Shown: positions 1-55,036 of the stretch, piece after piece
How the letters are laid out: every line of letters starts with the position of its first letter
How positions within the stretch are numbered: position 1 is the stretch's first letter
Origin: Opitutus sp. GAS368
GTDB lineage: Bacteria; Verrucomicrobiota; Verrucomicrobiia; Opitutales; Opitutaceae
DNA length: 55,036 nt
NCBI GenBank assembly: GCA_945871005.1
Contig: CAMBUJ010000003.1
Span: 1-55,036, forward strand
Direction of reading: 5' to 3'
Position numbers and translations under genes: made by a program
The notes under the pieces: model-generated
Databases searched by the model: none
Told to the model about the DNA's origin: nothing
Seen by the model: the letters and a program-made list of their open reading frames with translations, nothing else

Positions 1-710
1 GCGGCGACGTGACCGGTGGGCGCCCAGGTGTGGAAGGGAAACATGCCTGCAAGGACGGCGAAGCCGGTGAAGATCAGCGCAAAAACGGTGAGTTGGGCGG
101 TGTGGTCAAGGCTGGCCGCAGCCCGGGTCAGTTCGCTCAACCCGAAGCCGGTTGCGTGTCCGGTGGCGTAAATCCAGAGCAACCCGGCCAGCACCAACGC
201 GCTGCCGGCGAAGGAATAGAGCGCCAGTTTCATCGCGCCATACTGGCGGTTGGTGGAGCCCCAGTTCGCGATGAGGAAATATTTGGGCACGATGGCGATT
301 TCGTAAAAAACGAAAAACACGAACGCGTCAGCACTGAGGAAAACCCCGTAGACCCCGCCGATCAGGGCGAGGTAGAAGGCAAAGAACTCCCCTACCCGCT
401 CCTCGATGTTCCAGGAGAACAACACACCGGCGGTGGCGGCCAATCCGGTGAGCACCACCAGCGTCAGGCTGATGCCATCGGCGGCGAGGTGATAATTGAT
501 CCCGAGCTGGGGAATCCAAGGCACGTTGACCAAGGTCACCAACTCGGGTGCCGGCTTGAATCCGAAGGCGGCGACCAAGGTAACGCCCCACGCGGCGAGC
601 GCGGTGAGCAGGGCCACGACGCGGGCTCCGGCCGCAGAGCGTTGACCGACCACCAGAGCGAGCAACGCACCGGCAAACGAAAGATAAATGGCGTAGGGCA
701 GCAGGTTCAT
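1..710 (-). CDS. nuoM: Second NuoM-like proton-pumping subunit of complex I (3' end outside window)
   Basis: Membrane antiporter-like subunit of NADH-quinone oxidoreductase, expected to form one of the proton channels. About 236 residues are visible; the gene runs off the left edge. The start is an ATG at 710-708 that overlaps the stop of the preceding nuoM by four bases. Near residue 75 I read YHLAADGISLTLVVLTGL, the hallmark of NuoM rather than NuoN, then a conserved VFFVFYEIAIVPKYFLI stretch (carrying the membrane Glu typical of the family) and FPFHTWAPTGHV, matching the NuoM/NdhD signature around the broken helix. It is therefore a second, diverged NuoM following the first, not NuoN. A nuoN gene probably follows just outside the window. 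Translation was read by hand; confidence in the family is high and in the exact role of the duplicate lower. Confidence 0.88.
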   Translation of the reverse strand, partial: MNLLPYAIYLSFAGALLALVVGQRSAAGARVVALLTALAAWGVTLVAAFGFKPAPELVTLVNVPWIPQLGINYHLAADGISLTLVVLTGLAATAGVLFSWNIEERVGEFFAFYLALIGGVYGVFLSADAFVFFVFYEIAIVPKYFLIANWGSTNRQYGAMKLALYSFAGSALVLAGLLWIYATGHATGFGLSELTRAAASLDHTAQLTVFALIFTGFAVLAGMFPFHTWAPTGHVA

Positions 711-2221
711 GGCAGGCGGGCGGCCCACGAAGTGACCAGCGGGTTAAGAATGCTCATGAGAAATTGCGGCCAGACGCCGAGGACGAGCATCAGCACGACG
801 GTCGGCACGAGCGTCAGGATCTCCAGCGCGCTGAGATCACGGAAGGAGGCAACTCCAGGGCCTTGCGGGCCGTGGAAGACGCGTTGCCAGAAGGTCAGCA
901 GGAAATACGCGGTGGCGAACAAGCCGAGGCAGCCGATGAACGCCGCCCACGGGGCGAGCCCAAACACGCCACGGAATACCAGGAATTCACCGACAAAACC
1001 GTTTAGACCGGGAAGACCCAGCGAGGAGAACAGCGCTACCCCGCAGAGGCCGGCGAAGATCGGGGCGGACGAGCGCACACCGCCAAAGTCGTGAATCCCG
1101 CGCCGGCCGCCGGAGCGGTTTTCCAAAATACCCACGCAGAAGAACAGGGCGGCGGCGGACAGACCGTGGTTAACCATCTGCAACAACGCGCCGCTGAGCG
1201 CCGCCTGAGCCGCCTCCGTGTGGGTGGTGTAAATCCCTGCACCCGCCACAACGAAGAGCGCGAGCAAGCAGTAGCTCACGTGGTTGATCGACGAGTACGC
1301 GACCATGCGCTTCAGATCCGTCTGCGCCATGGCGGCGAAGGCGCCGAGCACCACGCCTGCGAGGGCAAGCCCGGTGAGCACGGGGGCGGCGGCCTGGAGT
1401 TGCTCTGGGAAAATCGGCCAGAGAATACGGAAGAACCCATAAACCCCCATCTTCGACATGATGCCCGTGAGGAACATAGAGGCCCCGGTGGGCGCCTCGG
1501 AGTAGGCCGAGGGCAACCAGGTGTGGAAGGGGAAAAGCGGCACTTTGACGGCGAGCCCGAGCAGCACGCCGACGAAAATCGCGATGCTCACCGGCTGCCC
1601 GAGCTGGGCGGCGAGGACTCCGCTTTTGGCGAGGGACGCGAGCGCGACGAAGTCAAAGGTGCCGGTTTTCGCAAAGAGCGCGGCGAAGCCCAGGAGCATG
1701 AAGGCGCTGCCGCCGATCGTGTAGACCACGAATTGGTAGGCCGCCCGCGAGGCGCCGGGCCCGCCCCAGAGTTTTATTAAAAAGAACGCCGGCACCAAGC
1801 TCAGCTCCCAGAACAGAAACCAAGGGAAGAAATCCAGGGCGAGGAACACGCCGAGGGCCGCACCTTGGAGAAGCAGGAACAGGAGGCCGAACAGGCGCGG
1901 GTCGCGGTCAATTTTCCACGAGGCCAAAAGCGCGGTCGGGGCGATCAGCCCGGTGAGCGCCACCAACGACAGGCTCATGCCGTCGAGCCCAAGGTGGTAG
2001 CTGACATTGAGCCAAGCGATCCACGCGTGTTGCTCGACCAATTGGTAACCGGAAGCGGACGGTTGGAAGACGGCCCACGCCACTGCGGCAAGACCGAGCG
2101 TTGTGAGGCTGAACCCGAGCGCGAGGGCGCGACTGAAACGCGGGCTGAGGCGCGGATTGCACGCCAGCAGGAGCGCGCCGAACCAAGGCGTCAGGATGAT
2201 CGTGGTGAGCAAGCAGTTCAT
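707..2221 (-). CDS. nuoM: NADH-quinone oxidoreductase subunit M
   Basis: Antiporter-like membrane subunit of respiratory complex I, 504 residues, the usual length for NuoM. It shows YHLGLDGMSLSLVALTGL near residue 55, the FLFWELSLVPAFFLIKLWGG segment with the conserved Glu, VPLFPFHTWLPSAYSEAPTG with the family HTWLP motif, and LKRMVAYSSINHVSY with the conserved Lys/His region. The whole protein is a series of hydrophobic helices. The start ATG at 2221 overlaps the nuoL stop (ATGA), and its own stop overlaps the start of the second NuoM in the same way, so translation of all three is probably coupled. Transcribed from the nuoA side with the rest of the operon. Confidence 0.95.
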   Translation of the reverse strand: MNCLLTTIILTPWFGALLLACNPRLSPRFSRALALGFSLTTLGLAAVAWAVFQPSASGYQLVEQHAWIAWLNVSYHLGLDGMSLSLVALTGLIAPTALLASWKIDRDPRLFGLLFLLLQGAALGVFLALDFFPWFLFWELSLVPAFFLIKLWGGPGASRAAYQFVVYTIGGSAFMLLGFAALFAKTGTFDFVALASLAKSGVLAAQLGQPVSIAIFVGVLLGLAVKVPLFPFHTWLPSAYSEAPTGASMFLTGIMSKMGVYGFFRILWPIFPEQLQAAAPVLTGLALAGVVLGAFAAMAQTDLKRMVAYSSINHVSYCLLALFVVAGAGIYTTHTEAAQAALSGALLQMVNHGLSAAALFFCVGILENRSGGRRGIHDFGGVRSSAPIFAGLCGVALFSSLGLPGLNGFVGEFLVFRGVFGLAPWAAFIGCLGLFATAYFLLTFWQRVFHGPQGPGVASFRDLSALEILTLVPTVVLMLVLGVWPQFLMSILNPLVTSWAARLP

Positions 2222-4248
2222 CGGGCACCTCCCATCGACAGCGATAACACCAAGACCAGGACAATAAACGCCACGGCGATGACGCGGAGGTAGCCGTGGG
2301 CTTCGCCGGTTTGGGTTTTGGAATAAACCCGCCCGGTTCCGCGGATGCCGTCGCTCGCGGCGTCGAAGCCGCCGTTGAGGTTGTCCTCATCGAACTGGCG
2401 ATTCACCGAGCCCGAAAAAAGACCGACCAGGCCGATAAAGTTAACCAACCCGCCGATGACGTAGCGGTCGAGTTTGTCGGCCAGGGAGGCGAGCAGGTCG
2501 TTTAAGTGGCCGACGGTGGCCGCGTAGAGTTCGTCAAAACCGAGGCGGTTGGCCAACGCAGCCATAACCGAAGGGGCGGCGGTACTGAGCGGGTCGTGGG
2601 CTTCGGCGGTTTGCCGCAGTTTTTTCCCGTAGAGCCGCCAACCGAGGCCAAGGCCGGAACCGACCAGGCCGATGGAGAGAAACATCAGTCCGCCGCCCTC
2701 GAGCAGGTGGCCGAAGTCAGCGTGAACCGCCTCACCGGCGAGGGTGGCTTGCAGCCAGGGATAAGCCGGAGTGCCGAGGAAGCCGAGCAACACGGCACAA
2801 ACCGCCAGCACGACGAGCGGCACGGTCATGACAGCGGAGTTTTCGTGGGCGTGGTCGGCCGCGTGCGAACGGGGTTTGCCAAAGAAAGTCTCGGCGACAA
2901 GGCGGCTCATGTAGAAGGCGGTGAGCACCACCGCGGCCAGCGCGGCGTAGAGCGGTAGGTGGGAAACGTGCCAGCCGTGGGCGGCGTGGAGAATGCCTTC
3001 CTTACTCCAGAAGCCGGAGAACAGGAATGGCACGCCGGAGAGCGCCATCATGCCGACAGCGAAGGTGGCGAAGGTGATTTTCAGGCGCGTGCGCAGGCCG
3101 CCCAGTTGGCGAATGTCCTGCTCGTGGTGCGCGGCGTGAATGACCGAACCGGCACCAAGGAACAGCAGCGCCTTAAAAAAGGCGTGGGTGAGCAGGTGGA
3201 AAATCGCCGCGGTCCACGAACCGACGCCCAGCGCCAGCATCATGTAGCCGAGTTGGGAAACCGTGGAGAAGGCGAGGACGCGCTTGATGTCGTTTTGGGC
3301 GCAGGCGATCAGCGCGCCCATCAGCGCGGTGATTGCGCCGATAAAGGCGACCACGGTGAGCGCATGCACCGGCACGGCGGCAAGCACGGCGTCGGCGGAC
3401 ATCAGCGGATACACCCGGGCAACCAGAAATACGCCGGCGGCGACCATGGTGGCGGCGTGGATCAGCGCGCTGACGGGCGTGGGGCCTTCCATCGCGTCGG
3501 GCAGCCAGACGTGGAGGGGAAACTGGCCGGACTTGCCGACCGCGCCACAGAAGATGAGCAAGCCAATGGCGGTCGAAAGCGCCAGGCCGCAGCAGGCGAG
3601 GGTTTGGCCGGAGAGCGCGGCGAGCGTGGCAGTTTCAAGCACGCCCTGGCCGTTATCGAAAAACAGTAGCGAGCCGCCTGCCTCAGAGAGCCAGAGCAGG
3701 CCGAGCAGCAGGCCGAGATCGCCGATGCGGGTGGTGAGAAAGGCTTTTTTGGCGGCGGCCGCAGCGGACGGTTTGTGAAACCAGAATCCGATGAGCAAAT
3801 ACGAAGCGAGGCCGACCAACTCCCAGCAGATGAACAGCAGCAGAAGGCTGTTGGCGATCAGCAGTCCGAGCATCGCCGCGGCGAAGAAACTTAGGAAGCA
3901 GAAGAAGCGGGAGAAATTTTTATCCTCCTTCATGTAGCCGAGGCTGAAGGTGAAAATCAGCGTGCCGACGAAGGTGACCATCACGCACATGAGGGCGGTG
4001 AGCGGATCGAGGAGGAAACCCAGACGGAGCGCGCCGGTACCGAGGTCGAACCAGGCGAAGTTAAACACCGCGTGGGCGGCGGGGTTTTGCAACGCGCCGG
4101 CGAGCGCGAGGCACGACAGCACGAAGGATCCGGCCATGGCGAAAATCGCGGCGAGCGCGATGCCCCGGTGCCGGGAAAACGCGCCGACAGCGGCAACCAG
4201 GAGCGGCAGGGCGGGGATTAGCCAGAGGTGTTGGGCGGTAAGGGTCAT
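2218..4248 (-). CDS. nuoL: NADH-quinone oxidoreductase subunit L
   Basis: Largest antiporter-like subunit of complex I, 676 residues, which carries the long lateral amphipathic helix at its C-terminus. Recognisable segments are LGYMKEDKNFSRFFCFLSFF, LLLFICWELVGLASYLLIGF (conserved membrane Glu), GKSGQFPLHVWLPDAMEGPT with the HVWLPDAMEGPTPVSALIHAAT signature, and NDIKRVLAFSTVSQLGYM. The last third is a less conserved region ending in a single hydrophobic helix, as in other NuoL proteins. It starts 3 nt after the nuoK stop and overlaps the downstream nuoM start by four bases. Confidence 0.96.
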   Translation of the reverse strand: MTLTAQHLWLIPALPLLVAAVGAFSRHRGIALAAIFAMAGSFVLSCLALAGALQNPAAHAVFNFAWFDLGTGALRLGFLLDPLTALMCVMVTFVGTLIFTFSLGYMKEDKNFSRFFCFLSFFAAAMLGLLIANSLLLLFICWELVGLASYLLIGFWFHKPSAAAAAKKAFLTTRIGDLGLLLGLLWLSEAGGSLLFFDNGQGVLETATLAALSGQTLACCGLALSTAIGLLIFCGAVGKSGQFPLHVWLPDAMEGPTPVSALIHAATMVAAGVFLVARVYPLMSADAVLAAVPVHALTVVAFIGAITALMGALIACAQNDIKRVLAFSTVSQLGYMMLALGVGSWTAAIFHLLTHAFFKALLFLGAGSVIHAAHHEQDIRQLGGLRTRLKITFATFAVGMMALSGVPFLFSGFWSKEGILHAAHGWHVSHLPLYAALAAVVLTAFYMSRLVAETFFGKPRSHAADHAHENSAVMTVPLVVLAVCAVLLGFLGTPAYPWLQATLAGEAVHADFGHLLEGGGLMFLSIGLVGSGLGLGWRLYGKKLRQTAEAHDPLSTAAPSVMAALANRLGFDELYAATVGHLNDLLASLADKLDRYVIGGLVNFIGLVGLFSGSVNRQFDEDNLNGGFDAASDGIRGTGRVYSKTQTGEAHGYLRVIAVAFIVLVLVLSLSMGGAR

Positions 4249-4251
4249 GGC

Positions 4252-4563
4252 TCAGCCTTTCAGGCATGTGGCGTCTTGCAGGCGGACGGACTTCTGGTGG
4301 CGGTAGACCGCGATGATCAGGGCCAGGCCAACCGCAGCTTCGGCGGCGGCGACGGCGATCGAGAACAGCACGAAAATCACCCCGCTGGCCGGGGCGGGCG
4401 ACGGGCCAAAACGCCAAAAGGCGATGAAGTTGATGTTGGCCGCGTTGAGCATCAGTTCGATGCCGAGCAGCACGAGGATGGTGTTGCTCCGGGCGAGCGC
4501 TCCGGTGAGGCCGATGCAAAACAGGGCGCTCGAAATGAGCAGGCAAAGGTGAAGCGAGCTCAT
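4252..4563 (-). CDS. nuoK: NADH-quinone oxidoreductase subunit K
   Basis: Small three-helix membrane subunit of complex I, 103 residues, standard size. The segment ILVLLGIELMLNAANINFIA contains the conserved intramembrane Glu of helix 2, and VLFSIAVAAAEAAVGLALII contains the second conserved Glu of helix 3; both belong to the proton pathway (family knowledge). The start ATG at 4563 overlaps the nuoJ stop (ATGA). The C-terminal tail, about ten polar residues after the last helix, is slightly longer than minimal homologues. Confidence 0.95.
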   Translation of the reverse strand: MSSLHLCLLISSALFCIGLTGALARSNTILVLLGIELMLNAANINFIAFWRFGPSPAPASGVIFVLFSIAVAAAEAAVGLALIIAVYRHQKSVRLQDATCLKG

Positions 4564-5078
4564 GCGGCGTCCTCGGTTTTTTGAGGTTTATCGGTGGCGG
4601 CGAGCACCGTGGCCCCGAGCAGAGCGACGGTCAGGATTAGCCCGACGATGAGCAGCGCGGCCCCATGATGGTTCATCAGCTCCAAGCCGGTGTCTTTAAC
4701 CGAAAGCGTGGGTGCGGTCGCAGTGGCGGCGGGCAGCTTGGTCGACAGAATCGCCGAACCGAGCACAGCGGCGAGGCAGGCGCCCACCGTGATGGCGGAA
4801 AACGCCCGCCACTGCGCGTCGGGTTCGACCGGCCGGGAAATTTCCAAACCTTGGCGGGTGAGCAGCACCGCAAACAGCACCACCATCGAGATGGCGCCTA
4901 CGTAGACGAGGATTTGGGCAAAGGCCACAAACTCGGCGCCGGCCCAGAGGTAAAAGGCGGCGACGCCGGCCCAACTGGCGACGAGCAGCAGGGCGCTGTG
5001 GATCAAGTTGCGCAGCAGCAGAGCGACGCCGGCGGAACCGAGCATCAGCCCGGCGATGAGGAAGAGGGCGACGGTCAT
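4560..5078 (-). CDS. nuoJ: NADH-quinone oxidoreductase subunit J
   Basis: Membrane subunit of complex I, 172 residues. The start is placed at the ATG at 5078, where the protein begins MTVALFLIAGLMLGSAGVAL and where the codon overlaps the nuoH stop (ATGA). The reading frame continues upstream inside nuoH, but that extension is arginine/proline-rich and unlike the family. The segment AEFVAFAQILVYVGAISMVV corresponds to the conserved NuoJ helix 3 pi-bulge region (family knowledge). Two further helices follow, and the C-terminus is a short charged tail. Confidence 0.94.
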   Translation of the reverse strand: MTVALFLIAGLMLGSAGVALLLRNLIHSALLLVASWAGVAAFYLWAGAEFVAFAQILVYVGAISMVVLFAVLLTRQGLEISRPVEPDAQWRAFSAITVGACLAAVLGSAILSTKLPAATATAPTLSVKDTGLELMNHHGAALLIVGLILTVALLGATVLAATDKPQKTEDAA

Positions 5079-6322
5079 GACGCGTAACGGTAGGTGCGCG
5101 GCGCAAAGCCGGCGGAGAGGGTGCGGCCGAGGAGCAGAAAAGGGGTCACCACGAGGGCGAGGGCGATAGCCCAGCGGACCAAGTTGAGCGGACCCGACCA
5201 GTGGGCGGTGAGCGACCAGAACGCGGCGTTGCCGACGTTGAGCAGGGCGAGGGGCACCAGAAATTGCCACGACAGGCGGGTCAGCTGGTCGATGCGCAGT
5301 CGGAGCAGCGTGCCGCGAATCCAGATGAAGAACACCAACATGCCGACGAGTTTACCCATGAACCAAAGGTACGAGGGGATGAACTCCAGGAACGGAGCCG
5401 GGGCCTGCCAGCCGCCTAGGAACAGCGTAACGCCCAGCCCGCTCAGGGCGGTCATGCCGAAATACTCAGCCATGAAGAACAGCGCGTATTTGAAACCCGA
5501 ATATTCGGTCAGGTGGCCGGCGACCAGTTCGCTCTCGGCCTCCGGCAAGTCGAAGGGCGAGCGGTTGGTTTCCGCCAGGGTTGCGATGAGGAAAATGATA
5601 AAGCCGGCAAAACCCCACGGGGTGAAAACGAACCAGTGCGGCAACAGGCCAAAACTCCACACGCCTTGGCTTTGCACGATGGCCACGGTGGAGAGCGTGC
5701 CGGTCACCAACACGATCGGCACCACCGAGAGAATCAGCGGCAATTCGTAGCTGATCAGCTGGGCGAGGGCTCGCATGGCGGCCAGCAGCGAGTACTTGTT
5801 GCGGCTCGACCAGCCGGCCATGAACAGGGCCAGCTCGGAGGCGCACCCGGCGGCAAAGAAGTACAGCAACGCCGCATCGAGTTCGACGGGGACGAGGTGG
5901 CGGCCAACGGGTAGCACCGCGAAAGTCATGAGCGAAAACGCCACCACCACCACGGGGGCAAGGAAGTGGAGGAGTTTATCGGCGGCGGCGGGCACGATGT
6001 CCTCCTTGGTGAGCGCCTTGATCGCGTCGGCAAACGGCTGGCTCAGGCCGAAGAGCTTGTGGCGAAGGTGAAACGGCAGGATGGAAAACTTGGGGACGCC
6101 GGCGCGGTTGGGGCCGAGGCGGTTTTGCAGGCGGCCGAGCAGCTTGCGCTCGGCGACGGTGGTGAAAGCAAAAAACAGGCTGAAACCCAAAACCACGGCG
6201 AGGATCGTGATCAGGTGATGCCCGAGCCATTGCGCCGGAGCGGGCAACAGCTGCACAACTGCATCGCGCAGCTCGAGGGGGGCGCGTTCCAAGAACGGTT
6301 CGGAGGCGAGGACGGCGCTCAT
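5075..6322 (-). CDS. nuoH: NADH-quinone oxidoreductase subunit H
   Basis: Membrane subunit at the junction with the hydrophilic arm, helping form the quinone chamber; 415 residues. Signatures seen are ERKLLGRLQNRLGPNRAGVP after the first helix, the QPFADAIKALTKEDIVP loop, and AETNRSPFDLPEAESELVAG, which is the acidic quinone-site loop. The ending GRTLSAGFAPRTYRYAS is hydrophilic. The N-terminus carries an extra 30 or so residues before the first helix. The start ATG at 6322 overlaps the nuoI stop (ATGA). It lies after nuoI rather than before it, the reverse of the common H-I order. Confidence 0.95.
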   Translation of the reverse strand: MSAVLASEPFLERAPLELRDAVVQLLPAPAQWLGHHLITILAVVLGFSLFFAFTTVAERKLLGRLQNRLGPNRAGVPKFSILPFHLRHKLFGLSQPFADAIKALTKEDIVPAAADKLLHFLAPVVVVAFSLMTFAVLPVGRHLVPVELDAALLYFFAAGCASELALFMAGWSSRNKYSLLAAMRALAQLISYELPLILSVVPIVLVTGTLSTVAIVQSQGVWSFGLLPHWFVFTPWGFAGFIIFLIATLAETNRSPFDLPEAESELVAGHLTEYSGFKYALFFMAEYFGMTALSGLGVTLFLGGWQAPAPFLEFIPSYLWFMGKLVGMLVFFIWIRGTLLRLRIDQLTRLSWQFLVPLALLNVGNAAFWSLTAHWSGPLNLVRWAIALALVVTPFLLLGRTLSAGFAPRTYRYAS

Positions 6323-6963
6323 GGGGTAGCGGGAGGAGGAGTTTGCGGCGCGGGAACTGCGGGCGCAGCCGGGGCTGCGGGTTTAGCCGCAGCGGCAGCG
6401 GCTTTGGCGGCGGCCGCCGCTTTGGCTTTTTCTTCGGCGGCGAGTCGCTCGGCGGCCAGGCGGCCATCGACTTCGGCGGCCTCCACCGGATGGATCTGGT
6501 GGTAGTAGGCGTTGGACTTGGCCAACTGCTCGCGGTTAAGCAGCAACTCGGTGAAGCGGTTGGTCGCGGTGATCTCAAACACCTTGTCCATCTTGATCGA
6601 GTCGAAGGGGCAGACCTCCACGCAGATCTGGCAACCCATGCACACCGAGGTATCGATGTTAAAAACCGTCGGGTAGAACTGGGCCTTGCCGGTGGCATCG
6701 GGCTTCTTGTCCTTGCTGCGCACGATCACGATGCACTGGGGCGGGCATTCCTTTTCGCAGGTCAGGCAGGACACGCAGCGCAACGTGCCCATGGGATCGT
6801 CGGCGCTTTCGCTCACGAGGAAGGGGAAATTCCGATACGCCTCGGGCACGGGAATGTGCTGCTCGGGGTATTCGACGGTGACGAGGCGCGCGGGGTCGTG
6901 AAAACTCCCGAGGAAGTTTTTGGCGGTGACCGCGAGGCCGTTGAGGATGCCGGTGCCGAGCAT
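6319..6963 (-). CDS. nuoI: NADH-quinone oxidoreductase subunit I (two 4Fe-4S clusters) with Ala/Pro-rich tail
   Basis: Ferredoxin-like subunit carrying clusters N6a and N6b of complex I, about 214 residues. The start is the ATG at 6963, 11 nt after the nuoD stop; the open frame upstream lies inside nuoD and is not plausible protein. Two complete 4Fe-4S motifs are present: CVSCLTCEKECP at about residues 63-74 and CMGCQICVEVCP at about 108-119. After the conserved core, the last 50 or so residues are a low-complexity stretch of Ala, Lys/Glu and then Pro, ending QTPPPATP. That tail is longer than in typical NuoI and looks like a flexible linker. No strong ribosome-binding site was seen upstream. 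Confidence 0.93.
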   Translation of the reverse strand: MLGTGILNGLAVTAKNFLGSFHDPARLVTVEYPEQHIPVPEAYRNFPFLVSESADDPMGTLRCVSCLTCEKECPPQCIVIVRSKDKKPDATGKAQFYPTVFNIDTSVCMGCQICVEVCPFDSIKMDKVFEITATNRFTELLLNREQLAKSNAYYHQIHPVEAAEVDGRLAAERLAAEEKAKAAAAAKAAAAAAKPAAPAAPAVPAPQTPPPATP

Positions 6964-6974
6964 GTTTTTTGGAG

Positions 6975-8171
6975 TTAGCGGTCCACTTCGCCCAGGACGA
7001 TGTCGATGCTGCCGAGGATCACCACGGAGTCGGCAAGGGTGTGCCCGAGGCACATGTCCTCGAGCAGCGTGAGGTTAATAAGGGAGGGCGGACGCACGCG
7101 GTAGCGGTAGGGATTGGGGCTGCCGTCGCTGATCAGGTGGAAGCCGATTTCGCCCTTGGGCCCCTCGATGCGGCCGTAGGCTTCGCCGGCTTTGGGGCGG
7201 TGGCCACGCTGCTTGGCCTTGGGATCCATGATCGGGCCGGCGGGTAAATCGCGGAATGCCTGGGCGAGGATTTTGACCGATTCACGCATTTCCAAAATGC
7301 GGATCATGTAGCGGTCGTAGGTGTCGCCGTGGTCGCCGAGCGGCACGCGGAAATCCATGCGCCCGTAAAACCCGTAGGCATCGACCTTGCGCAGGTCGTA
7401 ATCGACGCCGCTGGCACGCAGAACCGGTCCGGTGAGACCGGCGTTGATCGCTTGGGCGGCATTCACCCGGCCGATGCCCTGGGTGCGGGCGAGCATGATC
7501 TCGTTGCCGGTGAGCATGCGCTCGTACTCGTCGAGGAAGCGCGGGAAGTTTTCCACCAGCTTGCGGGCGGCTTCGAGCCACTCGGGCGTCGGATCGACGC
7601 GGCAGCCACCGAAGCGCTGGTAGTTGCACATCATGCGCGAGCCGGTGAGCGACTCGAACAGGTCGATGATCTTTTCGCGCTCGCGGAAGGCGTAAAGCAA
7701 CGGAGTAAACGAGGTGCCGAGGTCGTTGAAGAGGAAGCCGACCAAACACGAGTGGTTCACCAGGCGGGTCATCTCGGCCAAGATGATGCGCAGGTACTGG
7801 GCGCGATCGGGCACGGGCTGGCCGAGGAGTTTCTCGGCCGCGAAGGCATAGGCCCAGTTGGTCGAAAGCGAGCACAGGTAATCGAGCCGGTCGGTGTAGG
7901 GCATCGACGCAAGATAACTGGTGTTTTCCGCGATTTTCTCGTGGTTGCGGTGCAGGTATCCAAACACCGGCTTCAACTTAACGATTTGCTCGCCGTCGAG
8001 GGTGGCGACCATGCGGAAAACGCCATGGGTGGACGGGTGCTGCGGTCCCATCGATACCTCCAGTAAATCGCCGTGAAACGGGTCGGTCACCGAGCGCACA
8101 ATCGGCCCGGCGACCGGGGCAAAGGGCGAAGCGGCGGGGAAGGAGCCACAGGAATTGCCGGAAGGGTTCAT
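6975..8171 (-). CDS. nuoD: NADH-quinone oxidoreductase subunit D
   Basis: 49-kDa-type subunit forming the quinone reduction site, 398 residues. The ATG at 8171 is chosen because it overlaps the nuoC stop (ATGA) and precedes a plausible N-terminus; the frame continues upstream inside nuoC without family likeness. The segment MGPQHPSTHGVFRMVATLDG contains the HPSTHG loop lining the quinone site, followed by GYLHRNHEKIAENTSY. The C-terminus carries GSIDIVLGEVDR, the family ending. NuoC and NuoD are separate genes here, not the NuoCD fusion seen in some bacteria. Confidence 0.96.
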   Translation of the reverse strand: MNPSGNSCGSFPAASPFAPVAGPIVRSVTDPFHGDLLEVSMGPQHPSTHGVFRMVATLDGEQIVKLKPVFGYLHRNHEKIAENTSYLASMPYTDRLDYLCSLSTNWAYAFAAEKLLGQPVPDRAQYLRIILAEMTRLVNHSCLVGFLFNDLGTSFTPLLYAFREREKIIDLFESLTGSRMMCNYQRFGGCRVDPTPEWLEAARKLVENFPRFLDEYERMLTGNEIMLARTQGIGRVNAAQAINAGLTGPVLRASGVDYDLRKVDAYGFYGRMDFRVPLGDHGDTYDRYMIRILEMRESVKILAQAFRDLPAGPIMDPKAKQRGHRPKAGEAYGRIEGPKGEIGFHLISDGSPNPYRYRVRPPSLINLTLLEDMCLGHTLADSVVILGSIDIVLGEVDR

Positions 8172-8857
8172 GAGGCGGAAGACGTCGGGTTGACTACGGG
8201 CACGGGTGCGGCGGCGGCCGCAGCGGCCACGGCAGCTTGGTGGGCTTTTGCGCGGACGAGCACCTCGTCGTGGGCGGTCGGCTCCCACTCGTAGTCGTCG
8301 GGCTCGACGTAGTCTTTGCGCATCGGGTGGTCGACGAACTCATCCCAGAGCAGCAGGCGGCGCAGGTCGGGGTGGCCGGAAAACACGATGCCGAACAGAT
8401 CAAAAATTTCCCGCTCCTGGAAATCGCATGAGCGCCAGACCGGGGTGAGCGACGGCAGGGTGACGGCGTCGGTGCGGTTGGCGGTGCGCAGGCGCACGAT
8501 GACCGGGCCGTGTTTCAGGGCCATCGAGTAGAGGAAATACACCGCCTCAAGGTAACCGGGCTCAACGCGTACGGTTTTGGTTTCCACCACCTTTGAGGGG
8601 CCGCCGGCAGGATCGGGCACCGTGCTTTTGACGGTGTCGGTGATCTCTTTTTCCGGCCAGTCAATGCCGGTGACGTTGGAACAATAATCCAGGCGAAGCA
8701 CCGGGTCGTCGCGGAGGAATTCGGCGATCTCGCGGGCCTGGGCAGCACCGAGCAACAGCGAGTGTTCGGCGGCGGCGCCCGGGTTGGTGACGGCGGCGAC
8801 CGCGGCCGAGGGGAAACGGGCGAGAAGGCGGTCGCGGAGCTGTTCGACGGTTTCCAT
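8168..8857 (-). CDS. nuoC: NADH-quinone oxidoreductase subunit C
   Basis: 30-kDa-type hydrophilic subunit of complex I, 229 residues. The family signature is clear: ERE-IFDLFGI, then GHPDLRRLLLWDEFVDHPMR and KDY. The start ATG at 8857 lies one base after the nuoB stop. The last 30 or so residues are Ala-rich with Pro/Val and end in SerAla-type sequence. This low-complexity extension resembles in style the one on NuoI. The mid-region has an insert (residues about 70-90) around a Pro/Gly-rich turn. Confidence 0.94.
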   Translation of the reverse strand: METVEQLRDRLLARFPSAAVAAVTNPGAAAEHSLLLGAAQAREIAEFLRDDPVLRLDYCSNVTGIDWPEKEITDTVKSTVPDPAGGPSKVVETKTVRVEPGYLEAVYFLYSMALKHGPVIVRLRTANRTDAVTLPSLTPVWRSCDFQEREIFDLFGIVFSGHPDLRRLLLWDEFVDHPMRKDYVEPDDYEWEPTAHDEVLVRAKAHQAAVAAAAAAAPVPVVNPTSSAS

Positions 8858-8858
8858 A

Positions 8859-9518
8859 TCAGGTGGTCGGTGAGGCGGGAGGCGACCAGAGGGCGGTGTT
8901 CTTGGAGGGGACGAGGTCGTGCGCGCCGTATTCAGGAATCGGGTGCTCGTTGTTCACATCGGAGCGGACATGGCGGGCGGCGTTGGGGCCGGTGAGCTTC
9001 TCGCCTTTAATCTTCTCTTGGAGCTGGATCAGGCCGTTGAGCAACGCCTCGGGGCGCGGCGGGCAACCGGGAATATAGATGTCCACCGGCAGAAACCGGT
9101 CGATGCCCTTGAGCACGTTGTAACCCTGCTTGAACGGGCCGCCGGAAATCGCGCAAGCACCCATGGCGATGCAGTATTTGGGCTCGGGCATCTGGTTCCA
9201 GAGGCGCACGACCAGCGGTGCCATCTTTTTGGTGACGGTGCCGGAGACGATCATCAGGTCGGCTTGGCGCGGCGAGGGGCGGAAAATCTCGGCGCCGAAG
9301 CGCGCAATGTCGAAGCGGGCGGTGGCGGCGGCGATCATCTCGATGGCGCAACAGGCCAGCCCGAACTGGATCGGCCAGATGGAGTTACTGCGGCCCCAGT
9401 TGTAGAGCTCTTCGAGGCTGGTTAACAAAATGCCGTGCCGGCGGAGCTCCTCGCGCTCGGCATCGGTCATGGTGCCGGCGGCGGGGAAAGGCGTGTGCTT
9501 GATGTCGGAGGCGTTCAT
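8859..9518 (-). CDS. nuoB: NADH-quinone oxidoreductase subunit B (cluster N2)
   Basis: PSST-type subunit carrying cluster N2, the last Fe-S cluster before quinone; about 219 residues. Conserved pieces are [10 protein letters not shown] (adjacent Cys pair), [31 protein letters not shown] (third Cys) and [14 protein letters not shown] (fourth Cys). I chose the ATG at 9518 because it overlaps the nuoA stop (ATGA), the arrangement used through the operon. An ATG at 9524, two codons upstream, is equally readable. The C-terminus extends roughly 40 residues past the core with a polar, proline-containing tail. Confidence 0.95.
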
Positions 9519-9886
9519 TTCCATTCGAGGTGACCGCGGTGCCAGAACCAGACGAGGCCCTCGGCGAGGAGAAGGATAAAGGCCAACATGGCGACGAGCG
9601 CGCTGGTGGACAGGCCGGTGAAGGCCACCGCGCACGGCAACAGGAAGAGCACCTCGACGTCGAACACCAGAAACAGAATCGCGTAGAGGTAATAGTGGGC
9701 CTTGAACTGGATCCACGTCTCACCGCTGGCGGCGAGACCGCACTCGTAGGTGGAGTTTTTCAGCGGGCCGGGCTTGGCCGGCTGGAAGAAGCGCACCCAA
9801 AGCCAGGCCACGCCGAGCAGCACAAGGGGAAAGGCAATCGCGACCCCGAGAAACAGGGCGAGGAAGGCGTAGGGGTGGTCGTTCAT
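9515..9886 (-). CDS. nuoA: NADH-quinone oxidoreductase subunit A
   Basis: First gene of the operon, 123 residues, three transmembrane helices. The conserved loop [20 protein letters not shown] contains the Cys of the quinone-gating loop, and [16 protein letters not shown] is the family's second helix with Asp/Glu. Expression of the whole minus-strand cluster should start in the 150-bp gap between this gene and trmB (9887-10037). I could not identify a convincing -35/-10 pair there. It overlaps nuoB by four bases. Confidence 0.95.
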
Positions 9887-10037
9887 CTAAGGGGGCTGAA
9901 ACGTTTACGGTCCAAAGACGGCTAGCGGCTAACTCGGCTGAGAGTGGCCGGTTTTTGGTATAAACCGAGCCCAAATTGCCCCCCCCCGTCCACCCCATGG
10001 CGCCACCGACGCACCCTTGCGCGTAATTTTCAGGTCC
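9887..10037. promoter_or_regulatory. Probable promoter/leader region of the nuo operon
   Basis: This gap between trmB and nuoA, both on the minus strand, is the only sizeable non-coding space upstream of the nuo genes, so it should hold the operon promoter unless transcription reads through from trmB. It contains a run of nine C (9979-9987; G on the transcribed strand) and an AT-richer patch around 9950-9965. No clear sigma-70 motif or operator palindrome could be assigned by eye. Confidence 0.35.
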
Positions 10038-10625
10038 TTACGGGCTGCGGCGGGCGATGAAGGACTGGTGGCCGTTTTCGGCGCGCTCCTGGAACACCGT
10101 GGCCAACTCGAAAGGCCAGGGCTCCTCGGCCACCTGCCAGTCGGCGTGAGCCAGCGCGATTTTCTGCGCGTAATCAAAATACTCGGCGTGGTCGGTGCGG
10201 AAACAGAAGCGCGCCCCCGCCTCGGCCCGACTCGCCAGCAGGGTTAAAAACTCGGGCTGGACCACGCGGTTTTTCCAGTGGCGGCGTTTGGGCCAGGGGT
10301 CGGAAAACAGCAGGAAAACTTCGGCCAGTCGGGTTTCGGCGGGCAGCGCCTCAAGAAACAGCGACACCTCGGCGTGGAGCCAGGCGATGTTGGTGAGGGC
10401 GGCGCGATTGGATTTGCGCGCCGAGCGGTCGAGTCGGTCGCCGATCAGGTCGATGCCGATGCAGAATTTTGCGGGATGGGCCTCGGCGTAGGCGGTCAGG
10501 TAATGGCCGTGGCCGCTGCCAATTTCCAAGGTGAGGGGCAGCCCGGTTTGCAACAGCGGCGCGAGCAGGGCGCGCAGCTCGGTGAGGCGTGAGGCGGTGA
10601 TGGCTTGGGCGATTTCCAGCGGCAT
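10038..10625 (-). CDS. trmB: tRNA (guanine-N7-)-methyltransferase
   Basis: S-adenosylmethionine-dependent enzyme expected to methylate G46 in the tRNA variable loop; 195 residues, a little shorter than the common 210-240. The SAM-binding motif LEIGSGHGHYLTAYAEAHP lies at about residues 33-51, followed by GIDLIGDRLDRSARKSNRAA. The diagnostic TrmB segment LFSDPWPKRRHWKNRVVQPE is present at about 105-125, and FRTDHAEYFDYA near residue 145. It sits upstream of nuoA on the same strand and may be transcribed into it, though the functions are unrelated. Confidence 0.93.
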   Translation of the reverse strand: MPLEIAQAITASRLTELRALLAPLLQTGLPLTLEIGSGHGHYLTAYAEAHPAKFCIGIDLIGDRLDRSARKSNRAALTNIAWLHAEVSLFLEALPAETRLAEVFLLFSDPWPKRRHWKNRVVQPEFLTLLASRAEAGARFCFRTDHAEYFDYAQKIALAHADWQVAEEPWPFELATVFQERAENGHQSFIARRSP

Positions 10626-10725
10626 GAAGTACAGGGGTGTTACGCTTCCCGGGGGTGGCGCTCAATCCCGAAGATGGGCAAGGCGCGCCAATGGGCCGCT
10701 TTCAGGACACGGAGCGGGGCCGCTG

Positions 10726-11025
10726 TTACTCGGCCTGCCAGCTCTGCGGGTTTCGTTTGGCGTGCCAGAAACGCAGAACGTAAACGACGTGTTGAGTCTC
10801 ATCGATGCGGTAGGTCAGCAAATAAGGCGAACTGACCACCCGCCTGACTCCGGGCCGTGCGCGAAACACTGCGCCGCGCCGCGGCATGACGGACAGCGAT
10901 TCCGACAACAGAACCAGTTCCGCCCCTACGCGCAGGGCGGCGTCCGGGCTGTCTTGGGCGATGTAACGGGCAATCTCGCCAAGGTCGCGCAGCGCGGGTC
11001 GCGAGAGGATTACCCGGTAATCCAT
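10726..11025 (-). CDS. ParE/RelE-superfamily toxin
   Basis: A 99-residue protein with the RelE/ParE toxin fold pattern: a start like MDYRVILSRPALRDLGEIAR, then YIAQDSPDAALRVGAELVLL, and the C-terminal strand motif YLLTYRIDETQHVVYVLRFW followed by a basic tail (HAKRNPQ). These features fit the ParE-like group, which poisons gyrase in studied members; the RelE group, which cleaves mRNA, is the alternative. The ATG at 11025 lies inside the end of the antitoxin gene (16-nt overlap), the usual coupling of type II toxin-antitoxin pairs. Confidence 0.85.
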   Translation of the reverse strand: MDYRVILSRPALRDLGEIARYIAQDSPDAALRVGAELVLLSESLSVMPRRGAVFRARPGVRRVVSSPYLLTYRIDETQHVVYVLRFWHAKRNPQSWQAE

Positions 11026-11219
11026 TGGCGCAGGTTCGTGCGAACTTCCTCGACGGGCACGCCGCCCTCATCGGCCAAAGAGCGTTCTGCCTCGTCGATC
11101 GCCATCAGCATGGCCGGGGTTTCCGGCCAGAGCCGTGACTCGAGCCAAGCGGCAACCTCGCATTGCGCATCCAGCGGCAATTTCGCTAAAGCGGATTCGA
11201 TTTCAATCACGGTGCTCAT
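11010..11219 (-). CDS. Antitoxin of the adjacent ParE-type toxin
   Basis: A 69-residue protein if it starts at the ATG at 11219 (MSTVIEIESALAKLPLDAQ); an ATG at 11225 would add two residues. The N-terminal part is an amphipathic helix typical of small antitoxins (EIESALAKLP-type). The C-terminal part, with AIDEAERSLADEGGVPVEEV and LRQWI, matches the toxin-neutralising tail of antitoxins paired with ParE/RelE proteins. It precedes and overlaps the toxin gene. The assignment rests mainly on size, gene order and this general pattern, so the subfamily is not certain. Confidence 0.75.
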   Translation of the reverse strand: MSTVIEIESALAKLPLDAQCEVAAWLESRLWPETPAMLMAIDEAERSLADEGGVPVEEVRTNLRQWITG

Positions 11220-11350
11220 GGCCATGACTGTGTTGGTTCCCAGCTCGTTGGCAACTGCCCGCTGGGATGACCGCCCGCTTCTGGGCCCGTCGCCGTTTTC
11301 CACGGCCTAGGTGGTGATGGATCGATTTTTTCGGGGGAAAGGAAAGCCGC

Positions 11351-11390
11351 GCTGGAGTTCGGCGCTCCCACCCTGAACTCACGTTCAGGG
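11351..11390. repeat. Paired short hairpins downstream of phoR
   Basis: Two adjacent inverted repeats lie just past the phoR stop: TGGAG/CTCCA arms around 11353-11370, and a better stem CCCTGAAC/GTTCAGGG at 11371-11390 with a 4-nt loop. The second begins 15 nt beyond the stop codon of phoR (read on the minus strand), so it could end that transcript. There is no clear U-tract directly after it, so it may instead be a dispersed palindromic element. Confidence 0.5.
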
Positions 11391-11404
11391 CCACGCCCGC
11401 CACC

Positions 11405-12691
11405 CTACTTCCCACCTACCCGCAGGGGCACACTGAAGGAGAACGTCGTCCCCTTCCCCAGCTCGCTCTCCACCCACACCCGGCCCCCGTGCAGTTGCAC
11501 AATGTGCTTCACAATCGACAGCCCCAAACCCGTCCCGCCCGTCTCCCGCGAACGCCCCTTGTCCACCCGGTAAAACCGCTCGAACAGGTGCGGCAAATCC
11601 TCCGCCGGTATCCCCGGCCCGTTGTCGCCAAGACTGACCACCACGTCGTCGGCATTTAGCACCCTCGCCGCCAACTCGATCCGCGAGCCTTTCGGCGTGT
11701 ACTTGAGCGCGTTGTCCAAGAGATTTTCCACCACCTGGGAAAACTTGAGCGGATCAAGGTTCACCGCCCCCAGCGCCGGCACCGCCTCGGCGCTCAACTC
11801 CAGCCGGTGCCCGGCCGCGGCGGGGCGCGCCTGATAGTCCTCGATAATCACCGCCAACAGCCCCGGCAAATCGACCACCTCGCGCTTGAGCCCCGGGTTG
11901 ATCGACTCCAGCCGCGAGAGCACCAGCAGGTCTTCGAGCAGCGAATTGAGCCGCTCGGTGTGGCGCTGGATCGTTTTCAGGAAACGCTCGCGGTCGTCCG
12001 CCGGGATCTCCCCGTGGCCATCGACCAGGGTTTCAACGTAGCCCTTGATCACGCTCAGCGGGGTGCGCAGCTCGTGCGACACATTGGCGACGAAATCTTT
12101 GCGCACCGCCTCCAGCTTCTTCTGCTTGGTGATGTCGTGCAGCACGAAGATCGTCCAAAGCGAGCGCGACTGCGCCTGGTTCTGTATTGTCGAACCGGTG
12201 ACCTCCAACCAGGTCGTGCGACCCGCCTCGATGAACTCCACCTCCTGCTGCGGTTGGGCCCGCCCGCGCCGGACCGCCTCAACGTAGGTCAAAAAGGTCG
12301 CGCTGTGCAGAACCAGCTCGAGCCGGTGGCCGATGATTTGATGGGCCGGCCGCGGCGAAATCGCCTGAATGGCCTTGTTGGCCAGCAGGATCGTGTTGTT
12401 GGCATCCACGATGAGCACGCCCTCCTGCAAGCTGCCCAAGGTGGCTTCGAGTTGGGCGAGCTGGCCGGTGCGCTGTTGCTGCAACTGGTTAAACTCGCTG
12501 ATGAATTCGTTGCTCACGCGCCGCAGCCGCTCCCAGGCCGTGCCAGCCGAACCGGGCAGGTCTTCGCTCAACAGCGGCTGCTTGCGGAAAATCGCCTGCT
12601 CGAGGGCCTGCACCGCCTGGCGATGCGAGCCGATTTTCAGCCAGGCAAACCCCAAAGCGAGGGCGAGGAGGACAATAATGACGACTAACAT
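11405..12691 (-). CDS. phoR: PhoR-like sensor histidine kinase with PAS domain
   Basis: Membrane-linked sensor kinase of 428 residues. One N-terminal transmembrane helix (residues about 2-19) is followed by a linker, a PAS domain (about 80-190, with LQEGVLIVDANNTILLANKA), and the HisKA dimerisation helix with FVANVSHELRTPLSVIKGY, placing the phospho-acceptor at His206. The ATPase domain shows an N-box (ENLLDNALKYTP), a G1 box (LGDNGPGIP) and a G2 box (GGTGLGLSIVKHI). The single-helix plus PAS layout matches PhoR, the phosphate-starvation kinase, but the true stimulus cannot be read from sequence. The partner regulator lies upstream on the same strand, separated by a 193-bp gap with a long inverted repeat. 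Confidence 0.88.
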   Translation of the reverse strand: MLVVIIVLLALALGFAWLKIGSHRQAVQALEQAIFRKQPLLSEDLPGSAGTAWERLRRVSNEFISEFNQLQQQRTGQLAQLEATLGSLQEGVLIVDANNTILLANKAIQAISPRPAHQIIGHRLELVLHSATFLTYVEAVRRGRAQPQQEVEFIEAGRTTWLEVTGSTIQNQAQSRSLWTIFVLHDITKQKKLEAVRKDFVANVSHELRTPLSVIKGYVETLVDGHGEIPADDRERFLKTIQRHTERLNSLLEDLLVLSRLESINPGLKREVVDLPGLLAVIIEDYQARPAAAGHRLELSAEAVPALGAVNLDPLKFSQVVENLLDNALKYTPKGSRIELAARVLNADDVVVSLGDNGPGIPAEDLPHLFERFYRVDKGRSRETGGTGLGLSIVKHIVQLHGGRVWVESELGKGTTFSFSVPLRVGGK

Positions 12692-12779
12692 GAGTTACAA
12701 AGCGTGGGTGGGCAGGAAACGAAGGGATTGATGCGGTGCCAGCCGCCGTTGGGCAAGGCCGGGGTGGCGCCCCCGGGGA

Positions 12780-12856
12780 CTTTGGCCGGGGACGGCCAAC
12801 GCTACAGTCGGAGAAATCTTACGCCCGAATGTAGTGTTGGCCGTCCCTGGCCAAGG
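12780..12856. repeat. Long imperfect inverted repeat between phoB and phoR
   Basis: Arms of about 26 nt (12781-12806 and 12830-12855) are near-perfect reverse complements, sharing the core GGGACGGCCAAC and the outer TTGGCC, and enclose a loop of about 23 nt. It lies downstream of phoB and upstream of phoR on the minus strand. It could form a strong hairpin in the phoB-phoR message, acting as a terminator, attenuator or RNA-stability element, or be a REP/MITE-like mobile palindrome. No poly-U tract directly follows it. Confidence 0.8.
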
Positions 12857-12884
12857 TTGTGAATTTCAGTGACGTCCTCAGGCC

Positions 12885-13598
12885 TCAACCACCCGCCGTC
12901 CGCCGCTCGGCGATGCGGTAACCCACCCCGCGCACCGTCTCGATCCAGTCCGCCTCGCTCCCGAGCTTTTCCCTTAACCGGCGCACGTGGGTGTCGACCG
13001 TGCGCGTCTCGATTTCGGTTTCGTAATTCCACACGTTGAGCAACAGGTGCTCGCGGGTCTGCACCCGGCCGCGGCGCTCCATGAGCAGTTTTAACAAATT
13101 AAACTCCGTGGCGGTCAGTTCGAGCGGCTGGCCGTGCAGCTCGACGGCGTGGCGCTCCGTATCGATCACGATCTCGCCCACCTGCAGGCGCTTGGGTTCG
13201 GCCGGCGCAACCTCGGTCAGGCGCCGCAAAATCGTCTGCACCCGCAGCACCAGTTCCTTCGTGCTAAATGGCTTGCAGATGTAGTCGTCGGCCCCGGTTT
13301 CCAGTCCCTGGATCCGGTCGTTTTCCTCGGCCTTGGCGGTGAGGAAAACCACCGGGATTTTTTTCAACTGCGGGTCGGCGCGCATCAGGCGGCAAATCTG
13401 GATACCGCTCAGTTCGGGCATCATCACGTCGAGGATGACCAGGTCAGGCAGGAAGGTGCGCGCGATGCCGAGGCTGCGGTTGGGGTCGTTGACGACCTCG
13501 ACCTGATAGCCCTTGGCCTTGAGGTGGTAGGCGACCAAGGCGCTGACATCGGACTCATCGTCCACCACGAGTATTTTTTGCGGATTAGGAGCGGCCAT
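12885..13598 (-). CDS. phoB: PhoB-like response regulator
   Basis: OmpR/PhoB-class regulator of 237 residues. The receiver domain (about 7-125) has the acidic pair Asp13-Asp14, the phosphorylation site Asp57 in LVILDVMMPELSG, Thr87 in VVFLTAKAE, and Lys109 in DYICKPFSTKEL. The winged-helix DNA-binding domain (about 140-232) carries LTATEFNLLKLLMERRGRV, ETRTVDTHVRRLREKLG and TVRGVGYRI. It is paired with the PhoR-like kinase downstream. Given the PAS-containing kinase, phosphate response is the best guess; DNA targets cannot be read here. The 125 bp upstream (13599-13723) would hold its promoter; no convincing Pho box was found there. Confidence 0.9.
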   Translation of the reverse strand: MAAPNPQKILVVDDESDVSALVAYHLKAKGYQVEVVNDPNRSLGIARTFLPDLVILDVMMPELSGIQICRLMRADPQLKKIPVVFLTAKAEENDRIQGLETGADDYICKPFSTKELVLRVQTILRRLTEVAPAEPKRLQVGEIVIDTERHAVELHGQPLELTATEFNLLKLLMERRGRVQTREHLLLNVWNYETEIETRTVDTHVRRLREKLGSEADWIETVRGVGYRIAERRTAGG

Positions 13599-13723
13599 AA
13601 CTTAGGGGTGAGCCTTAGCCGAAGCCTGGGCCTGCTCCCAGAGAATTTAACAACCGTTGCACAAACGTCACACCAGCTCGGCAAGCAGGCGCCGTCCCCA
13701 AGCGATAATCGGCCCACGGGCGG

Positions 13724-14640
13724 TTAGCCCACGCGCACGGTTTCCAGGCCTAGGAGTTTCCCGAGTTTTTCAATCTTGTGGCCGACGTGGCCCAGACCGA
13801 CCGCGCAGTGGTGGGCGGGGCCGTGGCTGTTCCAGTCGTTCACAAAACGGCGCGCCCCGCACGGGAAACGGTAACGCGAATTGGTGTTGCCGATTTCCAG
13901 CACCGGACCCGGCTCGCTTTGCCCCTCGACCAGCAGGAATTTTAGTCGGCCGTCACCAGTTTCGATCACGCTGAGCAGCGTGACCGGGCCGTGTTTTACC
14001 GACATCTCCACGCTCAGGCCGCGTCCAACTTTGCCTTGGTAAACACCCAGCGGGCGCACCTTGGTTTTGCCCTCGGCGATGGCAAGGTGTCCCGGGCCGT
14101 CGTGGCCCATCAGCACCACGTCGTCGCGCCAATCCATCGCGTAGTATTCGGTGAACGAGCCGCCCACCCCGAAGCTGTCCATGATCTTCATGGCCTGGGC
14201 GTTTTTCACTTCGTACTCGCCCGCCACCGGAACCCCGCGCGCGTTCAGCAGCGAGTTGCCCAAAATGATTGAGCTGAGGGCATCCTCATTTTCCACTCTG
14301 CCGGTGCCCATGTGGTAATACGCCATCGAGCCCAGATCGTGGAGCTCCACCAAATGGTCGAGCGCCACCGAGGTGCGCGCGGCGCGCTCCAGCTCGAGCT
14401 CGGAGCAGTCCGCCTGCACCGCGAATTTCGGAACAGCGCCACCCGCTCGCGTATCGCATCGGCGGTGACGGCGCGGCGGAGCGCGGCGAGTTCATCGACT
14501 TCGATGATCTCCATGTGCCCGCCGAAGGTCGCGGACTGCAAGGTCAAGTCGGTGTAGATATCGAACATGCCGTTGTAATAATGACCCATCAGGCCGAGCC
14601 GGTTGTGGCTCATCACGCCGGCCACCCGGGCCGCCCCGGC
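13724..14640 (-). pseudogene. Truncated, frameshifted L-arabinose/L-fucose isomerase-family gene
   Basis: The C-terminal two thirds of a sugar isomerase-like protein. In one frame (about 14640-14428) I read VMSHNRLGLMGHYYNGMFDI and MEIIEVDELAALRRAVTADA. The sequence then shifts frame at a TTT run at 14426-14428 (one base missing restores LFRKFAVQADCSE) and continues to 13724 with YYAMDWRDDVVLMGHDGPGH, LLVEGQSEPGPVLEIGNTNS and NDWNSHGPAHHCAVGLGHVG. This matches my memory of the arabinose-isomerase-like family, which normally has about 470-500 residues; here the first 150-200 are missing and an in-frame stop sits at 14641-14643. A nonfunctional remnant of sugar catabolism is the best reading. 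Whether the substrate was fucose, arabinose or another sugar is not resolvable. Confidence 0.75.
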
Positions 14641-15242
14641 TCACAACTGAGATGAGGGCCGGAGTTGGGTATCGCCCACCCCAACCACCCCACCCCGTGC
14701 GGCCATCATCTGCCCTTCTGGGGGCCTCTAGCCCGGGGTCGGGACGATGTTTATTGGTTTTTGGTGAACCATAACTGCCGTGGTTTAGTTGCCTGAGAAT
14801 TTTGGAATCAACAAACAACGCCTCGACCCCTTCGGGATTACCTACCCCACCGGGATTACCCCGAACTTCGGTTTTTATCCCTCCACTGACCGTTTCAAAA
14901 CCCCAGAAACCGTTGATCCTTATTGTAAAACAAGAATGAAAATGCGTATCGCGCCGGCCGCGCCCGAGGGGCCATAAGCCGGCGTGGCCGGTTGGGTTTA
15001 CCGAGGTAAAAAGGGCCCAAAAGGCCGTTAAAGGGTGGGCCGCATTCGCCCCACCCTACCCAAATGGAGCTATCCGATTAGCGCCCGTTGCGGTATAGGT
15101 TCCCCGTTCAGCGACCGTTATGTACCCCCCCGCCCCTCCTCTACTTATTCCGTGTGGTTTCGTTGGCTTGCGCGCTTCTGGCGCTCCTTGCCCGGCGAAT
15201 CCCGTGCGCTCAGCAAAACCGCGTACGCATCCTCCGCTTTCC
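14641..15242. other. Non-coding gap with hairpin, upstream of the giant metalloprotease gene
   Basis: About 600 bp without a credible gene. It begins where the isomerase remnant breaks off and holds a hairpin at 15032-15057 (AGGGTGGG/CCCACCCT arms around a 10-nt loop), short G/C runs, and an AT-richer patch around 14870-14945 that could include a promoter for the downstream gene. The frame of the downstream gene is open back to 15120, but the residues there are proline/arginine-rich and lack a signal peptide, so I treat 15120-15242 as leader. Confidence 0.5.
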
Positions 15243-18200
15243 ATGAAATTTTCCTTCCGCCACAGCGCCGCATTTTTGTTCGCCCTCGTTTGCGGGCAGA
15301 CCCTTCTGGCCGATGGTGGCGGCGCGAGTGGCGGAATGACGATTTCGGAGCCCTACCCGGTGCCAACCGCGTGGAAATCAACGATCGGCACGCGCAGGTA
15401 TTTGTATATCCCTGCCGTCTATGCGGATGAGACCCAGCCGCCCGCCAGTTTGGATCAGGCTTATAGTAATATGACGGATTTCGGGCGCTTCATCCAAGAG
15501 AGCTCGGCGGGCAAGTTGAACGTCATGACCACCGTCGCGCCGTTGATGATCCTCCCGCATACGCTGACGTGGTATAACATTACCCGAATCTCGAAATTGT
15601 CGGACCCCGGCACGCATGTGCAGCAGATGGCAATGGATGCCGCCTTGGCCTTGGGTTACGACCCGTCTCAATACGATTGCGTCATCACCCGGATCAACGG
15701 CCACGCCAGCGTGATCGGCACGTCCTTCTCCTCGGGCTATCGAGTGACTTTGATTTCGGGAGGCATGGACGTGATCAATCACGAATGCGGTCACTCGCTG
15801 GGGCTCGGCCATGCTCATTGGTGGGCCACCTCGGACTCGACGTCCTCCGGCTACCGCCCACCCGATGATGTTAAGCCGTATGAATACGGCAGCATTTTTG
15901 ACGTGATGGGTGATAGCGCGGGCGTTGCCGTTGGCTTTGCCGCGCATTACGGCAGCGGGTCCAAACGCAACCCGCTGCATTGGCTCACCGACGATCAGCT
16001 TCACCTGTCCGCGCGCCCGGGCACTTACCGCATCTACGCCTGCGATCAGCCCCGTCACGTGGTCGGGCAACGCTACGGCTTGACCGTGCGCAGAAACGCC
16101 CTGCGCGAATTCCAGCTGGAATACCGCCCGGCGTGGGGCGGGTTGATGACCACGAGCGCTCTGGTGTTGTTTCAAGGCGCCGATGTCGCGACCAACTCGG
16201 GCGCGGTGGTTGACACGATGCCCGGCAGTTATGGCGGCGGCCAGGGCAAGATGGACGCTCCCATCGCGCTCGGGCGCACGTTTTCGGATTTCGAGTCGGA
16301 CGTGCATTTAACCGTGCTGGCGAAAAACGAGACTTCGCCGCCGTCCTTGGACATTCGTTACAACCGCGGCCCGTTCCCGGGCAACGTGCCCCCGCAGGCC
16401 ACCCTCGCCACCACCGCCACGACGATTGCAGTGGGCGGCAGCGTGACGCTCACCGCCACCGCCAGCGATGCCAACGGGGACGAACTCGCCTACAACTGGT
16501 CCTTCGGTGGTGAAGTGATGGGCACGAACACCCCGGTGTTCACCCGCACCTTCACGACGGCGCAGCAAGTGACCGCCATGCTCACGGTCTCAGACATGAA
16601 AGGGGGCACGGTGCGCCGCTCGGTAGTGATCAATGTCGGCGCGCATGGGAAACAACTCGTTACCGGCACGGTGAAGGTGGACGGTCAAGGAGTCGGCGGG
16701 GTGGTGGTGTATGGCAACGGTAAGGAGTGTTACTCCGACGCCGACGGCACCTACGCCCTTTCCGGCCTGAGCACCGGCAGCGCGGGTCTGGTGGCCCGCT
16801 TGCCCGGTTACAACTTGACGCCCGTTTTCACCTACCCGCTTAAAGTGGTCCCCGGCACCAACACCGCCAATTGGACCGCCCTCCCTCAGACATTTGTGAC
16901 ATTAACCGCCCTCGCCGACGCAACCGAAGGCGGCACCCCGGGCAAGCTGCGCTTGACTCGCAGCGGCGATACGACGGCGGCGTTAACCGTGTTCGTCTCC
17001 CCTCCCGAGGGCACGGCGGTGAAGGACACCGATTACACCCTTTCGCCCAACCCGGTGGTCAACGGCTGGGCCCGCGCGTTTACCATTCCCGCGGGTGCGA
17101 GTTCGCTGGATGTGGTTGTGACCGCGGCAAGCGACGGCCTCGCCGAAGGTCCGGAAACCCTCGCCCTGCAAGTGGTGACGATGACCTCAAGGGACTATTT
17201 TTCCCGCGAGGGTAACTCGGTGGTGTTGACGGTGAACGATGCCGACACCGCGTTGCCGCTAGCCGGCGTCAGCGCGACCACGGCGGATGCGCGCGAGGGC
17301 GAAGTGGGCGGCGCGGGAAGCATGACCTTTACGCGCACCGGCGCGACCGCTGCCGCGCTGGACCTCACGGTGGCCTGGTCGGGCACGGCGGCCAGCGGGA
17401 CCGACTTTAAGGCCTTGCCGACGAAGGTCACTATCCCTGCCGGGCAGAGCTCCGTCGCGGTGCTGGTCGAGCCGACGGACGATGCGGTGATCGAGACGGC
17501 CGAAACCGTGGTCGCGACCCTGAGCAGCAGCGCGAACTACCTCGCCGACCGTGCGGCCGCCGCAGCCACGGTGACAATCTGGGACAACGACACACCGAGC
17601 GTTTCTGTCTCGGTGCCGACCGCGACCACGACTGAAGGGGCGGGCGACGCCGGGGTGTTTTTACTCACCCGCACGGGCAGCACGGCCGCGCCACTCACGG
17701 TGTATTACGGCATGTCAGGCAGCGCCTTGCACGGCACCGACTATGAACGGCTTTCCGGGCAGGTCGTCATCCCAGCGGGTGCGACCACCGCCTCGGTGGC
17801 AGTGCAGGCTTACGACGACGAGAACGGAGAGTTGGACGAAACGGTTAAACTCTCGCTGGCGACCTTTAACCAGGCTTACAGCGTCGGCGCCGCCTACTCC
17901 GGCACGGTCACGATCAAGGATAACAACGACCGTCCGATGGTATCGATTCGCAAAACGCTGTATGGCGCGGGAGCCGAAGGCGGCACGACGCCGAGTTTGA
18001 CCGTCCGCTGCATCGGTAGCCGGACGGGCACGATTAACGTTCGTTATGCCTTGAGCGGCACCGCCACGCCTGGGGTGGATTACACCGCACCGTCAGGAAC
18101 CCTGACGGTGCCGGCCACTGGCACCAGCGACACCTCGATCAGTTTTCCGTTGCTTGCGGATACCCTGGCCGAGGGCACGGAAAGCATCCGCGTCACCCTG

Positions 18201-21200
18201 CTACCGTCGCCCGATTACCTGATCTCCGACGATCCCACCTTCGAGGTCACCGTGATGGATAACGACTGCGGCGATCACGTGGCCGTGACCCACTTCGCCC
18301 TCGATAATGGTACCGCTCGGGAGAACAGCCCGCGGGTCGAGCAGTTTTTCTTTTCCCGGCTCGGGTCAACGGGAGACCTGACGGTCAATTATGCCATCAG
18401 CGGCACGGCCACCAACGGCGTGGACTATGCGGAGTTGAGCGGCACCGTCGTCATTCCCGCCGGCCAAAAAAGCGCCAATGTCGATCTGCGGCCAATCGAC
18501 GACCTCCTGGCCGAGGGCAACGAGACGATCACGCTCACGGTGCAGCCCGGTGCAGGCTATGGCCCGGCGCTGCCCAATACGTCCACCATCAACCTCGCCG
18601 ACAACGAGTCGCCGGCCATCACGGTCGGCTTCGCCCAAAGCACGCTGACGACTAGCGAAATCCCCGGTCCGCTCGGCGAATACCGCGACATCCCGGTGGT
18701 GCTCTCCGCACCTTCCGCTGTCCCCATCACCGTGCAACTACGCAGTGCGGGCGGCAGCGCCCTCGGTTTCGACACCGACTGGGGCTACGCGGACGCCGCT
18801 GACGGCAACGCGCTGGTCCGCGGGCTCACCCTCACTTTTGAACCCGGGGTCACCAGTCAGCTGGCGCGCATCCGGATCCGGAACGACGGAGTGACCGAGC
18901 CGACCGAGACGGCCATTTTGGAGTTATTTCGCCCTTGGCAGGCCTCTTTGGCGGGCACCGGTAAACTCACGGTGAGCATCACCGATGCGACCGCGGGCCT
19001 GCCACCGATCCCCAACGCGGTGCGCCTGACGACGGCGGCGAGCACCCGGCTGGAAACCGCCGGCAGCGAGCCCCAGTTGCAAGTGGTGCTGGATCAGCCG
19101 GCGGGAGCCACCCCGATCACCGTGGACTACGCTGCCACCGGTACGGCCACCGCCGGCGCGGACTACACCTTCGCTCCGGGCACGCTGACCTTTGCACCCG
19201 GCGAGCAGGTAAAAACCATTCCGCTCAGCCTGCTCACGGATGCGCTCAGCGAGTCCCCGGAGAGCATCATTATCACCCTGTCCAACCCGGTCGGTGCCGT
19301 GCTCGGTGCGCCCGCCTCGCACACGATCACCCTGTTGGACTCCACCGCACCGGTGGTGGACACCGTATTTGCCGCCATCGTCACCAATCCGGCGGCCAAC
19401 TCGCTGGTTGCCACCGTCAAGGCCACTCCGGCCGCCGGGCGCAGCATCGCCAGTTGGGCTATCCTGAGCGGCAACACCGGCAACGCCTTTGCCCTCAGCG
19501 CCAGCGGCCAACTCACCGTCGCTCAACCCACCGCGCTGGCCACCGCCGGCGGCCTGCAACTCAAGGTACGCGTCACCGACAACCTCGGGGCGACCGGCGA
19601 AGGCGTGGTCAACGTCATCGTTTACACCTCCGGCATCGCGGCCGTGAGCGAGCAGCGCTGGGCCGGGTCCGCGGCGTTTGATGGTGAGAACTGGACTGCG
19701 ACCGCGCCGACTGACTCCGGCCGGCTGGCAACGCTCACCCCTGGGCAAAATGTCGCGGATAACTACTCGCGCCGACTGGTGGCGTACCTCAAGCCGCCCA
19801 CCACCGGGAACTACACCTTCTGGATCGCCGGCGATGATAAGTTCCGGCTCTACCTGAGCACCGACGGTTATGAGGCCAACAAGGTGCTAATCGGCTCGGG
19901 CCCCGCTCCGGTGCTCTTCCAAAACTGGGACAACTCCCCCCAGCAAAAATCCGCTTCGATTGCGCTGGTGGCCGGGCAAATCTATTGGATCGAAGTGCAA
20001 CAGGTGGAGAGCGGTGGCGGCGACCATGTCTCGGTCGCCTGGTCCGGTCCCGGTATCAGCCGCGTAGCGCTTCCCGCCAGCGCACTGGTCCCGGCGGTGG
20101 ACGGCTTGATTTTAACCGCGCCCGCCATCTCCCTTCCCCCCCCCAATACGGCTCCGAGCGTGAGCACGTTACCCGCGCTCACCTTGGCGGAAAACACCGC
20201 CAGCGCGCCCCTCGCGTTCACCGTGGGCGATGCCCAAACGGCGGCGACCGCGTTGGTCGTTAACGTGAGTTCGTCGAACTTCGCGTTGTTGCCCACCTCC
20301 GGCATCGTCGTGGGGGGCAGCGGGGCCAATCGCACCGTTACCCTCACGCCGCTGCCCTGGCAAAACGGCACGGCCACCGTCACCGTGGCGGTCAACGACG
20401 GCCAGGCGATCACGCGTAAGAGCTTTGTTCTCACCGTCACGCCGGTGAACGCGGCGCCGACCATCACGCCGGTGCGAGACCAGGCGATCACCCAAATCCA
20501 GTCCTATGCCACGGCCTTCATGGTCGGCGACCGCGAGACCGACCCCAGCGCGCTCACCGTGAGCGGCGTCTCCTCCGATCCGCTCCTCGTGCCCGCCGCG
20601 AACATCGTCTTCGGCGGCGGCGGGGCGAACCGCACCGTCGTGGTTACACCGGTGTCCACCCGCAACGGTACGGCGGTGATCACGCTGAGCGTGAGCGACG
20701 GCACGGCGAGCACCGCGACGACGTTTAACCTCGTGGTTGACGCCCTACCGAGCACCACCGTGTGGACGGCCACCGCCACCGGCCCGTTGCCTTGGAGCAA
20801 CGGTGCAAACTGGGACAGCGGCCGCACGCCGCCCAACAGCCGCAACTCCACCGTGGAGTTTTTCACGGGTCGAACCCTGAGCGCCGGTGCCACCACCTCG
20901 ACCAACGACACTCCGGGCGGGCACACGATGAACGTGCTCACCCTCGGCGGCAGCGGACCGGCCAGCGGCGCGTGCACGGTTTCAATCACCGGTAACGCCC
21001 TGCTGCTTGCCGGACCCGACGGCACCGATCCGGTGATCAACCTCGCGGCCACCGCCGGCACAGGGTTTGCCTACACGCTCGCTGCACCGGTCACCTTGCA
21101 AGATCCCTTGACCGTGCAAGGCGACGGCACTGCCACGTTTACCCTGAGCGGTCCGCTCAGCGGCGCGGGCGGCCTGACCAAGATCGGAGCCAGCACGCTG

Positions 21201-23270
21201 GCGCTCACCGGCGCGAACACGTATCTCGGCGGTACCCGCCTAGGTGGCGGCACGCTGGTCTTGAGTGGCGGCACTAACCGCCTGCCAACGGCGGGCGTGG
21301 TTGATTTCACCGCCACCAGCACGCTGAGCTTGGCCGGAGTGAGCCAGACGTTGGCCGACCTGAACGTGGCCAACGGTGTCACCGCCACGGTCACGGGCAG
21401 CGGCGGCACGTTGCTCCTGAACGGCGGCAGTTTCGATCTCAGCCCAACCGCCCTCGGTGTCACCCTCGACTTGTCGAAACTAGATGCGTTCGTTTTCAAC
21501 AACCCGACCGCCGCCTTCAACATCCGGCCCACCGCGGTGGACACCATCACTGCCACCCTAAAACTGGCCGCCAGCAGCCAGATTACCGCGAACGAAGTCA
21601 AGGTGGGTGACGATCCGGCCGGTTCCTCGGCCGTCGGTAACCTCAGTGAACTTGCGCTCGGTCAGACCACCCGGATCAACGCCGCCACGATCTCGATTGG
21701 CCGCAGCCGGGCGATGGGGCGCGTCAGTTTCCAGCTGGGTTTGCCCAATCCGGCGCTCACGATTCGCGGTAGCAATGGCGGACCACTCGACCGCGCGGAT
21801 CTGAACGTGAGCATGATCAACAGTGGCGGAAACGTGAATACACGCACGTCCTTGTTCGACGTCTCCGGTGGCACGCTCGACGCGATGCTCGGCACGCTGA
21901 ACGTGGGCTACAACTGGCGCGCCACCGGAACCACGCCCAACACCGGCACCGTGCTGATAGGCGCAGGCAGCCTCGACGCCACCACGGTCTATGTCGGTCG
22001 CGACGTGGCGGGTACCGGTTCGGCGGTGAAAGTGACGGGCAACTTCACGGCAAGTAATTCGCAGTTGAAAATCGGTTCGCTCATCCTTGGCACGAACTAC
22101 TTCAACACCATGTCGGCGACCGTTAACCTCAATGGCGGTAGCGTCCTGCGGGCGCAAAGTATCCAAATCGGCAACGGCTCGGCCACGCGCACGTTTAATT
22201 GGAACGACGGCACGATTAAAAACTACGATGCCGCCCTGGACCTGACGATTAGCGGCGGGTTTAACACGTTCGCGCTGCTCGGCACTGGCCTGCACGCCTT
22301 CGACATCGACAGCGGGCGCCAAGCCACGGTGACACAGGTGATTTCCAACAGCGGCTCGCTGACCAAACTCGGCTTAGGCACGCTCACGCTCAACGCATCC
22401 AACACCTACACCGGCACTACGACGGTCAGCGCCGGCACCCTGTCCCTGGCTGGCTCGCTCACCAGCAGCATCAGCAACGCCGCAACCCTCGCTCCTCAGG
22501 GCCAGGCGGTGACCAGCAAGGCCTTCACTCAAACGGGCACCGGCACCCTGCGCTTCCGCATCAACGGTACCGTTGTGGGCAGCGGTTACGACCAGCTCAA
22601 AACTCCGGGCCCGATCACGCTGGCGGGGACGCTTGAGCTCGTCGCTGTGCCCACGCTGGCCGTGGGCAATAGTTTTACGCTGATCGACAACACCGGAACG
22701 GCGACGGTCAGCGGAACCTTCGCTGGGTTACCTCCAGCGACGGCCTTTTTCGCCGACGATCAGTGGTGGAGCATCAGCTACACGGGTGGCACGGGCAACG
22801 ACGTGGTGCTGACGCGCATCTCTGCCAGCGCGTGGCAAACCTGGCAGGCGCAGAACTTCGGCGCGGCGTGGATCGATCCGTTGATCGCTGGCGACACAGT
22901 GGATTACGACCGGGATGGCCTGACCAACCTGCTCGAATACGCGCTCGGCACCGACCCGAAGGTCGCGACCGCACCGACGGCGCTGCCGCAAGCCAGTGTT
23001 GAGGCTGGTCGGCTCACCTTGACCTATAAGCGTAACACCGCCGCCACCGACCTCACGCTCATCGTGCAAGGCACCGACAGTCTCACCGGCATGTGGAGCG
23101 ATCTGGCGAAGAGCGTCAATGGAGCGGTGTCGACCGTGATCATCGTTGGCGTTCCCGTCAGCGAAACGGGCACGGGCGCGAGCCGCATCGTGAAGGTGGG
23201 TGACCGCTACCTCGCTAATGATGCCGCCCATCCGACCCGCTTCCTGCGCCTCAAAGTCGTGCGTCCTTAA
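15243..23270 (+). CDS. Giant secreted metzincin protease with Calx-beta, PA14 and PATR regions
   Basis: A 2675-residue secreted modular protein starting at the ATG at 15243 (MKFSFRHSAAFLFALVCGQ, a Sec signal peptide). In order: a metalloprotease domain with the zinc motif HECGHSLGLGHAH (about residues 180-192) and a likely Met-turn FDVMGD (about 219-224); a PKD-like domain (about 383-466); a carboxypeptidase-regulatory-like beta domain (about 468-549); about seven Calx-beta-like repeats (about 549-1370), each with an acidic DxD-type end; a cadherin-like domain; a PA14 domain (about 1466-1614, GNYTFWIAGDDKFRLYLSTD); two VCBS/Ig-like repeats (about 1633-1834); and a PATR region (about 1838-2500) with repeats like GANTYLGGTRLGGGTLVLSG. 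The last 150 residues hold a calcium-loop motif DYDRDGLTNLLEYALGTDP and a beta module. No barrel or PEP-CTERM is present. The protease head resembles gametolysin-like M11 enzymes; substrate unknown. It shares its C-terminus with the next gene. Confidence 0.85.
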   Translation: MKFSFRHSAAFLFALVCGQTLLADGGGASGGMTISEPYPVPTAWKSTIGTRRYLYIPAVYADETQPPASLDQAYSNMTDFGRFIQESSAGKLNVMTTVAPLMILPHTLTWYNITRISKLSDPGTHVQQMAMDAALALGYDPSQYDCVITRINGHASVIGTSFSSGYRVTLISGGMDVINHECGHSLGLGHAHWWATSDSTSSGYRPPDDVKPYEYGSIFDVMGDSAGVAVGFAAHYGSGSKRNPLHWLTDDQLHLSARPGTYRIYACDQPRHVVGQRYGLTVRRNALREFQLEYRPAWGGLMTTSALVLFQGADVATNSGAVVDTMPGSYGGGQGKMDAPIALGRTFSDFESDVHLTVLAKNETSPPSLDIRYNRGPFPGNVPPQATLATTATTIAVGGSVTLTATASDANGDELAYNWSFGGEVMGTNTPVFTRTFTTAQQVTAMLTVSDMKGGTVRRSVVINVGAHGKQLVTGTVKVDGQGVGGVVVYGNGKECYSDADGTYALSGLSTGSAGLVARLPGYNLTPVFTYPLKVVPGTNTANWTALPQTFVTLTALADATEGGTPGKLRLTRSGDTTAALTVFVSPPEGTAVKDTDYTLSPNPVVNGWARAFTIPAGASSLDVVVTAASDGLAEGPETLALQVVTMTSRDYFSREGNSVVLTVNDADTALPLAGVSATTADAREGEVGGAGSMTFTRTGATAAALDLTVAWSGTAASGTDFKALPTKVTIPAGQSSVAVLVEPTDDAVIETAETVVATLSSSANYLADRAAAAATVTIWDNDTPSVSVSVPTATTTEGAGDAGVFLLTRTGSTAAPLTVYYGMSGSALHGTDYERLSGQVVIPAGATTASVAVQAYDDENGELDETVKLSLATFNQAYSVGAAYSGTVTIKDNNDRPMVSIRKTLYGAGAEGGTTPSLTVRCIGSRTGTINVRYALSGTATPGVDYTAPSGTLTVPATGTSDTSISFPLLADTLAEGTESIRVTLLPSPDYLISDDPTFEVTVMDNDCGDHVAVTHFALDNGTARENSPRVEQFFFSRLGSTGDLTVNYAISGTATNGVDYAELSGTVVIPAGQKSANVDLRPIDDLLAEGNETITLTVQPGAGYGPALPNTSTINLADNESPAITVGFAQSTLTTSEIPGPLGEYRDIPVVLSAPSAVPITVQLRSAGGSALGFDTDWGYADAADGNALVRGLTLTFEPGVTSQLARIRIRNDGVTEPTETAILELFRPWQASLAGTGKLTVSITDATAGLPPIPNAVRLTTAASTRLETAGSEPQLQVVLDQPAGATPITVDYAATGTATAGADYTFAPGTLTFAPGEQVKTIPLSLLTDALSESPESIIITLSNPVGAVLGAPASHTITLLDSTAPVVDTVFAAIVTNPAANSLVATVKATPAAGRSIASWAILSGNTGNAFALSASGQLTVAQPTALATAGGLQLKVRVTDNLGATGEGVVNVIVYTSGIAAVSEQRWAGSAAFDGENWTATAPTDSGRLATLTPGQNVADNYSRRLVAYLKPPTTGNYTFWIAGDDKFRLYLSTDGYEANKVLIGSGPAPVLFQNWDNSPQQKSASIALVAGQIYWIEVQQVESGGGDHVSVAWSGPGISRVALPASALVPAVDGLILTAPAISLPPPNTAPSVSTLPALTLAENTASAPLAFTVGDAQTAATALVVNVSSSNFALLPTSGIVVGGSGANRTVTLTPLPWQNGTATVTVAVNDGQAITRKSFVLTVTPVNAAPTITPVRDQAITQIQSYATAFMVGDRETDPSALTVSGVSSDPLLVPAANIVFGGGGANRTVVVTPVSTRNGTAVITLSVSDGTASTATTFNLVVDALPSTTVWTATATGPLPWSNGANWDSGRTPPNSRNSTVEFFTGRTLSAGATTSTNDTPGGHTMNVLTLGGSGPASGACTVSITGNALLLAGPDGTDPVINLAATAGTGFAYTLAAPVTLQDPLTVQGDGTATFTLSGPLSGAGGLTKIGASTLALTGANTYLGGTRLGGGTLVLSGGTNRLPTAGVVDFTATSTLSLAGVSQTLADLNVANGVTATVTGSGGTLLLNGGSFDLSPTALGVTLDLSKLDAFVFNNPTAAFNIRPTAVDTITATLKLAASSQITANEVKVGDDPAGSSAVGNLSELALGQTTRINAATISIGRSRAMGRVSFQLGLPNPALTIRGSNGGPLDRADLNVSMINSGGNVNTRTSLFDVSGGTLDAMLGTLNVGYNWRATGTTPNTGTVLIGAGSLDATTVYVGRDVAGTGSAVKVTGNFTASNSQLKIGSLILGTNYFNTMSATVNLNGGSVLRAQSIQIGNGSATRTFNWNDGTIKNYDAALDLTISGGFNTFALLGTGLHAFDIDSGRQATVTQVISNSGSLTKLGLGTLTLNASNTYTGTTTVSAGTLSLAGSLTSSISNAATLAPQGQAVTSKAFTQTGTGTLRFRINGTVVGSGYDQLKTPGPITLAGTLELVAVPTLAVGNSFTLIDNTGTATVSGTFAGLPPATAFFADDQWWSISYTGGTGNDVVLTRISASAWQTWQAQNFGAAWIDPLIAGDTVDYDRDGLTNLLEYALGTDPKVATAPTALPQASVEAGRLTLTYKRNTAATDLTLIVQGTDSLTGMWSDLAKSVNGAVSTVIIVGVPVSETGTGASRIVKVGDRYLANDAAHPTRFLRLKVVRP
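22188..23270 (+). repeat. Copy 1 of the shared 1083-bp C-terminal module
   Basis: This segment encodes the last 360 residues of the metalloprotease protein and is collinear, with no net length difference, with 26787-27869 at the end of the next gene. Both copies carry FNWNDGTIKNYDA, GTGLHAF-IDSGRQAT, GSGYDQLKT, SYTGGTGNDVV, SAWQTWQAQNFGA and RFLRLKVVRP. Differences are scattered substitutions, many at third positions. Confidence 0.85.
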
Positions 23271-23333
23271 ACCCTTAAAAGTACCCGAACTGTTCCGTTT
23301 CGTACTCCCCACCCCACCCTTAAATACCCCTGC

Positions 23334-26300
23334 ATGTTGCCCCCAAAGACCCCGGCCCCGATTCGTGTTCCATTGGCTGCTGCTTGGCGCGGAGGCCGGG
23401 CCACCAGTCTTGCCCTGCTGTTACTCGCGGCCATCGGTAGCAGCGCGGCGCAGGCGCTGGAGTTCCACGTCGCACCCACCGGGAGTGACGCCAATCCGGG
23501 CACGGCTGTAGCGCCCTTTGCGACACCGGAGAAGGCGCGGGGCGCGATCCGCGCCTCCGTGCGCGACGGCTCTCGGCCGATCGTCTGGTTGCACGGGGGC
23601 GACTACTTCCGCACGACCGAATTTGCGCTGAGCGAATTGGATAATAACTGCATCTACCAAGCTGCGCCCAACGAGACGCCGCGCTTCATCGGCGGGGTAA
23701 AGCTCGACCCCGCCTGGTTCACACCCGTCACCTCTGCTTCGCCCGTGTGGGGCCGGCTGGCCGCCGCCGCGCAAGGCAAGGTGATGGAGGTGGACCTCGC
23801 CGCACATGGCATCACCGACTACGGCACGTTGCTGCCGCGCGGTTTCAACATGTCCAACATTGGGCCGATGGAGTTGCTGGTGAACACCAAGCCGCAGAAG
23901 CTGGCCCGCTGGCCGAATGCCGGCAGCTGGGCGACGAATACCCGAGCGGTAAACTCTACCAGCTTCACCTATAGCGGCACCCAGCCGTCGCGTTGGAGCC
24001 AGGCCGAGGAAATCTGGGTGCACGGCAATTTTTATTACGACTGGGCGGACTACGCGGTGCCCGTGACATCAATTAATACTGCCACCAGCACCATCACCGT
24101 GCCGGCGACCGCCTACGGCATCGCATCCGGCTCCCCCTATTTTGTCTTCAACCTGCTCGAGGAAATCGACACTGCGGGCGAGTACTATATCAAACGCGAC
24201 ACCGGTAAACTTTACTACTGGCCGGCCCCTGGATTTAATACAGCCGACGTGCTGGTGACGGTGATGTCGGCCAAACTGTTCAGTGTAACCAGCGCCAGCG
24301 ACATCACCGTGGATGGAGTTGAATTCGTCGGCGCGCGCAGCCGGTTGGCGCAAATCATCAGTGGCACCAATGTGGTCTTCCAGCGCTGCCGATTTCTGGC
24401 TACCGGTACGGACGCGGTCTCGATCAGCGGGACCAACAGCGGACTCTATAACTGCGAGATTGCCGATACCGGAAGCGGCGGCGTCGCCCTGGCCGGAGGG
24501 GATCGCCTCACCTTGACGCCTGGGGGCAATTACGCGCGCCAATGCCTCATCCATGATTTGAGCCGGCTTTCTTTCACCTATAACCCCGGCGTGCGCCTGA
24601 ACGGGGTGGGACAGATCGCCGAGCACTGCGAGATCTATAACAACACCCACGCGGCCATAATCTTCAGCGGCAACGACCATCGTATGGAATATAACAATAT
24701 CCATGATGTCTGTACCGCCACCAACGACGCGGGCGCTATTTATTGCGGCCGCGACTGGGGCCTGCGCGGAAACCTGATCCGCTACAATTTTATCCACGAC
24801 ATCAAGTCGAGCCTCGGCGGCGATGTGCACGCGATCTACCTGGACGACTGCGGCAGCGGCGTGACCAGCTTCGGCAATGTCATCTACCGCGTCTCCGGCC
24901 GCGCGATGCTCAACGGCGGCGGACGCGACAATATCTGGACCAACAACGTGGTGGCCAAATGCACCTATTTTCACTTCGGCGACACCCGCGGTCCGGCCAA
25001 TATCACCAACACTCCCGGCAGCTCGTGGAACCTCTTGGAAAAGCTGAACGCGGTGAACTATCAAAATCCGCCGTGGTCGACCGCCTATCCGGCGCTCGCC
25101 GCCATTCCCAACGATTATACAAAACTGGATAAATACCCCCGTGGCGTCGTCCTGTCCCGCAACGTCAGTTGGCAGAACACCAACTACATCGTCAGCACTA
25201 CCGCCGCCAGTTACTACGCCGAGAAGTTAAACAACCTCAACGGCCAGGATCCGCGTTTTGTGGACGAAGCGGCCCTCGACCTCACGCTGCGGGCGGACTC
25301 ACCCGCGCTGGCCATTCCGGGATTTCAACCGATTGCGTTCAAAGACATCGGCCGGACGGTTAGCCGGGTTACCTGGGATGCGGATGCCGGCACCCCAGCG
25401 GCCCAGGACGGCACCGGCACGTGGCGCACGGGTTCGGGCGCGAACTGGTGGAACGGTGCGGCGCAAATCTGGGACGGCGGCCTGTTTGGCTACGCCTACG
25501 CGAACCTCGGTGCGGCCGTGGGCGCGTCGCCCTTCACCGTCACGTTGGGCAGCAACGTCGCCCTGCGCGGACTCACTTTCGCCAATCAGCTCTACACCAT
25601 CGGGTCTGACCCCGGCGGCTTGTTTACCCTGACGCTCACCGACGAGGCCGTGATCACCACGGTGGCCAACGGCGTCATCGGCGCACGCATTGGCGGCGCA
25701 GGCGGGTTGGTCAAGGCCGGCGGCGGCAAACTCACCCTCTCCGGCACCAACAGCTACACCGGTACCACCACAATCGGGGGCGGAACGTTGGCGCTCAGCG
25801 GTGGCGACAACCGACTGCCCGCCACCGGCTCCGTCAACTTCAGTACCGCCGGCACCCTCGACCTCGGTTCCACCCGCCAGACGCTGGCCAAACTCACCAC
25901 GGATAACAGCGTTACAGGGACGGTTAAAGGGACCGGTGGCACGCTGGCGCTGAGCGGCGTGGCGTTCCAACTCGGCAGCGCCACCTCCAGCAGTAGCCAG
26001 ACGCTCAACCTGACGACCTTGTCCACGTTCACCTACCTCAATCCGACCCAGCCTTTTCACGTGGGTGGATTGGCTATTATCGGGAGCAACGGCGCGTCGG
26101 GGACTTTGACCGGGGCATTGACCACGACCCTCACCGCCGCGTCGGTCGGCATCGGCACGGGCGGAGTCGGCAGCAGCACGGCCAATGCGGGGACGCTGAA
26201 ATTGGGCAAGACCACCGGGATCAATACCGGCACCCTCATGATCGGTGCCAACTACCGGTCCAACGGCACGTTGCAATATCCCTCCGGGACGACGAACCCG

Positions 26301-27869
26301 ACGCTCACCCTGCGCGGCACCGACGGCGTAGCCCGCGTCACGTCCCTGCTCATCGGCGACAACAATGGCCCAACGGTGGCCACCTCCGGGACGGTGGATT
26401 TGACCACGAACGTGACCGGCGTGAGCACGCTGGATGCGCGCATCGACACGGCGGTCGTCGGGCGCAATTCGCGCACCAGCAGCGCTGGCGGCAATTTTAT
26501 TCAAGTGGCCGGCAGCTTCAGCATGGGCGCCGGTACACTCGACGTCACTGCGCTCACCATCGGCCAAGTGCTTGCCGGTTTTATTAATGGCGGGACCACT
26601 TCGTCCGCGAGCGGGACCCTGACCGTAGGCGGCGGCACCGTGAAGGTCGCCACATTAAGCCTCGGCGATCATCTCAGCGCGGCGAACGCCAATTCGGGCC
26701 CGTGCGCCGGCACCTTTAATCTCAACAGCGGCAGCACCTTGGCTGCGCAGACCATTAAAGCCGGCGCGGGTGCCAGCAACACCACCCGCACGTTTAACTG
26801 GAACGACGGCACGATTAAAAACTATGACGCGAGCACCGACCTGAATTTCGGCGCGGGTTTGACCACCTGCGCGCTGCTGGGCACGGGGTTGCACGCCTTC
26901 GCTATCGACAGCGGGCGCCAAGCCACGATCCAACAGGCGCTCTCGGGTGCAGGCGGGTTGACCAAACTCGGGATCGGCACGCTCACGCTCAACGCGGCGA
27001 ACACCTACACCGGCACCACGTCAATTGAAGCCGGCACCTTGGCCCTGGTGGGCTCGCTCACCAGCAGTATCACCAACAGCGCGGTCTTCGCGCCCCAGGG
27101 CAGCGCGGTGACGAGCGGATCGTTCACTCAAACCACGACCGGCACGCTGCAAGTTCGCATCGCCGGCACCACGGTGGGCAGCGGTTACGACCAACTCAAA
27201 ACCGCCGGCCCGGTGAACCTGGCGGGAGCGCTCGACGTGATCGCCGCGCCCGGCTTTGCGGTCGGGACCAGCTTTACACTCATCGACCAAACCGGCGCTG
27301 CGCCCGTCGCCGGGACCTTCGCCGGCCTGGCCGAAGGGACCGCGTTTTACGCCGACAGCCAGTGGTGGCGCATCAGCTACACCGGCGGCACGGGCAACGA
27401 CGTGGTGGTTACCCGCATCGCCGCCAGTGCCTGGCAAACCTGGCAGGCCCAGAACTTCGGGGCGTCCTGGGCTGATCCCTTGGTCGCCGGCGACGCGGTG
27501 GATTTCGACCGTGACGGTACCGCCAACATTTTGGAATACGCGCTCGGCACCGATCCGACCGCCACCACCTCGTCGACCGCGCTGACGCAGGCCAGTATCG
27601 AGGCCGGTCGGCTCACGTTGACCTTTAACCGCAACACGGCCGCCACCGACGTGACGATCATCGTGCAGGGAACCGACAGCCTCACCGGCACGTGGACCGA
27701 TCTGGCGAGCAGCATCAATGGGGCGGCGACGAGCGTGATCATCGGTGGCGTGCCCGTCAGCGATACCGGCACGGGCGCGAGCCGCACGGTGAAGGTGGGT
27801 GACCGCTACCTCGCGAATGATGCCGCCCATCCGTCCCGCTTCCTGCGCCTCAAAGTCGTGCGGCCTTGA
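23334..27869 (+). CDS. Secreted right-handed beta-helix (GH141-like) protein fused to PATR stalk
   Basis: A 1511-residue secreted protein. The N-terminus has a hydrophobic signal (RATSLALLLLAAIGSSAAQA) preceded by a basic stretch of about 20 residues. The catalytic-type head (about 40-680) begins EFHVAPTGSDANPGTAVAPF and has NDAGAIYCGRDWGLRGNLIR and RYNFIHDIKSSLGGDVHAIY, a pattern I associate with parallel beta-helix GH141-like alpha-L-fucosidase/xylanase proteins; pectate-lyase-like activity is an alternative. The second half is PATR repeats (GTNSYTGTTTIGGGTLALSG, AANTYTGTTSIEAGTLALVG), then a calcium-loop motif DFDRDGTANILEYALGTDP and the beta module ending RFLRLKVVRP. It follows the metalloprotease gene by 63 bp in the same direction. 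The last 1083 bp match the end of that gene without net insertions. The two are likely co-expressed. Confidence 0.85.
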   Translation: MLPPKTPAPIRVPLAAAWRGGRATSLALLLLAAIGSSAAQALEFHVAPTGSDANPGTAVAPFATPEKARGAIRASVRDGSRPIVWLHGGDYFRTTEFALSELDNNCIYQAAPNETPRFIGGVKLDPAWFTPVTSASPVWGRLAAAAQGKVMEVDLAAHGITDYGTLLPRGFNMSNIGPMELLVNTKPQKLARWPNAGSWATNTRAVNSTSFTYSGTQPSRWSQAEEIWVHGNFYYDWADYAVPVTSINTATSTITVPATAYGIASGSPYFVFNLLEEIDTAGEYYIKRDTGKLYYWPAPGFNTADVLVTVMSAKLFSVTSASDITVDGVEFVGARSRLAQIISGTNVVFQRCRFLATGTDAVSISGTNSGLYNCEIADTGSGGVALAGGDRLTLTPGGNYARQCLIHDLSRLSFTYNPGVRLNGVGQIAEHCEIYNNTHAAIIFSGNDHRMEYNNIHDVCTATNDAGAIYCGRDWGLRGNLIRYNFIHDIKSSLGGDVHAIYLDDCGSGVTSFGNVIYRVSGRAMLNGGGRDNIWTNNVVAKCTYFHFGDTRGPANITNTPGSSWNLLEKLNAVNYQNPPWSTAYPALAAIPNDYTKLDKYPRGVVLSRNVSWQNTNYIVSTTAASYYAEKLNNLNGQDPRFVDEAALDLTLRADSPALAIPGFQPIAFKDIGRTVSRVTWDADAGTPAAQDGTGTWRTGSGANWWNGAAQIWDGGLFGYAYANLGAAVGASPFTVTLGSNVALRGLTFANQLYTIGSDPGGLFTLTLTDEAVITTVANGVIGARIGGAGGLVKAGGGKLTLSGTNSYTGTTTIGGGTLALSGGDNRLPATGSVNFSTAGTLDLGSTRQTLAKLTTDNSVTGTVKGTGGTLALSGVAFQLGSATSSSSQTLNLTTLSTFTYLNPTQPFHVGGLAIIGSNGASGTLTGALTTTLTAASVGIGTGGVGSSTANAGTLKLGKTTGINTGTLMIGANYRSNGTLQYPSGTTNPTLTLRGTDGVARVTSLLIGDNNGPTVATSGTVDLTTNVTGVSTLDARIDTAVVGRNSRTSSAGGNFIQVAGSFSMGAGTLDVTALTIGQVLAGFINGGTTSSASGTLTVGGGTVKVATLSLGDHLSAANANSGPCAGTFNLNSGSTLAAQTIKAGAGASNTTRTFNWNDGTIKNYDASTDLNFGAGLTTCALLGTGLHAFAIDSGRQATIQQALSGAGGLTKLGIGTLTLNAANTYTGTTSIEAGTLALVGSLTSSITNSAVFAPQGSAVTSGSFTQTTTGTLQVRIAGTTVGSGYDQLKTAGPVNLAGALDVIAAPGFAVGTSFTLIDQTGAAPVAGTFAGLAEGTAFYADSQWWRISYTGGTGNDVVVTRIAASAWQTWQAQNFGASWADPLVAGDAVDFDRDGTANILEYALGTDPTATTSSTALTQASIEAGRLTLTFNRNTAATDVTIIVQGTDSLTGTWTDLASSINGAATSVIIGGVPVSDTGTGASRTVKVGDRYLANDAAHPSRFLRLKVVRP
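26787..27869 (+). repeat. Copy 2 of the shared 1083-bp C-terminal module
   Basis: Direct repeat of 22188-23270, about 4.6 kb downstream, forming the end of the beta-helix protein. Equal length and gap-free protein alignment point to duplication of a whole module (or gene conversion) followed by divergence, with the reading frame kept under selection. Confidence 0.85.
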
Positions 27870-27874
27870 ACCTA

Positions 27875-27889
27875 ATGCCTGTAAGGCAT
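27875..27889. repeat. Dispersed palindrome ATGCCTgtaAGGCAT, copy 1
   Basis: A 15-bp palindrome five bases beyond the stop of the beta-helix gene. Including flanks, 21 bases (27874-27894) are identical to 36673-36693, and a variant lies at 36592-36606. It may act as a small hairpin at the 3' end of the transcript or be a REP-like element. Confidence 0.75.
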
Positions 27890-27914
27890 GGGTTGTCCGG
27901 AGGGTAGCGGCAAC

Positions 27915-27988
27915 GGAACGAGAACGATGCGGAGTTCGGCGGTTCGTTAACTTTCCGATCCGTGGGTGGATTGGATCGTTCTCGTTCT
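27915..27988. repeat. Inverted repeat with GAACGAGAACGAT arms
   Basis: Arms 27915-27928 and 27975-27988 are reverse complements at 13 of 14 positions, about 46 nt apart. They sit in the convergent gap between the beta-helix gene and the metallo-beta-lactamase-fold gene. The motif CGTTCTCGTTC recurs beside the related palindrome near 36570, so the combination looks like a dispersed element rather than a simple terminator. Confidence 0.6.
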
Positions 27989-28080
27989 CTTACTCATTCT
28001 CGTTCGTCAGGGATCGGGCGCTGGCCAGGACCGCACCATTCGATTTCCCCTTCCGCATCACTCGTCTGAACGAGGATAAC

Positions 28081-29139
28081 TCAACCGACCGCCCACGGCT
28101 CGAGCACGTAGTCGTAGCGTCCGCCGCCAATCGACTTCACATGCCCGAGCGCAGGGAACGGCATGTGCGCGCCGAACAAGCGCAGGCGATCCGCCGCCGC
28201 GCGGTCGAACAACGCGCGCCGCGTCGCCACCGCCACCGACGGCTGCGCGTCGTAGGCAAACGCCCACTCGGGATGCGCAAAGGTGAGCGCGTGGTGATGC
28301 GCGGCATCCACAAAGTGCAGCAACTGGTCGTCACCCGAAGAAATCAAAAATGCCAGATGCCCGGCGGTGTGCCCCGGGGTTTCGAGAATCTCCAGCCCGT
28401 CGATGAGTTTTTCGCCCGGCCCAATCAGCTGCCAGCGGCCCTTCAGTGCGCCGAGCGTAGCTTGTGCCCCGGTGATCAGTCCCTTGGCCGCCTCGGCGCC
28501 GAGCGGCAGTTTCCCCAAATCCGGACTCAGCCCCATCCAGAATTCAAATTCGCGCCGCCCGATGTAGTGCGTGGCGTTTTTGAAGACCGGCTGTTGCGAA
28601 ACCGGATCGAGCAGGCCGCCAATGTGATCCCCGTGGGCATGACTAATCAGCACCGCGTCAATCTGCTCGGGGCGCACCCCCGCTGCCGCCAATTGGGCCA
28701 CCAGTTTGCCGCCCGCCGGCCCAAACGCGCCGCCGGCCCCGGAATCGATTAACACCCAGCCGGAGCCGAGGCGGACCAACAGAACATTGAAGGGCACCTG
28801 CACCCGCGCGGCGGACAAAAAGGCCGCCCGCAGTGATTCCGCGATTTGCGCGGGGCCGTCGGCGAGCCCGGCGGCGAAAGGGGATTGATCAAACGGCACC
28901 ATAAAACCGCCGTCGTTGAGCGCCAGGGCTTCGAGCGCACCGATCTTAAACCGGTAAAATCCCGGCTGGCCGGCCAGCCCCAGCGGCGCGGCGGCGGGCG
29001 CGGCCAGGGCCTCGGCTGCGCGCAAACCAGCGGACGAGGCCAACAACCCCAGCGCCCCAGCCCACCCCAATCGGCCCAGGGCTTGGCGACGGGTGAGAGC
29101 GGAACCAGCGGAGGAAAAAGCGGTGTTGGCAGAGGTCAT
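28081..29139 (-). CDS. Tat-exported metallo-beta-lactamase-fold hydrolase
   Basis: A 352-residue predicted periplasmic protein. The N-terminus carries a twin-arginine signal, LTRRQALGRLGWAGALGLLA (Arg17-Arg18), followed by an Ala-rich cleavage region. The metallo-beta-lactamase metal motif HAHGDHIGG is at about residues 167-175, preceded by VLIDSGAGGAFGP. Later come TPGHTAGHLAF (metal His) and LHFVDAAHHHAL (metal Asp). These features fit the broad MBL-fold hydrolase family (lactonases, phosphodiesterases and others), not necessarily a beta-lactamase. The substrate is unknown. It converges with the beta-helix gene and is divergent from the ammonium transporter across a 278-bp gap. Confidence 0.88.
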   Translation of the reverse strand: MTSANTAFSSAGSALTRRQALGRLGWAGALGLLASSAGLRAAEALAAPAAAPLGLAGQPGFYRFKIGALEALALNDGGFMVPFDQSPFAAGLADGPAQIAESLRAAFLSAARVQVPFNVLLVRLGSGWVLIDSGAGGAFGPAGGKLVAQLAAAGVRPEQIDAVLISHAHGDHIGGLLDPVSQQPVFKNATHYIGRREFEFWMGLSPDLGKLPLGAEAAKGLITGAQATLGALKGRWQLIGPGEKLIDGLEILETPGHTAGHLAFLISSGDDQLLHFVDAAHHHALTFAHPEWAFAYDAQPSVAVATRRALFDRAAADRLRLFGAHMPFPALGHVKSIGGGRYDYVLEPWAVG

Positions 29140-29417
29140 GGGTTGGGGATTGAGCCCAATCCCCGCCCTACCGCAAGCGCCCGGAGTGGGCCGAACGAAC
29201 GACGTGAATCCAACCGCCCGCCGCGTCCAGCCGCCTCACCGGGATCGGACGCGTTTTCAGGAAAACACCGGTTATCGCTGGGGAGGGGCGTGGCGACGCT
29301 TTTGGGCTTTGCAGTTTGGCATGAATAGTTCTCATGGGCGGTTTCTTTGCTCACGCACCCCGGGCTGACTCCGAGGTAAGTGAGCCGACCACCGGCCCAT
29401 CCTTGAATTTGTTCACC

Positions 29418-30716
29418 ATGTTCTCCGTTCGCTCTCGCTCACTCGCCCTTGCCGGCGCCTGCCTGTTCGCGCCCTGCGCGGTCTCGGCCCAAACCGCGCC
29501 CGCGCCCGCCCCCGCCCTCAGCGCCGGCGACACCGCCTGGATGCTCACCGCCACCGCGCTCGTGCTGTTTATGACCCTGCCCGGGCTGGCGCTGTTTTAC
29601 GGCGGCCTGGTGCGGGCCAAAAACTACCTCTCGGTGCTCATGCACTGCGTCGCGGTGGCCGGTCTCGCCTCGGTCCTCTGGGTCGTCGGCCTCTACAGCC
29701 TGAGCTTCACTCCGGGCAACGGCTGGATCGGCGGCCTCAGCGCCCTCGGCCTGCACGGAGTCGGCGGCCTGGCCGGTCGCACCTATCCGGAAACCGTATT
29801 CGTGATGTTCCAGATGACCTTTGCGATCATCACCCCGGGGTTGATCATCGGCGCCTTCGTCGAGCGCATGAAATTCAGCGCCATGCTGCTGTTCACCGCC
29901 CTCTGGCTGATCCTGGTTTATGCGCCGGTGACCCACTGGGTCTGGGGCGGCGGCTGGATGCAACAACTCGGGGTGATCGACTTGGCCGGTGGCATCGTTG
30001 TCCACGCCACCGCCGGCATCGCCGCGCTGGTGCTGGCCTGGTTGGTCGGCCCGCGCGCCGGTTATCCCCAACACATGCATCCGCCCCACAGTCCGGGTCT
30101 GGTCATGATTGGCGCCGGCATGCTCTGGGTCGGCTGGTTTGGCTTTAACGCCGGCAGTCAGGGCGGGGCTAACGAGGCGGCTGGCCTGACGATGCTGGTC
30201 ACCCACATCTCGGCGGCGGTCGGCGGCCTGACCTGGATGGCCCTGGAATGGCGAAAGAACGGCAAACCCGGCCTTATTGGCATCGTGACGGGGTTGGTGG
30301 CGGGTTTAGCCACGATTACGCCCGCATCGGGCAACGTCGGCCCTCTAGGCGCGATGCTCATCGGCCTGTTGGCTGGCTCCGTCTGCTATTACACCTGCGT
30401 GTTCATCCGCCGGAAGCTGCGCATCGACGACGCGCTTGACGTGTTCGCCGTCCACGGGGTCGGCGGCATCTTGGGCACGCTGATCGTGGCGGTGCTCGGT
30501 TCGCCCCGCTTCGGAGGTCACGGCGTCGAGCACATCGGCGCCCAGTTTTTAATCCAGGCCAAGTGTGTCGGCTTCACCCTGCTCTGGTCTGGTTTGATCA
30601 GCCTGGTGATCGGCCTGGTCATCAAAAAGACCATCGGCCTGCGCGTGGACGAGTCGGCCGAGGACATCGGCCTCGACCAGGCCGAACACGGCGAAACCGC
30701 CTACCACCTGGAGTAA
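29418..30716 (+). CDS. amt: Ammonium transporter Amt
   Basis: Inner-membrane ammonium channel/transporter, 432 residues from the ATG at 29418, where a cleavable-looking signal (MFSVRSRSLALAGACLFAPC) begins. The frame is open upstream to 29334, but that stretch is polar. Signatures: DTAWMLTATALVLFMTLPGL, LALFYGGLVRAKN, APVTHWVWGGGW with the first pore His, GGIVVHATAGIAALVLAW with the conserved Asp-His region, GFNAGSQ, and DVFAVHGVGGILGT with the second pore His. The C-terminal cytoplasmic tail (LRVDESAEDIGLDQAEHGE) is the conserved element that interacts with PII proteins. No glnK gene is adjacent, which is unusual but not rare. Confidence 0.95.
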   Translation: MFSVRSRSLALAGACLFAPCAVSAQTAPAPAPALSAGDTAWMLTATALVLFMTLPGLALFYGGLVRAKNYLSVLMHCVAVAGLASVLWVVGLYSLSFTPGNGWIGGLSALGLHGVGGLAGRTYPETVFVMFQMTFAIITPGLIIGAFVERMKFSAMLLFTALWLILVYAPVTHWVWGGGWMQQLGVIDLAGGIVVHATAGIAALVLAWLVGPRAGYPQHMHPPHSPGLVMIGAGMLWVGWFGFNAGSQGGANEAAGLTMLVTHISAAVGGLTWMALEWRKNGKPGLIGIVTGLVAGLATITPASGNVGPLGAMLIGLLAGSVCYYTCVFIRRKLRIDDALDVFAVHGVGGILGTLIVAVLGSPRFGGHGVEHIGAQFLIQAKCVGFTLLWSGLISLVIGLVIKKTIGLRVDESAEDIGLDQAEHGETAYHLE

Positions 30717-30863
30717 GCGCGACCGGACTTGGGGTGCCAGTACCGGCCGACGTCCCGAGCCTTTACCCTGGCGGCACGTTGCGCCCGGCTCGCCGTCATT
30801 TCCATACGCCCACAAACCGGCGTTGCTCTGCACGGGCGCGAGCTTCAAAACCTCGCTCGTCCC

Positions 30864-33800
30864 ATGGCTACACCCGCCTCCTTTGAGTCCTTCCAACAGG
30901 AACTTTCCCGCCTCGTCTCGACCTTCGAGCGCCACTTTCTCCACGTCACCTCGCCGGATTACAACGAGGCCACCTTGCGCGCCGAATACCTCGACCCGCT
31001 CTTCGCCGCCCTCGGCTGGGACGTCGGCAACCGCAAGGGACTCATCCACACCGAGCGCGAGGTTGACATCGAGGTCCGCACCGCCGTCTCCGGCAAACAA
31101 ACCCGCGCCGACTACGTTTTTCGCATCGTCCGCATCGAGCGCTTCACCTGCGAGGCCAAGAAGCCTTACGAAAAACTCCACACCGGCCACGCCTATCAGG
31201 CCAAACGCGACGCCTTCGCCCGCGGCATCCCCTTCGCCATTCTCTCCGATTTCGAGGAGCTGAAATTCTACGTCGTCGGCTCCCGCCCGACCCGCGACGA
31301 TCCCCACACCGGCGAATACAAGAGCCTCCACTATTCCCAATACAACGTCTCCGCCCGCGAACTCTGGGACCTTCTCGCCTACGAAAACGTCGCCGCCGGC
31401 AGCATCGATCGCCTCATCGAGGCTCTGCCCAAACGCCCCGTTCGCCTCAAGGGCAAGCAGGGCTACCTCATCCGGCCCGACCGCACCAAGTCGCTCGACG
31501 CCGATTTCCTTAACTTCCTCGACGACTCCCGCCAAAAACTCGGCTCCGACCTGCTTAAACACAACGACCGCGCCGACCTGCTCGAAGGCAATCGCCTCAA
31601 CGAGGCCGCCCAACGCATCCTCGACCGCCTGGTCTTCCTTCGCATCTGCGAAGACCGCGGCATCGACACCGGCACCCTCCTCGCCACCCAGCTCGGCCAC
31701 TGGATGCACGAACAGTCCGCCCCGCCTCGCCTGCGCCGCGGCTCCCTTCAGGAACGCCTCAAACTCGACCGCAGCGGCGAGGTTCTCGCCGAGGAGCCGC
31801 CGTCGCCTCGCTACGCCCCGCCCGCCGAGGGCGGTCTCTACCGCGCCCTCGTCTTCCACATCCGCGCCCTCGACCAGCGCCCGCCCTCCTACCAGCCCTT
31901 CTTTAACGGCCAGCTCTTCAAACCCCACTTCTCCGAAGAGCTCGTTGTCGGCGACGAATGGCTGGCCAACTTCCTCGACGACCTCACCGACGATGACAGC
32001 GGCTACAACTTCGCCGACATCAAGGTCGAGATCCTCGGCTCCGCCTACGAGCGCTTCCTCGGCAAAGTCCTCCGCCCCCAAGGCCGCGGCGCCACAATCG
32101 AGGAAAAACCCGAGGTCCGCAAAGCCGGCGGCGTTTACTACACGCCGCGCTACATCGTGGACTACATCGTCGAGCAGACCGTCGGCCGCCAGCTCGAGGG
32201 TAAATCCCTCAAGGAGGCCGCCCAACTCCGCTTCCTCGATCCCGCCTGCGGCTCCGGTTCCTTTCTCATCCGTGTCTACGAACGCGTCATGGAGCACCAC
32301 CTACGCGCCTTCAACGACCGCGTCGCCGAGGTCCGCCACGGCCTCGAACCCCAACCCGCCGCCGCCGCCGTCCACAAGCTGCTCGCCCGCCACACGGACG
32401 AGTTCTACCTGGATGCCGCCGGCAACGTCCGCCTGACCACCCGGCTCAAGCGCCAGATTCTGCAAAACAACGTCTTCGGCGTCGATATCGACGCCCAGGC
32501 CGTTGAGGTCACCCAGCTCTCGCTGTACCTCAAAATGCTCGAGGGCGAAAACCGCGAAAGCATCTACGTCCAAACCAAGGATCTGTTTAACAAAGTGGCC
32601 CTGCTTCCGCCGCTCGACCAGAACATCAAGTGCGGTAATTCCCTGATCGCCTCGGACTTTTCCCTCGAAGCCGCCGAACTGGTCCGCGTCAACGCCTTCG
32701 ACTGGGACATCGGTTTTGAGAAAATCATGGCCAAGGGCGGCTTCGATGCCGTGGTGGGCAATCCGCCGTATGGAATGGTTAGCGATGAACCATCCAAAGC
32801 CTATATAGAATCCATCTTTGAAACATGCGAAGGGCGCTTCGACCTATTTGAGCTTTTTATTGAAAGAGCGGCGAAGCTATGCCGCCCCAAAGCGGGATTA
32901 TTGATGTTCATCATTCCGTCCCCCTTTCTGTCCAATATATACAGTCGGAAAATCAGGTCTTACCTTACTACCACAGGTCGGCTAAGTGAGGTGACCTATT
33001 TCGGGATGCCGGTCTTCGATGACCCTACGGTTCACACCTGCATCGTTGGATATATACGTTCAGCCGATGGGCCGGTCGCCACGCGTATCAGGATGAAGGT
33101 GAAATCCATCCAAGAACTAAGGGGGCCCTATGATTATGAAGCGCCCATATCGAATATAATTTCCGGGCCGCATGGAGCGTGGGACGTATCTGTATCGCCT
33201 GCGGCGAAGGCCTTGATTTCTCGCGTCAGCGAAACGTGTCGGCCCATTTCTGAGATCTGTTACGTGCGTCAGTGTATAAAAACGGGAAACGACGAAGTAT
33301 ATGTCGCAACCTCGGAGCGGCCGATGACTTCACCCTGGAAGCCTTCTTTACGCGGCCGGTCAATCGGTCGTTATGAAACACGTGAACACGGTGTGTTTTT
33401 AAAGTACGGCGATTGGCTCGCCCGAAATTGGCAAAACAAGTCCTTTTACGAGACCCCCAAAATTGCCCTGCGTGAAACCGGCGCACGCATTACCGCCACA
33501 CTGGATACGGAGCATAGATACTTCCTGAGTTCATTGTATGCGGTTTACCCCAAAGAGTCGGCGGGCGACCTAAACCTTAAGTATCTGCTCGGAATCATTA
33601 ACTCTAAATTCAGCAACTGGTTTGTGAAAGTGATCGCGTTGGATCTCACCGAAGGAGCGTTCACCAAAATACGCACAAATCAATTTGGTCGTTTACCTAT
33701 CCCAGCGGCAGATAGGCAAGCCGACCATCGGGTCCAAGGGGTTGTTTCATTAGTGGATAGGATGCTGACGCTCACGCCCTCGCTGGGCGGTGCCAAATCC

Positions 33801-33953
33801 GACACCGAGCGCGCCGCCCTGCAAAATGCGATCCAGAAGACCGACCGCGACATTGATAAACTGGTGTATGAACTCTACGGCCTGACGCCGGAGGAAATCG
33901 CCCTGATCGAAGGCGTCGCGGACGCCCCGGCCGAGACCGCACTTGAAGCTTAA
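30864..33953 (+). CDS. Single-chain (Type IIG-like) restriction-modification enzyme
   Basis: A 1029-residue protein combining nuclease, adenine methyltransferase and target recognition. The start is the ATG at 30864. The N-terminal region (about 1-150) resembles the HsdR N-terminal nuclease with a PD-(D/E)xK pattern: RADYVFRIVRIERFTCEAKK, then AILSDFEELKFYVVG. The methyltransferase core has motif I FLDPACGSGSFLIRVYE (about residue 457) and motif IV DAVVGNPPYGM (about residue 633), typical of N6-adenine enzymes of the Eco57I type. The rest is the TaqI-like target-recognition region and a helical C-terminus (YELYGLTPEEIALIEG). From about 32760 to 33740 the base composition drops sharply, suggesting an exchanged specificity segment. 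No separate specificity or restriction gene is adjacent. Confidence 0.9.
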   Translation: MATPASFESFQQELSRLVSTFERHFLHVTSPDYNEATLRAEYLDPLFAALGWDVGNRKGLIHTEREVDIEVRTAVSGKQTRADYVFRIVRIERFTCEAKKPYEKLHTGHAYQAKRDAFARGIPFAILSDFEELKFYVVGSRPTRDDPHTGEYKSLHYSQYNVSARELWDLLAYENVAAGSIDRLIEALPKRPVRLKGKQGYLIRPDRTKSLDADFLNFLDDSRQKLGSDLLKHNDRADLLEGNRLNEAAQRILDRLVFLRICEDRGIDTGTLLATQLGHWMHEQSAPPRLRRGSLQERLKLDRSGEVLAEEPPSPRYAPPAEGGLYRALVFHIRALDQRPPSYQPFFNGQLFKPHFSEELVVGDEWLANFLDDLTDDDSGYNFADIKVEILGSAYERFLGKVLRPQGRGATIEEKPEVRKAGGVYYTPRYIVDYIVEQTVGRQLEGKSLKEAAQLRFLDPACGSGSFLIRVYERVMEHHLRAFNDRVAEVRHGLEPQPAAAAVHKLLARHTDEFYLDAAGNVRLTTRLKRQILQNNVFGVDIDAQAVEVTQLSLYLKMLEGENRESIYVQTKDLFNKVALLPPLDQNIKCGNSLIASDFSLEAAELVRVNAFDWDIGFEKIMAKGGFDAVVGNPPYGMVSDEPSKAYIESIFETCEGRFDLFELFIERAAKLCRPKAGLLMFIIPSPFLSNIYSRKIRSYLTTTGRLSEVTYFGMPVFDDPTVHTCIVGYIRSADGPVATRIRMKVKSIQELRGPYDYEAPISNIISGPHGAWDVSVSPAAKALISRVSETCRPISEICYVRQCIKTGNDEVYVATSERPMTSPWKPSLRGRSIGRYETREHGVFLKYGDWLARNWQNKSFYETPKIALRETGARITATLDTEHRYFLSSLYAVYPKESAGDLNLKYLLGIINSKFSNWFVKVIALDLTEGAFTKIRTNQFGRLPIPAADRQADHRVQGVVSLVDRMLTLTPSLGGAKSDTERAALQNAIQKTDRDIDKLVYELYGLTPEEIALIEGVADAPAETALEA

Positions 33954-33965
33954 CCCGCACCTGCC

Positions 33966-34691
33966 GTGGGCCTGACCATCCATTATACGATCACCCCGCG
34001 CCAGCCGCTCGCCGACGCCGAGGTCCGCCGCCTGTTATTCGAGGCTTGTGCCGCCACCGATCGGCTGACGCGGCGTCGGCACCAGGGTTATTGTGGGCGG
34101 GTCAAGGAAGCGGATCCGGCGGATGTCTGGTTGCACGGCGACGTGATGCGCAGGGCCGACGCGCAGACCACCCGCTGTTACAGCGTACCGCCGGTGCGTG
34201 GGGGCTATTACGTGCTCCACCCCGGCAAAGAGTGCGAACCGGCGGTTTTCGCCCTGTGCGATTACCCCGCCACGCTGCGCCTGGCCGACGGACGCCGCCT
34301 GCGCACGGGGTTGGCCGGTTGGCGGTTTCATAGCTGCTGCAAAACCCAATACGCCCACCTGCTCGGCTGGGAGCACTTTCTCGCCAGCCACAAACTGGTC
34401 ATCGACGCGGTGCTGGTCTGGCAAAAGCTCGGCTGCGACGTGGCGATCATCGACGAGGGCGAATATTGGCCCGGCCGGAATGAGGAAAAACTCCGCGCCA
34501 ACCTGGTCGAGTATAACCGCCTGGTGGCGGGACTGGGCGGGGCGCTCAAGGACGGCGTCGACGGCCATGGGGTGAGCCTGGAGGCACCCATTTTTGGCCA
34601 TCCCCGGTTTGAACAACTGGAGGCGGAAGCGCAGTCCGGCCACGCTGCGGCGATTGCCCGTGCTGCCGGCATGATCGTCGGCGGCATTTAA
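33966..34691 (+). CDS. Conserved protein of unknown function behind the restriction-modification gene
   Basis: A 241-residue soluble protein beginning at a GTG (33966), 12 nt after the restriction-modification stop and in the same direction, so probably co-translated. I recognise the general pattern of an uncharacterised family: GLTIHYTITP at the N-terminus, a Pro-Gly-x-x-Cys-Glu motif (HPGKECEPAVFALCDYP), RFHSCCKTQYAHLLGWEHFL, a helix with AVLVWQKLGCDV, and IDEGEYWPGRNEEKL. The invariant-looking Cys, His and acidic residues hint at metal binding or catalysis, but no function is known to me. Its role next to the restriction-modification enzyme, if any, is open. Confidence 0.7.
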   Translation: MGLTIHYTITPRQPLADAEVRRLLFEACAATDRLTRRRHQGYCGRVKEADPADVWLHGDVMRRADAQTTRCYSVPPVRGGYYVLHPGKECEPAVFALCDYPATLRLADGRRLRTGLAGWRFHSCCKTQYAHLLGWEHFLASHKLVIDAVLVWQKLGCDVAIIDEGEYWPGRNEEKLRANLVEYNRLVAGLGGALKDGVDGHGVSLEAPIFGHPRFEQLEAEAQSGHAAAIARAAGMIVGGI

Positions 34692-34696
34692 ACCCT

Positions 34697-34740
34697 CGAC
34701 CGGTAGTCGGGTGCGCCGAGAAAACCCGACCAGCGGTCGG
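34697..34740. repeat. Inverted repeat downstream of the unknown-function gene
   Basis: Arms CGACCGGTAGTCGGGT (34697-34712) and ACCCGACCAGCGGTCGG (34724-34740) pair with few mismatches around an 11-nt loop. It begins 5 nt past the stop at 34691, in the convergent gap with the NmrA-like gene, and may terminate transcription on one or both strands. It also resembles the palindromes at 36.4-37.2 kb in style. Confidence 0.65.
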
Positions 34741-34824
34741 GCCTACAAGCGCCGCAGCGCGAGCGTCGGCGTTCCCCTGCCCTCCCCCGTTTATCCCATC
34801 CCCTCGATGCCCGCGGGCCAACAA

Positions 34825-36273
34825 CTACCCCGTTGGGTTGGATGTTTCGGAACGCCCGCACGCCTGCCGGGCCAGGTGCCGGCCAAAACCGCGCATCACC
34901 ACCAGGTGGGCGATGGCCTGGGTGAGGTTGTAGAAATACCACGGCAGGGTCGGGCTAAAGTCGTGAATCGCCGCCAGCACGCAGGTGCGGTTGAGCATTT
35001 CACGAAACTCCAGGCGGCCTTTTTTGTTATCCTTGGTCCGCGCCAGCAGCCCGCCGGTGATGTAAAACAGGACCCGATCCTCGGTGCTGCGGGTTTTCGA
35101 GTAGGTCAGCTCCAGCAGCAGCACGCGCTGCGAGCCGAGGTAAAAGCGGCAGCGGCCGTCCGCATGCACCCGGCACTTGATAAAAGGCCAGACGAAGCGC
35201 GGCAGCCAGCGGTAATACTCCTCCGCCACCCAGCGCGACGAAACCCCCGCCGGTAGCGGCAACCGCTGCACCGAGCGCACCCGCTTGGCCGCACGCATCG
35301 CCAGCTCATCGCGCGGCCGCAGCGCTTCGAGCCGCGGGCGAATCAGGCGATTGTTCGCGTCGACCGACTGCCGCAGCGCATCGTCAAAACTCATCGCGCC
35401 CACCTTCAAGTAGGCGAGCAACGGATTGGGGCGGGCCAGCATGTCATGCTTTAGGCTCTCCACCAACGGGTTAACCAGCGCTGGCGAGGCCCCGGTGATC
35501 CACGCCACCCAAAACTTGGACAACCAATTGGGTAAAAGCGGCACCTCCACCATGCGCGGGGAGCGCCCCAGGAGCTCGGCAGTTTTCTCCAGCAATTCGC
35601 GGTAGGTCATCACATCGGGCCCGCCAATATCGTAGCTGGTGCCGTAATAGGCCGGATCGCCCAGCACCCGGTCGATCGCGCGCACCACCTCTTGGATGGA
35701 CACCGGCTGCATTCGCGAGCGCACCCACGACGGCAGCACCATCAGGGGCAGGCGGTGCACTAGATTGATCAGAATGCGCAACGAAGAGCCGCCCGGGCCC
35801 ACCACCAAACCGGCGCGCAAGGCGGTCACCGGCGTCGCCCCCGCCCCCAGCGCCTGTTCCACCTCAAGGCGGCTAGCGAGGTGCGCAGAGAGTGTCACCG
35901 CCGGCGGAATCAGGCCGCCCAGGTAAACGATTTGTTTGATCCCATGTAGGCGTGCTGCCCGCGCGAAGTTATCCGCCAAAATCAAATCCAGATCCACAAA
36001 AGTCCCCTGGGTGAGCCGCGAGGACGGCAGCATGGAATGCACAAGATAGAGGGCGTAATCGGCGCCCTTGAGCGCCTCCTCGGTTTCCAACAGCGAAAAC
36101 AAATCACACTGCCGCCACTCGACCCCAACCGTAACCGGCCCGAGGGCGGCGTGGGCCAGCGAACGGGTCAGTGCCACCACCCGAAAGCGTTTGGCCAACT
36201 GGGTGCAGATCGCCTGCCCGACAAAGCCGCTGGCCCCGGCCACCACCACCGTCGGCTGCGTAATTGTTTTCAT
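34825..36273 (-). CDS. NAD(P)-binding NmrA/SDR-type protein with DUF2867-like C-terminus
   Basis: A 482-residue cytosolic protein. The N-terminal Rossmann fold starts TVVVAGASGFVGQAICTQLA (GxxGxxG at about 13-19), followed by a CDLFSLLETEEALKGADYAL strand-helix unit, KQIVYLGGLIPP, TALRAGLVVGPGGSSLRILI and YDIGGPDVMTYRELLEKTAE, as in atypical SDRs of the NmrA/YbjT kind. The C-terminal third (about 310-480) is a separate domain like DUF2867 (FIKCRVHADGRCRFYLGSQ, SKTRSTEDRVLFYITGGLLA). The catalytic Tyr/Lys pair of classical SDRs is not obvious, so it may be a redox sensor or a reductase with an unknown substrate. It stands alone transcriptionally. Confidence 0.8.
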   Translation of the reverse strand: MKTITQPTVVVAGASGFVGQAICTQLAKRFRVVALTRSLAHAALGPVTVGVEWRQCDLFSLLETEEALKGADYALYLVHSMLPSSRLTQGTFVDLDLILADNFARAARLHGIKQIVYLGGLIPPAVTLSAHLASRLEVEQALGAGATPVTALRAGLVVGPGGSSLRILINLVHRLPLMVLPSWVRSRMQPVSIQEVVRAIDRVLGDPAYYGTSYDIGGPDVMTYRELLEKTAELLGRSPRMVEVPLLPNWLSKFWVAWITGASPALVNPLVESLKHDMLARPNPLLAYLKVGAMSFDDALRQSVDANNRLIRPRLEALRPRDELAMRAAKRVRSVQRLPLPAGVSSRWVAEEYYRWLPRFVWPFIKCRVHADGRCRFYLGSQRVLLLELTYSKTRSTEDRVLFYITGGLLARTKDNKKGRLEFREMLNRTCVLAAIHDFSPTLPWYFYNLTQAIAHLVVMRGFGRHLARQACGRSETSNPTG

Positions 36274-36403
36274 AGCGTTAAAATAGAATTGGTTAACCCA
36301 ATCGAGCGGAGGTCCGCTAAACGCCCGGGGGAGGCGCCTTCAAGAGCCTCATCTTCGCAAAGGCAGGTAATGGCGCAAGCGCCGAGGCGTCCTGCGCCCC
36401 CCG

Positions 36404-36435
36404 GTCTACACCGGAGGGTCCACCTCCGTGTAGAC
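36404..36435. repeat. Palindrome GTCTACAC...GTGTAGAC
   Basis: A 32-bp inverted repeat with outer arms GTCTACAC/GTGTAGAC and inner GGAGG/CCTCC. Confidence 0.8.
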
Positions 36436-36448
36436 TGGTTCGGTGCCG

Positions 36449-36532
36449 AAAGTAGCGCAGACTTCCAGTCTGCCTCCAACGCAGGTCGGAGCCGAACCCG
36501 GAGCAGACTGGAAGTCTGTTTGCGCTACTTTT
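36449..36532. repeat. Large inverted repeat built from GCAGACTtccAGTCTGC units
   Basis: The left arm (36449-36473) and right arm (36503-36532) are reverse complements apart from a few extra bases, sharing AAAGTAGCGCA at the outside. Each arm is itself palindromic (GCAGACTTCCAGTCTGC on the left), so the element can fold as one long hairpin or as a cruciform of two. From memory, similar GCAGACTGGAAGTCTGC elements are frequent in Verrucomicrobiota and Planctomycetota genomes. Confidence 0.85.
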
Positions 36533-36540
36533 CGAAGCCC

Positions 36541-36560
36541 GGACGACACGGAGGTCGTCC
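36541..36560. repeat. Palindrome GGACGACacggagGTCGTCC
   Basis: A 20-bp inverted repeat with perfect 7-bp arms, directly following the larger element. Confidence 0.75.
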
Positions 36561-36591
36561 CTCCAACTTCGTTCTCGTTCCCTTAATCTCA

Positions 36592-36606
36592 ATGCCGTTA
36601 AGGCAT
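36592..36606. repeat. Dispersed palindrome ATGCCgttaAGGCAT (variant copy)
   Basis: A variant of the 15-bp palindrome at 27875-27889 and 36674-36688, preceded as at 27.9 kb by a CGTTCTCGTTC motif. Confidence 0.7.
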
Positions 36607-36673
36607 GAGCAGTCTGGTGGATTTTTAAGGGCGTCGGGGGTATCGTGGGTGTGAACATTACCCACGTACCCCA

Positions 36674-36688
36674 ATGCCTGTAAGGCAT
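36674..36688. repeat. Dispersed palindrome ATGCCTgtaAGGCAT, copy 2
   Basis: Identical to the palindrome at 27875-27889, including flanking bases (21 identical bases in all), 8.8 kb away. Confidence 0.75.
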
Positions 36689-37083
36689 GGGTTCGTGGTT
36701 CCTCGACAGTTCAAGTGGGTAAAAAATCGTACAACGGAGAAACAGATTGGTGTCACCGAGCCGAGCCGGAGCTATGACTCAAGGACCATAGAGCCCCAAC
36801 CTCGGCAGTGAATAAAAGCCGTAATGCCAGGATAAAGAAGTAGTAGTGAAACCTGGCTGAGGGGAGGTCGGAGGCATTTGAATCAGGGAAGTCGAAGCGG
36901 ACTCCCTGTCTTGCTGCTCTGTGGCGGCGTTGTTCCCTCGGCCGCCCACAAGGGCACCCGCCTCAGTCACCCCCGTTGGGGCCAATCCTGCTGGATAGGC
37001 CTTTTTTGTGCTGCCGCGCTGCGTCCGGCTCAGCTTTGTGATCCCATTTCGCATTCCGTGATATAAAAACTAGGTTTCCCCAT

Positions 37084-37167
37084 GTAGGGCGTTCGCTTGC
37101 GAATGCCGGGATTGGGTTGCTCGTGTCCCGCTCGGCAGGCGCGGACGTCGGCGAGCAACGTCCCTAC
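37084..37167. repeat. Nested inverted repeat GTAGGGcGTT...AACgTCCCTAC
   Basis: Outer arms at 37084-37093 and 37157-37167 enclose two further inverted repeats: TTCGCttGCGAA around 37092-37103, and TTGCTCG...CGAGCAA from 37117 to 37157. The element can fold into a branched hairpin about 84 nt long. Confidence 0.7.
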
Positions 37168-37561
37168 AAGCAGAAGCGGCGTGCACCGTGTTTTGATACG
37201 TTTGAATGCGAAATGGTATGAAACCCTTCGACGGCTCGGGTTTTCTACCTCGCAATCCACTGAAATCGTCAAAGAACCAAATCTGGGGTTCGACTGCTTT
37301 TCCGGGTTTAACGGTGGTTCACCCCTGACGATGTCCGGCCGCTGGCCGATTACCCGCGCGGACCGATTTGTTCAAGTTTCCGGCCGACGTGCCGATGATA
37401 GCAATAACCACTTATGAATGCATCTGAGCGCTTAAACTCATCTCATCCTCCATCCCCCAGCCTAGGCTAATTCACGCGGTTACGCGTTTTTTTGGTTTTC
37501 TCCCCCCGCCGCCGCGTTTTTTAGCCACCCCTCTCGTCCAAGCGATCGTTTGTTCGCTGGT

Positions 37562-40500
37562 ATGTTCAACCCCACCCCATTCCGCCTCTTCGCCGCTCTG
37601 GTCGTCGCCGGGCTGGGCTTTGCCGTGCCGTCGGCGCGGGCCACCACCTTCGACTGGTCGGGCGCCACCAGCGGCAATATGTCGGGCACCACCGCGAACT
37701 GGGGCGGGACCGTGCCCACCGGCACGGACGTCGCCCGCTTTAACTCGTCCCTCTACACCAATGCGCCCACGGCCAACGCCAACCTGACCCTCGGCGAGTT
37801 GCTCTTCGATGCGGGCAACACGGCTGGGGTTACCTTCGGTTCGGGTTCCAGCACGCTCACCCTCAACGGCATTGCCGGCGTCGGCCTCCAGCTCAACAGC
37901 GGCTCAGGGGCGGTCAGCACCGGCAGCGCCAAGTTCGCCCTCGCTGCGAGCCAGTCCTGGCAGAACGATTCCTCCAGCGCGCTCACCGTGGGCGGCACGA
38001 TCACCAAAACCGGCAACGTCAGCCCCTTCACGCTCACGGTGGGTGGCGCGGGCAACACCACTCTCTCCGGCATCATCAGCAACGGCGGGGCCACCGGTAC
38101 CCTGGCATTGGTCAAAAACGACGCGGGCGCGCTCACCCTCTCCGGCGCCAACACCTTCACGGGCGGGGTCACGTTGAACGCGGGAACCTTGAACATCAAC
38201 AGTACGGGCTCCGCAGGTACCAGCGGCCCGCTCGGCAACGGAGGCACCTTTACGATCAACGGAGGCATCATCGACAACACCAGTGGCTCGTCCAAGACGG
38301 TGGCAAACCTCAACCCGATCACCCTTGCCGGCGACTTCGCCTTCAGCACCGGGGCCGGCACCAGTAGCAACAACCTGAGTTTGGGCGGGGCGGTCACCAT
38401 GGGGGCCAGCCGAACGATTACCACCAACGGCTCAGGCACGTTGACCTTCAGTGGTGCGATCGGCGATGGCGGTAACACCTATGGTCTGACCAAGACCGGC
38501 GCCGGCACCCTGACCCTCTCCGGGGCCAACACCTTCACCGGCGGGGTGACGATCCAGCAGGGCACGTTGAAACTGGGTAACGCGGCCGGTTTGGGTGGTT
38601 CGGCCGGCGTGGTATCCGTGACCAGCGGGGCGGTCTTGGATCTCAATGGCCAGACCGTGGTCAACACCAATGCCCTGACCCTGAATGGCACGGGCATCAG
38701 TAACGCGGGCTCCCTGATCAACAGCAGCGCAACCCAAGCCAATTACGCGGGTGCGGTGACCCTGGGCTCGGCCGGTACGACCATCGGTGGGGCGGGAGAT
38801 ATTCAACTCAACGGGGGCGTTTCGGGTAGCACCTCACTGATCAAGGTCGGCAGCGGCTCCCTCCTTATTGGCGCCGCATCGACCTATACGGGTGACACCT
38901 ACGTCAATGCGGGGAGTGTGGTGACGCGCCTATCGGGCACCTTCATTGGAACGATTTATTTGGGCGAGGCCGGCAGCAGCAATGCGGCGACCTTTCAATC
39001 GGGATCTGTGAGCCAGACTATTTCGAATCCGTTTGGTTTGGTGGCGGGGGCCACGGGCACCCTGGGGCTCGGGACTTTCGGCGGTGCTTCTACACCGACC
39101 TTCACCGGAGGGGTGACTGGCACGAACCATTTGACCATCGTGAGTGGCACTACCGTGACCTTCAACACGGGGGCCATAGACCATGCGGGGACCTTGACCA
39201 ACACAGGTGCCTCCATCTCGTTGGTGATCGGTACCAGCTCCATCACCAACAAGGTCACCGGGCTGATCCAAAACAAGAGCGGGAGCACGCTGCAAATCAA
39301 CAACGCCAACACGGCCTTTTTCGGTGACACCACGGTTACGCTTGGAACCCTTAACCTCAGGAATACGAATTCGCTGCAGAACAGTGTCCTGAATATGAAT
39401 GGCGGTACGGTGACCTTCGGCACGAGCACGGCATCGGCCATCACCTCGGTTGCGCTCGGCGGCCTGGCCGGTTCGGGCAACATCAATCTCAACAACACGC
39501 TCACCGTCCCGACGGCGGTGGCGCTGACGATCGGCAACAGCAACGCCGCCAACGGCAGCGGCACCAGCCCGAACACCCTCAACCCGACCTACTCGGGGGT
39601 GCTGAGTAACACCAACGGCGCCGCCAGTCTGACCAAGGTCGGCAGCAACACACAGACCCTCGCCGGCGCCAACACCTATACAGGCGTGACCACGGTGACC
39701 GGGGGCACGCTGGCCTACACCCAGGCGGGCAACGGCGGGGCGGCCGGCGGGCTCGGGCAGTCCAGCGCGGCCGCTGCCAGCCTGTTGCTGGGCAACGGCA
39801 CCACCCTCAGTTACACCGGCTCGGGCGGCAGCACCGATCGGCTTTTCACCCTCAACGGCACCTCCGCCGGTGAGGGCGCGACCCTCGACGCCTCCGGTTC
39901 CGGCGCCATTACCTACACCGCCACCGGAGCGCTCGCCTACGGCACCGCCAACCAAACGCGCACCCTCACCCTCGGTGGCAGCAACACCGGGGCCAACTCC
40001 CTCGCCGCCCTTCTCGCCGACAACGGCAGCGGGGCCCTCAGCTTGACCAAGTCCGGCGTCGGCAGCTGGGCGCTCTCCGGCACCAACAGCTACACCGGCG
40101 GCACCACCCTCAACGCCGGCACTCTGGCCTTTACCACCGGAGGACTGGGGACCACCGGAACGGTTGATTTTGGCGGCAACGCCACGCTCCAATTCGGCGC
40201 GGCCACCACCACCGATCTGTCCTCGCGCCTGGGGATCGCAAATGGCGTCACCGCCACCTTCGACACCAACGGCAACGCCGTGACCTTCGCCAGCGGTATC
40301 GGCTCCTCCGGTACCGGCGCGCTGACCAAAGCCGGCACCGGAACCCTGACCCTGTCCGGGGCCAACAGCTACACCGGCACCACCACGGTTTCGGCCGGGG
40401 TGTTAAACATCCAACACGCCACCGCCCTCGGCTCCACCGCCGCCGGCACCACCGTCTCCTCGGGCGCGGCCTTGCAGCTCCAGGGTGGAATCAACATCGG

Positions 40501-43500
40501 CACCGAGGCGCTGACCCTTTCGGGTCTTGGCGTGGGTGGCAGCGACGGTGCCCTGCACAACATCTCCGGCTCCAACAGCTACGGCGGAGCCCTCACCCTG
40601 GCGGCCGCCACCCGGATCAATTCCGACGCCGGCACGCTCACCTTGACCAACACCGGCACGCTGACCGGCTCCGGCTTCGATCTGACGCTCGGCGGCAGCG
40701 GCGACATCGTGGTGGACCGCAGCATCGCCACCGGCGTTGGCAATTTGATCAAAGACGGCACGGGCTCGGTGACGCTCAACGCGGCCAACTCCTTCACTGG
40801 CACGACCACCATCAGCGCCGGCACGCTCAAGCTCGGGGTGGCCAACGCGCTCGCTTCGACTTCGGCTATTTTTATCAACAACGCGGCTGGCGCGGTCCTC
40901 GACCTTAACGGGTTTGACGTCGAAATCGGCTCGCTCGCCGGTGGCGGCACCGCAGGCGGCGGGGTCAGCCTGGGCAGCACCACGTTGACGGTCGGCGGCG
41001 ACAACAGCTCGACGACCTTCGCCAGCAACCTGACCGGCACCGGCGGTCTAACCAAGGTCGGCACGGGCACCTTTACCCTAACCCAGGCCAACGCCTTCAC
41101 CGGAGCGACCACCGTCTCCGCCGGTACGCTCGCCTTTAACGCCGCCGCCGCCCTCGGCTCGACCTCGGCGATCAACTTGGCCGACACCACCACACTCACC
41201 TACACGGGCGGCACCACCACCTTCGATCGCGACCTCGCGGTCACTGGCGGCACCGGCTTCTTGCGCAACACCGGCGGCGGCACGCTCACCCTCTCCGGCA
41301 TTCTCACCAAAAGCGGCACCACCCTGACTTTTGCCCAGGGCCTGTTCGACGTGACCGGCACGATCGCCGGCGCGAGCGCCAACTCCGATTTGGTGATCGA
41401 CGGCGCCACCGTGACGCTCAGCCATGCCAACACCTACAACGGCCCGACCTCCCTGAAAAACGGAGCCAGCCTCACCGCCGCGGTCGTCGGCGCGCTGCCC
41501 ACCGCCACGCGCAGCGCGCTGTCCCTCGACGCCACCGGCTCCGGCTCGTCCACAATCACCTTCGGGGCCGACCAGGCGGTCGCCTCGCTCAACGGCGCTG
41601 CCAGCTCGACGGTCGATCTCGGCGCGCATGCGCTGACGGTCGGCACGACCAGCGGCTCGACCGCCTTCGCCGGCGTGCTCAGCGGCGCCGGCGGTTCACT
41701 GGTCAAAGACGGAGCCAGCGCCCTCACCTTAACGGGGCTGAACACCTACACCGGCGCGACCACCGTTTCCGCCGGCACCCTTACCCTCAACGCTGCCGGC
41801 GGGGCGCTCGCCCACACCAGTGGTCTCACGATCGCCGGCACCGTCTCCCTCGGCGCGGCCAACCAGATAAAAAACACGTCTAACCTGAACCTCAATGGTG
41901 GCACCTTGGCGCTCAACGGTTTTGACCAAACCCTCGGCTCCCTTGATTTGAATGCCAATTCCACGCTCGATCTGAGCGGCTCCGCGGACCTGGTTTTCGC
42001 CGACAGCTCAGGGTTCGATTGGAATTCCGCGACGCTAACGGTCCTCAACTTCTCGGCCTCCACCAACACGCTGCGCTTCGGCACCGCCGCTACCGGCCTC
42101 ACCGCCACCCAGCTCGCGCTGTTCCGCTTCCTCGGGTTCGGCAACTCGGAGGCCCGCATCGACGCCGACGGTTTTCTAGCCCCGCTCTCGCCTCACTACC
42201 TCAACTCCGGTGGCACCGACTTCGTGATTTCCCCCGCGATCACCGGCACCACCACCGTCACCCAATCCGGCACCGCCAGCACCACGTTGACCGGCGCCAA
42301 CACCTCCACCGGCCTGGCCAGCGTCATCCAAGGCACCCTGGTGATCGGCACGGCGGCCGGCGGCAACTGGGCGGGCGATGTCACCGTCTCCGGCACCGGC
42401 ACGCTCAAGGGCCGCGGCACCATTACCGGGGCGGTCGTGCTGGATTCAGCCGGCACCTACAGCCCGGGCAACTCGCCCGCCATTCAGAACGTCGGTTCGC
42501 TCACGGTGAATTCGGGCAGCTTCGTCACGATCGAACTCGACGGCGCCACCGCCGGTAACGGCGCGGGCTTCCACGATCAAATCGTCTCCGCCGGTGCGGT
42601 GACCTTGAACGGCGGCACCTTGAGCGGTGCGACGATTTTTGCCGGTTCGAGTGCGCTGGCCTACGTTCCCGCTTTCGGCGCCAGCCATACGATCATCACC
42701 GGCAGCGCGATCACGGGGACCTTTGCCGCCTATAATTTTGCCATCGCCTCCAACGCCGCCGGGGTGACCTGGCTGCCCGAATACACCGCCACGGCGGTCA
42801 ACCTCTTCGCCGTGCCGGACAACTACGCCACCCTCGCCGGACTCACCCCGACCCAGACGCGGCTCGGCGCCGCCCTGCAATCCTTCCGCCCCGCGCAGAT
42901 CGACCACCGCACCGCGACCACCGCCACCGGCACGCTCTTTAACGGCCTCATGCGCCTGGACCTCGCCGGCCTGCGCACCGCCTACGACCAGCTCAGCCCG
43001 GAAAAACTCACCGCGTTGGCCGCCGTCACTTTTCAGAGCTCGTCGCTGTTAAACTCCAGCCTGCTGACCCGCAGCGCCGAACTGCGCCGGGTCGGGCCGG
43101 CCTCGGTCAGTTTGAACGGCGTGGCGGTTCCGGCGTCGGCGGAAGAGTTCACGATGGAAACGGTGATCGAGGACGGCGTGTATTACCAAATCTCCAAGGC
43201 CAAGCCGAAGAAACGCGTGGGCTATTTTGCCGGCGCCAGCGGCGCCTTTGCGGCGGTCGATGGCACGGCCAACCGGCTGGGCTCATTCTCGCAAACCGGC
43301 GCTGGTTACGGCGGCCTGGATTACACCGTAAATGAAAACCAGTCGCTGGGTCTGGTGGTGAGCCAGACGCTGACCGACACCGATTTCGCCGGTGCCAGCG
43401 GCAGTGCCCGCACCACGACCAGTCGGCTGGGGGTGTTTCACGATTACCACCGCGATGGGTTTTATCTGAACAGCTCGGCGTCGGTCGGGTTCTCGTCGTA

Positions 43501-44029
43501 CGAGAGTAAGCGCACGGTCGGCTTTTTGAGCCAAACCGCCAGTGGTGAAACCCAAGGGCTGAGTTACGGCGGTCAGTTGGCCACCGGTTATGATTTTAAG
43601 GTGGGCAATTATATTATCGGGCCGACCGCTTCGCTCGCCTACGACCACGCCCGGATCGACGGCTTTGGCGAAACCGGCTCTGCCGCCGATTTGAACGTCG
43701 GCCGGCAAAATGCCGATTCATTGGTGACGGCGTTGGGGATCCGGATGAGCCGTCCGTTTTTCTGGAACCGCCTCGGATGGATTCCCGAGGTCAGTTTGGG
43801 CGTCAGCCGGCAGCATTTTAATCCCAACGCGATCACCGCTCAGTTCGCGGCCGGTGGTGACCGCTTTAAGGTCCAGCCGCAGGACGGTGGCGGGGAGTTT
43901 ATCAACCCCGGTGCGAGCCTGACGGTGTTGGGCGGGCAGGGCTGGTCGGTGCGATTGGGTTACAGCTCGATCCTCAGCCCGTCCAGCGCCGAGCACCGCG
44001 TTGATCTGAGTGTGAACGCGGGGTTTTAA
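37562..44029 (+). CDS. Large autotransporter: PATR passenger with C-terminal outer-membrane barrel
   Basis: A 2155-residue type V (autotransporter) protein from the ATG at 37562. It begins with a signal peptide (FRLFAALVVAGLGFAVPSA) and a segment FDWSGATSGNMSGTTANWGG common at PATR protein starts. About ten PATR units follow, for example GANTFTGGVTLNAGTLNINS, GANSYTGTTTVSAGVLNIQ and GLNTYTGATTVSAGTLTLN. Near residue 1500 is a module FADSSGFDWNSATLTVL followed by GLTATQLALFRFLGF and DADGFLAP, matched at the end of the neighbouring 431-residue protein. After a linker, the barrel domain (about 1875-2155) begins VGYFAGASGAFAAVDGTANR and ends in Phe, as required for outer-membrane insertion. The passenger should form a long beta-helix on the cell surface; adhesion or biofilm is a guess. 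Confidence 0.9.
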   Translation: MFNPTPFRLFAALVVAGLGFAVPSARATTFDWSGATSGNMSGTTANWGGTVPTGTDVARFNSSLYTNAPTANANLTLGELLFDAGNTAGVTFGSGSSTLTLNGIAGVGLQLNSGSGAVSTGSAKFALAASQSWQNDSSSALTVGGTITKTGNVSPFTLTVGGAGNTTLSGIISNGGATGTLALVKNDAGALTLSGANTFTGGVTLNAGTLNINSTGSAGTSGPLGNGGTFTINGGIIDNTSGSSKTVANLNPITLAGDFAFSTGAGTSSNNLSLGGAVTMGASRTITTNGSGTLTFSGAIGDGGNTYGLTKTGAGTLTLSGANTFTGGVTIQQGTLKLGNAAGLGGSAGVVSVTSGAVLDLNGQTVVNTNALTLNGTGISNAGSLINSSATQANYAGAVTLGSAGTTIGGAGDIQLNGGVSGSTSLIKVGSGSLLIGAASTYTGDTYVNAGSVVTRLSGTFIGTIYLGEAGSSNAATFQSGSVSQTISNPFGLVAGATGTLGLGTFGGASTPTFTGGVTGTNHLTIVSGTTVTFNTGAIDHAGTLTNTGASISLVIGTSSITNKVTGLIQNKSGSTLQINNANTAFFGDTTVTLGTLNLRNTNSLQNSVLNMNGGTVTFGTSTASAITSVALGGLAGSGNINLNNTLTVPTAVALTIGNSNAANGSGTSPNTLNPTYSGVLSNTNGAASLTKVGSNTQTLAGANTYTGVTTVTGGTLAYTQAGNGGAAGGLGQSSAAAASLLLGNGTTLSYTGSGGSTDRLFTLNGTSAGEGATLDASGSGAITYTATGALAYGTANQTRTLTLGGSNTGANSLAALLADNGSGALSLTKSGVGSWALSGTNSYTGGTTLNAGTLAFTTGGLGTTGTVDFGGNATLQFGAATTTDLSSRLGIANGVTATFDTNGNAVTFASGIGSSGTGALTKAGTGTLTLSGANSYTGTTTVSAGVLNIQHATALGSTAAGTTVSSGAALQLQGGINIGTEALTLSGLGVGGSDGALHNISGSNSYGGALTLAAATRINSDAGTLTLTNTGTLTGSGFDLTLGGSGDIVVDRSIATGVGNLIKDGTGSVTLNAANSFTGTTTISAGTLKLGVANALASTSAIFINNAAGAVLDLNGFDVEIGSLAGGGTAGGGVSLGSTTLTVGGDNSSTTFASNLTGTGGLTKVGTGTFTLTQANAFTGATTVSAGTLAFNAAAALGSTSAINLADTTTLTYTGGTTTFDRDLAVTGGTGFLRNTGGGTLTLSGILTKSGTTLTFAQGLFDVTGTIAGASANSDLVIDGATVTLSHANTYNGPTSLKNGASLTAAVVGALPTATRSALSLDATGSGSSTITFGADQAVASLNGAASSTVDLGAHALTVGTTSGSTAFAGVLSGAGGSLVKDGASALTLTGLNTYTGATTVSAGTLTLNAAGGALAHTSGLTIAGTVSLGAANQIKNTSNLNLNGGTLALNGFDQTLGSLDLNANSTLDLSGSADLVFADSSGFDWNSATLTVLNFSASTNTLRFGTAATGLTATQLALFRFLGFGNSEARIDADGFLAPLSPHYLNSGGTDFVISPAITGTTTVTQSGTASTTLTGANTSTGLASVIQGTLVIGTAAGGNWAGDVTVSGTGTLKGRGTITGAVVLDSAGTYSPGNSPAIQNVGSLTVNSGSFVTIELDGATAGNGAGFHDQIVSAGAVTLNGGTLSGATIFAGSSALAYVPAFGASHTIITGSAITGTFAAYNFAIASNAAGVTWLPEYTATAVNLFAVPDNYATLAGLTPTQTRLGAALQSFRPAQIDHRTATTATGTLFNGLMRLDLAGLRTAYDQLSPEKLTALAAVTFQSSSLLNSSLLTRSAELRRVGPASVSLNGVAVPASAEEFTMETVIEDGVYYQISKAKPKKRVGYFAGASGAFAAVDGTANRLGSFSQTGAGYGGLDYTVNENQSLGLVVSQTLTDTDFAGASGSARTTTSRLGVFHDYHRDGFYLNSSASVGFSSYESKRTVGFLSQTASGETQGLSYGGQLATGYDFKVGNYIIGPTASLAYDHARIDGFGETGSAADLNVGRQNADSLVTALGIRMSRPFFWNRLGWIPEVSLGVSRQHFNPNAITAQFAAGGDRFKVQPQDGGGEFINPGASLTVLGGQGWSVRLGYSSILSPSSAEHRVDLSVNAGF

Positions 44030-44132
44030 GGCCGGGTAGTGGCGGTTCGACGGAATGCCACACAATGGGTGCTGCAGGATCGCAGTCAGACGGTCGGCTC
44101 CGTGACGCATTCCTCTGCAATATTCTATTTCC

Positions 44133-44235
44133 ATGACTACCTCCCTGCTCCGTCGCCGGCATCCTTCTCGGGCTGACGCTCGCCGCCGCGCCCACCGCGC
44201 CGGCGCCGCTGACCGACACGGTCGCGAGAGTTTAA
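44133..44235 (+). pseudogene. Possible remnant of a secreted-protein N-terminus
   Basis: In the convergent gap after the autotransporter gene, ATG ACT ACC TCC CTG CTC is followed, after dropping one base (44151), by codons reading VAGILLGLTLAAAPTAPAPL and a TAA at 44233. That looks like a signal peptide with a frameshift and an early stop. The evidence is thin: short, GC-rich, and no family match. Confidence 0.3.
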
Positions 44236-44256
44236 GCTTTTGGTATAAGCCCGCGC

Positions 44257-45552
44257 TCAGTTGCGCAAAAAGCCATTGTCGAGTTTGCAGCCGCGCCGGC
44301 CGTTGATGGTGATCTGCGCGAGTTGGGCGGCAGTCAGGCCCTTTTCACCGCGAAACTGGATGCTTTTGCCCTGAGCAAAATCGCCGCGGATATCGAGGCG
44401 CGCCTCCGGGGCCCACGTCGCCGCGCTGCTGTCGGCGAAGATCAACTGACCGTCCCGGCCCACGGTGATCGCGCTGGTTGCGGTGAGCGTCAGCACGCCG
44501 AGGGTGTCGGTGTAGGTGCCGGCCGCCAGGGTCCCCCCGCTCAGCTCGATGGGGGCGATGTCGGCGAACACGGCGTCGGCGCCCAGTTCGAGGATGCCGC
44601 CCTCGATCGTGGTGGTCCCGGTGAAGGTGTTGGGCCCGACGAGCACCCAGGTGCCGGTGTTTTTCTTGGTGACGCGGGTGACGTTCTCGCCCGTGCCTAG
44701 GTTGTTGATCTCTTGAGCGAAGGTGTTCGCGCCAGCGTTTTTGCCACCCAGAACCAGCAACCGCGGGCCGATGGTGCCGACGGCGGTTTTACCCCGGCCG
44801 GTGAAACTCAGCGTGCCCGTGCTGTCGTTAATCAGGTGGACGCCGCCGGCGTTGGTGAGGTTGATCAACCGGTCGGTGCTGCCGGGGCGGCTACCACTGT
44901 AACTTAACAATCCCGAAATGTTACCGTTATTAAAGGTGATCGGCGTGTTGCCCGCGCCCAAGGGGCTGGCGGTCCCGCCATTGGCCAGGCTGTTGACCGT
45001 GACGTTCACGCGGCCAATCGCCACCGGGCCGGTGAAGGTGTTGAGCGCGGTGAGCTGAATATTGTTTTTGTACCGGCTGCCGCTCAGGTTGAGGCTGCCG
45101 GTGGCCCCTGGGGATGAATCCTTGATCAGGCCGTTGAGGTTCACCTCGACATCGCTCTCCGGCGGCTGGGTGTGGATTTTCAGCGCGGCTCCGTTCAGGT
45201 CGATGGTTGAAGGGATCGTGATGGCGCTCTCGGGCTGGGCGGTCGGGCTGAACAGGGTCCAGGTCTGGTTTTTTTGCAGTTTGATCTGGGCCACGCGCAA
45301 GGTGTGGGTGCCGCTGGTTTGGGCGGCCGTGCTCAGGCCGCCGGCGCCGAGGTTCAAGGTGACGTTGCCGTCAACGGTGAGCCCGCTGGCGGAGGTCAGC
45401 TCGAGGCCGTCGAGCACCTGGTCAGTCTTAAAGGTGTTTTTGGTGGCGAGGGCGAGGTTGGCTGCGCAGGCAATAGGGCTGAGCGAGACGCAGGCGAACA
45501 GGAGTGCGGTGCTGGACAGACGCAGGCGAGGGGCAGGTTTGGCGGTAGGCAT
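44257..45552 (-). CDS. Secreted PATR-repeat protein without a C-terminal anchor
   Basis: A 431-residue protein with a signal peptide (STALLFACVSLSPIACA). Its body is beta-strand-rich, with at least one clear PATR unit (GPNTFTGTTTIEGGILELGA) and segments such as GSRPGSTDRLINLTNAGGVH and GGKNAGANTFAQEINNLG that resemble the PEP-CTERM protein nearby. The end (LIFADSSAATWAPEARLDI, GLTAAQLAQITINGRRG, LDNGFLRN) matches an internal module of the 2155-residue autotransporter. It stops there, with no barrel, PEP-CTERM or calcium-loop module. It may be released, depend on another anchor, or be truncated. It lies 163 bp downstream of the LacI gene on the same strand. Confidence 0.82.
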   Translation of the reverse strand: MPTAKPAPRLRLSSTALLFACVSLSPIACAANLALATKNTFKTDQVLDGLELTSASGLTVDGNVTLNLGAGGLSTAAQTSGTHTLRVAQIKLQKNQTWTLFSPTAQPESAITIPSTIDLNGAALKIHTQPPESDVEVNLNGLIKDSSPGATGSLNLSGSRYKNNIQLTALNTFTGPVAIGRVNVTVNSLANGGTASPLGAGNTPITFNNGNISGLLSYSGSRPGSTDRLINLTNAGGVHLINDSTGTLSFTGRGKTAVGTIGPRLLVLGGKNAGANTFAQEINNLGTGENVTRVTKKNTGTWVLVGPNTFTGTTTIEGGILELGADAVFADIAPIELSGGTLAAGTYTDTLGVLTLTATSAITVGRDGQLIFADSSAATWAPEARLDIRGDFAQGKSIQFRGEKGLTAAQLAQITINGRRGCKLDNGFLRN

Positions 45553-45715
45553 AAAAAGAGCGTTTTAAGGGGGAGGGTTGGCGGCCAATGCGGGCGCGGC
45601 CAAGGGCGATGCTCTTTATCGGCCCAACACCTGCGAAACTAAAGGCAGGCTTAACTCGAACATTAGAATGGGTGCTTCACGGAAGCGGCGCGGCGCCGTG
45701 CTCCTGAGCGCAACC

Positions 45716-46729
45716 TTACCGGCTCGTTTCCTGCAAGATACCGTCCACCGAGATGGTCAGCGGGTTGGCCGGCACGCCCTTTTCATTGCGGTGGAGCATT
45801 CCCACCAGGATGTCCACGGTGTGGTGGCCGATTTCCTGCCAGCATTCATTGATGTTCCAACTCGTATCCGCTTTGGCCCCCAAGGGCGGGCGGGGCACTC
45901 CGATCATCACCTCCTCGGGTATGCGCACGCCGGCGTTTTTCAGGGTGCTGACGTAGTCGGTGGGATGGGGCAGAATCAACACGTCGGGCTGGTGTTGACG
46001 GAACCAGTTCAGAAATGCGGGGCCATCGAAGGGCTGTTGCACCAAGGGCGGGATGATCCCGGCGGGATCGCCCTGCTCATATTGCAAGCCAACAAAGGTG
46101 TGAAACCAGTTCTGGTTGATTGCTTGGCGATGCGCTTTGAGCGCCAGCCCGGGTCGACGATAACCCAAGCTGTGGAATTTCTGACAGAGCACGCGCATGT
46201 TATGGGCCTGGTGCGTGACGATTCGGTGCAGGCGCGGGGCGACCAGCGTATGGCTGGGGGTCACCGCGGAAAACCACGGCCACTCAAATTCGACGGAGTT
46301 TTGATCCCAATCAAGGGGTGAGATGATCACGCCCTGGATGCCGCGGGCGCGCAGGATTCGGCTGCATTGGGGCAGGGACATTCCCGAGTGGACCGGGTGG
46401 AACGACTCCAGTTTCCATCCTAGTTGTTGGGCCCGCTCAAAGGCACCTTTCCAGAGTTCCGTGTATGACTCGCGAGCTCCGCCGGCGTTGGGCCACATAT
46501 CGACCCAGGCCAGCACCCCATGTTTGACCTGCAGGTGGTTGTTGGTGCGGTAGGCGATCAAAGCGGAGAGCATCGGGTCGCGTACGTAGCCCATTTCCGC
46601 CGCGACGTCCTTGATGCGCTGGCGGGTGGCTTCCGGCAGGCTCGGGTGATCTTTAAGCGCGAGCGAAACCGTCGTGAAATGCACCCCGGCTTTGGCGGCG
46701 ATCATTTTGAGGGTAATCCGGATCGGCAT
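45716..46729 (-). CDS. LacI-family transcriptional regulator
   Basis: A 337-residue DNA-binding regulator. The N-terminal helix-turn-helix is ITLKMIAAKAGVHFTTVSLA followed by the hinge region LKDHPSLPEATRQRIKDVA and GYVRDPMLSALIAYR, a variant I associate with Verrucomicrobiota. The rest is a periplasmic-binding-protein-like sensor domain: IQGVIISPLDWDQNSVEFEW, YRRPGLALKAHRQAIN, PDVLILPHPTDYVSTLKNAG and VDILVGMLHRNEKG. Such proteins usually sense sugars or sugar phosphates. It is divergent from the PEP-CTERM gene across about 400 bp and upstream of the anchorless PATR gene, so either or both may be its targets. No classic LacI operator palindrome was obvious. Confidence 0.9.
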   Translation of the reverse strand: MPIRITLKMIAAKAGVHFTTVSLALKDHPSLPEATRQRIKDVAAEMGYVRDPMLSALIAYRTNNHLQVKHGVLAWVDMWPNAGGARESYTELWKGAFERAQQLGWKLESFHPVHSGMSLPQCSRILRARGIQGVIISPLDWDQNSVEFEWPWFSAVTPSHTLVAPRLHRIVTHQAHNMRVLCQKFHSLGYRRPGLALKAHRQAINQNWFHTFVGLQYEQGDPAGIIPPLVQQPFDGPAFLNWFRQHQPDVLILPHPTDYVSTLKNAGVRIPEEVMIGVPRPPLGAKADTSWNINECWQEIGHHTVDILVGMLHRNEKGVPANPLTISVDGILQETSR

Positions 46730-47135
46730 AAAACGAGGCCTACCGTGGCTTACGCACTAGTTGGATCAAGCCTGTATTCCGCTTGGCACGGGGCCTGACT
46801 TGAGGTCGGGGTTGAACCACAAAAAAACGGCAGACCCGAACGTTGGCCGGGGCAGTGGGCGAGCCGTCGAGCCGGTAAACCACTAATGGAAACGGATGGG
46901 CATTCATTATTCAACGCCACCTGCCGCAGGTGGTTTTCGGGTCTTTTCGTGGTGTTCATGGGCAAAAACCGGCCACCGGACGCGGCCGTTCTTATGTTAG
47001 GGTAATGGGGGGCTTTAGTTTTTGCGGACCCGGGCGCTAAGGCTGGGGCGTGAAATTTCATCCCGTTTACCTCACTGCCGCCCTCCGGCGTTAAAACCGC
47101 GTCCACCGCCATCCACGTCCCTTAATACTTTCATT
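46730..47135. promoter_or_regulatory. Divergent intergenic region between lacI-type gene and PEP-CTERM gene
   Basis: This 406-bp gap must hold promoters for both divergent genes. It contains the symmetric element at 46917-46933 and a CACGAAAA-type short repeat just right of it (on the minus strand), also seen at 50386-50402. The remainder shows no obvious operator. Confidence 0.45.
46917..46937. promoter_or_regulatory. Perfect palindrome CCACCTGCcGCAGGTGG followed by TTTT
   Basis: Arms of 8 bp around a single central C, followed by TTTT on the plus strand. In a divergent promoter region next to a LacI-family gene it could be an operator. The single-base loop makes an RNA terminator unlikely, since a hairpin would have to open some pairs. 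Confidence 0.4.
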
Positions 47136-49895
47136 ATGACGACCAAAACACAGCACTCGATCCACCCCAAGAGCCTGAAATTAGCCAGTTCCGCCCTCCT
47201 GCTGGCCCTCAGCCAGCTCAGCCCGTCGGCGTTTGCCGCCAATCAGTTTTTCAGCAATGCCGCTGGCCCCTTGAGCTGGGACACCGTCACGGCGAACTGG
47301 GGTGCGCTAACGACCGGGCCTTACTCCTCGACTTGGACCAGCGGTAACACCGCCGTTTTTGAAGGCACCAGCGGCACGGTAAATGTCTCGGGGGGCTCCA
47401 GCCCGACCGTCGGAGGCATGAAATTTAATGTGACCGGTTACACCTTGAGTGGCGGCACGATCAACTTGACCGGCGCGACCGTGATCATCGATGAAGGGGT
47501 CGCCTCCACGGTTACGACGATCGACTCCGTGCTGGCGGGCAGCTCCAATTTACGGATCACCCGAAACGGGGCCAACGCCCGCGGCATGATCGTCCTCGGT
47601 GGGGCGAATGCCTTTACCGGGTCATTCCAGACCGACAGCTCGGTGATTTCGATCAACACCATCGCCAATGCCGGGGTGGCCAGTTCCTTGGGTGCTGGCA
47701 ACCTCACCAAGTCGGTCCTTATCGGCACCGGTGGATCGTTTGGCCAAATCACCTACACCGGCACGGGCGGCAGCACCGACCGCGCCTGGCAACTCGGAGG
47801 CACTGGCGGCGGTGTTATCTCCAACATGGGTTTGGGCGCGATTGCCCTCAACCACACCGGCACGGTCGTCACTGGCACCACCGCGGGTAATCGTGGTTTA
47901 ACGCTCCGTGGTGACAACACGGGCGACAACAGCTTCGCCGGCCTGCTCTCCAATATGAGCGGTTTCACGACCTCTTTTTCCAAACAAGACGCAGGCACTT
48001 GGATACTGGCTAATGAGAACAATAGCTACACCGGCGTAACGAACATCAACGCCGGCACGTTAAAAGTCTCCTCACTGGCCAATGGCGGCAGCAACAGCAG
48101 CATCGGCGCTTCCACCAACGCCGCCTCGAACGTGCTCATCGGTAACACCGCCACGCTGCAATACACGGGTTCAGGCGCCACCACGGACCGCCTGTTTACG
48201 ATCAACGGCACCCTCGCCGGCAACGGCGTGACCCTCGATGCCTCGGGCACCGGAGCGATCACCTTCAGCAACGTCGGCTCGCTCGGCTACGGCACGAACA
48301 ACCAGACGCGCACCTTGAGCCTGACCGGCACCAATACCGGCGCCAATACCTTGGCCGCCACCCTGGCCAACAACGGATCGGGGGCCTTGTCGGTAACGAA
48401 ATCGGGCGACGGCGCTTGGATCCTCTCCGGCACCAACACCTACACCGGCGCGACCACCGTCAATGCGGGCAAGCTCCAGGCCGGCAGCACGGCGGCGTTT
48501 GGCACCAACTCCGCCTTGACCCTCGCCGATGTGGCAGGGGCGAGTTTGGACCTGAACAACTTTAACAACACGATCGGTGCGTTGGCGGGCGGCGGGGTCA
48601 ACGGCGGCAATGTTACCCTCGGCAGCGCCACCCTCTCGGTAGGCGGGCTGAACACCTCGACGAGCTTCGGTGGCAACATATCCGGCACGGGTGGCCTGAC
48701 CAAGACCGGCACCGGCACCCTGACCCTCGCTGGCACCAACAACGCCTACAGCGGCGGCACGGTCATCAATGGGGGCGCAATCGCCATCAGCGCCGCCAAC
48801 CAACTGGGCACCGCCACCAGCAACTTCCTTACCTTCACGGGCAGTGGCACCGTCGATACGACCGCCGCGATGGTGTTGCCGAGCACCGGCACGATTACCG
48901 TAAACGCGGGTCAAACGGCGACCCTCCGCAATCGGTCCGCCACCGCCACGACCTTGGAATTTGCCGGAAAGATCACCGGCGATGGTTCGGTGGTCCGCGG
49001 ACAAACCCTGATCAATGGTTCTATCGTCCGCTTCAGCAACGATGCCAACGACTACACCGGTGATTTCAAGCAAGCCAACCAGACCACCGAATTCACGTCG
49101 GTGGCCAATGCCGGCGTCGCGAGCGCGCTCGGCGCAGGCACGACCGCCTTTGCAACATCCTTCGGCACAATTTCGTCCGGAAGCACGCTGCGTTATACCG
49201 GCACCGGCAACTCAAGCACCAACCGGGCGATCGATTGGCAGGGCACCACCGCCTTCCTCATTGTGCAGAACACTGGCACGGGGACGGTGCAATACTTGGC
49301 GACCAGCGCACTTAAATCGGGTAGCGGCAACGCTGGTTTTACTTTAGGCGGATCGAACACGGGGGCCAACGTGTTTGCCCAAGTCATCAACGACAACGGG
49401 GGCACGACCACGTTGACCAAGTCAGACTTGGGCACGTGGTCGGTAACCGGCGCCAACACCTACAGCGGCGGCACCACCATCAGCGCCGGCACGCTGGCGA
49501 CCGGTGCCACCGGCAGCTTTGGCAGCGGTAACGTCACGATTTCGGCGGCGACGGGAAGTCTCACCCTCGGCAACGCCACCTCGATCGCCGACACCGCCAC
49601 CCTGAGTCTCTTTAGCGGTTCGTCGCTGTTCCTTGACTTTAACGGCAACGAGCAGGTCGGTGGCTTAACCGTCGCCGGTACCGCGTTGGCTCTTAACGAC
49701 GTGGCTTCGAGTGCGAATTTTAACACCAACCTGTTCAGCGCCGCCGACCTGATCGCCAAAGGTTTCGTCAATGCTTCTGGCACCGGTCTCCTCCAGGTGG
49801 GAGCCTCCGCCGTCCCCGAGCCGTCGACCTACGCCGCCTTGGCCGGTCTGGGCATCTTGGGCTACGCGGTTTTACGCCGCCGCAAGACGAGCTAA
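47136..49895 (+). CDS. PATR-repeat protein with PEP-CTERM sorting signal
   Basis: A 919-residue secreted protein from the ATG at 47136; the frame is open to 47022 but the added residues are basic and proline-rich. A signal peptide (LASSALLLALSQLSPSAFAA) is followed by FFSNAAGPLSWDTVTANWGA and a run of PATR units such as NNSYTGVTNINAGTLKVSSL, GTNTYTGATTVNAGKLQAGS and ANTYSGGTTISAGTLATGAT. The C-terminus is a textbook PEP-CTERM: VPEPSTYAALAGLGILGYAV, then RRRKTS. By family knowledge this is recognised by an exosortase (EpsH/XrtA type) during export, often together with exopolysaccharide production. No exosortase is in this window. A strong terminator follows at 49956-50020. Confidence 0.92.
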   Translation: MTTKTQHSIHPKSLKLASSALLLALSQLSPSAFAANQFFSNAAGPLSWDTVTANWGALTTGPYSSTWTSGNTAVFEGTSGTVNVSGGSSPTVGGMKFNVTGYTLSGGTINLTGATVIIDEGVASTVTTIDSVLAGSSNLRITRNGANARGMIVLGGANAFTGSFQTDSSVISINTIANAGVASSLGAGNLTKSVLIGTGGSFGQITYTGTGGSTDRAWQLGGTGGGVISNMGLGAIALNHTGTVVTGTTAGNRGLTLRGDNTGDNSFAGLLSNMSGFTTSFSKQDAGTWILANENNSYTGVTNINAGTLKVSSLANGGSNSSIGASTNAASNVLIGNTATLQYTGSGATTDRLFTINGTLAGNGVTLDASGTGAITFSNVGSLGYGTNNQTRTLSLTGTNTGANTLAATLANNGSGALSVTKSGDGAWILSGTNTYTGATTVNAGKLQAGSTAAFGTNSALTLADVAGASLDLNNFNNTIGALAGGGVNGGNVTLGSATLSVGGLNTSTSFGGNISGTGGLTKTGTGTLTLAGTNNAYSGGTVINGGAIAISAANQLGTATSNFLTFTGSGTVDTTAAMVLPSTGTITVNAGQTATLRNRSATATTLEFAGKITGDGSVVRGQTLINGSIVRFSNDANDYTGDFKQANQTTEFTSVANAGVASALGAGTTAFATSFGTISSGSTLRYTGTGNSSTNRAIDWQGTTAFLIVQNTGTGTVQYLATSALKSGSGNAGFTLGGSNTGANVFAQVINDNGGTTTLTKSDLGTWSVTGANTYSGGTTISAGTLATGATGSFGSGNVTISAATGSLTLGNATSIADTATLSLFSGSSLFLDFNGNEQVGGLTVAGTALALNDVASSANFNTNLFSAADLIAKGFVNASGTGLLQVGASAVPEPSTYAALAGLGILGYAVLRRRKTS

Positions 49896-49955
49896 AAAGC
49901 TGATAGATAAGAGCTAAAGGTTGAGTATTAGGGGCTGGGAGCTCACAGAAAATCC

Positions 49956-50020
49956 AACGGGAGCCGGGAGGTTTGGCGATGTGACCCATCGCTGAGGTCC
50001 TCCTTGGCTCCCGTTTTTTT
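49956..50020 (+). terminator. Rho-independent terminator of the PEP-CTERM gene
   Basis: A long stem begins AACGGGAGCC-GGGAGG (49956-49971) and closes with CCTCC-TT-GGCTCCCG (49999-50013), followed by seven T. An inner stem GCGATG/CATCGC caps it. It lies 60 nt past the stop codon and is the clearest terminator in the window. Confidence 0.85.
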
Positions 50021-50149
50021 GTATAATGGGCGGTGCTCGCGGGGGCGTGGCTTTTTAGGCGCGAAATCAGGGCTGGTGTACGCTCCGTTTCCGTGATCGA
50101 CCGCATACCTGGTTTGATCGGAGCTGCGACGGCCTCCAGGGTGGGTTAA

Positions 50150-50350
50150 CTGGGGGGAGACCGCTTTGGGGCGGGTGGGGTGGGCTTTACGGTGAAGCCG
50201 CAGGCGGTGGGCAGTGAGTTTGTTAATCCCGGCGTGAGCCTGACCGCGATTCTGACGAAGGGCTGGTCGGTGCGGCTGAGTTATGACGGAATTATAAACA
50301 ACGAGACCGCCGACCACCGGTTTAATCTCAACGTGGGTAGGGAGTTTTGA
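50150..50350 (+). pseudogene. Remnant of an autotransporter barrel C-terminus
   Basis: In one frame, starting just after an in-frame TAA (50147-50149), I read GGDRFGAGG, GFTVKPQAVGSEFVNPGVSL, TAILTKGWSVRLSYDGIINN, ETADHRFNLNVGREF and a TGA. It aligns with the last 60 or so residues of the 2155-residue autotransporter (GGDRFKVQPQDGGGEFINPG through DLSVNAGF), including the terminal Phe. Nothing upstream continues the barrel. It is therefore the tail of a deleted or recombined autotransporter gene left behind the PEP-CTERM gene. Confidence 0.75.
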
Positions 50351-50589
50351 TGGGGCCGTGCCCGCAGGAGTTGCCCACGAAACACACGAAATGACACGAA
50401 AGGCGGAATCGGAATATAAGGCAGGTTGTTAACCCCTCAGGGTCACGAATAGGCACTGATATAGGAAATCGGGATTTATTGAAAATAACAGAACCGGCCA
50501 GACCTCTTTGGTTTAGCCGGTAGCTCGGGCGTGCGGGCGTTGGCTTTCAGCGCGGGTGAGACTTTTATACGTTTGAACGCGAAGGGGTG
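50351..50589. other. Short non-coding gap with degenerate repeats
   Basis: It holds tandem CACGAAA-type heptamers (50386-50402) and a sequence at 50565-50582 that resembles 37194-37212. No gene or terminator is convincing. The heparinase-like gene ends at its right border. Confidence 0.45.
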
Positions 50590-52554
50590 TCACTCGACCG
50601 GGCGGAAGCTCAGGCGCATCGTGCCGGACTTAACCGGCTTCTTCAACTTGAGCCCCAACCGGGTGAAGGCGGGCCCGTTTTCCTCGATTTTCTCCTGGAT
50701 GACCTCCACCTCGCCGGGGGCCTCCAGCGTCGCTCTCACCCGCTCGTTGCCCACCGTAAACTCCCACGTGTTCTTCCCCTCCTGCCGCCATTGGCCGAGC
50801 GTTATCAGGCTCAACTCAAAGGCCTGCGGAGAACTGAACGCAAAGTCGTCGCGCACCACCAACTCGCCGGCCCCGCCCCGTTCATAAACAAACGTGCGCT
50901 TGAGCACCTGCAGCGTCGGCTCCCGATAGGCCGCCCGCAAATCGAGGGCAAAGGTGTCCCGCTCATCGGTGAACTCGGCCTGCAGCACCCGGGCAGCCGC
51001 CTCCCGGCCGGGCACTTGCTCGCCACCCGCCACCAGCGGCACCGGATGGGTGCGCGAGCGGAACACCTGGAACTTGGTATAACGCTGCGGCCCGAAGGAA
51101 TCGGCGGTGTAGGCGTGCGGGCCACCGGGATCACCCACCGGCGACTCGCGCCCGACCACGAGGGTAAACGAGCCGACGTCGTTGTGATTGTGGGCCTCGT
51201 CGTTGTGCCCGCCCTGGAGCGCCACCCCAAACCGGCCGCCGGGGGCCGGCCGGCAAACCAACACCCCGCCCTTCGAAAAATAGGTGCGCAGGGGCCCGCT
51301 CACCAGCGCCGGGGAGGCGGGGGCCGGCGGCCGCGGCGGGGCCAGTTGCTCCGGTGCCAGCAGGCCGAACAACGCGTTTGACCCGAGGTCGGCGTACGCA
51401 CGGCGAAACTGGTCCTCCGACCCCGTCTCCGGCAGCCCGAGACTGAGAGCCCGGTTGCAATACCAGCGCAGACGGGGATCCAGTTTCACCCCGAAGCGGC
51501 AGTCGCCGATGGCCGGCGAAACCTCGTTGATGATTTCGATGCCGGGACCGAAGAGGGCCATCGTGCGGACCTTCGGATCGTTAAACAGATCGATCGCCCC
51601 GCGCGTGGCCTGCCAGAGCGTCTCGCGCAGTTCCACGTAGTTGCGAAACCCGTAATTATAGTAACCCAAGCCCTCGGTGCAGTAGCCGTCCTCGCCGAAG
51701 CCGCGGAGCATGTTAACCGAATAATGCTCGGCCGCCGCCAGGAAAACCGCCCGCTCGCGGCGCTCGGGCAGCACGGCCAGCGCGGCCCCGCTCACGCCGT
51801 TGAGGCACACCGCGTTCCAGTTGTTTTCCCAGTTCAGCCAGACGTTGCCTTTACCGGTTTTGAGCGAGGCCAGCACGGGGTCAAAGATGCGCTCCCGCAG
51901 CGCCGCCAGCACCGCCAGGCGCAGGTCCGGGGCGAGCTTGTCGTCGAGCAGATAAACCGCCTGGGCGAGATTGCGCGAAAACAGCGCGGAGACCAGATCG
52001 ACCTCGTAGCGGGTGCGGCGGAAATTCGTCAAGGAGCGGTCGTGCGCCGGCAAGGTCCAGGTCGGCTGCTCCACATAGGCGCGCAGGACCTGTTCGATCA
52101 CCGGCAGGAAACGGCCCTCATTCTCAAAACACTCGGCTAGGACCAGCATCGACAGCCAGCGCGAGCGCACGTTGAGCATTTCTTCGCCCCGCGGGCGCTG
52201 GCCGTTCCGGGAAAACTCCAGGTAGGCCTCATCGCTCCAGGCCGGAAACGGTTGACTGAGCAATGCCTCGCCCTGGGTGATGACCGAGGCAAAGCCCGAT
52301 TTGGCAGCCAATTCCTCGAAGAGCTCACGGTTTTTATAAGTGGGGCCGAGCCCCTGGGGCTGGGCAGGCAACATCGCCTCGATTTCGGCGATACGCGAGG
52401 CGGAGAGGTCCTTGAACCCGCCCGCAGACACAGGAGCCGACGAAGCGCGGGCCGCGGCTGGAGGCGCGGAGGGCGGTGCGGCCAAGCCGGGGATGGCGGC
52501 GACGCTCAGCGCGAGCGCGCTGAGCAAACAGAGGTGGTGAGATGAGGGGCGCAT
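50590..52554 (-). CDS. Secreted heparinase II/III-family polysaccharide lyase
   Basis: A 654-residue secreted protein from the ATG at 52554 (a TTG seven codons upstream is less likely). The signal peptide is CLLSALALSVAAIPGLAAPP. The N-terminal alpha/alpha toroid has NVWLNWENNWNAVCLNGVSG and FGEDGYCTEGLGYYNYGFRN. The heparinase II/III beta-sandwich starts near SKGGVLVCRPAPGGRFGVAL and has HNDEAHNHNDVGSFTLVVG with the catalytic-type His-Asn-His cluster, a signature shared by PL12, PL15, PL17 and PL21 families. The substrate (alginate, heparin-like or another uronic-acid polymer) cannot be chosen from sequence alone. It lies 247 bp downstream of the GH95-like gene on the same strand. Confidence 0.88.
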   Translation of the reverse strand: MRPSSHHLCLLSALALSVAAIPGLAAPPSAPPAAARASSAPVSAGGFKDLSASRIAEIEAMLPAQPQGLGPTYKNRELFEELAAKSGFASVITQGEALLSQPFPAWSDEAYLEFSRNGQRPRGEEMLNVRSRWLSMLVLAECFENEGRFLPVIEQVLRAYVEQPTWTLPAHDRSLTNFRRTRYEVDLVSALFSRNLAQAVYLLDDKLAPDLRLAVLAALRERIFDPVLASLKTGKGNVWLNWENNWNAVCLNGVSGAALAVLPERRERAVFLAAAEHYSVNMLRGFGEDGYCTEGLGYYNYGFRNYVELRETLWQATRGAIDLFNDPKVRTMALFGPGIEIINEVSPAIGDCRFGVKLDPRLRWYCNRALSLGLPETGSEDQFRRAYADLGSNALFGLLAPEQLAPPRPPAPASPALVSGPLRTYFSKGGVLVCRPAPGGRFGVALQGGHNDEAHNHNDVGSFTLVVGRESPVGDPGGPHAYTADSFGPQRYTKFQVFRSRTHPVPLVAGGEQVPGREAAARVLQAEFTDERDTFALDLRAAYREPTLQVLKRTFVYERGGAGELVVRDDFAFSSPQAFELSLITLGQWRQEGKNTWEFTVGNERVRATLEAPGEVEVIQEKIEENGPAFTRLGLKLKKPVKSGTMRLSFRPVE

Positions 52555-52801
52555 GAGGGGAGGGGTGGTGAGCAAAAGGTGTGGGGAAATGAGGGACGGA
52601 TCGGGGCGGGGGTTGCGAGATGAGGAGGACTCCGACTCTAAAAACAGTGAATGACCCGTGTTGGGGTGTATAAAATGAAGACGACCAAGTTTACCTTTGA
52701 GGGCGTGGGGGCCGGGAACCCCAAGAGTTCCAATCGCATGAAAAACGCAAAGCGGCCCGGCCTATATCCATGTAACGTCCTGCGCCCTTTTCTCGGCCCC
52801 C

Positions 52802-55036
52802 CTAATTGACGAGAGGTCCCCGGCAAAGTACATAGCTGCGTCCTTTGGTTGTTTCAAAGACCACCACGCCGGAATTCCCTTCTTTGGATGTTTTAACCTG
52901 AACGCCGTCCTGATCGTAAACATTCCATCCGGAACCCAACCGTATCTTGCAGGGGTTGCCCTTCATGGACTCAACTTTCAGCCGCACCAACATACTATCA
53001 CGCCAGGACGCCGAAACAATGAAGGCACCACGGGTACGCAATCCAGTAAATGAGCCCGTTGACCAGACCTTCGGTAATGCGGGAATCGGATCGATAAAGC
53101 CCTCATGACTATGAAGCAACATCTCGGCCATCCCCGCTGTCCCACCGGAGTTCCCATCGATCTGAAAAGGCGGACAGGTGTCCCAAAGATTGGGCAAAGT
53201 GGATGTTGCCAGCAGATTATTCAGCAGCACATAGGCACGATCCCCGTCTTTCAACCTAGCCCACATACTGATCTTGTGGGCAACGGCCCAACCGGTGGCG
53301 CCGTCACCCCGCCCATTCAAGGTCACTCGGCACCCATCCATCCATTCTTTCTTTTCAGTTAAAAGTGAGAACGGGTACAGGCCGAGCAGGTGCGATATGT
53401 GCCGATGCTTCGGATCGCCAATCGATCCATAGGTGGTCTCTTGGCGGAACTCTTTAATCTGGCCCGAATCGCCAATCTGAACGGGGTCAAGCCGCGAAAT
53501 TTGGGCACGCAGCGTTTCCAGGATTGGATCCTGTTTTCCTAGGATACGTGCCGCCTCAAGAACCATGCGGAAGTTCTCATAAACCATTTGCTGATCAAAA
53601 GATGTGCCCGGCAGGCAAGCCCGGTTTTTGCCATATCCCGGCTGGGCCTTTTCCTTGACCTCCGCACGCCGTTCAGGATTTTCCGGTGACCAGGACGGGT
53701 CGCATAGCAGTTTGCCATCAGGCTGTTCCTTCAGATACGCCGAAAGGAAGCGACTCGACGACAGCAGCATGGGCCAAATTTCCTCAAGAACCGCCTTATC
53801 ATCGGTAAACTCATACCAGGTCCAGAGGTTTTGCAGTATATACGGACCGACGCCAACGGATGTCCACTCACTGACTTCACCGACCTTATATGGATCGCAA
53901 TTGGCGATGGTCCAGACGTCCTTAACCGAGGCGCCTGGTGCATGTTTGCCGAGCCAACTTGCGGCAACCTCAGCACTCCGCTTAGAGGCGGCCTGGAAAT
54001 AATCATGATACGGAGCAAACGTTTCTTCCAGCCCGGTCACGAAGGACGGCCAATAGTACATGTTAATATTTTCATCGACGGTATAGTTGCCGCCCCACGG
54101 GGCGGTCTTATTCATGCACCACGTCCCCTGTAGGTTGGCGGGCAACGTACCCACCCGCGACGACGCAATGAGCAGGTATCGCCCATATTGAAAATACAGT
54201 TCCTCAAGGTACCGGCGTTCCGGTGTGTTCAGCGCCTTTGATTTTAGCAGCTCGTCGGTAGGGATGAGTGCCTGCTTCCCGCCCAGATCAATTCCAGCGC
54301 GGTCAAACATCCTGCAATAATCCGCTTGGTGCCGCGAAAGGAGTTTTTCCCACCCCGCCAAGGCGGCCCCGTCGAGAACATCCCGAAGTGCCTTTTGATC
54401 CACCTCGAAACCCTCCAGTTTCTTTCCTGGGTTCTTCTCCGTAAACACCTTGGGCTCAAGCTTGTGATTGGTTCCGAGACTGATCAGCACCAGCGCCTCA
54501 TCGGCCCCGGAGACAACCAATTCACCTGAATTCCCTTCCGCTCTGGCCAAAACTTTTCCCCCCTTGGTCTGGATGCGAATGTGGACTTCATACTTTAACT
54601 TGTAGGGCAGGGTCATGCCCTTCAGGACGATCTCCGCTCCGTTGGCTTCGGCGGTTCCCGTTCGGGTCGCACCCAGGTAGGAATGATCAGCCTTGAGACG
54701 GAAAGAAATCTTTCCCGGCACCGAGGCCGTCAACCGGGCGGCAAAACAGCGATCCGGGTAGCTGGTGATCAACTCCCGGGAAAAGCTGACTCCGTTCAAA
54801 TCATAACGGGTTGTTCCCAGCGCACGGTTCAAATTCAACGAGCGCGAGTAATTCGAGGCACCGTTTGCTCCATGGTCCATGGACACGCGTATCTCGCCCA
54901 GACTGGACAGGCCAAGGCTACCAGAACCGGTTTTATCAGGATCCTGCATCCAGACGCTTTTCTCGGATAACTGCCACATTTCTTCAGCTATACCACCGAA
55001 GAAACTCACGCCGAAATAGCCGTTGCCCAAAGGAAG
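52802..55036 (-). CDS. GH95-like alpha-L-fucosidase (5' end outside window)
   Basis: At least 744 residues of a glycoside hydrolase whose start lies beyond the right edge; the visible part begins LPLGNGYFGVSFFGGIAEE, the usual GH95 N-terminal motif. The catalytic (alpha/alpha)6 region has WGGNYTVDENINMYYWPSF, where GH95 enzymes have the paired Asn residues, GTSFDQQMVYENF, HRHISHLLGLYPFSLLTE, and FQIDGNSGGTAGMAEMLLHS with the conserved Asp (family knowledge for residue roles). The C-terminal beta-sandwich ends with GRSYVLCRGPLVN. Alpha-L-fucosidase is the main GH95 activity, alpha-L-galactosidase being an alternative. Base composition is visibly lower in GC than neighbouring genes (29 of 60 G/C at 53761-53820 against 38 of 60 at 51841-51900), suggesting acquisition from elsewhere. 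Confidence 0.88.
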   Translation of the reverse strand, partial: LPLGNGYFGVSFFGGIAEEMWQLSEKSVWMQDPDKTGSGSLGLSSLGEIRVSMDHGANGASNYSRSLNLNRALGTTRYDLNGVSFSRELITSYPDRCFAARLTASVPGKISFRLKADHSYLGATRTGTAEANGAEIVLKGMTLPYKLKYEVHIRIQTKGGKVLARAEGNSGELVVSGADEALVLISLGTNHKLEPKVFTEKNPGKKLEGFEVDQKALRDVLDGAALAGWEKLLSRHQADYCRMFDRAGIDLGGKQALIPTDELLKSKALNTPERRYLEELYFQYGRYLLIASSRVGTLPANLQGTWCMNKTAPWGGNYTVDENINMYYWPSFVTGLEETFAPYHDYFQAASKRSAEVAASWLGKHAPGASVKDVWTIANCDPYKVGEVSEWTSVGVGPYILQNLWTWYEFTDDKAVLEEIWPMLLSSSRFLSAYLKEQPDGKLLCDPSWSPENPERRAEVKEKAQPGYGKNRACLPGTSFDQQMVYENFRMVLEAARILGKQDPILETLRAQISRLDPVQIGDSGQIKEFRQETTYGSIGDPKHRHISHLLGLYPFSLLTEKKEWMDGCRVTLNGRGDGATGWAVAHKISMWARLKDGDRAYVLLNNLLATSTLPNLWDTCPPFQIDGNSGGTAGMAEMLLHSHEGFIDPIPALPKVWSTGSFTGLRTRGAFIVSASWRDSMLVRLKVESMKGNPCKIRLGSGWNVYDQDGVQVKTSKEGNSGVVVFETTKGRSYVLCRGPLVN

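Follow-up and report, generated by a model that had tools for sequence, protein, structure and literature searches.

An unnamed, almost strictly C-terminal domain on many different predicted exported proteins of Verrucomicrobiota

The window analyzed here is a stretch of 55,036 nucleotides from Opitutus sp. GAS368 (contig CAMBUJ010000003.1, positions 1 to 55,036 of the forward strand). Two genes within it, P0001 and P0002, encode giant proteins with different heads and a common tail. The relevant features are as follows.

15243..23270, + strand: P0001, with a zincin-like head, PKD, Calx-beta repeats, PA14, PATR repeats and the C-terminal module
23334..27869, + strand: P0002, with a right-handed beta-helix head, PATR repeats and the C-terminal module
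21174..23267, + strand: segment of P0001 homologous to P0002 (residues 2019-2716; BLASTP)
25707..27866, + strand: segment of P0002 homologous to P0001 (residues 792-1511; BLASTP)
21174..21263, + strand: PATR repeat of P0001
22359..22448, + strand: PATR repeat of P0001
25707..25796, + strand: PATR repeat of P0002
26958..27047, + strand: PATR repeat of P0002
22821..23267, + strand: C-terminal module of P0001, 149 aa (AF2 mean pLDDT 97.3)
27420..27866, + strand: C-terminal module of P0002
22902..22937, + strand: EF-hand-like loop DYDRDGLTNLLE of P0001 (module residues 28-39)
27501..27536, + strand: EF-hand-like loop DFDRDGTANILE of P0002
23241..23261, + strand: last predicted beta-strand of P0001, FLRLKVV (module residues 141-147), two residues ahead of the stop
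27840..27860, + strand: counterpart of the FLRLKVV stretch in P0002, by alignment

The longest reading frame of P0001 begins at 15120, and a Met at 15243 opens a stretch that by eye resembles a signal peptide, as does the start of P0002. P0001 was at first taken to be a metzincin. The motif HECGHSLGLGH is readable in it. However, library support is weak, with Reprolysin_4 at E 0.019 and an M6 domain at E 1e-4, both below the cut-off. The beta-helix head proposed for P0002 is matched by PF13229 (E 6.9e-12). It had also been stated that neither protein has a barrel or PEP-CTERM, and a profile library search found neither family in P0001 or P0002. The autotransporter barrel PF03797 gives no match in either one at E up to 1.

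According to the preliminary description, both proteins end in the same 360-residue module. The tails at 22188-23270 and 26787-27869 do align collinearly and without gaps, with 75% identity over 360 residues. However, the homology is longer than that, covering 724 columns (56% identity, 30 gap positions; BLASTP, 655 bits, far above chance). Therefore, the PATR stalk is also shared in part. PATR repeats are found in both tails (Pfam E 8e-11 and 4e-15) and the calcium-loop motif is present, both as described. What has to be given up is the 360-residue module as the unit. The portion with PATR repeats belongs to the stalk, whereas the segment that recurs on unrelated heads is no more than the last ~130-150 residues. 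It is these residues that are referred to as the module below. Structure prediction of the whole 360-residue tail from two sequences was uninformative (pLDDT 32.8).

The module itself is predicted with confidence by AF2 to consist of a Trp helix and an EF-hand-like loop followed by a seven-strand Ig-like sandwich (strands at module residues 57-61, 64-72, 79-85, 93-99, 113-116, 121-131, and 141-147). The C-terminus of the chain is the final predicted strand, RFLRLKV. No Pfam or NCBIfam family spans the module beyond its loop, which is matched by EF-hand loops in the PDB. The loop ligands are missing in 6 of 44 copies, and so calcium is not essential. When the module model was searched against the PDB with Foldseek, nothing reached E 1e-3, and antibodies, nanobodies and other Ig-type proteins headed the list. 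In a second structure comparison the best PDB matches (Z 7.0) were extracellular domains of cytokine receptors, which is a common arrangement. There is no T9SS CTD among the PDB matches listed, an observation that excludes nothing.

The expected confinement of the module to C-termini is seen in 125 of 131 copies, which lie at most 25 residues from the stop (median 2). By set, the terminal copies are 12/13 in the genome of the window (14 matches, 13 of them examined), 29/29 in other genomes, 75/79 at named loci, where four copies are internal, 7/8 in genome G251 and 2/2 in genome G113. The G251 exception, L161, was scored not terminal because its match extends only to model position 98, leaving 27 residues that by eye complete the module. 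Left out were L030 (by eye a glycosyltransferase, at E 0.146) and L031 (a 57-residue frame) among the matches in the genome of the window, as well as L032 (a duplicate of L021) and L089 (which runs off its contig). A loose motif places the start of the F-x-R strand 7-12 residues before the chain end in 66/74 carriers and at other distances in four, and four have no such motif. L062 is terminal, yet the motif rule excluded it from set A4.

The proteins that carry the module are predicted to be exported. A signal-peptide-like start was found in 59/65 carriers vs 126/369 neighbours by a crude rule. Their heads are as diverse as had been anticipated (70 Pfam families matched among 50 heads) and some are polymer-degrading enzymes. 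In the seven genomes counted, copy numbers are 14, 16, 78, 88, at least 146, at least 147 and at least 149. Thus the module is an unnamed, almost strictly C-terminal domain on many different predicted exported proteins of Verrucomicrobiota.

In the genome of the window the module is one of several ends for the same type of stalk. The 24 PATR-stalk ORFs finish in a barrel (5), a PEP-CTERM (10) or the module (6), with two running off their contigs and one having none of these ends. Two such comparators lie in the window.

37466..44029, + strand: PATR protein ending in an autotransporter barrel
47019..49895, + strand: PATR protein ending in PEP-CTERM

Hence barrel, PEP-CTERM and module interchange on one stalk type in this genome. 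Does the module also go together with a particular sorting gene, as was suggested? With a strong module defined as best E up to 1e-11 (scored by E and not by full-length copy), exosortase is present in 98/99 strong-module genomes vs 116/189 others, counts that include relatedness and a cut chosen after inspecting weak matches. The one strong-module genome without exosortase, G113, has 18 PEP-CTERM matches. At E up to 1e-3 a module match occurs in 194 of 288 genomes, 24 of them exosortase-negative. Ten exosortase-negative genomes have at least two matches. Of these, G113 has two full-length modules. The remaining nine have no match that spans the model, and the 12 of their matches that were read are loop or TSP3-like stretches. 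It is for this reason that the strong-module cut was used. Without an E cut, exosortase is found in 170/194 genomes with a module match vs 44/94 without. Exosortase is not sufficient, since 116 of 214 exosortase genomes have no strong module. At the family level the link is 29/53 vs 0/8 (p 0.005, labels assigned by hand) and inside genus g28 it is 10/15 vs 1/7 (p 0.06). The exosortase link is a correlation partly carried by shared ancestry.

The autotransporter barrel correlates less strongly (55/99 strong-module genomes vs 37/189 others). A secretin is present in 99/99 vs 174/189 (p 0.002), but this carries little weight because GspD (TIGR02517) is near universal, being found in 273/288 genomes at E 1e-20. 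PF03934 (T2SSK), considered as a T2SS-specific marker, gave weak matches in 96/288 genomes and was dropped as uninformative because it also matched 7 of 14 control genomes, including B. subtilis and Lactococcus. No regular partner gene emerged from the neighbourhoods (the largest neighbour cluster occurs at 5 of 74 loci), no signature tying the module to a known exporter was found, and single module sequences matched nothing in plasmid or phage searches.

A parallel in design is the T9SS CTD of RgpB type, a seven-strand Ig-like sandwich with its signal in the last two strands, as described between PMC4960237 and PMC4804311. The module shares with it a predicted sandwich of this kind at the extreme C-terminus, predicted Sec-exported carriers with differing heads and many copies per genome. 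The Trp helix and EF-hand-like loop ahead of the sandwich set it apart from the T9SS CTD. T9SS CTD models are included in the Pfam and NCBIfam libraries. At E up to 0.1 the 76 members have listed matches to 17 Pfam and 12 NCBIfam families, and no T9SS CTD model is one of these. A model of the T9SS component PorE is matched by a single member (E 0.017). SprA (PF14349) is found in 0/288 genomes and also in 0/14 control genomes, i.e., there was no positive control.

PEP-CTERM resembles the module in being a high-copy C-terminal tag of signal-peptide proteins with diverse heads, on the same stalk type in the same genome, and the phylogenetic profiles overlap. In contrast, the ~130-150 aa of the module form a soluble folded domain. 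No PEP motif, transmembrane helix or basic tail was seen in 74 module sequences, and PF07589 is not among the Pfam matches of the 76 members. The barrel of T5aSS proteins with a PATR passenger also comes after PATR repeats at the C-terminus, whereas the module is predicted to be a small Ig-like sandwich. With TSP3 (PF18884) and EF-hands only the ~20-residue DxDGDGxxNxxEY loop is common. PF18884 matches 16/76 members at E up to 0.1 and the window copy, with its single loop, at E 0.06 (13.7 bits, under the cut-off of 25). Loop-only proteins read in exosortase-negative genomes lack the sandwich. The same loop was taken to explain the matches to the Amuc_1099 pilus-like family NF042425, a candidate link to a secretin system that was dropped; at E up to 0.1 this family matched 23/76 members, with 3.1e-6 as the best E. 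In a rescan of 10 members seven matched, six of them around the loop only (residues 16-52) and one over 12-84. A literature search, mostly outside subscription papers, recognised no account of the domain, and searching by motif letters returned unrelated papers only.

What might the module do? The end module had been named as the natural candidate for export or surface attachment. Its position, the predicted signal peptides, the heads and the exosortase co-occurrence all favour this, whereas a causal role in either process is something we only infer. The reading we somewhat favour is that the tail is a C-terminal sorting or attachment domain, T9SS-CTD-like in design but of a different family, in lineages with an exosortase surface system. 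Carriers would be exported by Sec, as the crude rule predicts. Their last ~130-150 residues would then fold into the predicted sandwich with its Trp helix and final strand at the chain end, most copies also bearing a calcium-type loop. Recognition of this folded tag may take place in the periplasm or else at the outer membrane, with the tag then passed to an outer-membrane exporter; the readiest candidate for the latter is a T2SS/T4P-type secretin. The protein would finally be retained in the surface layer of the exosortase/PEP-CTERM system. A bolder version, which we offer only tentatively, has the module acting as recognition tag for a Verrucomicrobiota export or attachment route that is undescribed and depends on exosortase/PEP-CTERM. 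In this version a type-IX-like folded tag would give that system's surface layer a second class of clients, these being soluble, and the most module-rich of the counted genomes would have ~150 or more of them.

A literature search returned no worked-out account of how Verrucomicrobiota export or retain very large secreted enzymes and adhesins. With one domain marking up to ~150 or more proteins per genome, much of the surface proteome could be listed from sequence, and the module would be a direct handle for finding the machinery. The idea is testable because targeted mutagenesis has been published for Verrucomicrobium spinosum (PMC12283558).

Perhaps the module retains proteins without sorting them. 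In this scenario, which we consider unlikely, proteins exit by a general pathway, e.g., a T2SS, and are then held by binding of their Ig-like module to exopolysaccharide or a different surface polymer. We know of no linear tag that a T2SS requires. Ig/FnIII-like folds are common binders, as the cytokine-receptor matches illustrate, and there are polymer-degrading enzymes among the heads. The module also co-occurs with exosortase, which PMC1569441 ties to EPS production. However, a binding domain would be expected anywhere in the chain, yet nearly all copies are terminal with the last strand near the stop.

Sorting or attachment must also be weighed against a cap for folding or stability, closing the end of a beta-helix or Ig chain against proteases and contributing to neither export nor attachment. 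The module is predicted to be compact and well ordered, and in P0001 and P0002 it adjoins the PATR-repeat region without a long linker. However, the many head families are not one fold, and other PATR stalks of the genome carry PEP-CTERM or a barrel in place of the module. A cap also leaves the exosortase profile unexplained, and we regard it as improbable.

Tail copying does happen, because four copies of the genome have long similar tails; the same tail is found on two further giant proteins, on contigs C70 (80% DNA identity) and C117 (68%). Nevertheless, a lineage-specific domain spread by duplication, with no common function and a C-terminal position that is a by-product of 3'-end exchange, is very improbable, as the fold-defining residues and terminal position are kept among 74 named sequences with only 21-43% identity to the window copy, and in genomes of 29 families.

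The two giant secreted-type proteins of the window, P0001 and P0002, have unrelated-looking heads and closely similar ends.

15120-23270, P0001 (zincin-like head)
23334-27869, P0002 (beta-helix head)

The preliminary description gave them a common C-terminal tail, and this has been corroborated: 360 residues align with 0 gaps and 75% identity. Homology between the two extends past the tail (724 columns, 56% identity), and the tail is also found on two further proteins of the same genome (contigs C70 and C117). What did not stand is the 360-residue tail as the recurring unit. A profile built from the last 150 residues matched 15 sequences in the genome at E up to 10, and 13 of these are proteins carrying the module, that is, the last ~130-150 residues common to P0001 and P0002. 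The other two were discarded, one being a glycosyltransferase (judged by eye, E 0.146) and one a 57-residue frame.

The module contains a Trp and an EF-hand-like loop (DxDGDGxxNLLEYALGxDP), and its beta part has RFLRLxV at the end. In P0001 and P0002, Pfam and NCBIfam recognise the PATR repeats and the head domains and name no family over the last ~150 residues. Among 76 module members, 16 match the TSP3 repeat of Pfam (best E 2.5e-6) and 16 further Pfam families, fn3 included, are matched by one or two members each (E 0.006 to 0.1); beyond the TSP3 repeat, no recurrent Pfam family covers the rest of the module. The Amuc_1099 family (NCBIfam NF042425) is matched by 23 of the 76, chiefly via the loop, and there are a few rarer NCBIfam matches. 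The loop of the module resembles positions about 123-156 of 321 in this pilus-like family. PDB sequences were matched via EF-hand loops (best 60 of 179). The loop ligands are retained in 38 of 44 copies picked independently of the loop pattern. The named loci (the best 80 of at least 183 confirmed) were selected by that pattern and are therefore unfit for reading loop conservation. We found no name for the module in Pfam, NCBIfam or the literature searched.

Where does the module lie in the chain? Every copy was rescored with one profile, and the number of residues separating the match end and the stop was counted. The match ends within 25 residues of the stop in 125/131 copies (median 2). This terminal bias is not built in, because the profile gives no reward for a stop codon. 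Within 25 residues are 12 of the 13 copies in the genome itself (the remaining copy has 34 more residues), 29/29 best matches from other genomes, and 75 of 79 named loci, leaving out one that runs off its contig. Four named loci (L069, L075, L095 and L135) have at least 230 residues beyond the module. The same position is taken by 7/8 copies in genome G251, the exception (L161) having a match that halts early, and by 2/2 copies in genome G113. The last residue is Pro in 31/74 carriers, which are related among themselves, vs 62/550 neighbouring ORFs.

The main argument for a function comes from the PATR stalks. PATR matches occur in 24 ORFs of the genome. Of these ORFs, 5 end in an autotransporter barrel (2 of these incomplete and assigned by eye), 10 in PEP-CTERM (all 10 also picked up by PF07589) and 6 in the module; 2 run off the contig and 1 has none of these ends. 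The last lies at 44257-45552 on the minus strand of the window. All three types of end are found within the window.

22821-23267, module end of a PATR protein
27420-27866, module end of a PATR protein
37466-44029, PATR protein with an autotransporter barrel end
47019-49895, PATR protein with a PEP-CTERM end

Because the alternative ends are an exporter (barrel) and a sorting signal (PEP-CTERM), a comparable role is suggested for the module. Our conclusion is that the module is probably a C-terminal domain for sorting or attachment, used in lineages with the exosortase surface system. Such domains are a known kind, of which the module would be a new variety. In this role the module would be recognised, its carrier would be served by an exporter and there would be a point of attachment. 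As a side observation, two PATR autotransporters (L143 on contig C39 and L014 on contig C20) stop within the apparent barrel region, and by eye their barrels seem shortened.

In an AlphaFold2 model of the P0001 copy (76 sequences; mean pLDDT 97.3, pTM 0.89), helices span residues 4-18, 20-23 and 36-42. Seven strands lie between residues 57 and 147, and the final strand stops 2 residues short of the chain end. The closest solved folds among the matches listed are FnIII/Ig domains (Z up to 7.0), which for this predicted structure indicate a fold class and are silent on function. The type IX CTD of RgpB is, according to PMC4804311, a seven-strand Ig-like sandwich with its export signal in the last two strands, the last being essential. 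The module appears alike in design. However, no sequence relation between the two was found (76 members against Pfam and NCBIfam), and type IX SprA was found in 0/288 Verrucomicrobiota genomes, in a search run without a positive control.

The carriers look like exported proteins with varied heads. By a crude signal-peptide rule, which accepts every possible start among the first 100 codons, 59/65 carriers with a complete start are positive vs 126/369 neighbouring ORFs (p 2e-18). At E up to 1e-5, Pfam matches were obtained for 50 of 74 heads, to 70 families in all (overlapping ones counted separately); those listed include CotH, lamin-tail, subtilase, zinc carboxypeptidase, NHL, PhoX, endonuclease I and rhamnogalacturonan lyase. 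Seven hand-chosen genomes have 14, 16, 78, 88, at least 146, at least 147 and at least 149 copies. By record title, 76 of the 80 named loci are Verrucomicrobiota sensu lato (with Lentisphaerae and Pontiella), 1 is PVC group and 3 are just "bacterium". Plasmids and phages gave 0 matches. No regular partner gene was found near the module, the biggest neighbour cluster covering 5/74 loci.

PEP-CTERM was linked to EpsH through matching phylogenetic profiles (PMC1569441). The module profile matches 194/288 genomes at E up to 1e-3, the weak matches often being the loop alone. A strong module (best E up to 1e-11, a cut set after inspecting the data) is present in 99/288, and exosortase (PF09721) in 214/288. 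With relatedness not removed, strong-module genomes vs others have exosortase in 98/99 vs 116/189, an autotransporter barrel in 55/99 vs 37/189 and the secretin GspD (E 1e-20) in 99/99 vs 174/189. By family (labels assigned by hand, relatedness again not removed), strong modules occur in 29/53 exosortase families, one of the 53 depending on a weak match, vs 0/8 others.

The sole strong-module genome without an exosortase match is G113, with 2 terminal modules and 18 PEP-CTERM matches. Each of four exosortase-negative genomes tested from its genus has 0 PEP-CTERM matches. G113 may have lost its exosortase recently, or the gene may have been missed. Both its modules are without acidic loop ligands. 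Within this genus (22 genomes; our guess is Akkermansia), modules occur in 10/15 exosortase-positive vs 1/7 negative genomes, relatedness not being removed. Strong modules occur in 0/8 of its genomes without a GspD-like secretin (E 1e-20), and all 11 module genomes have the secretin.
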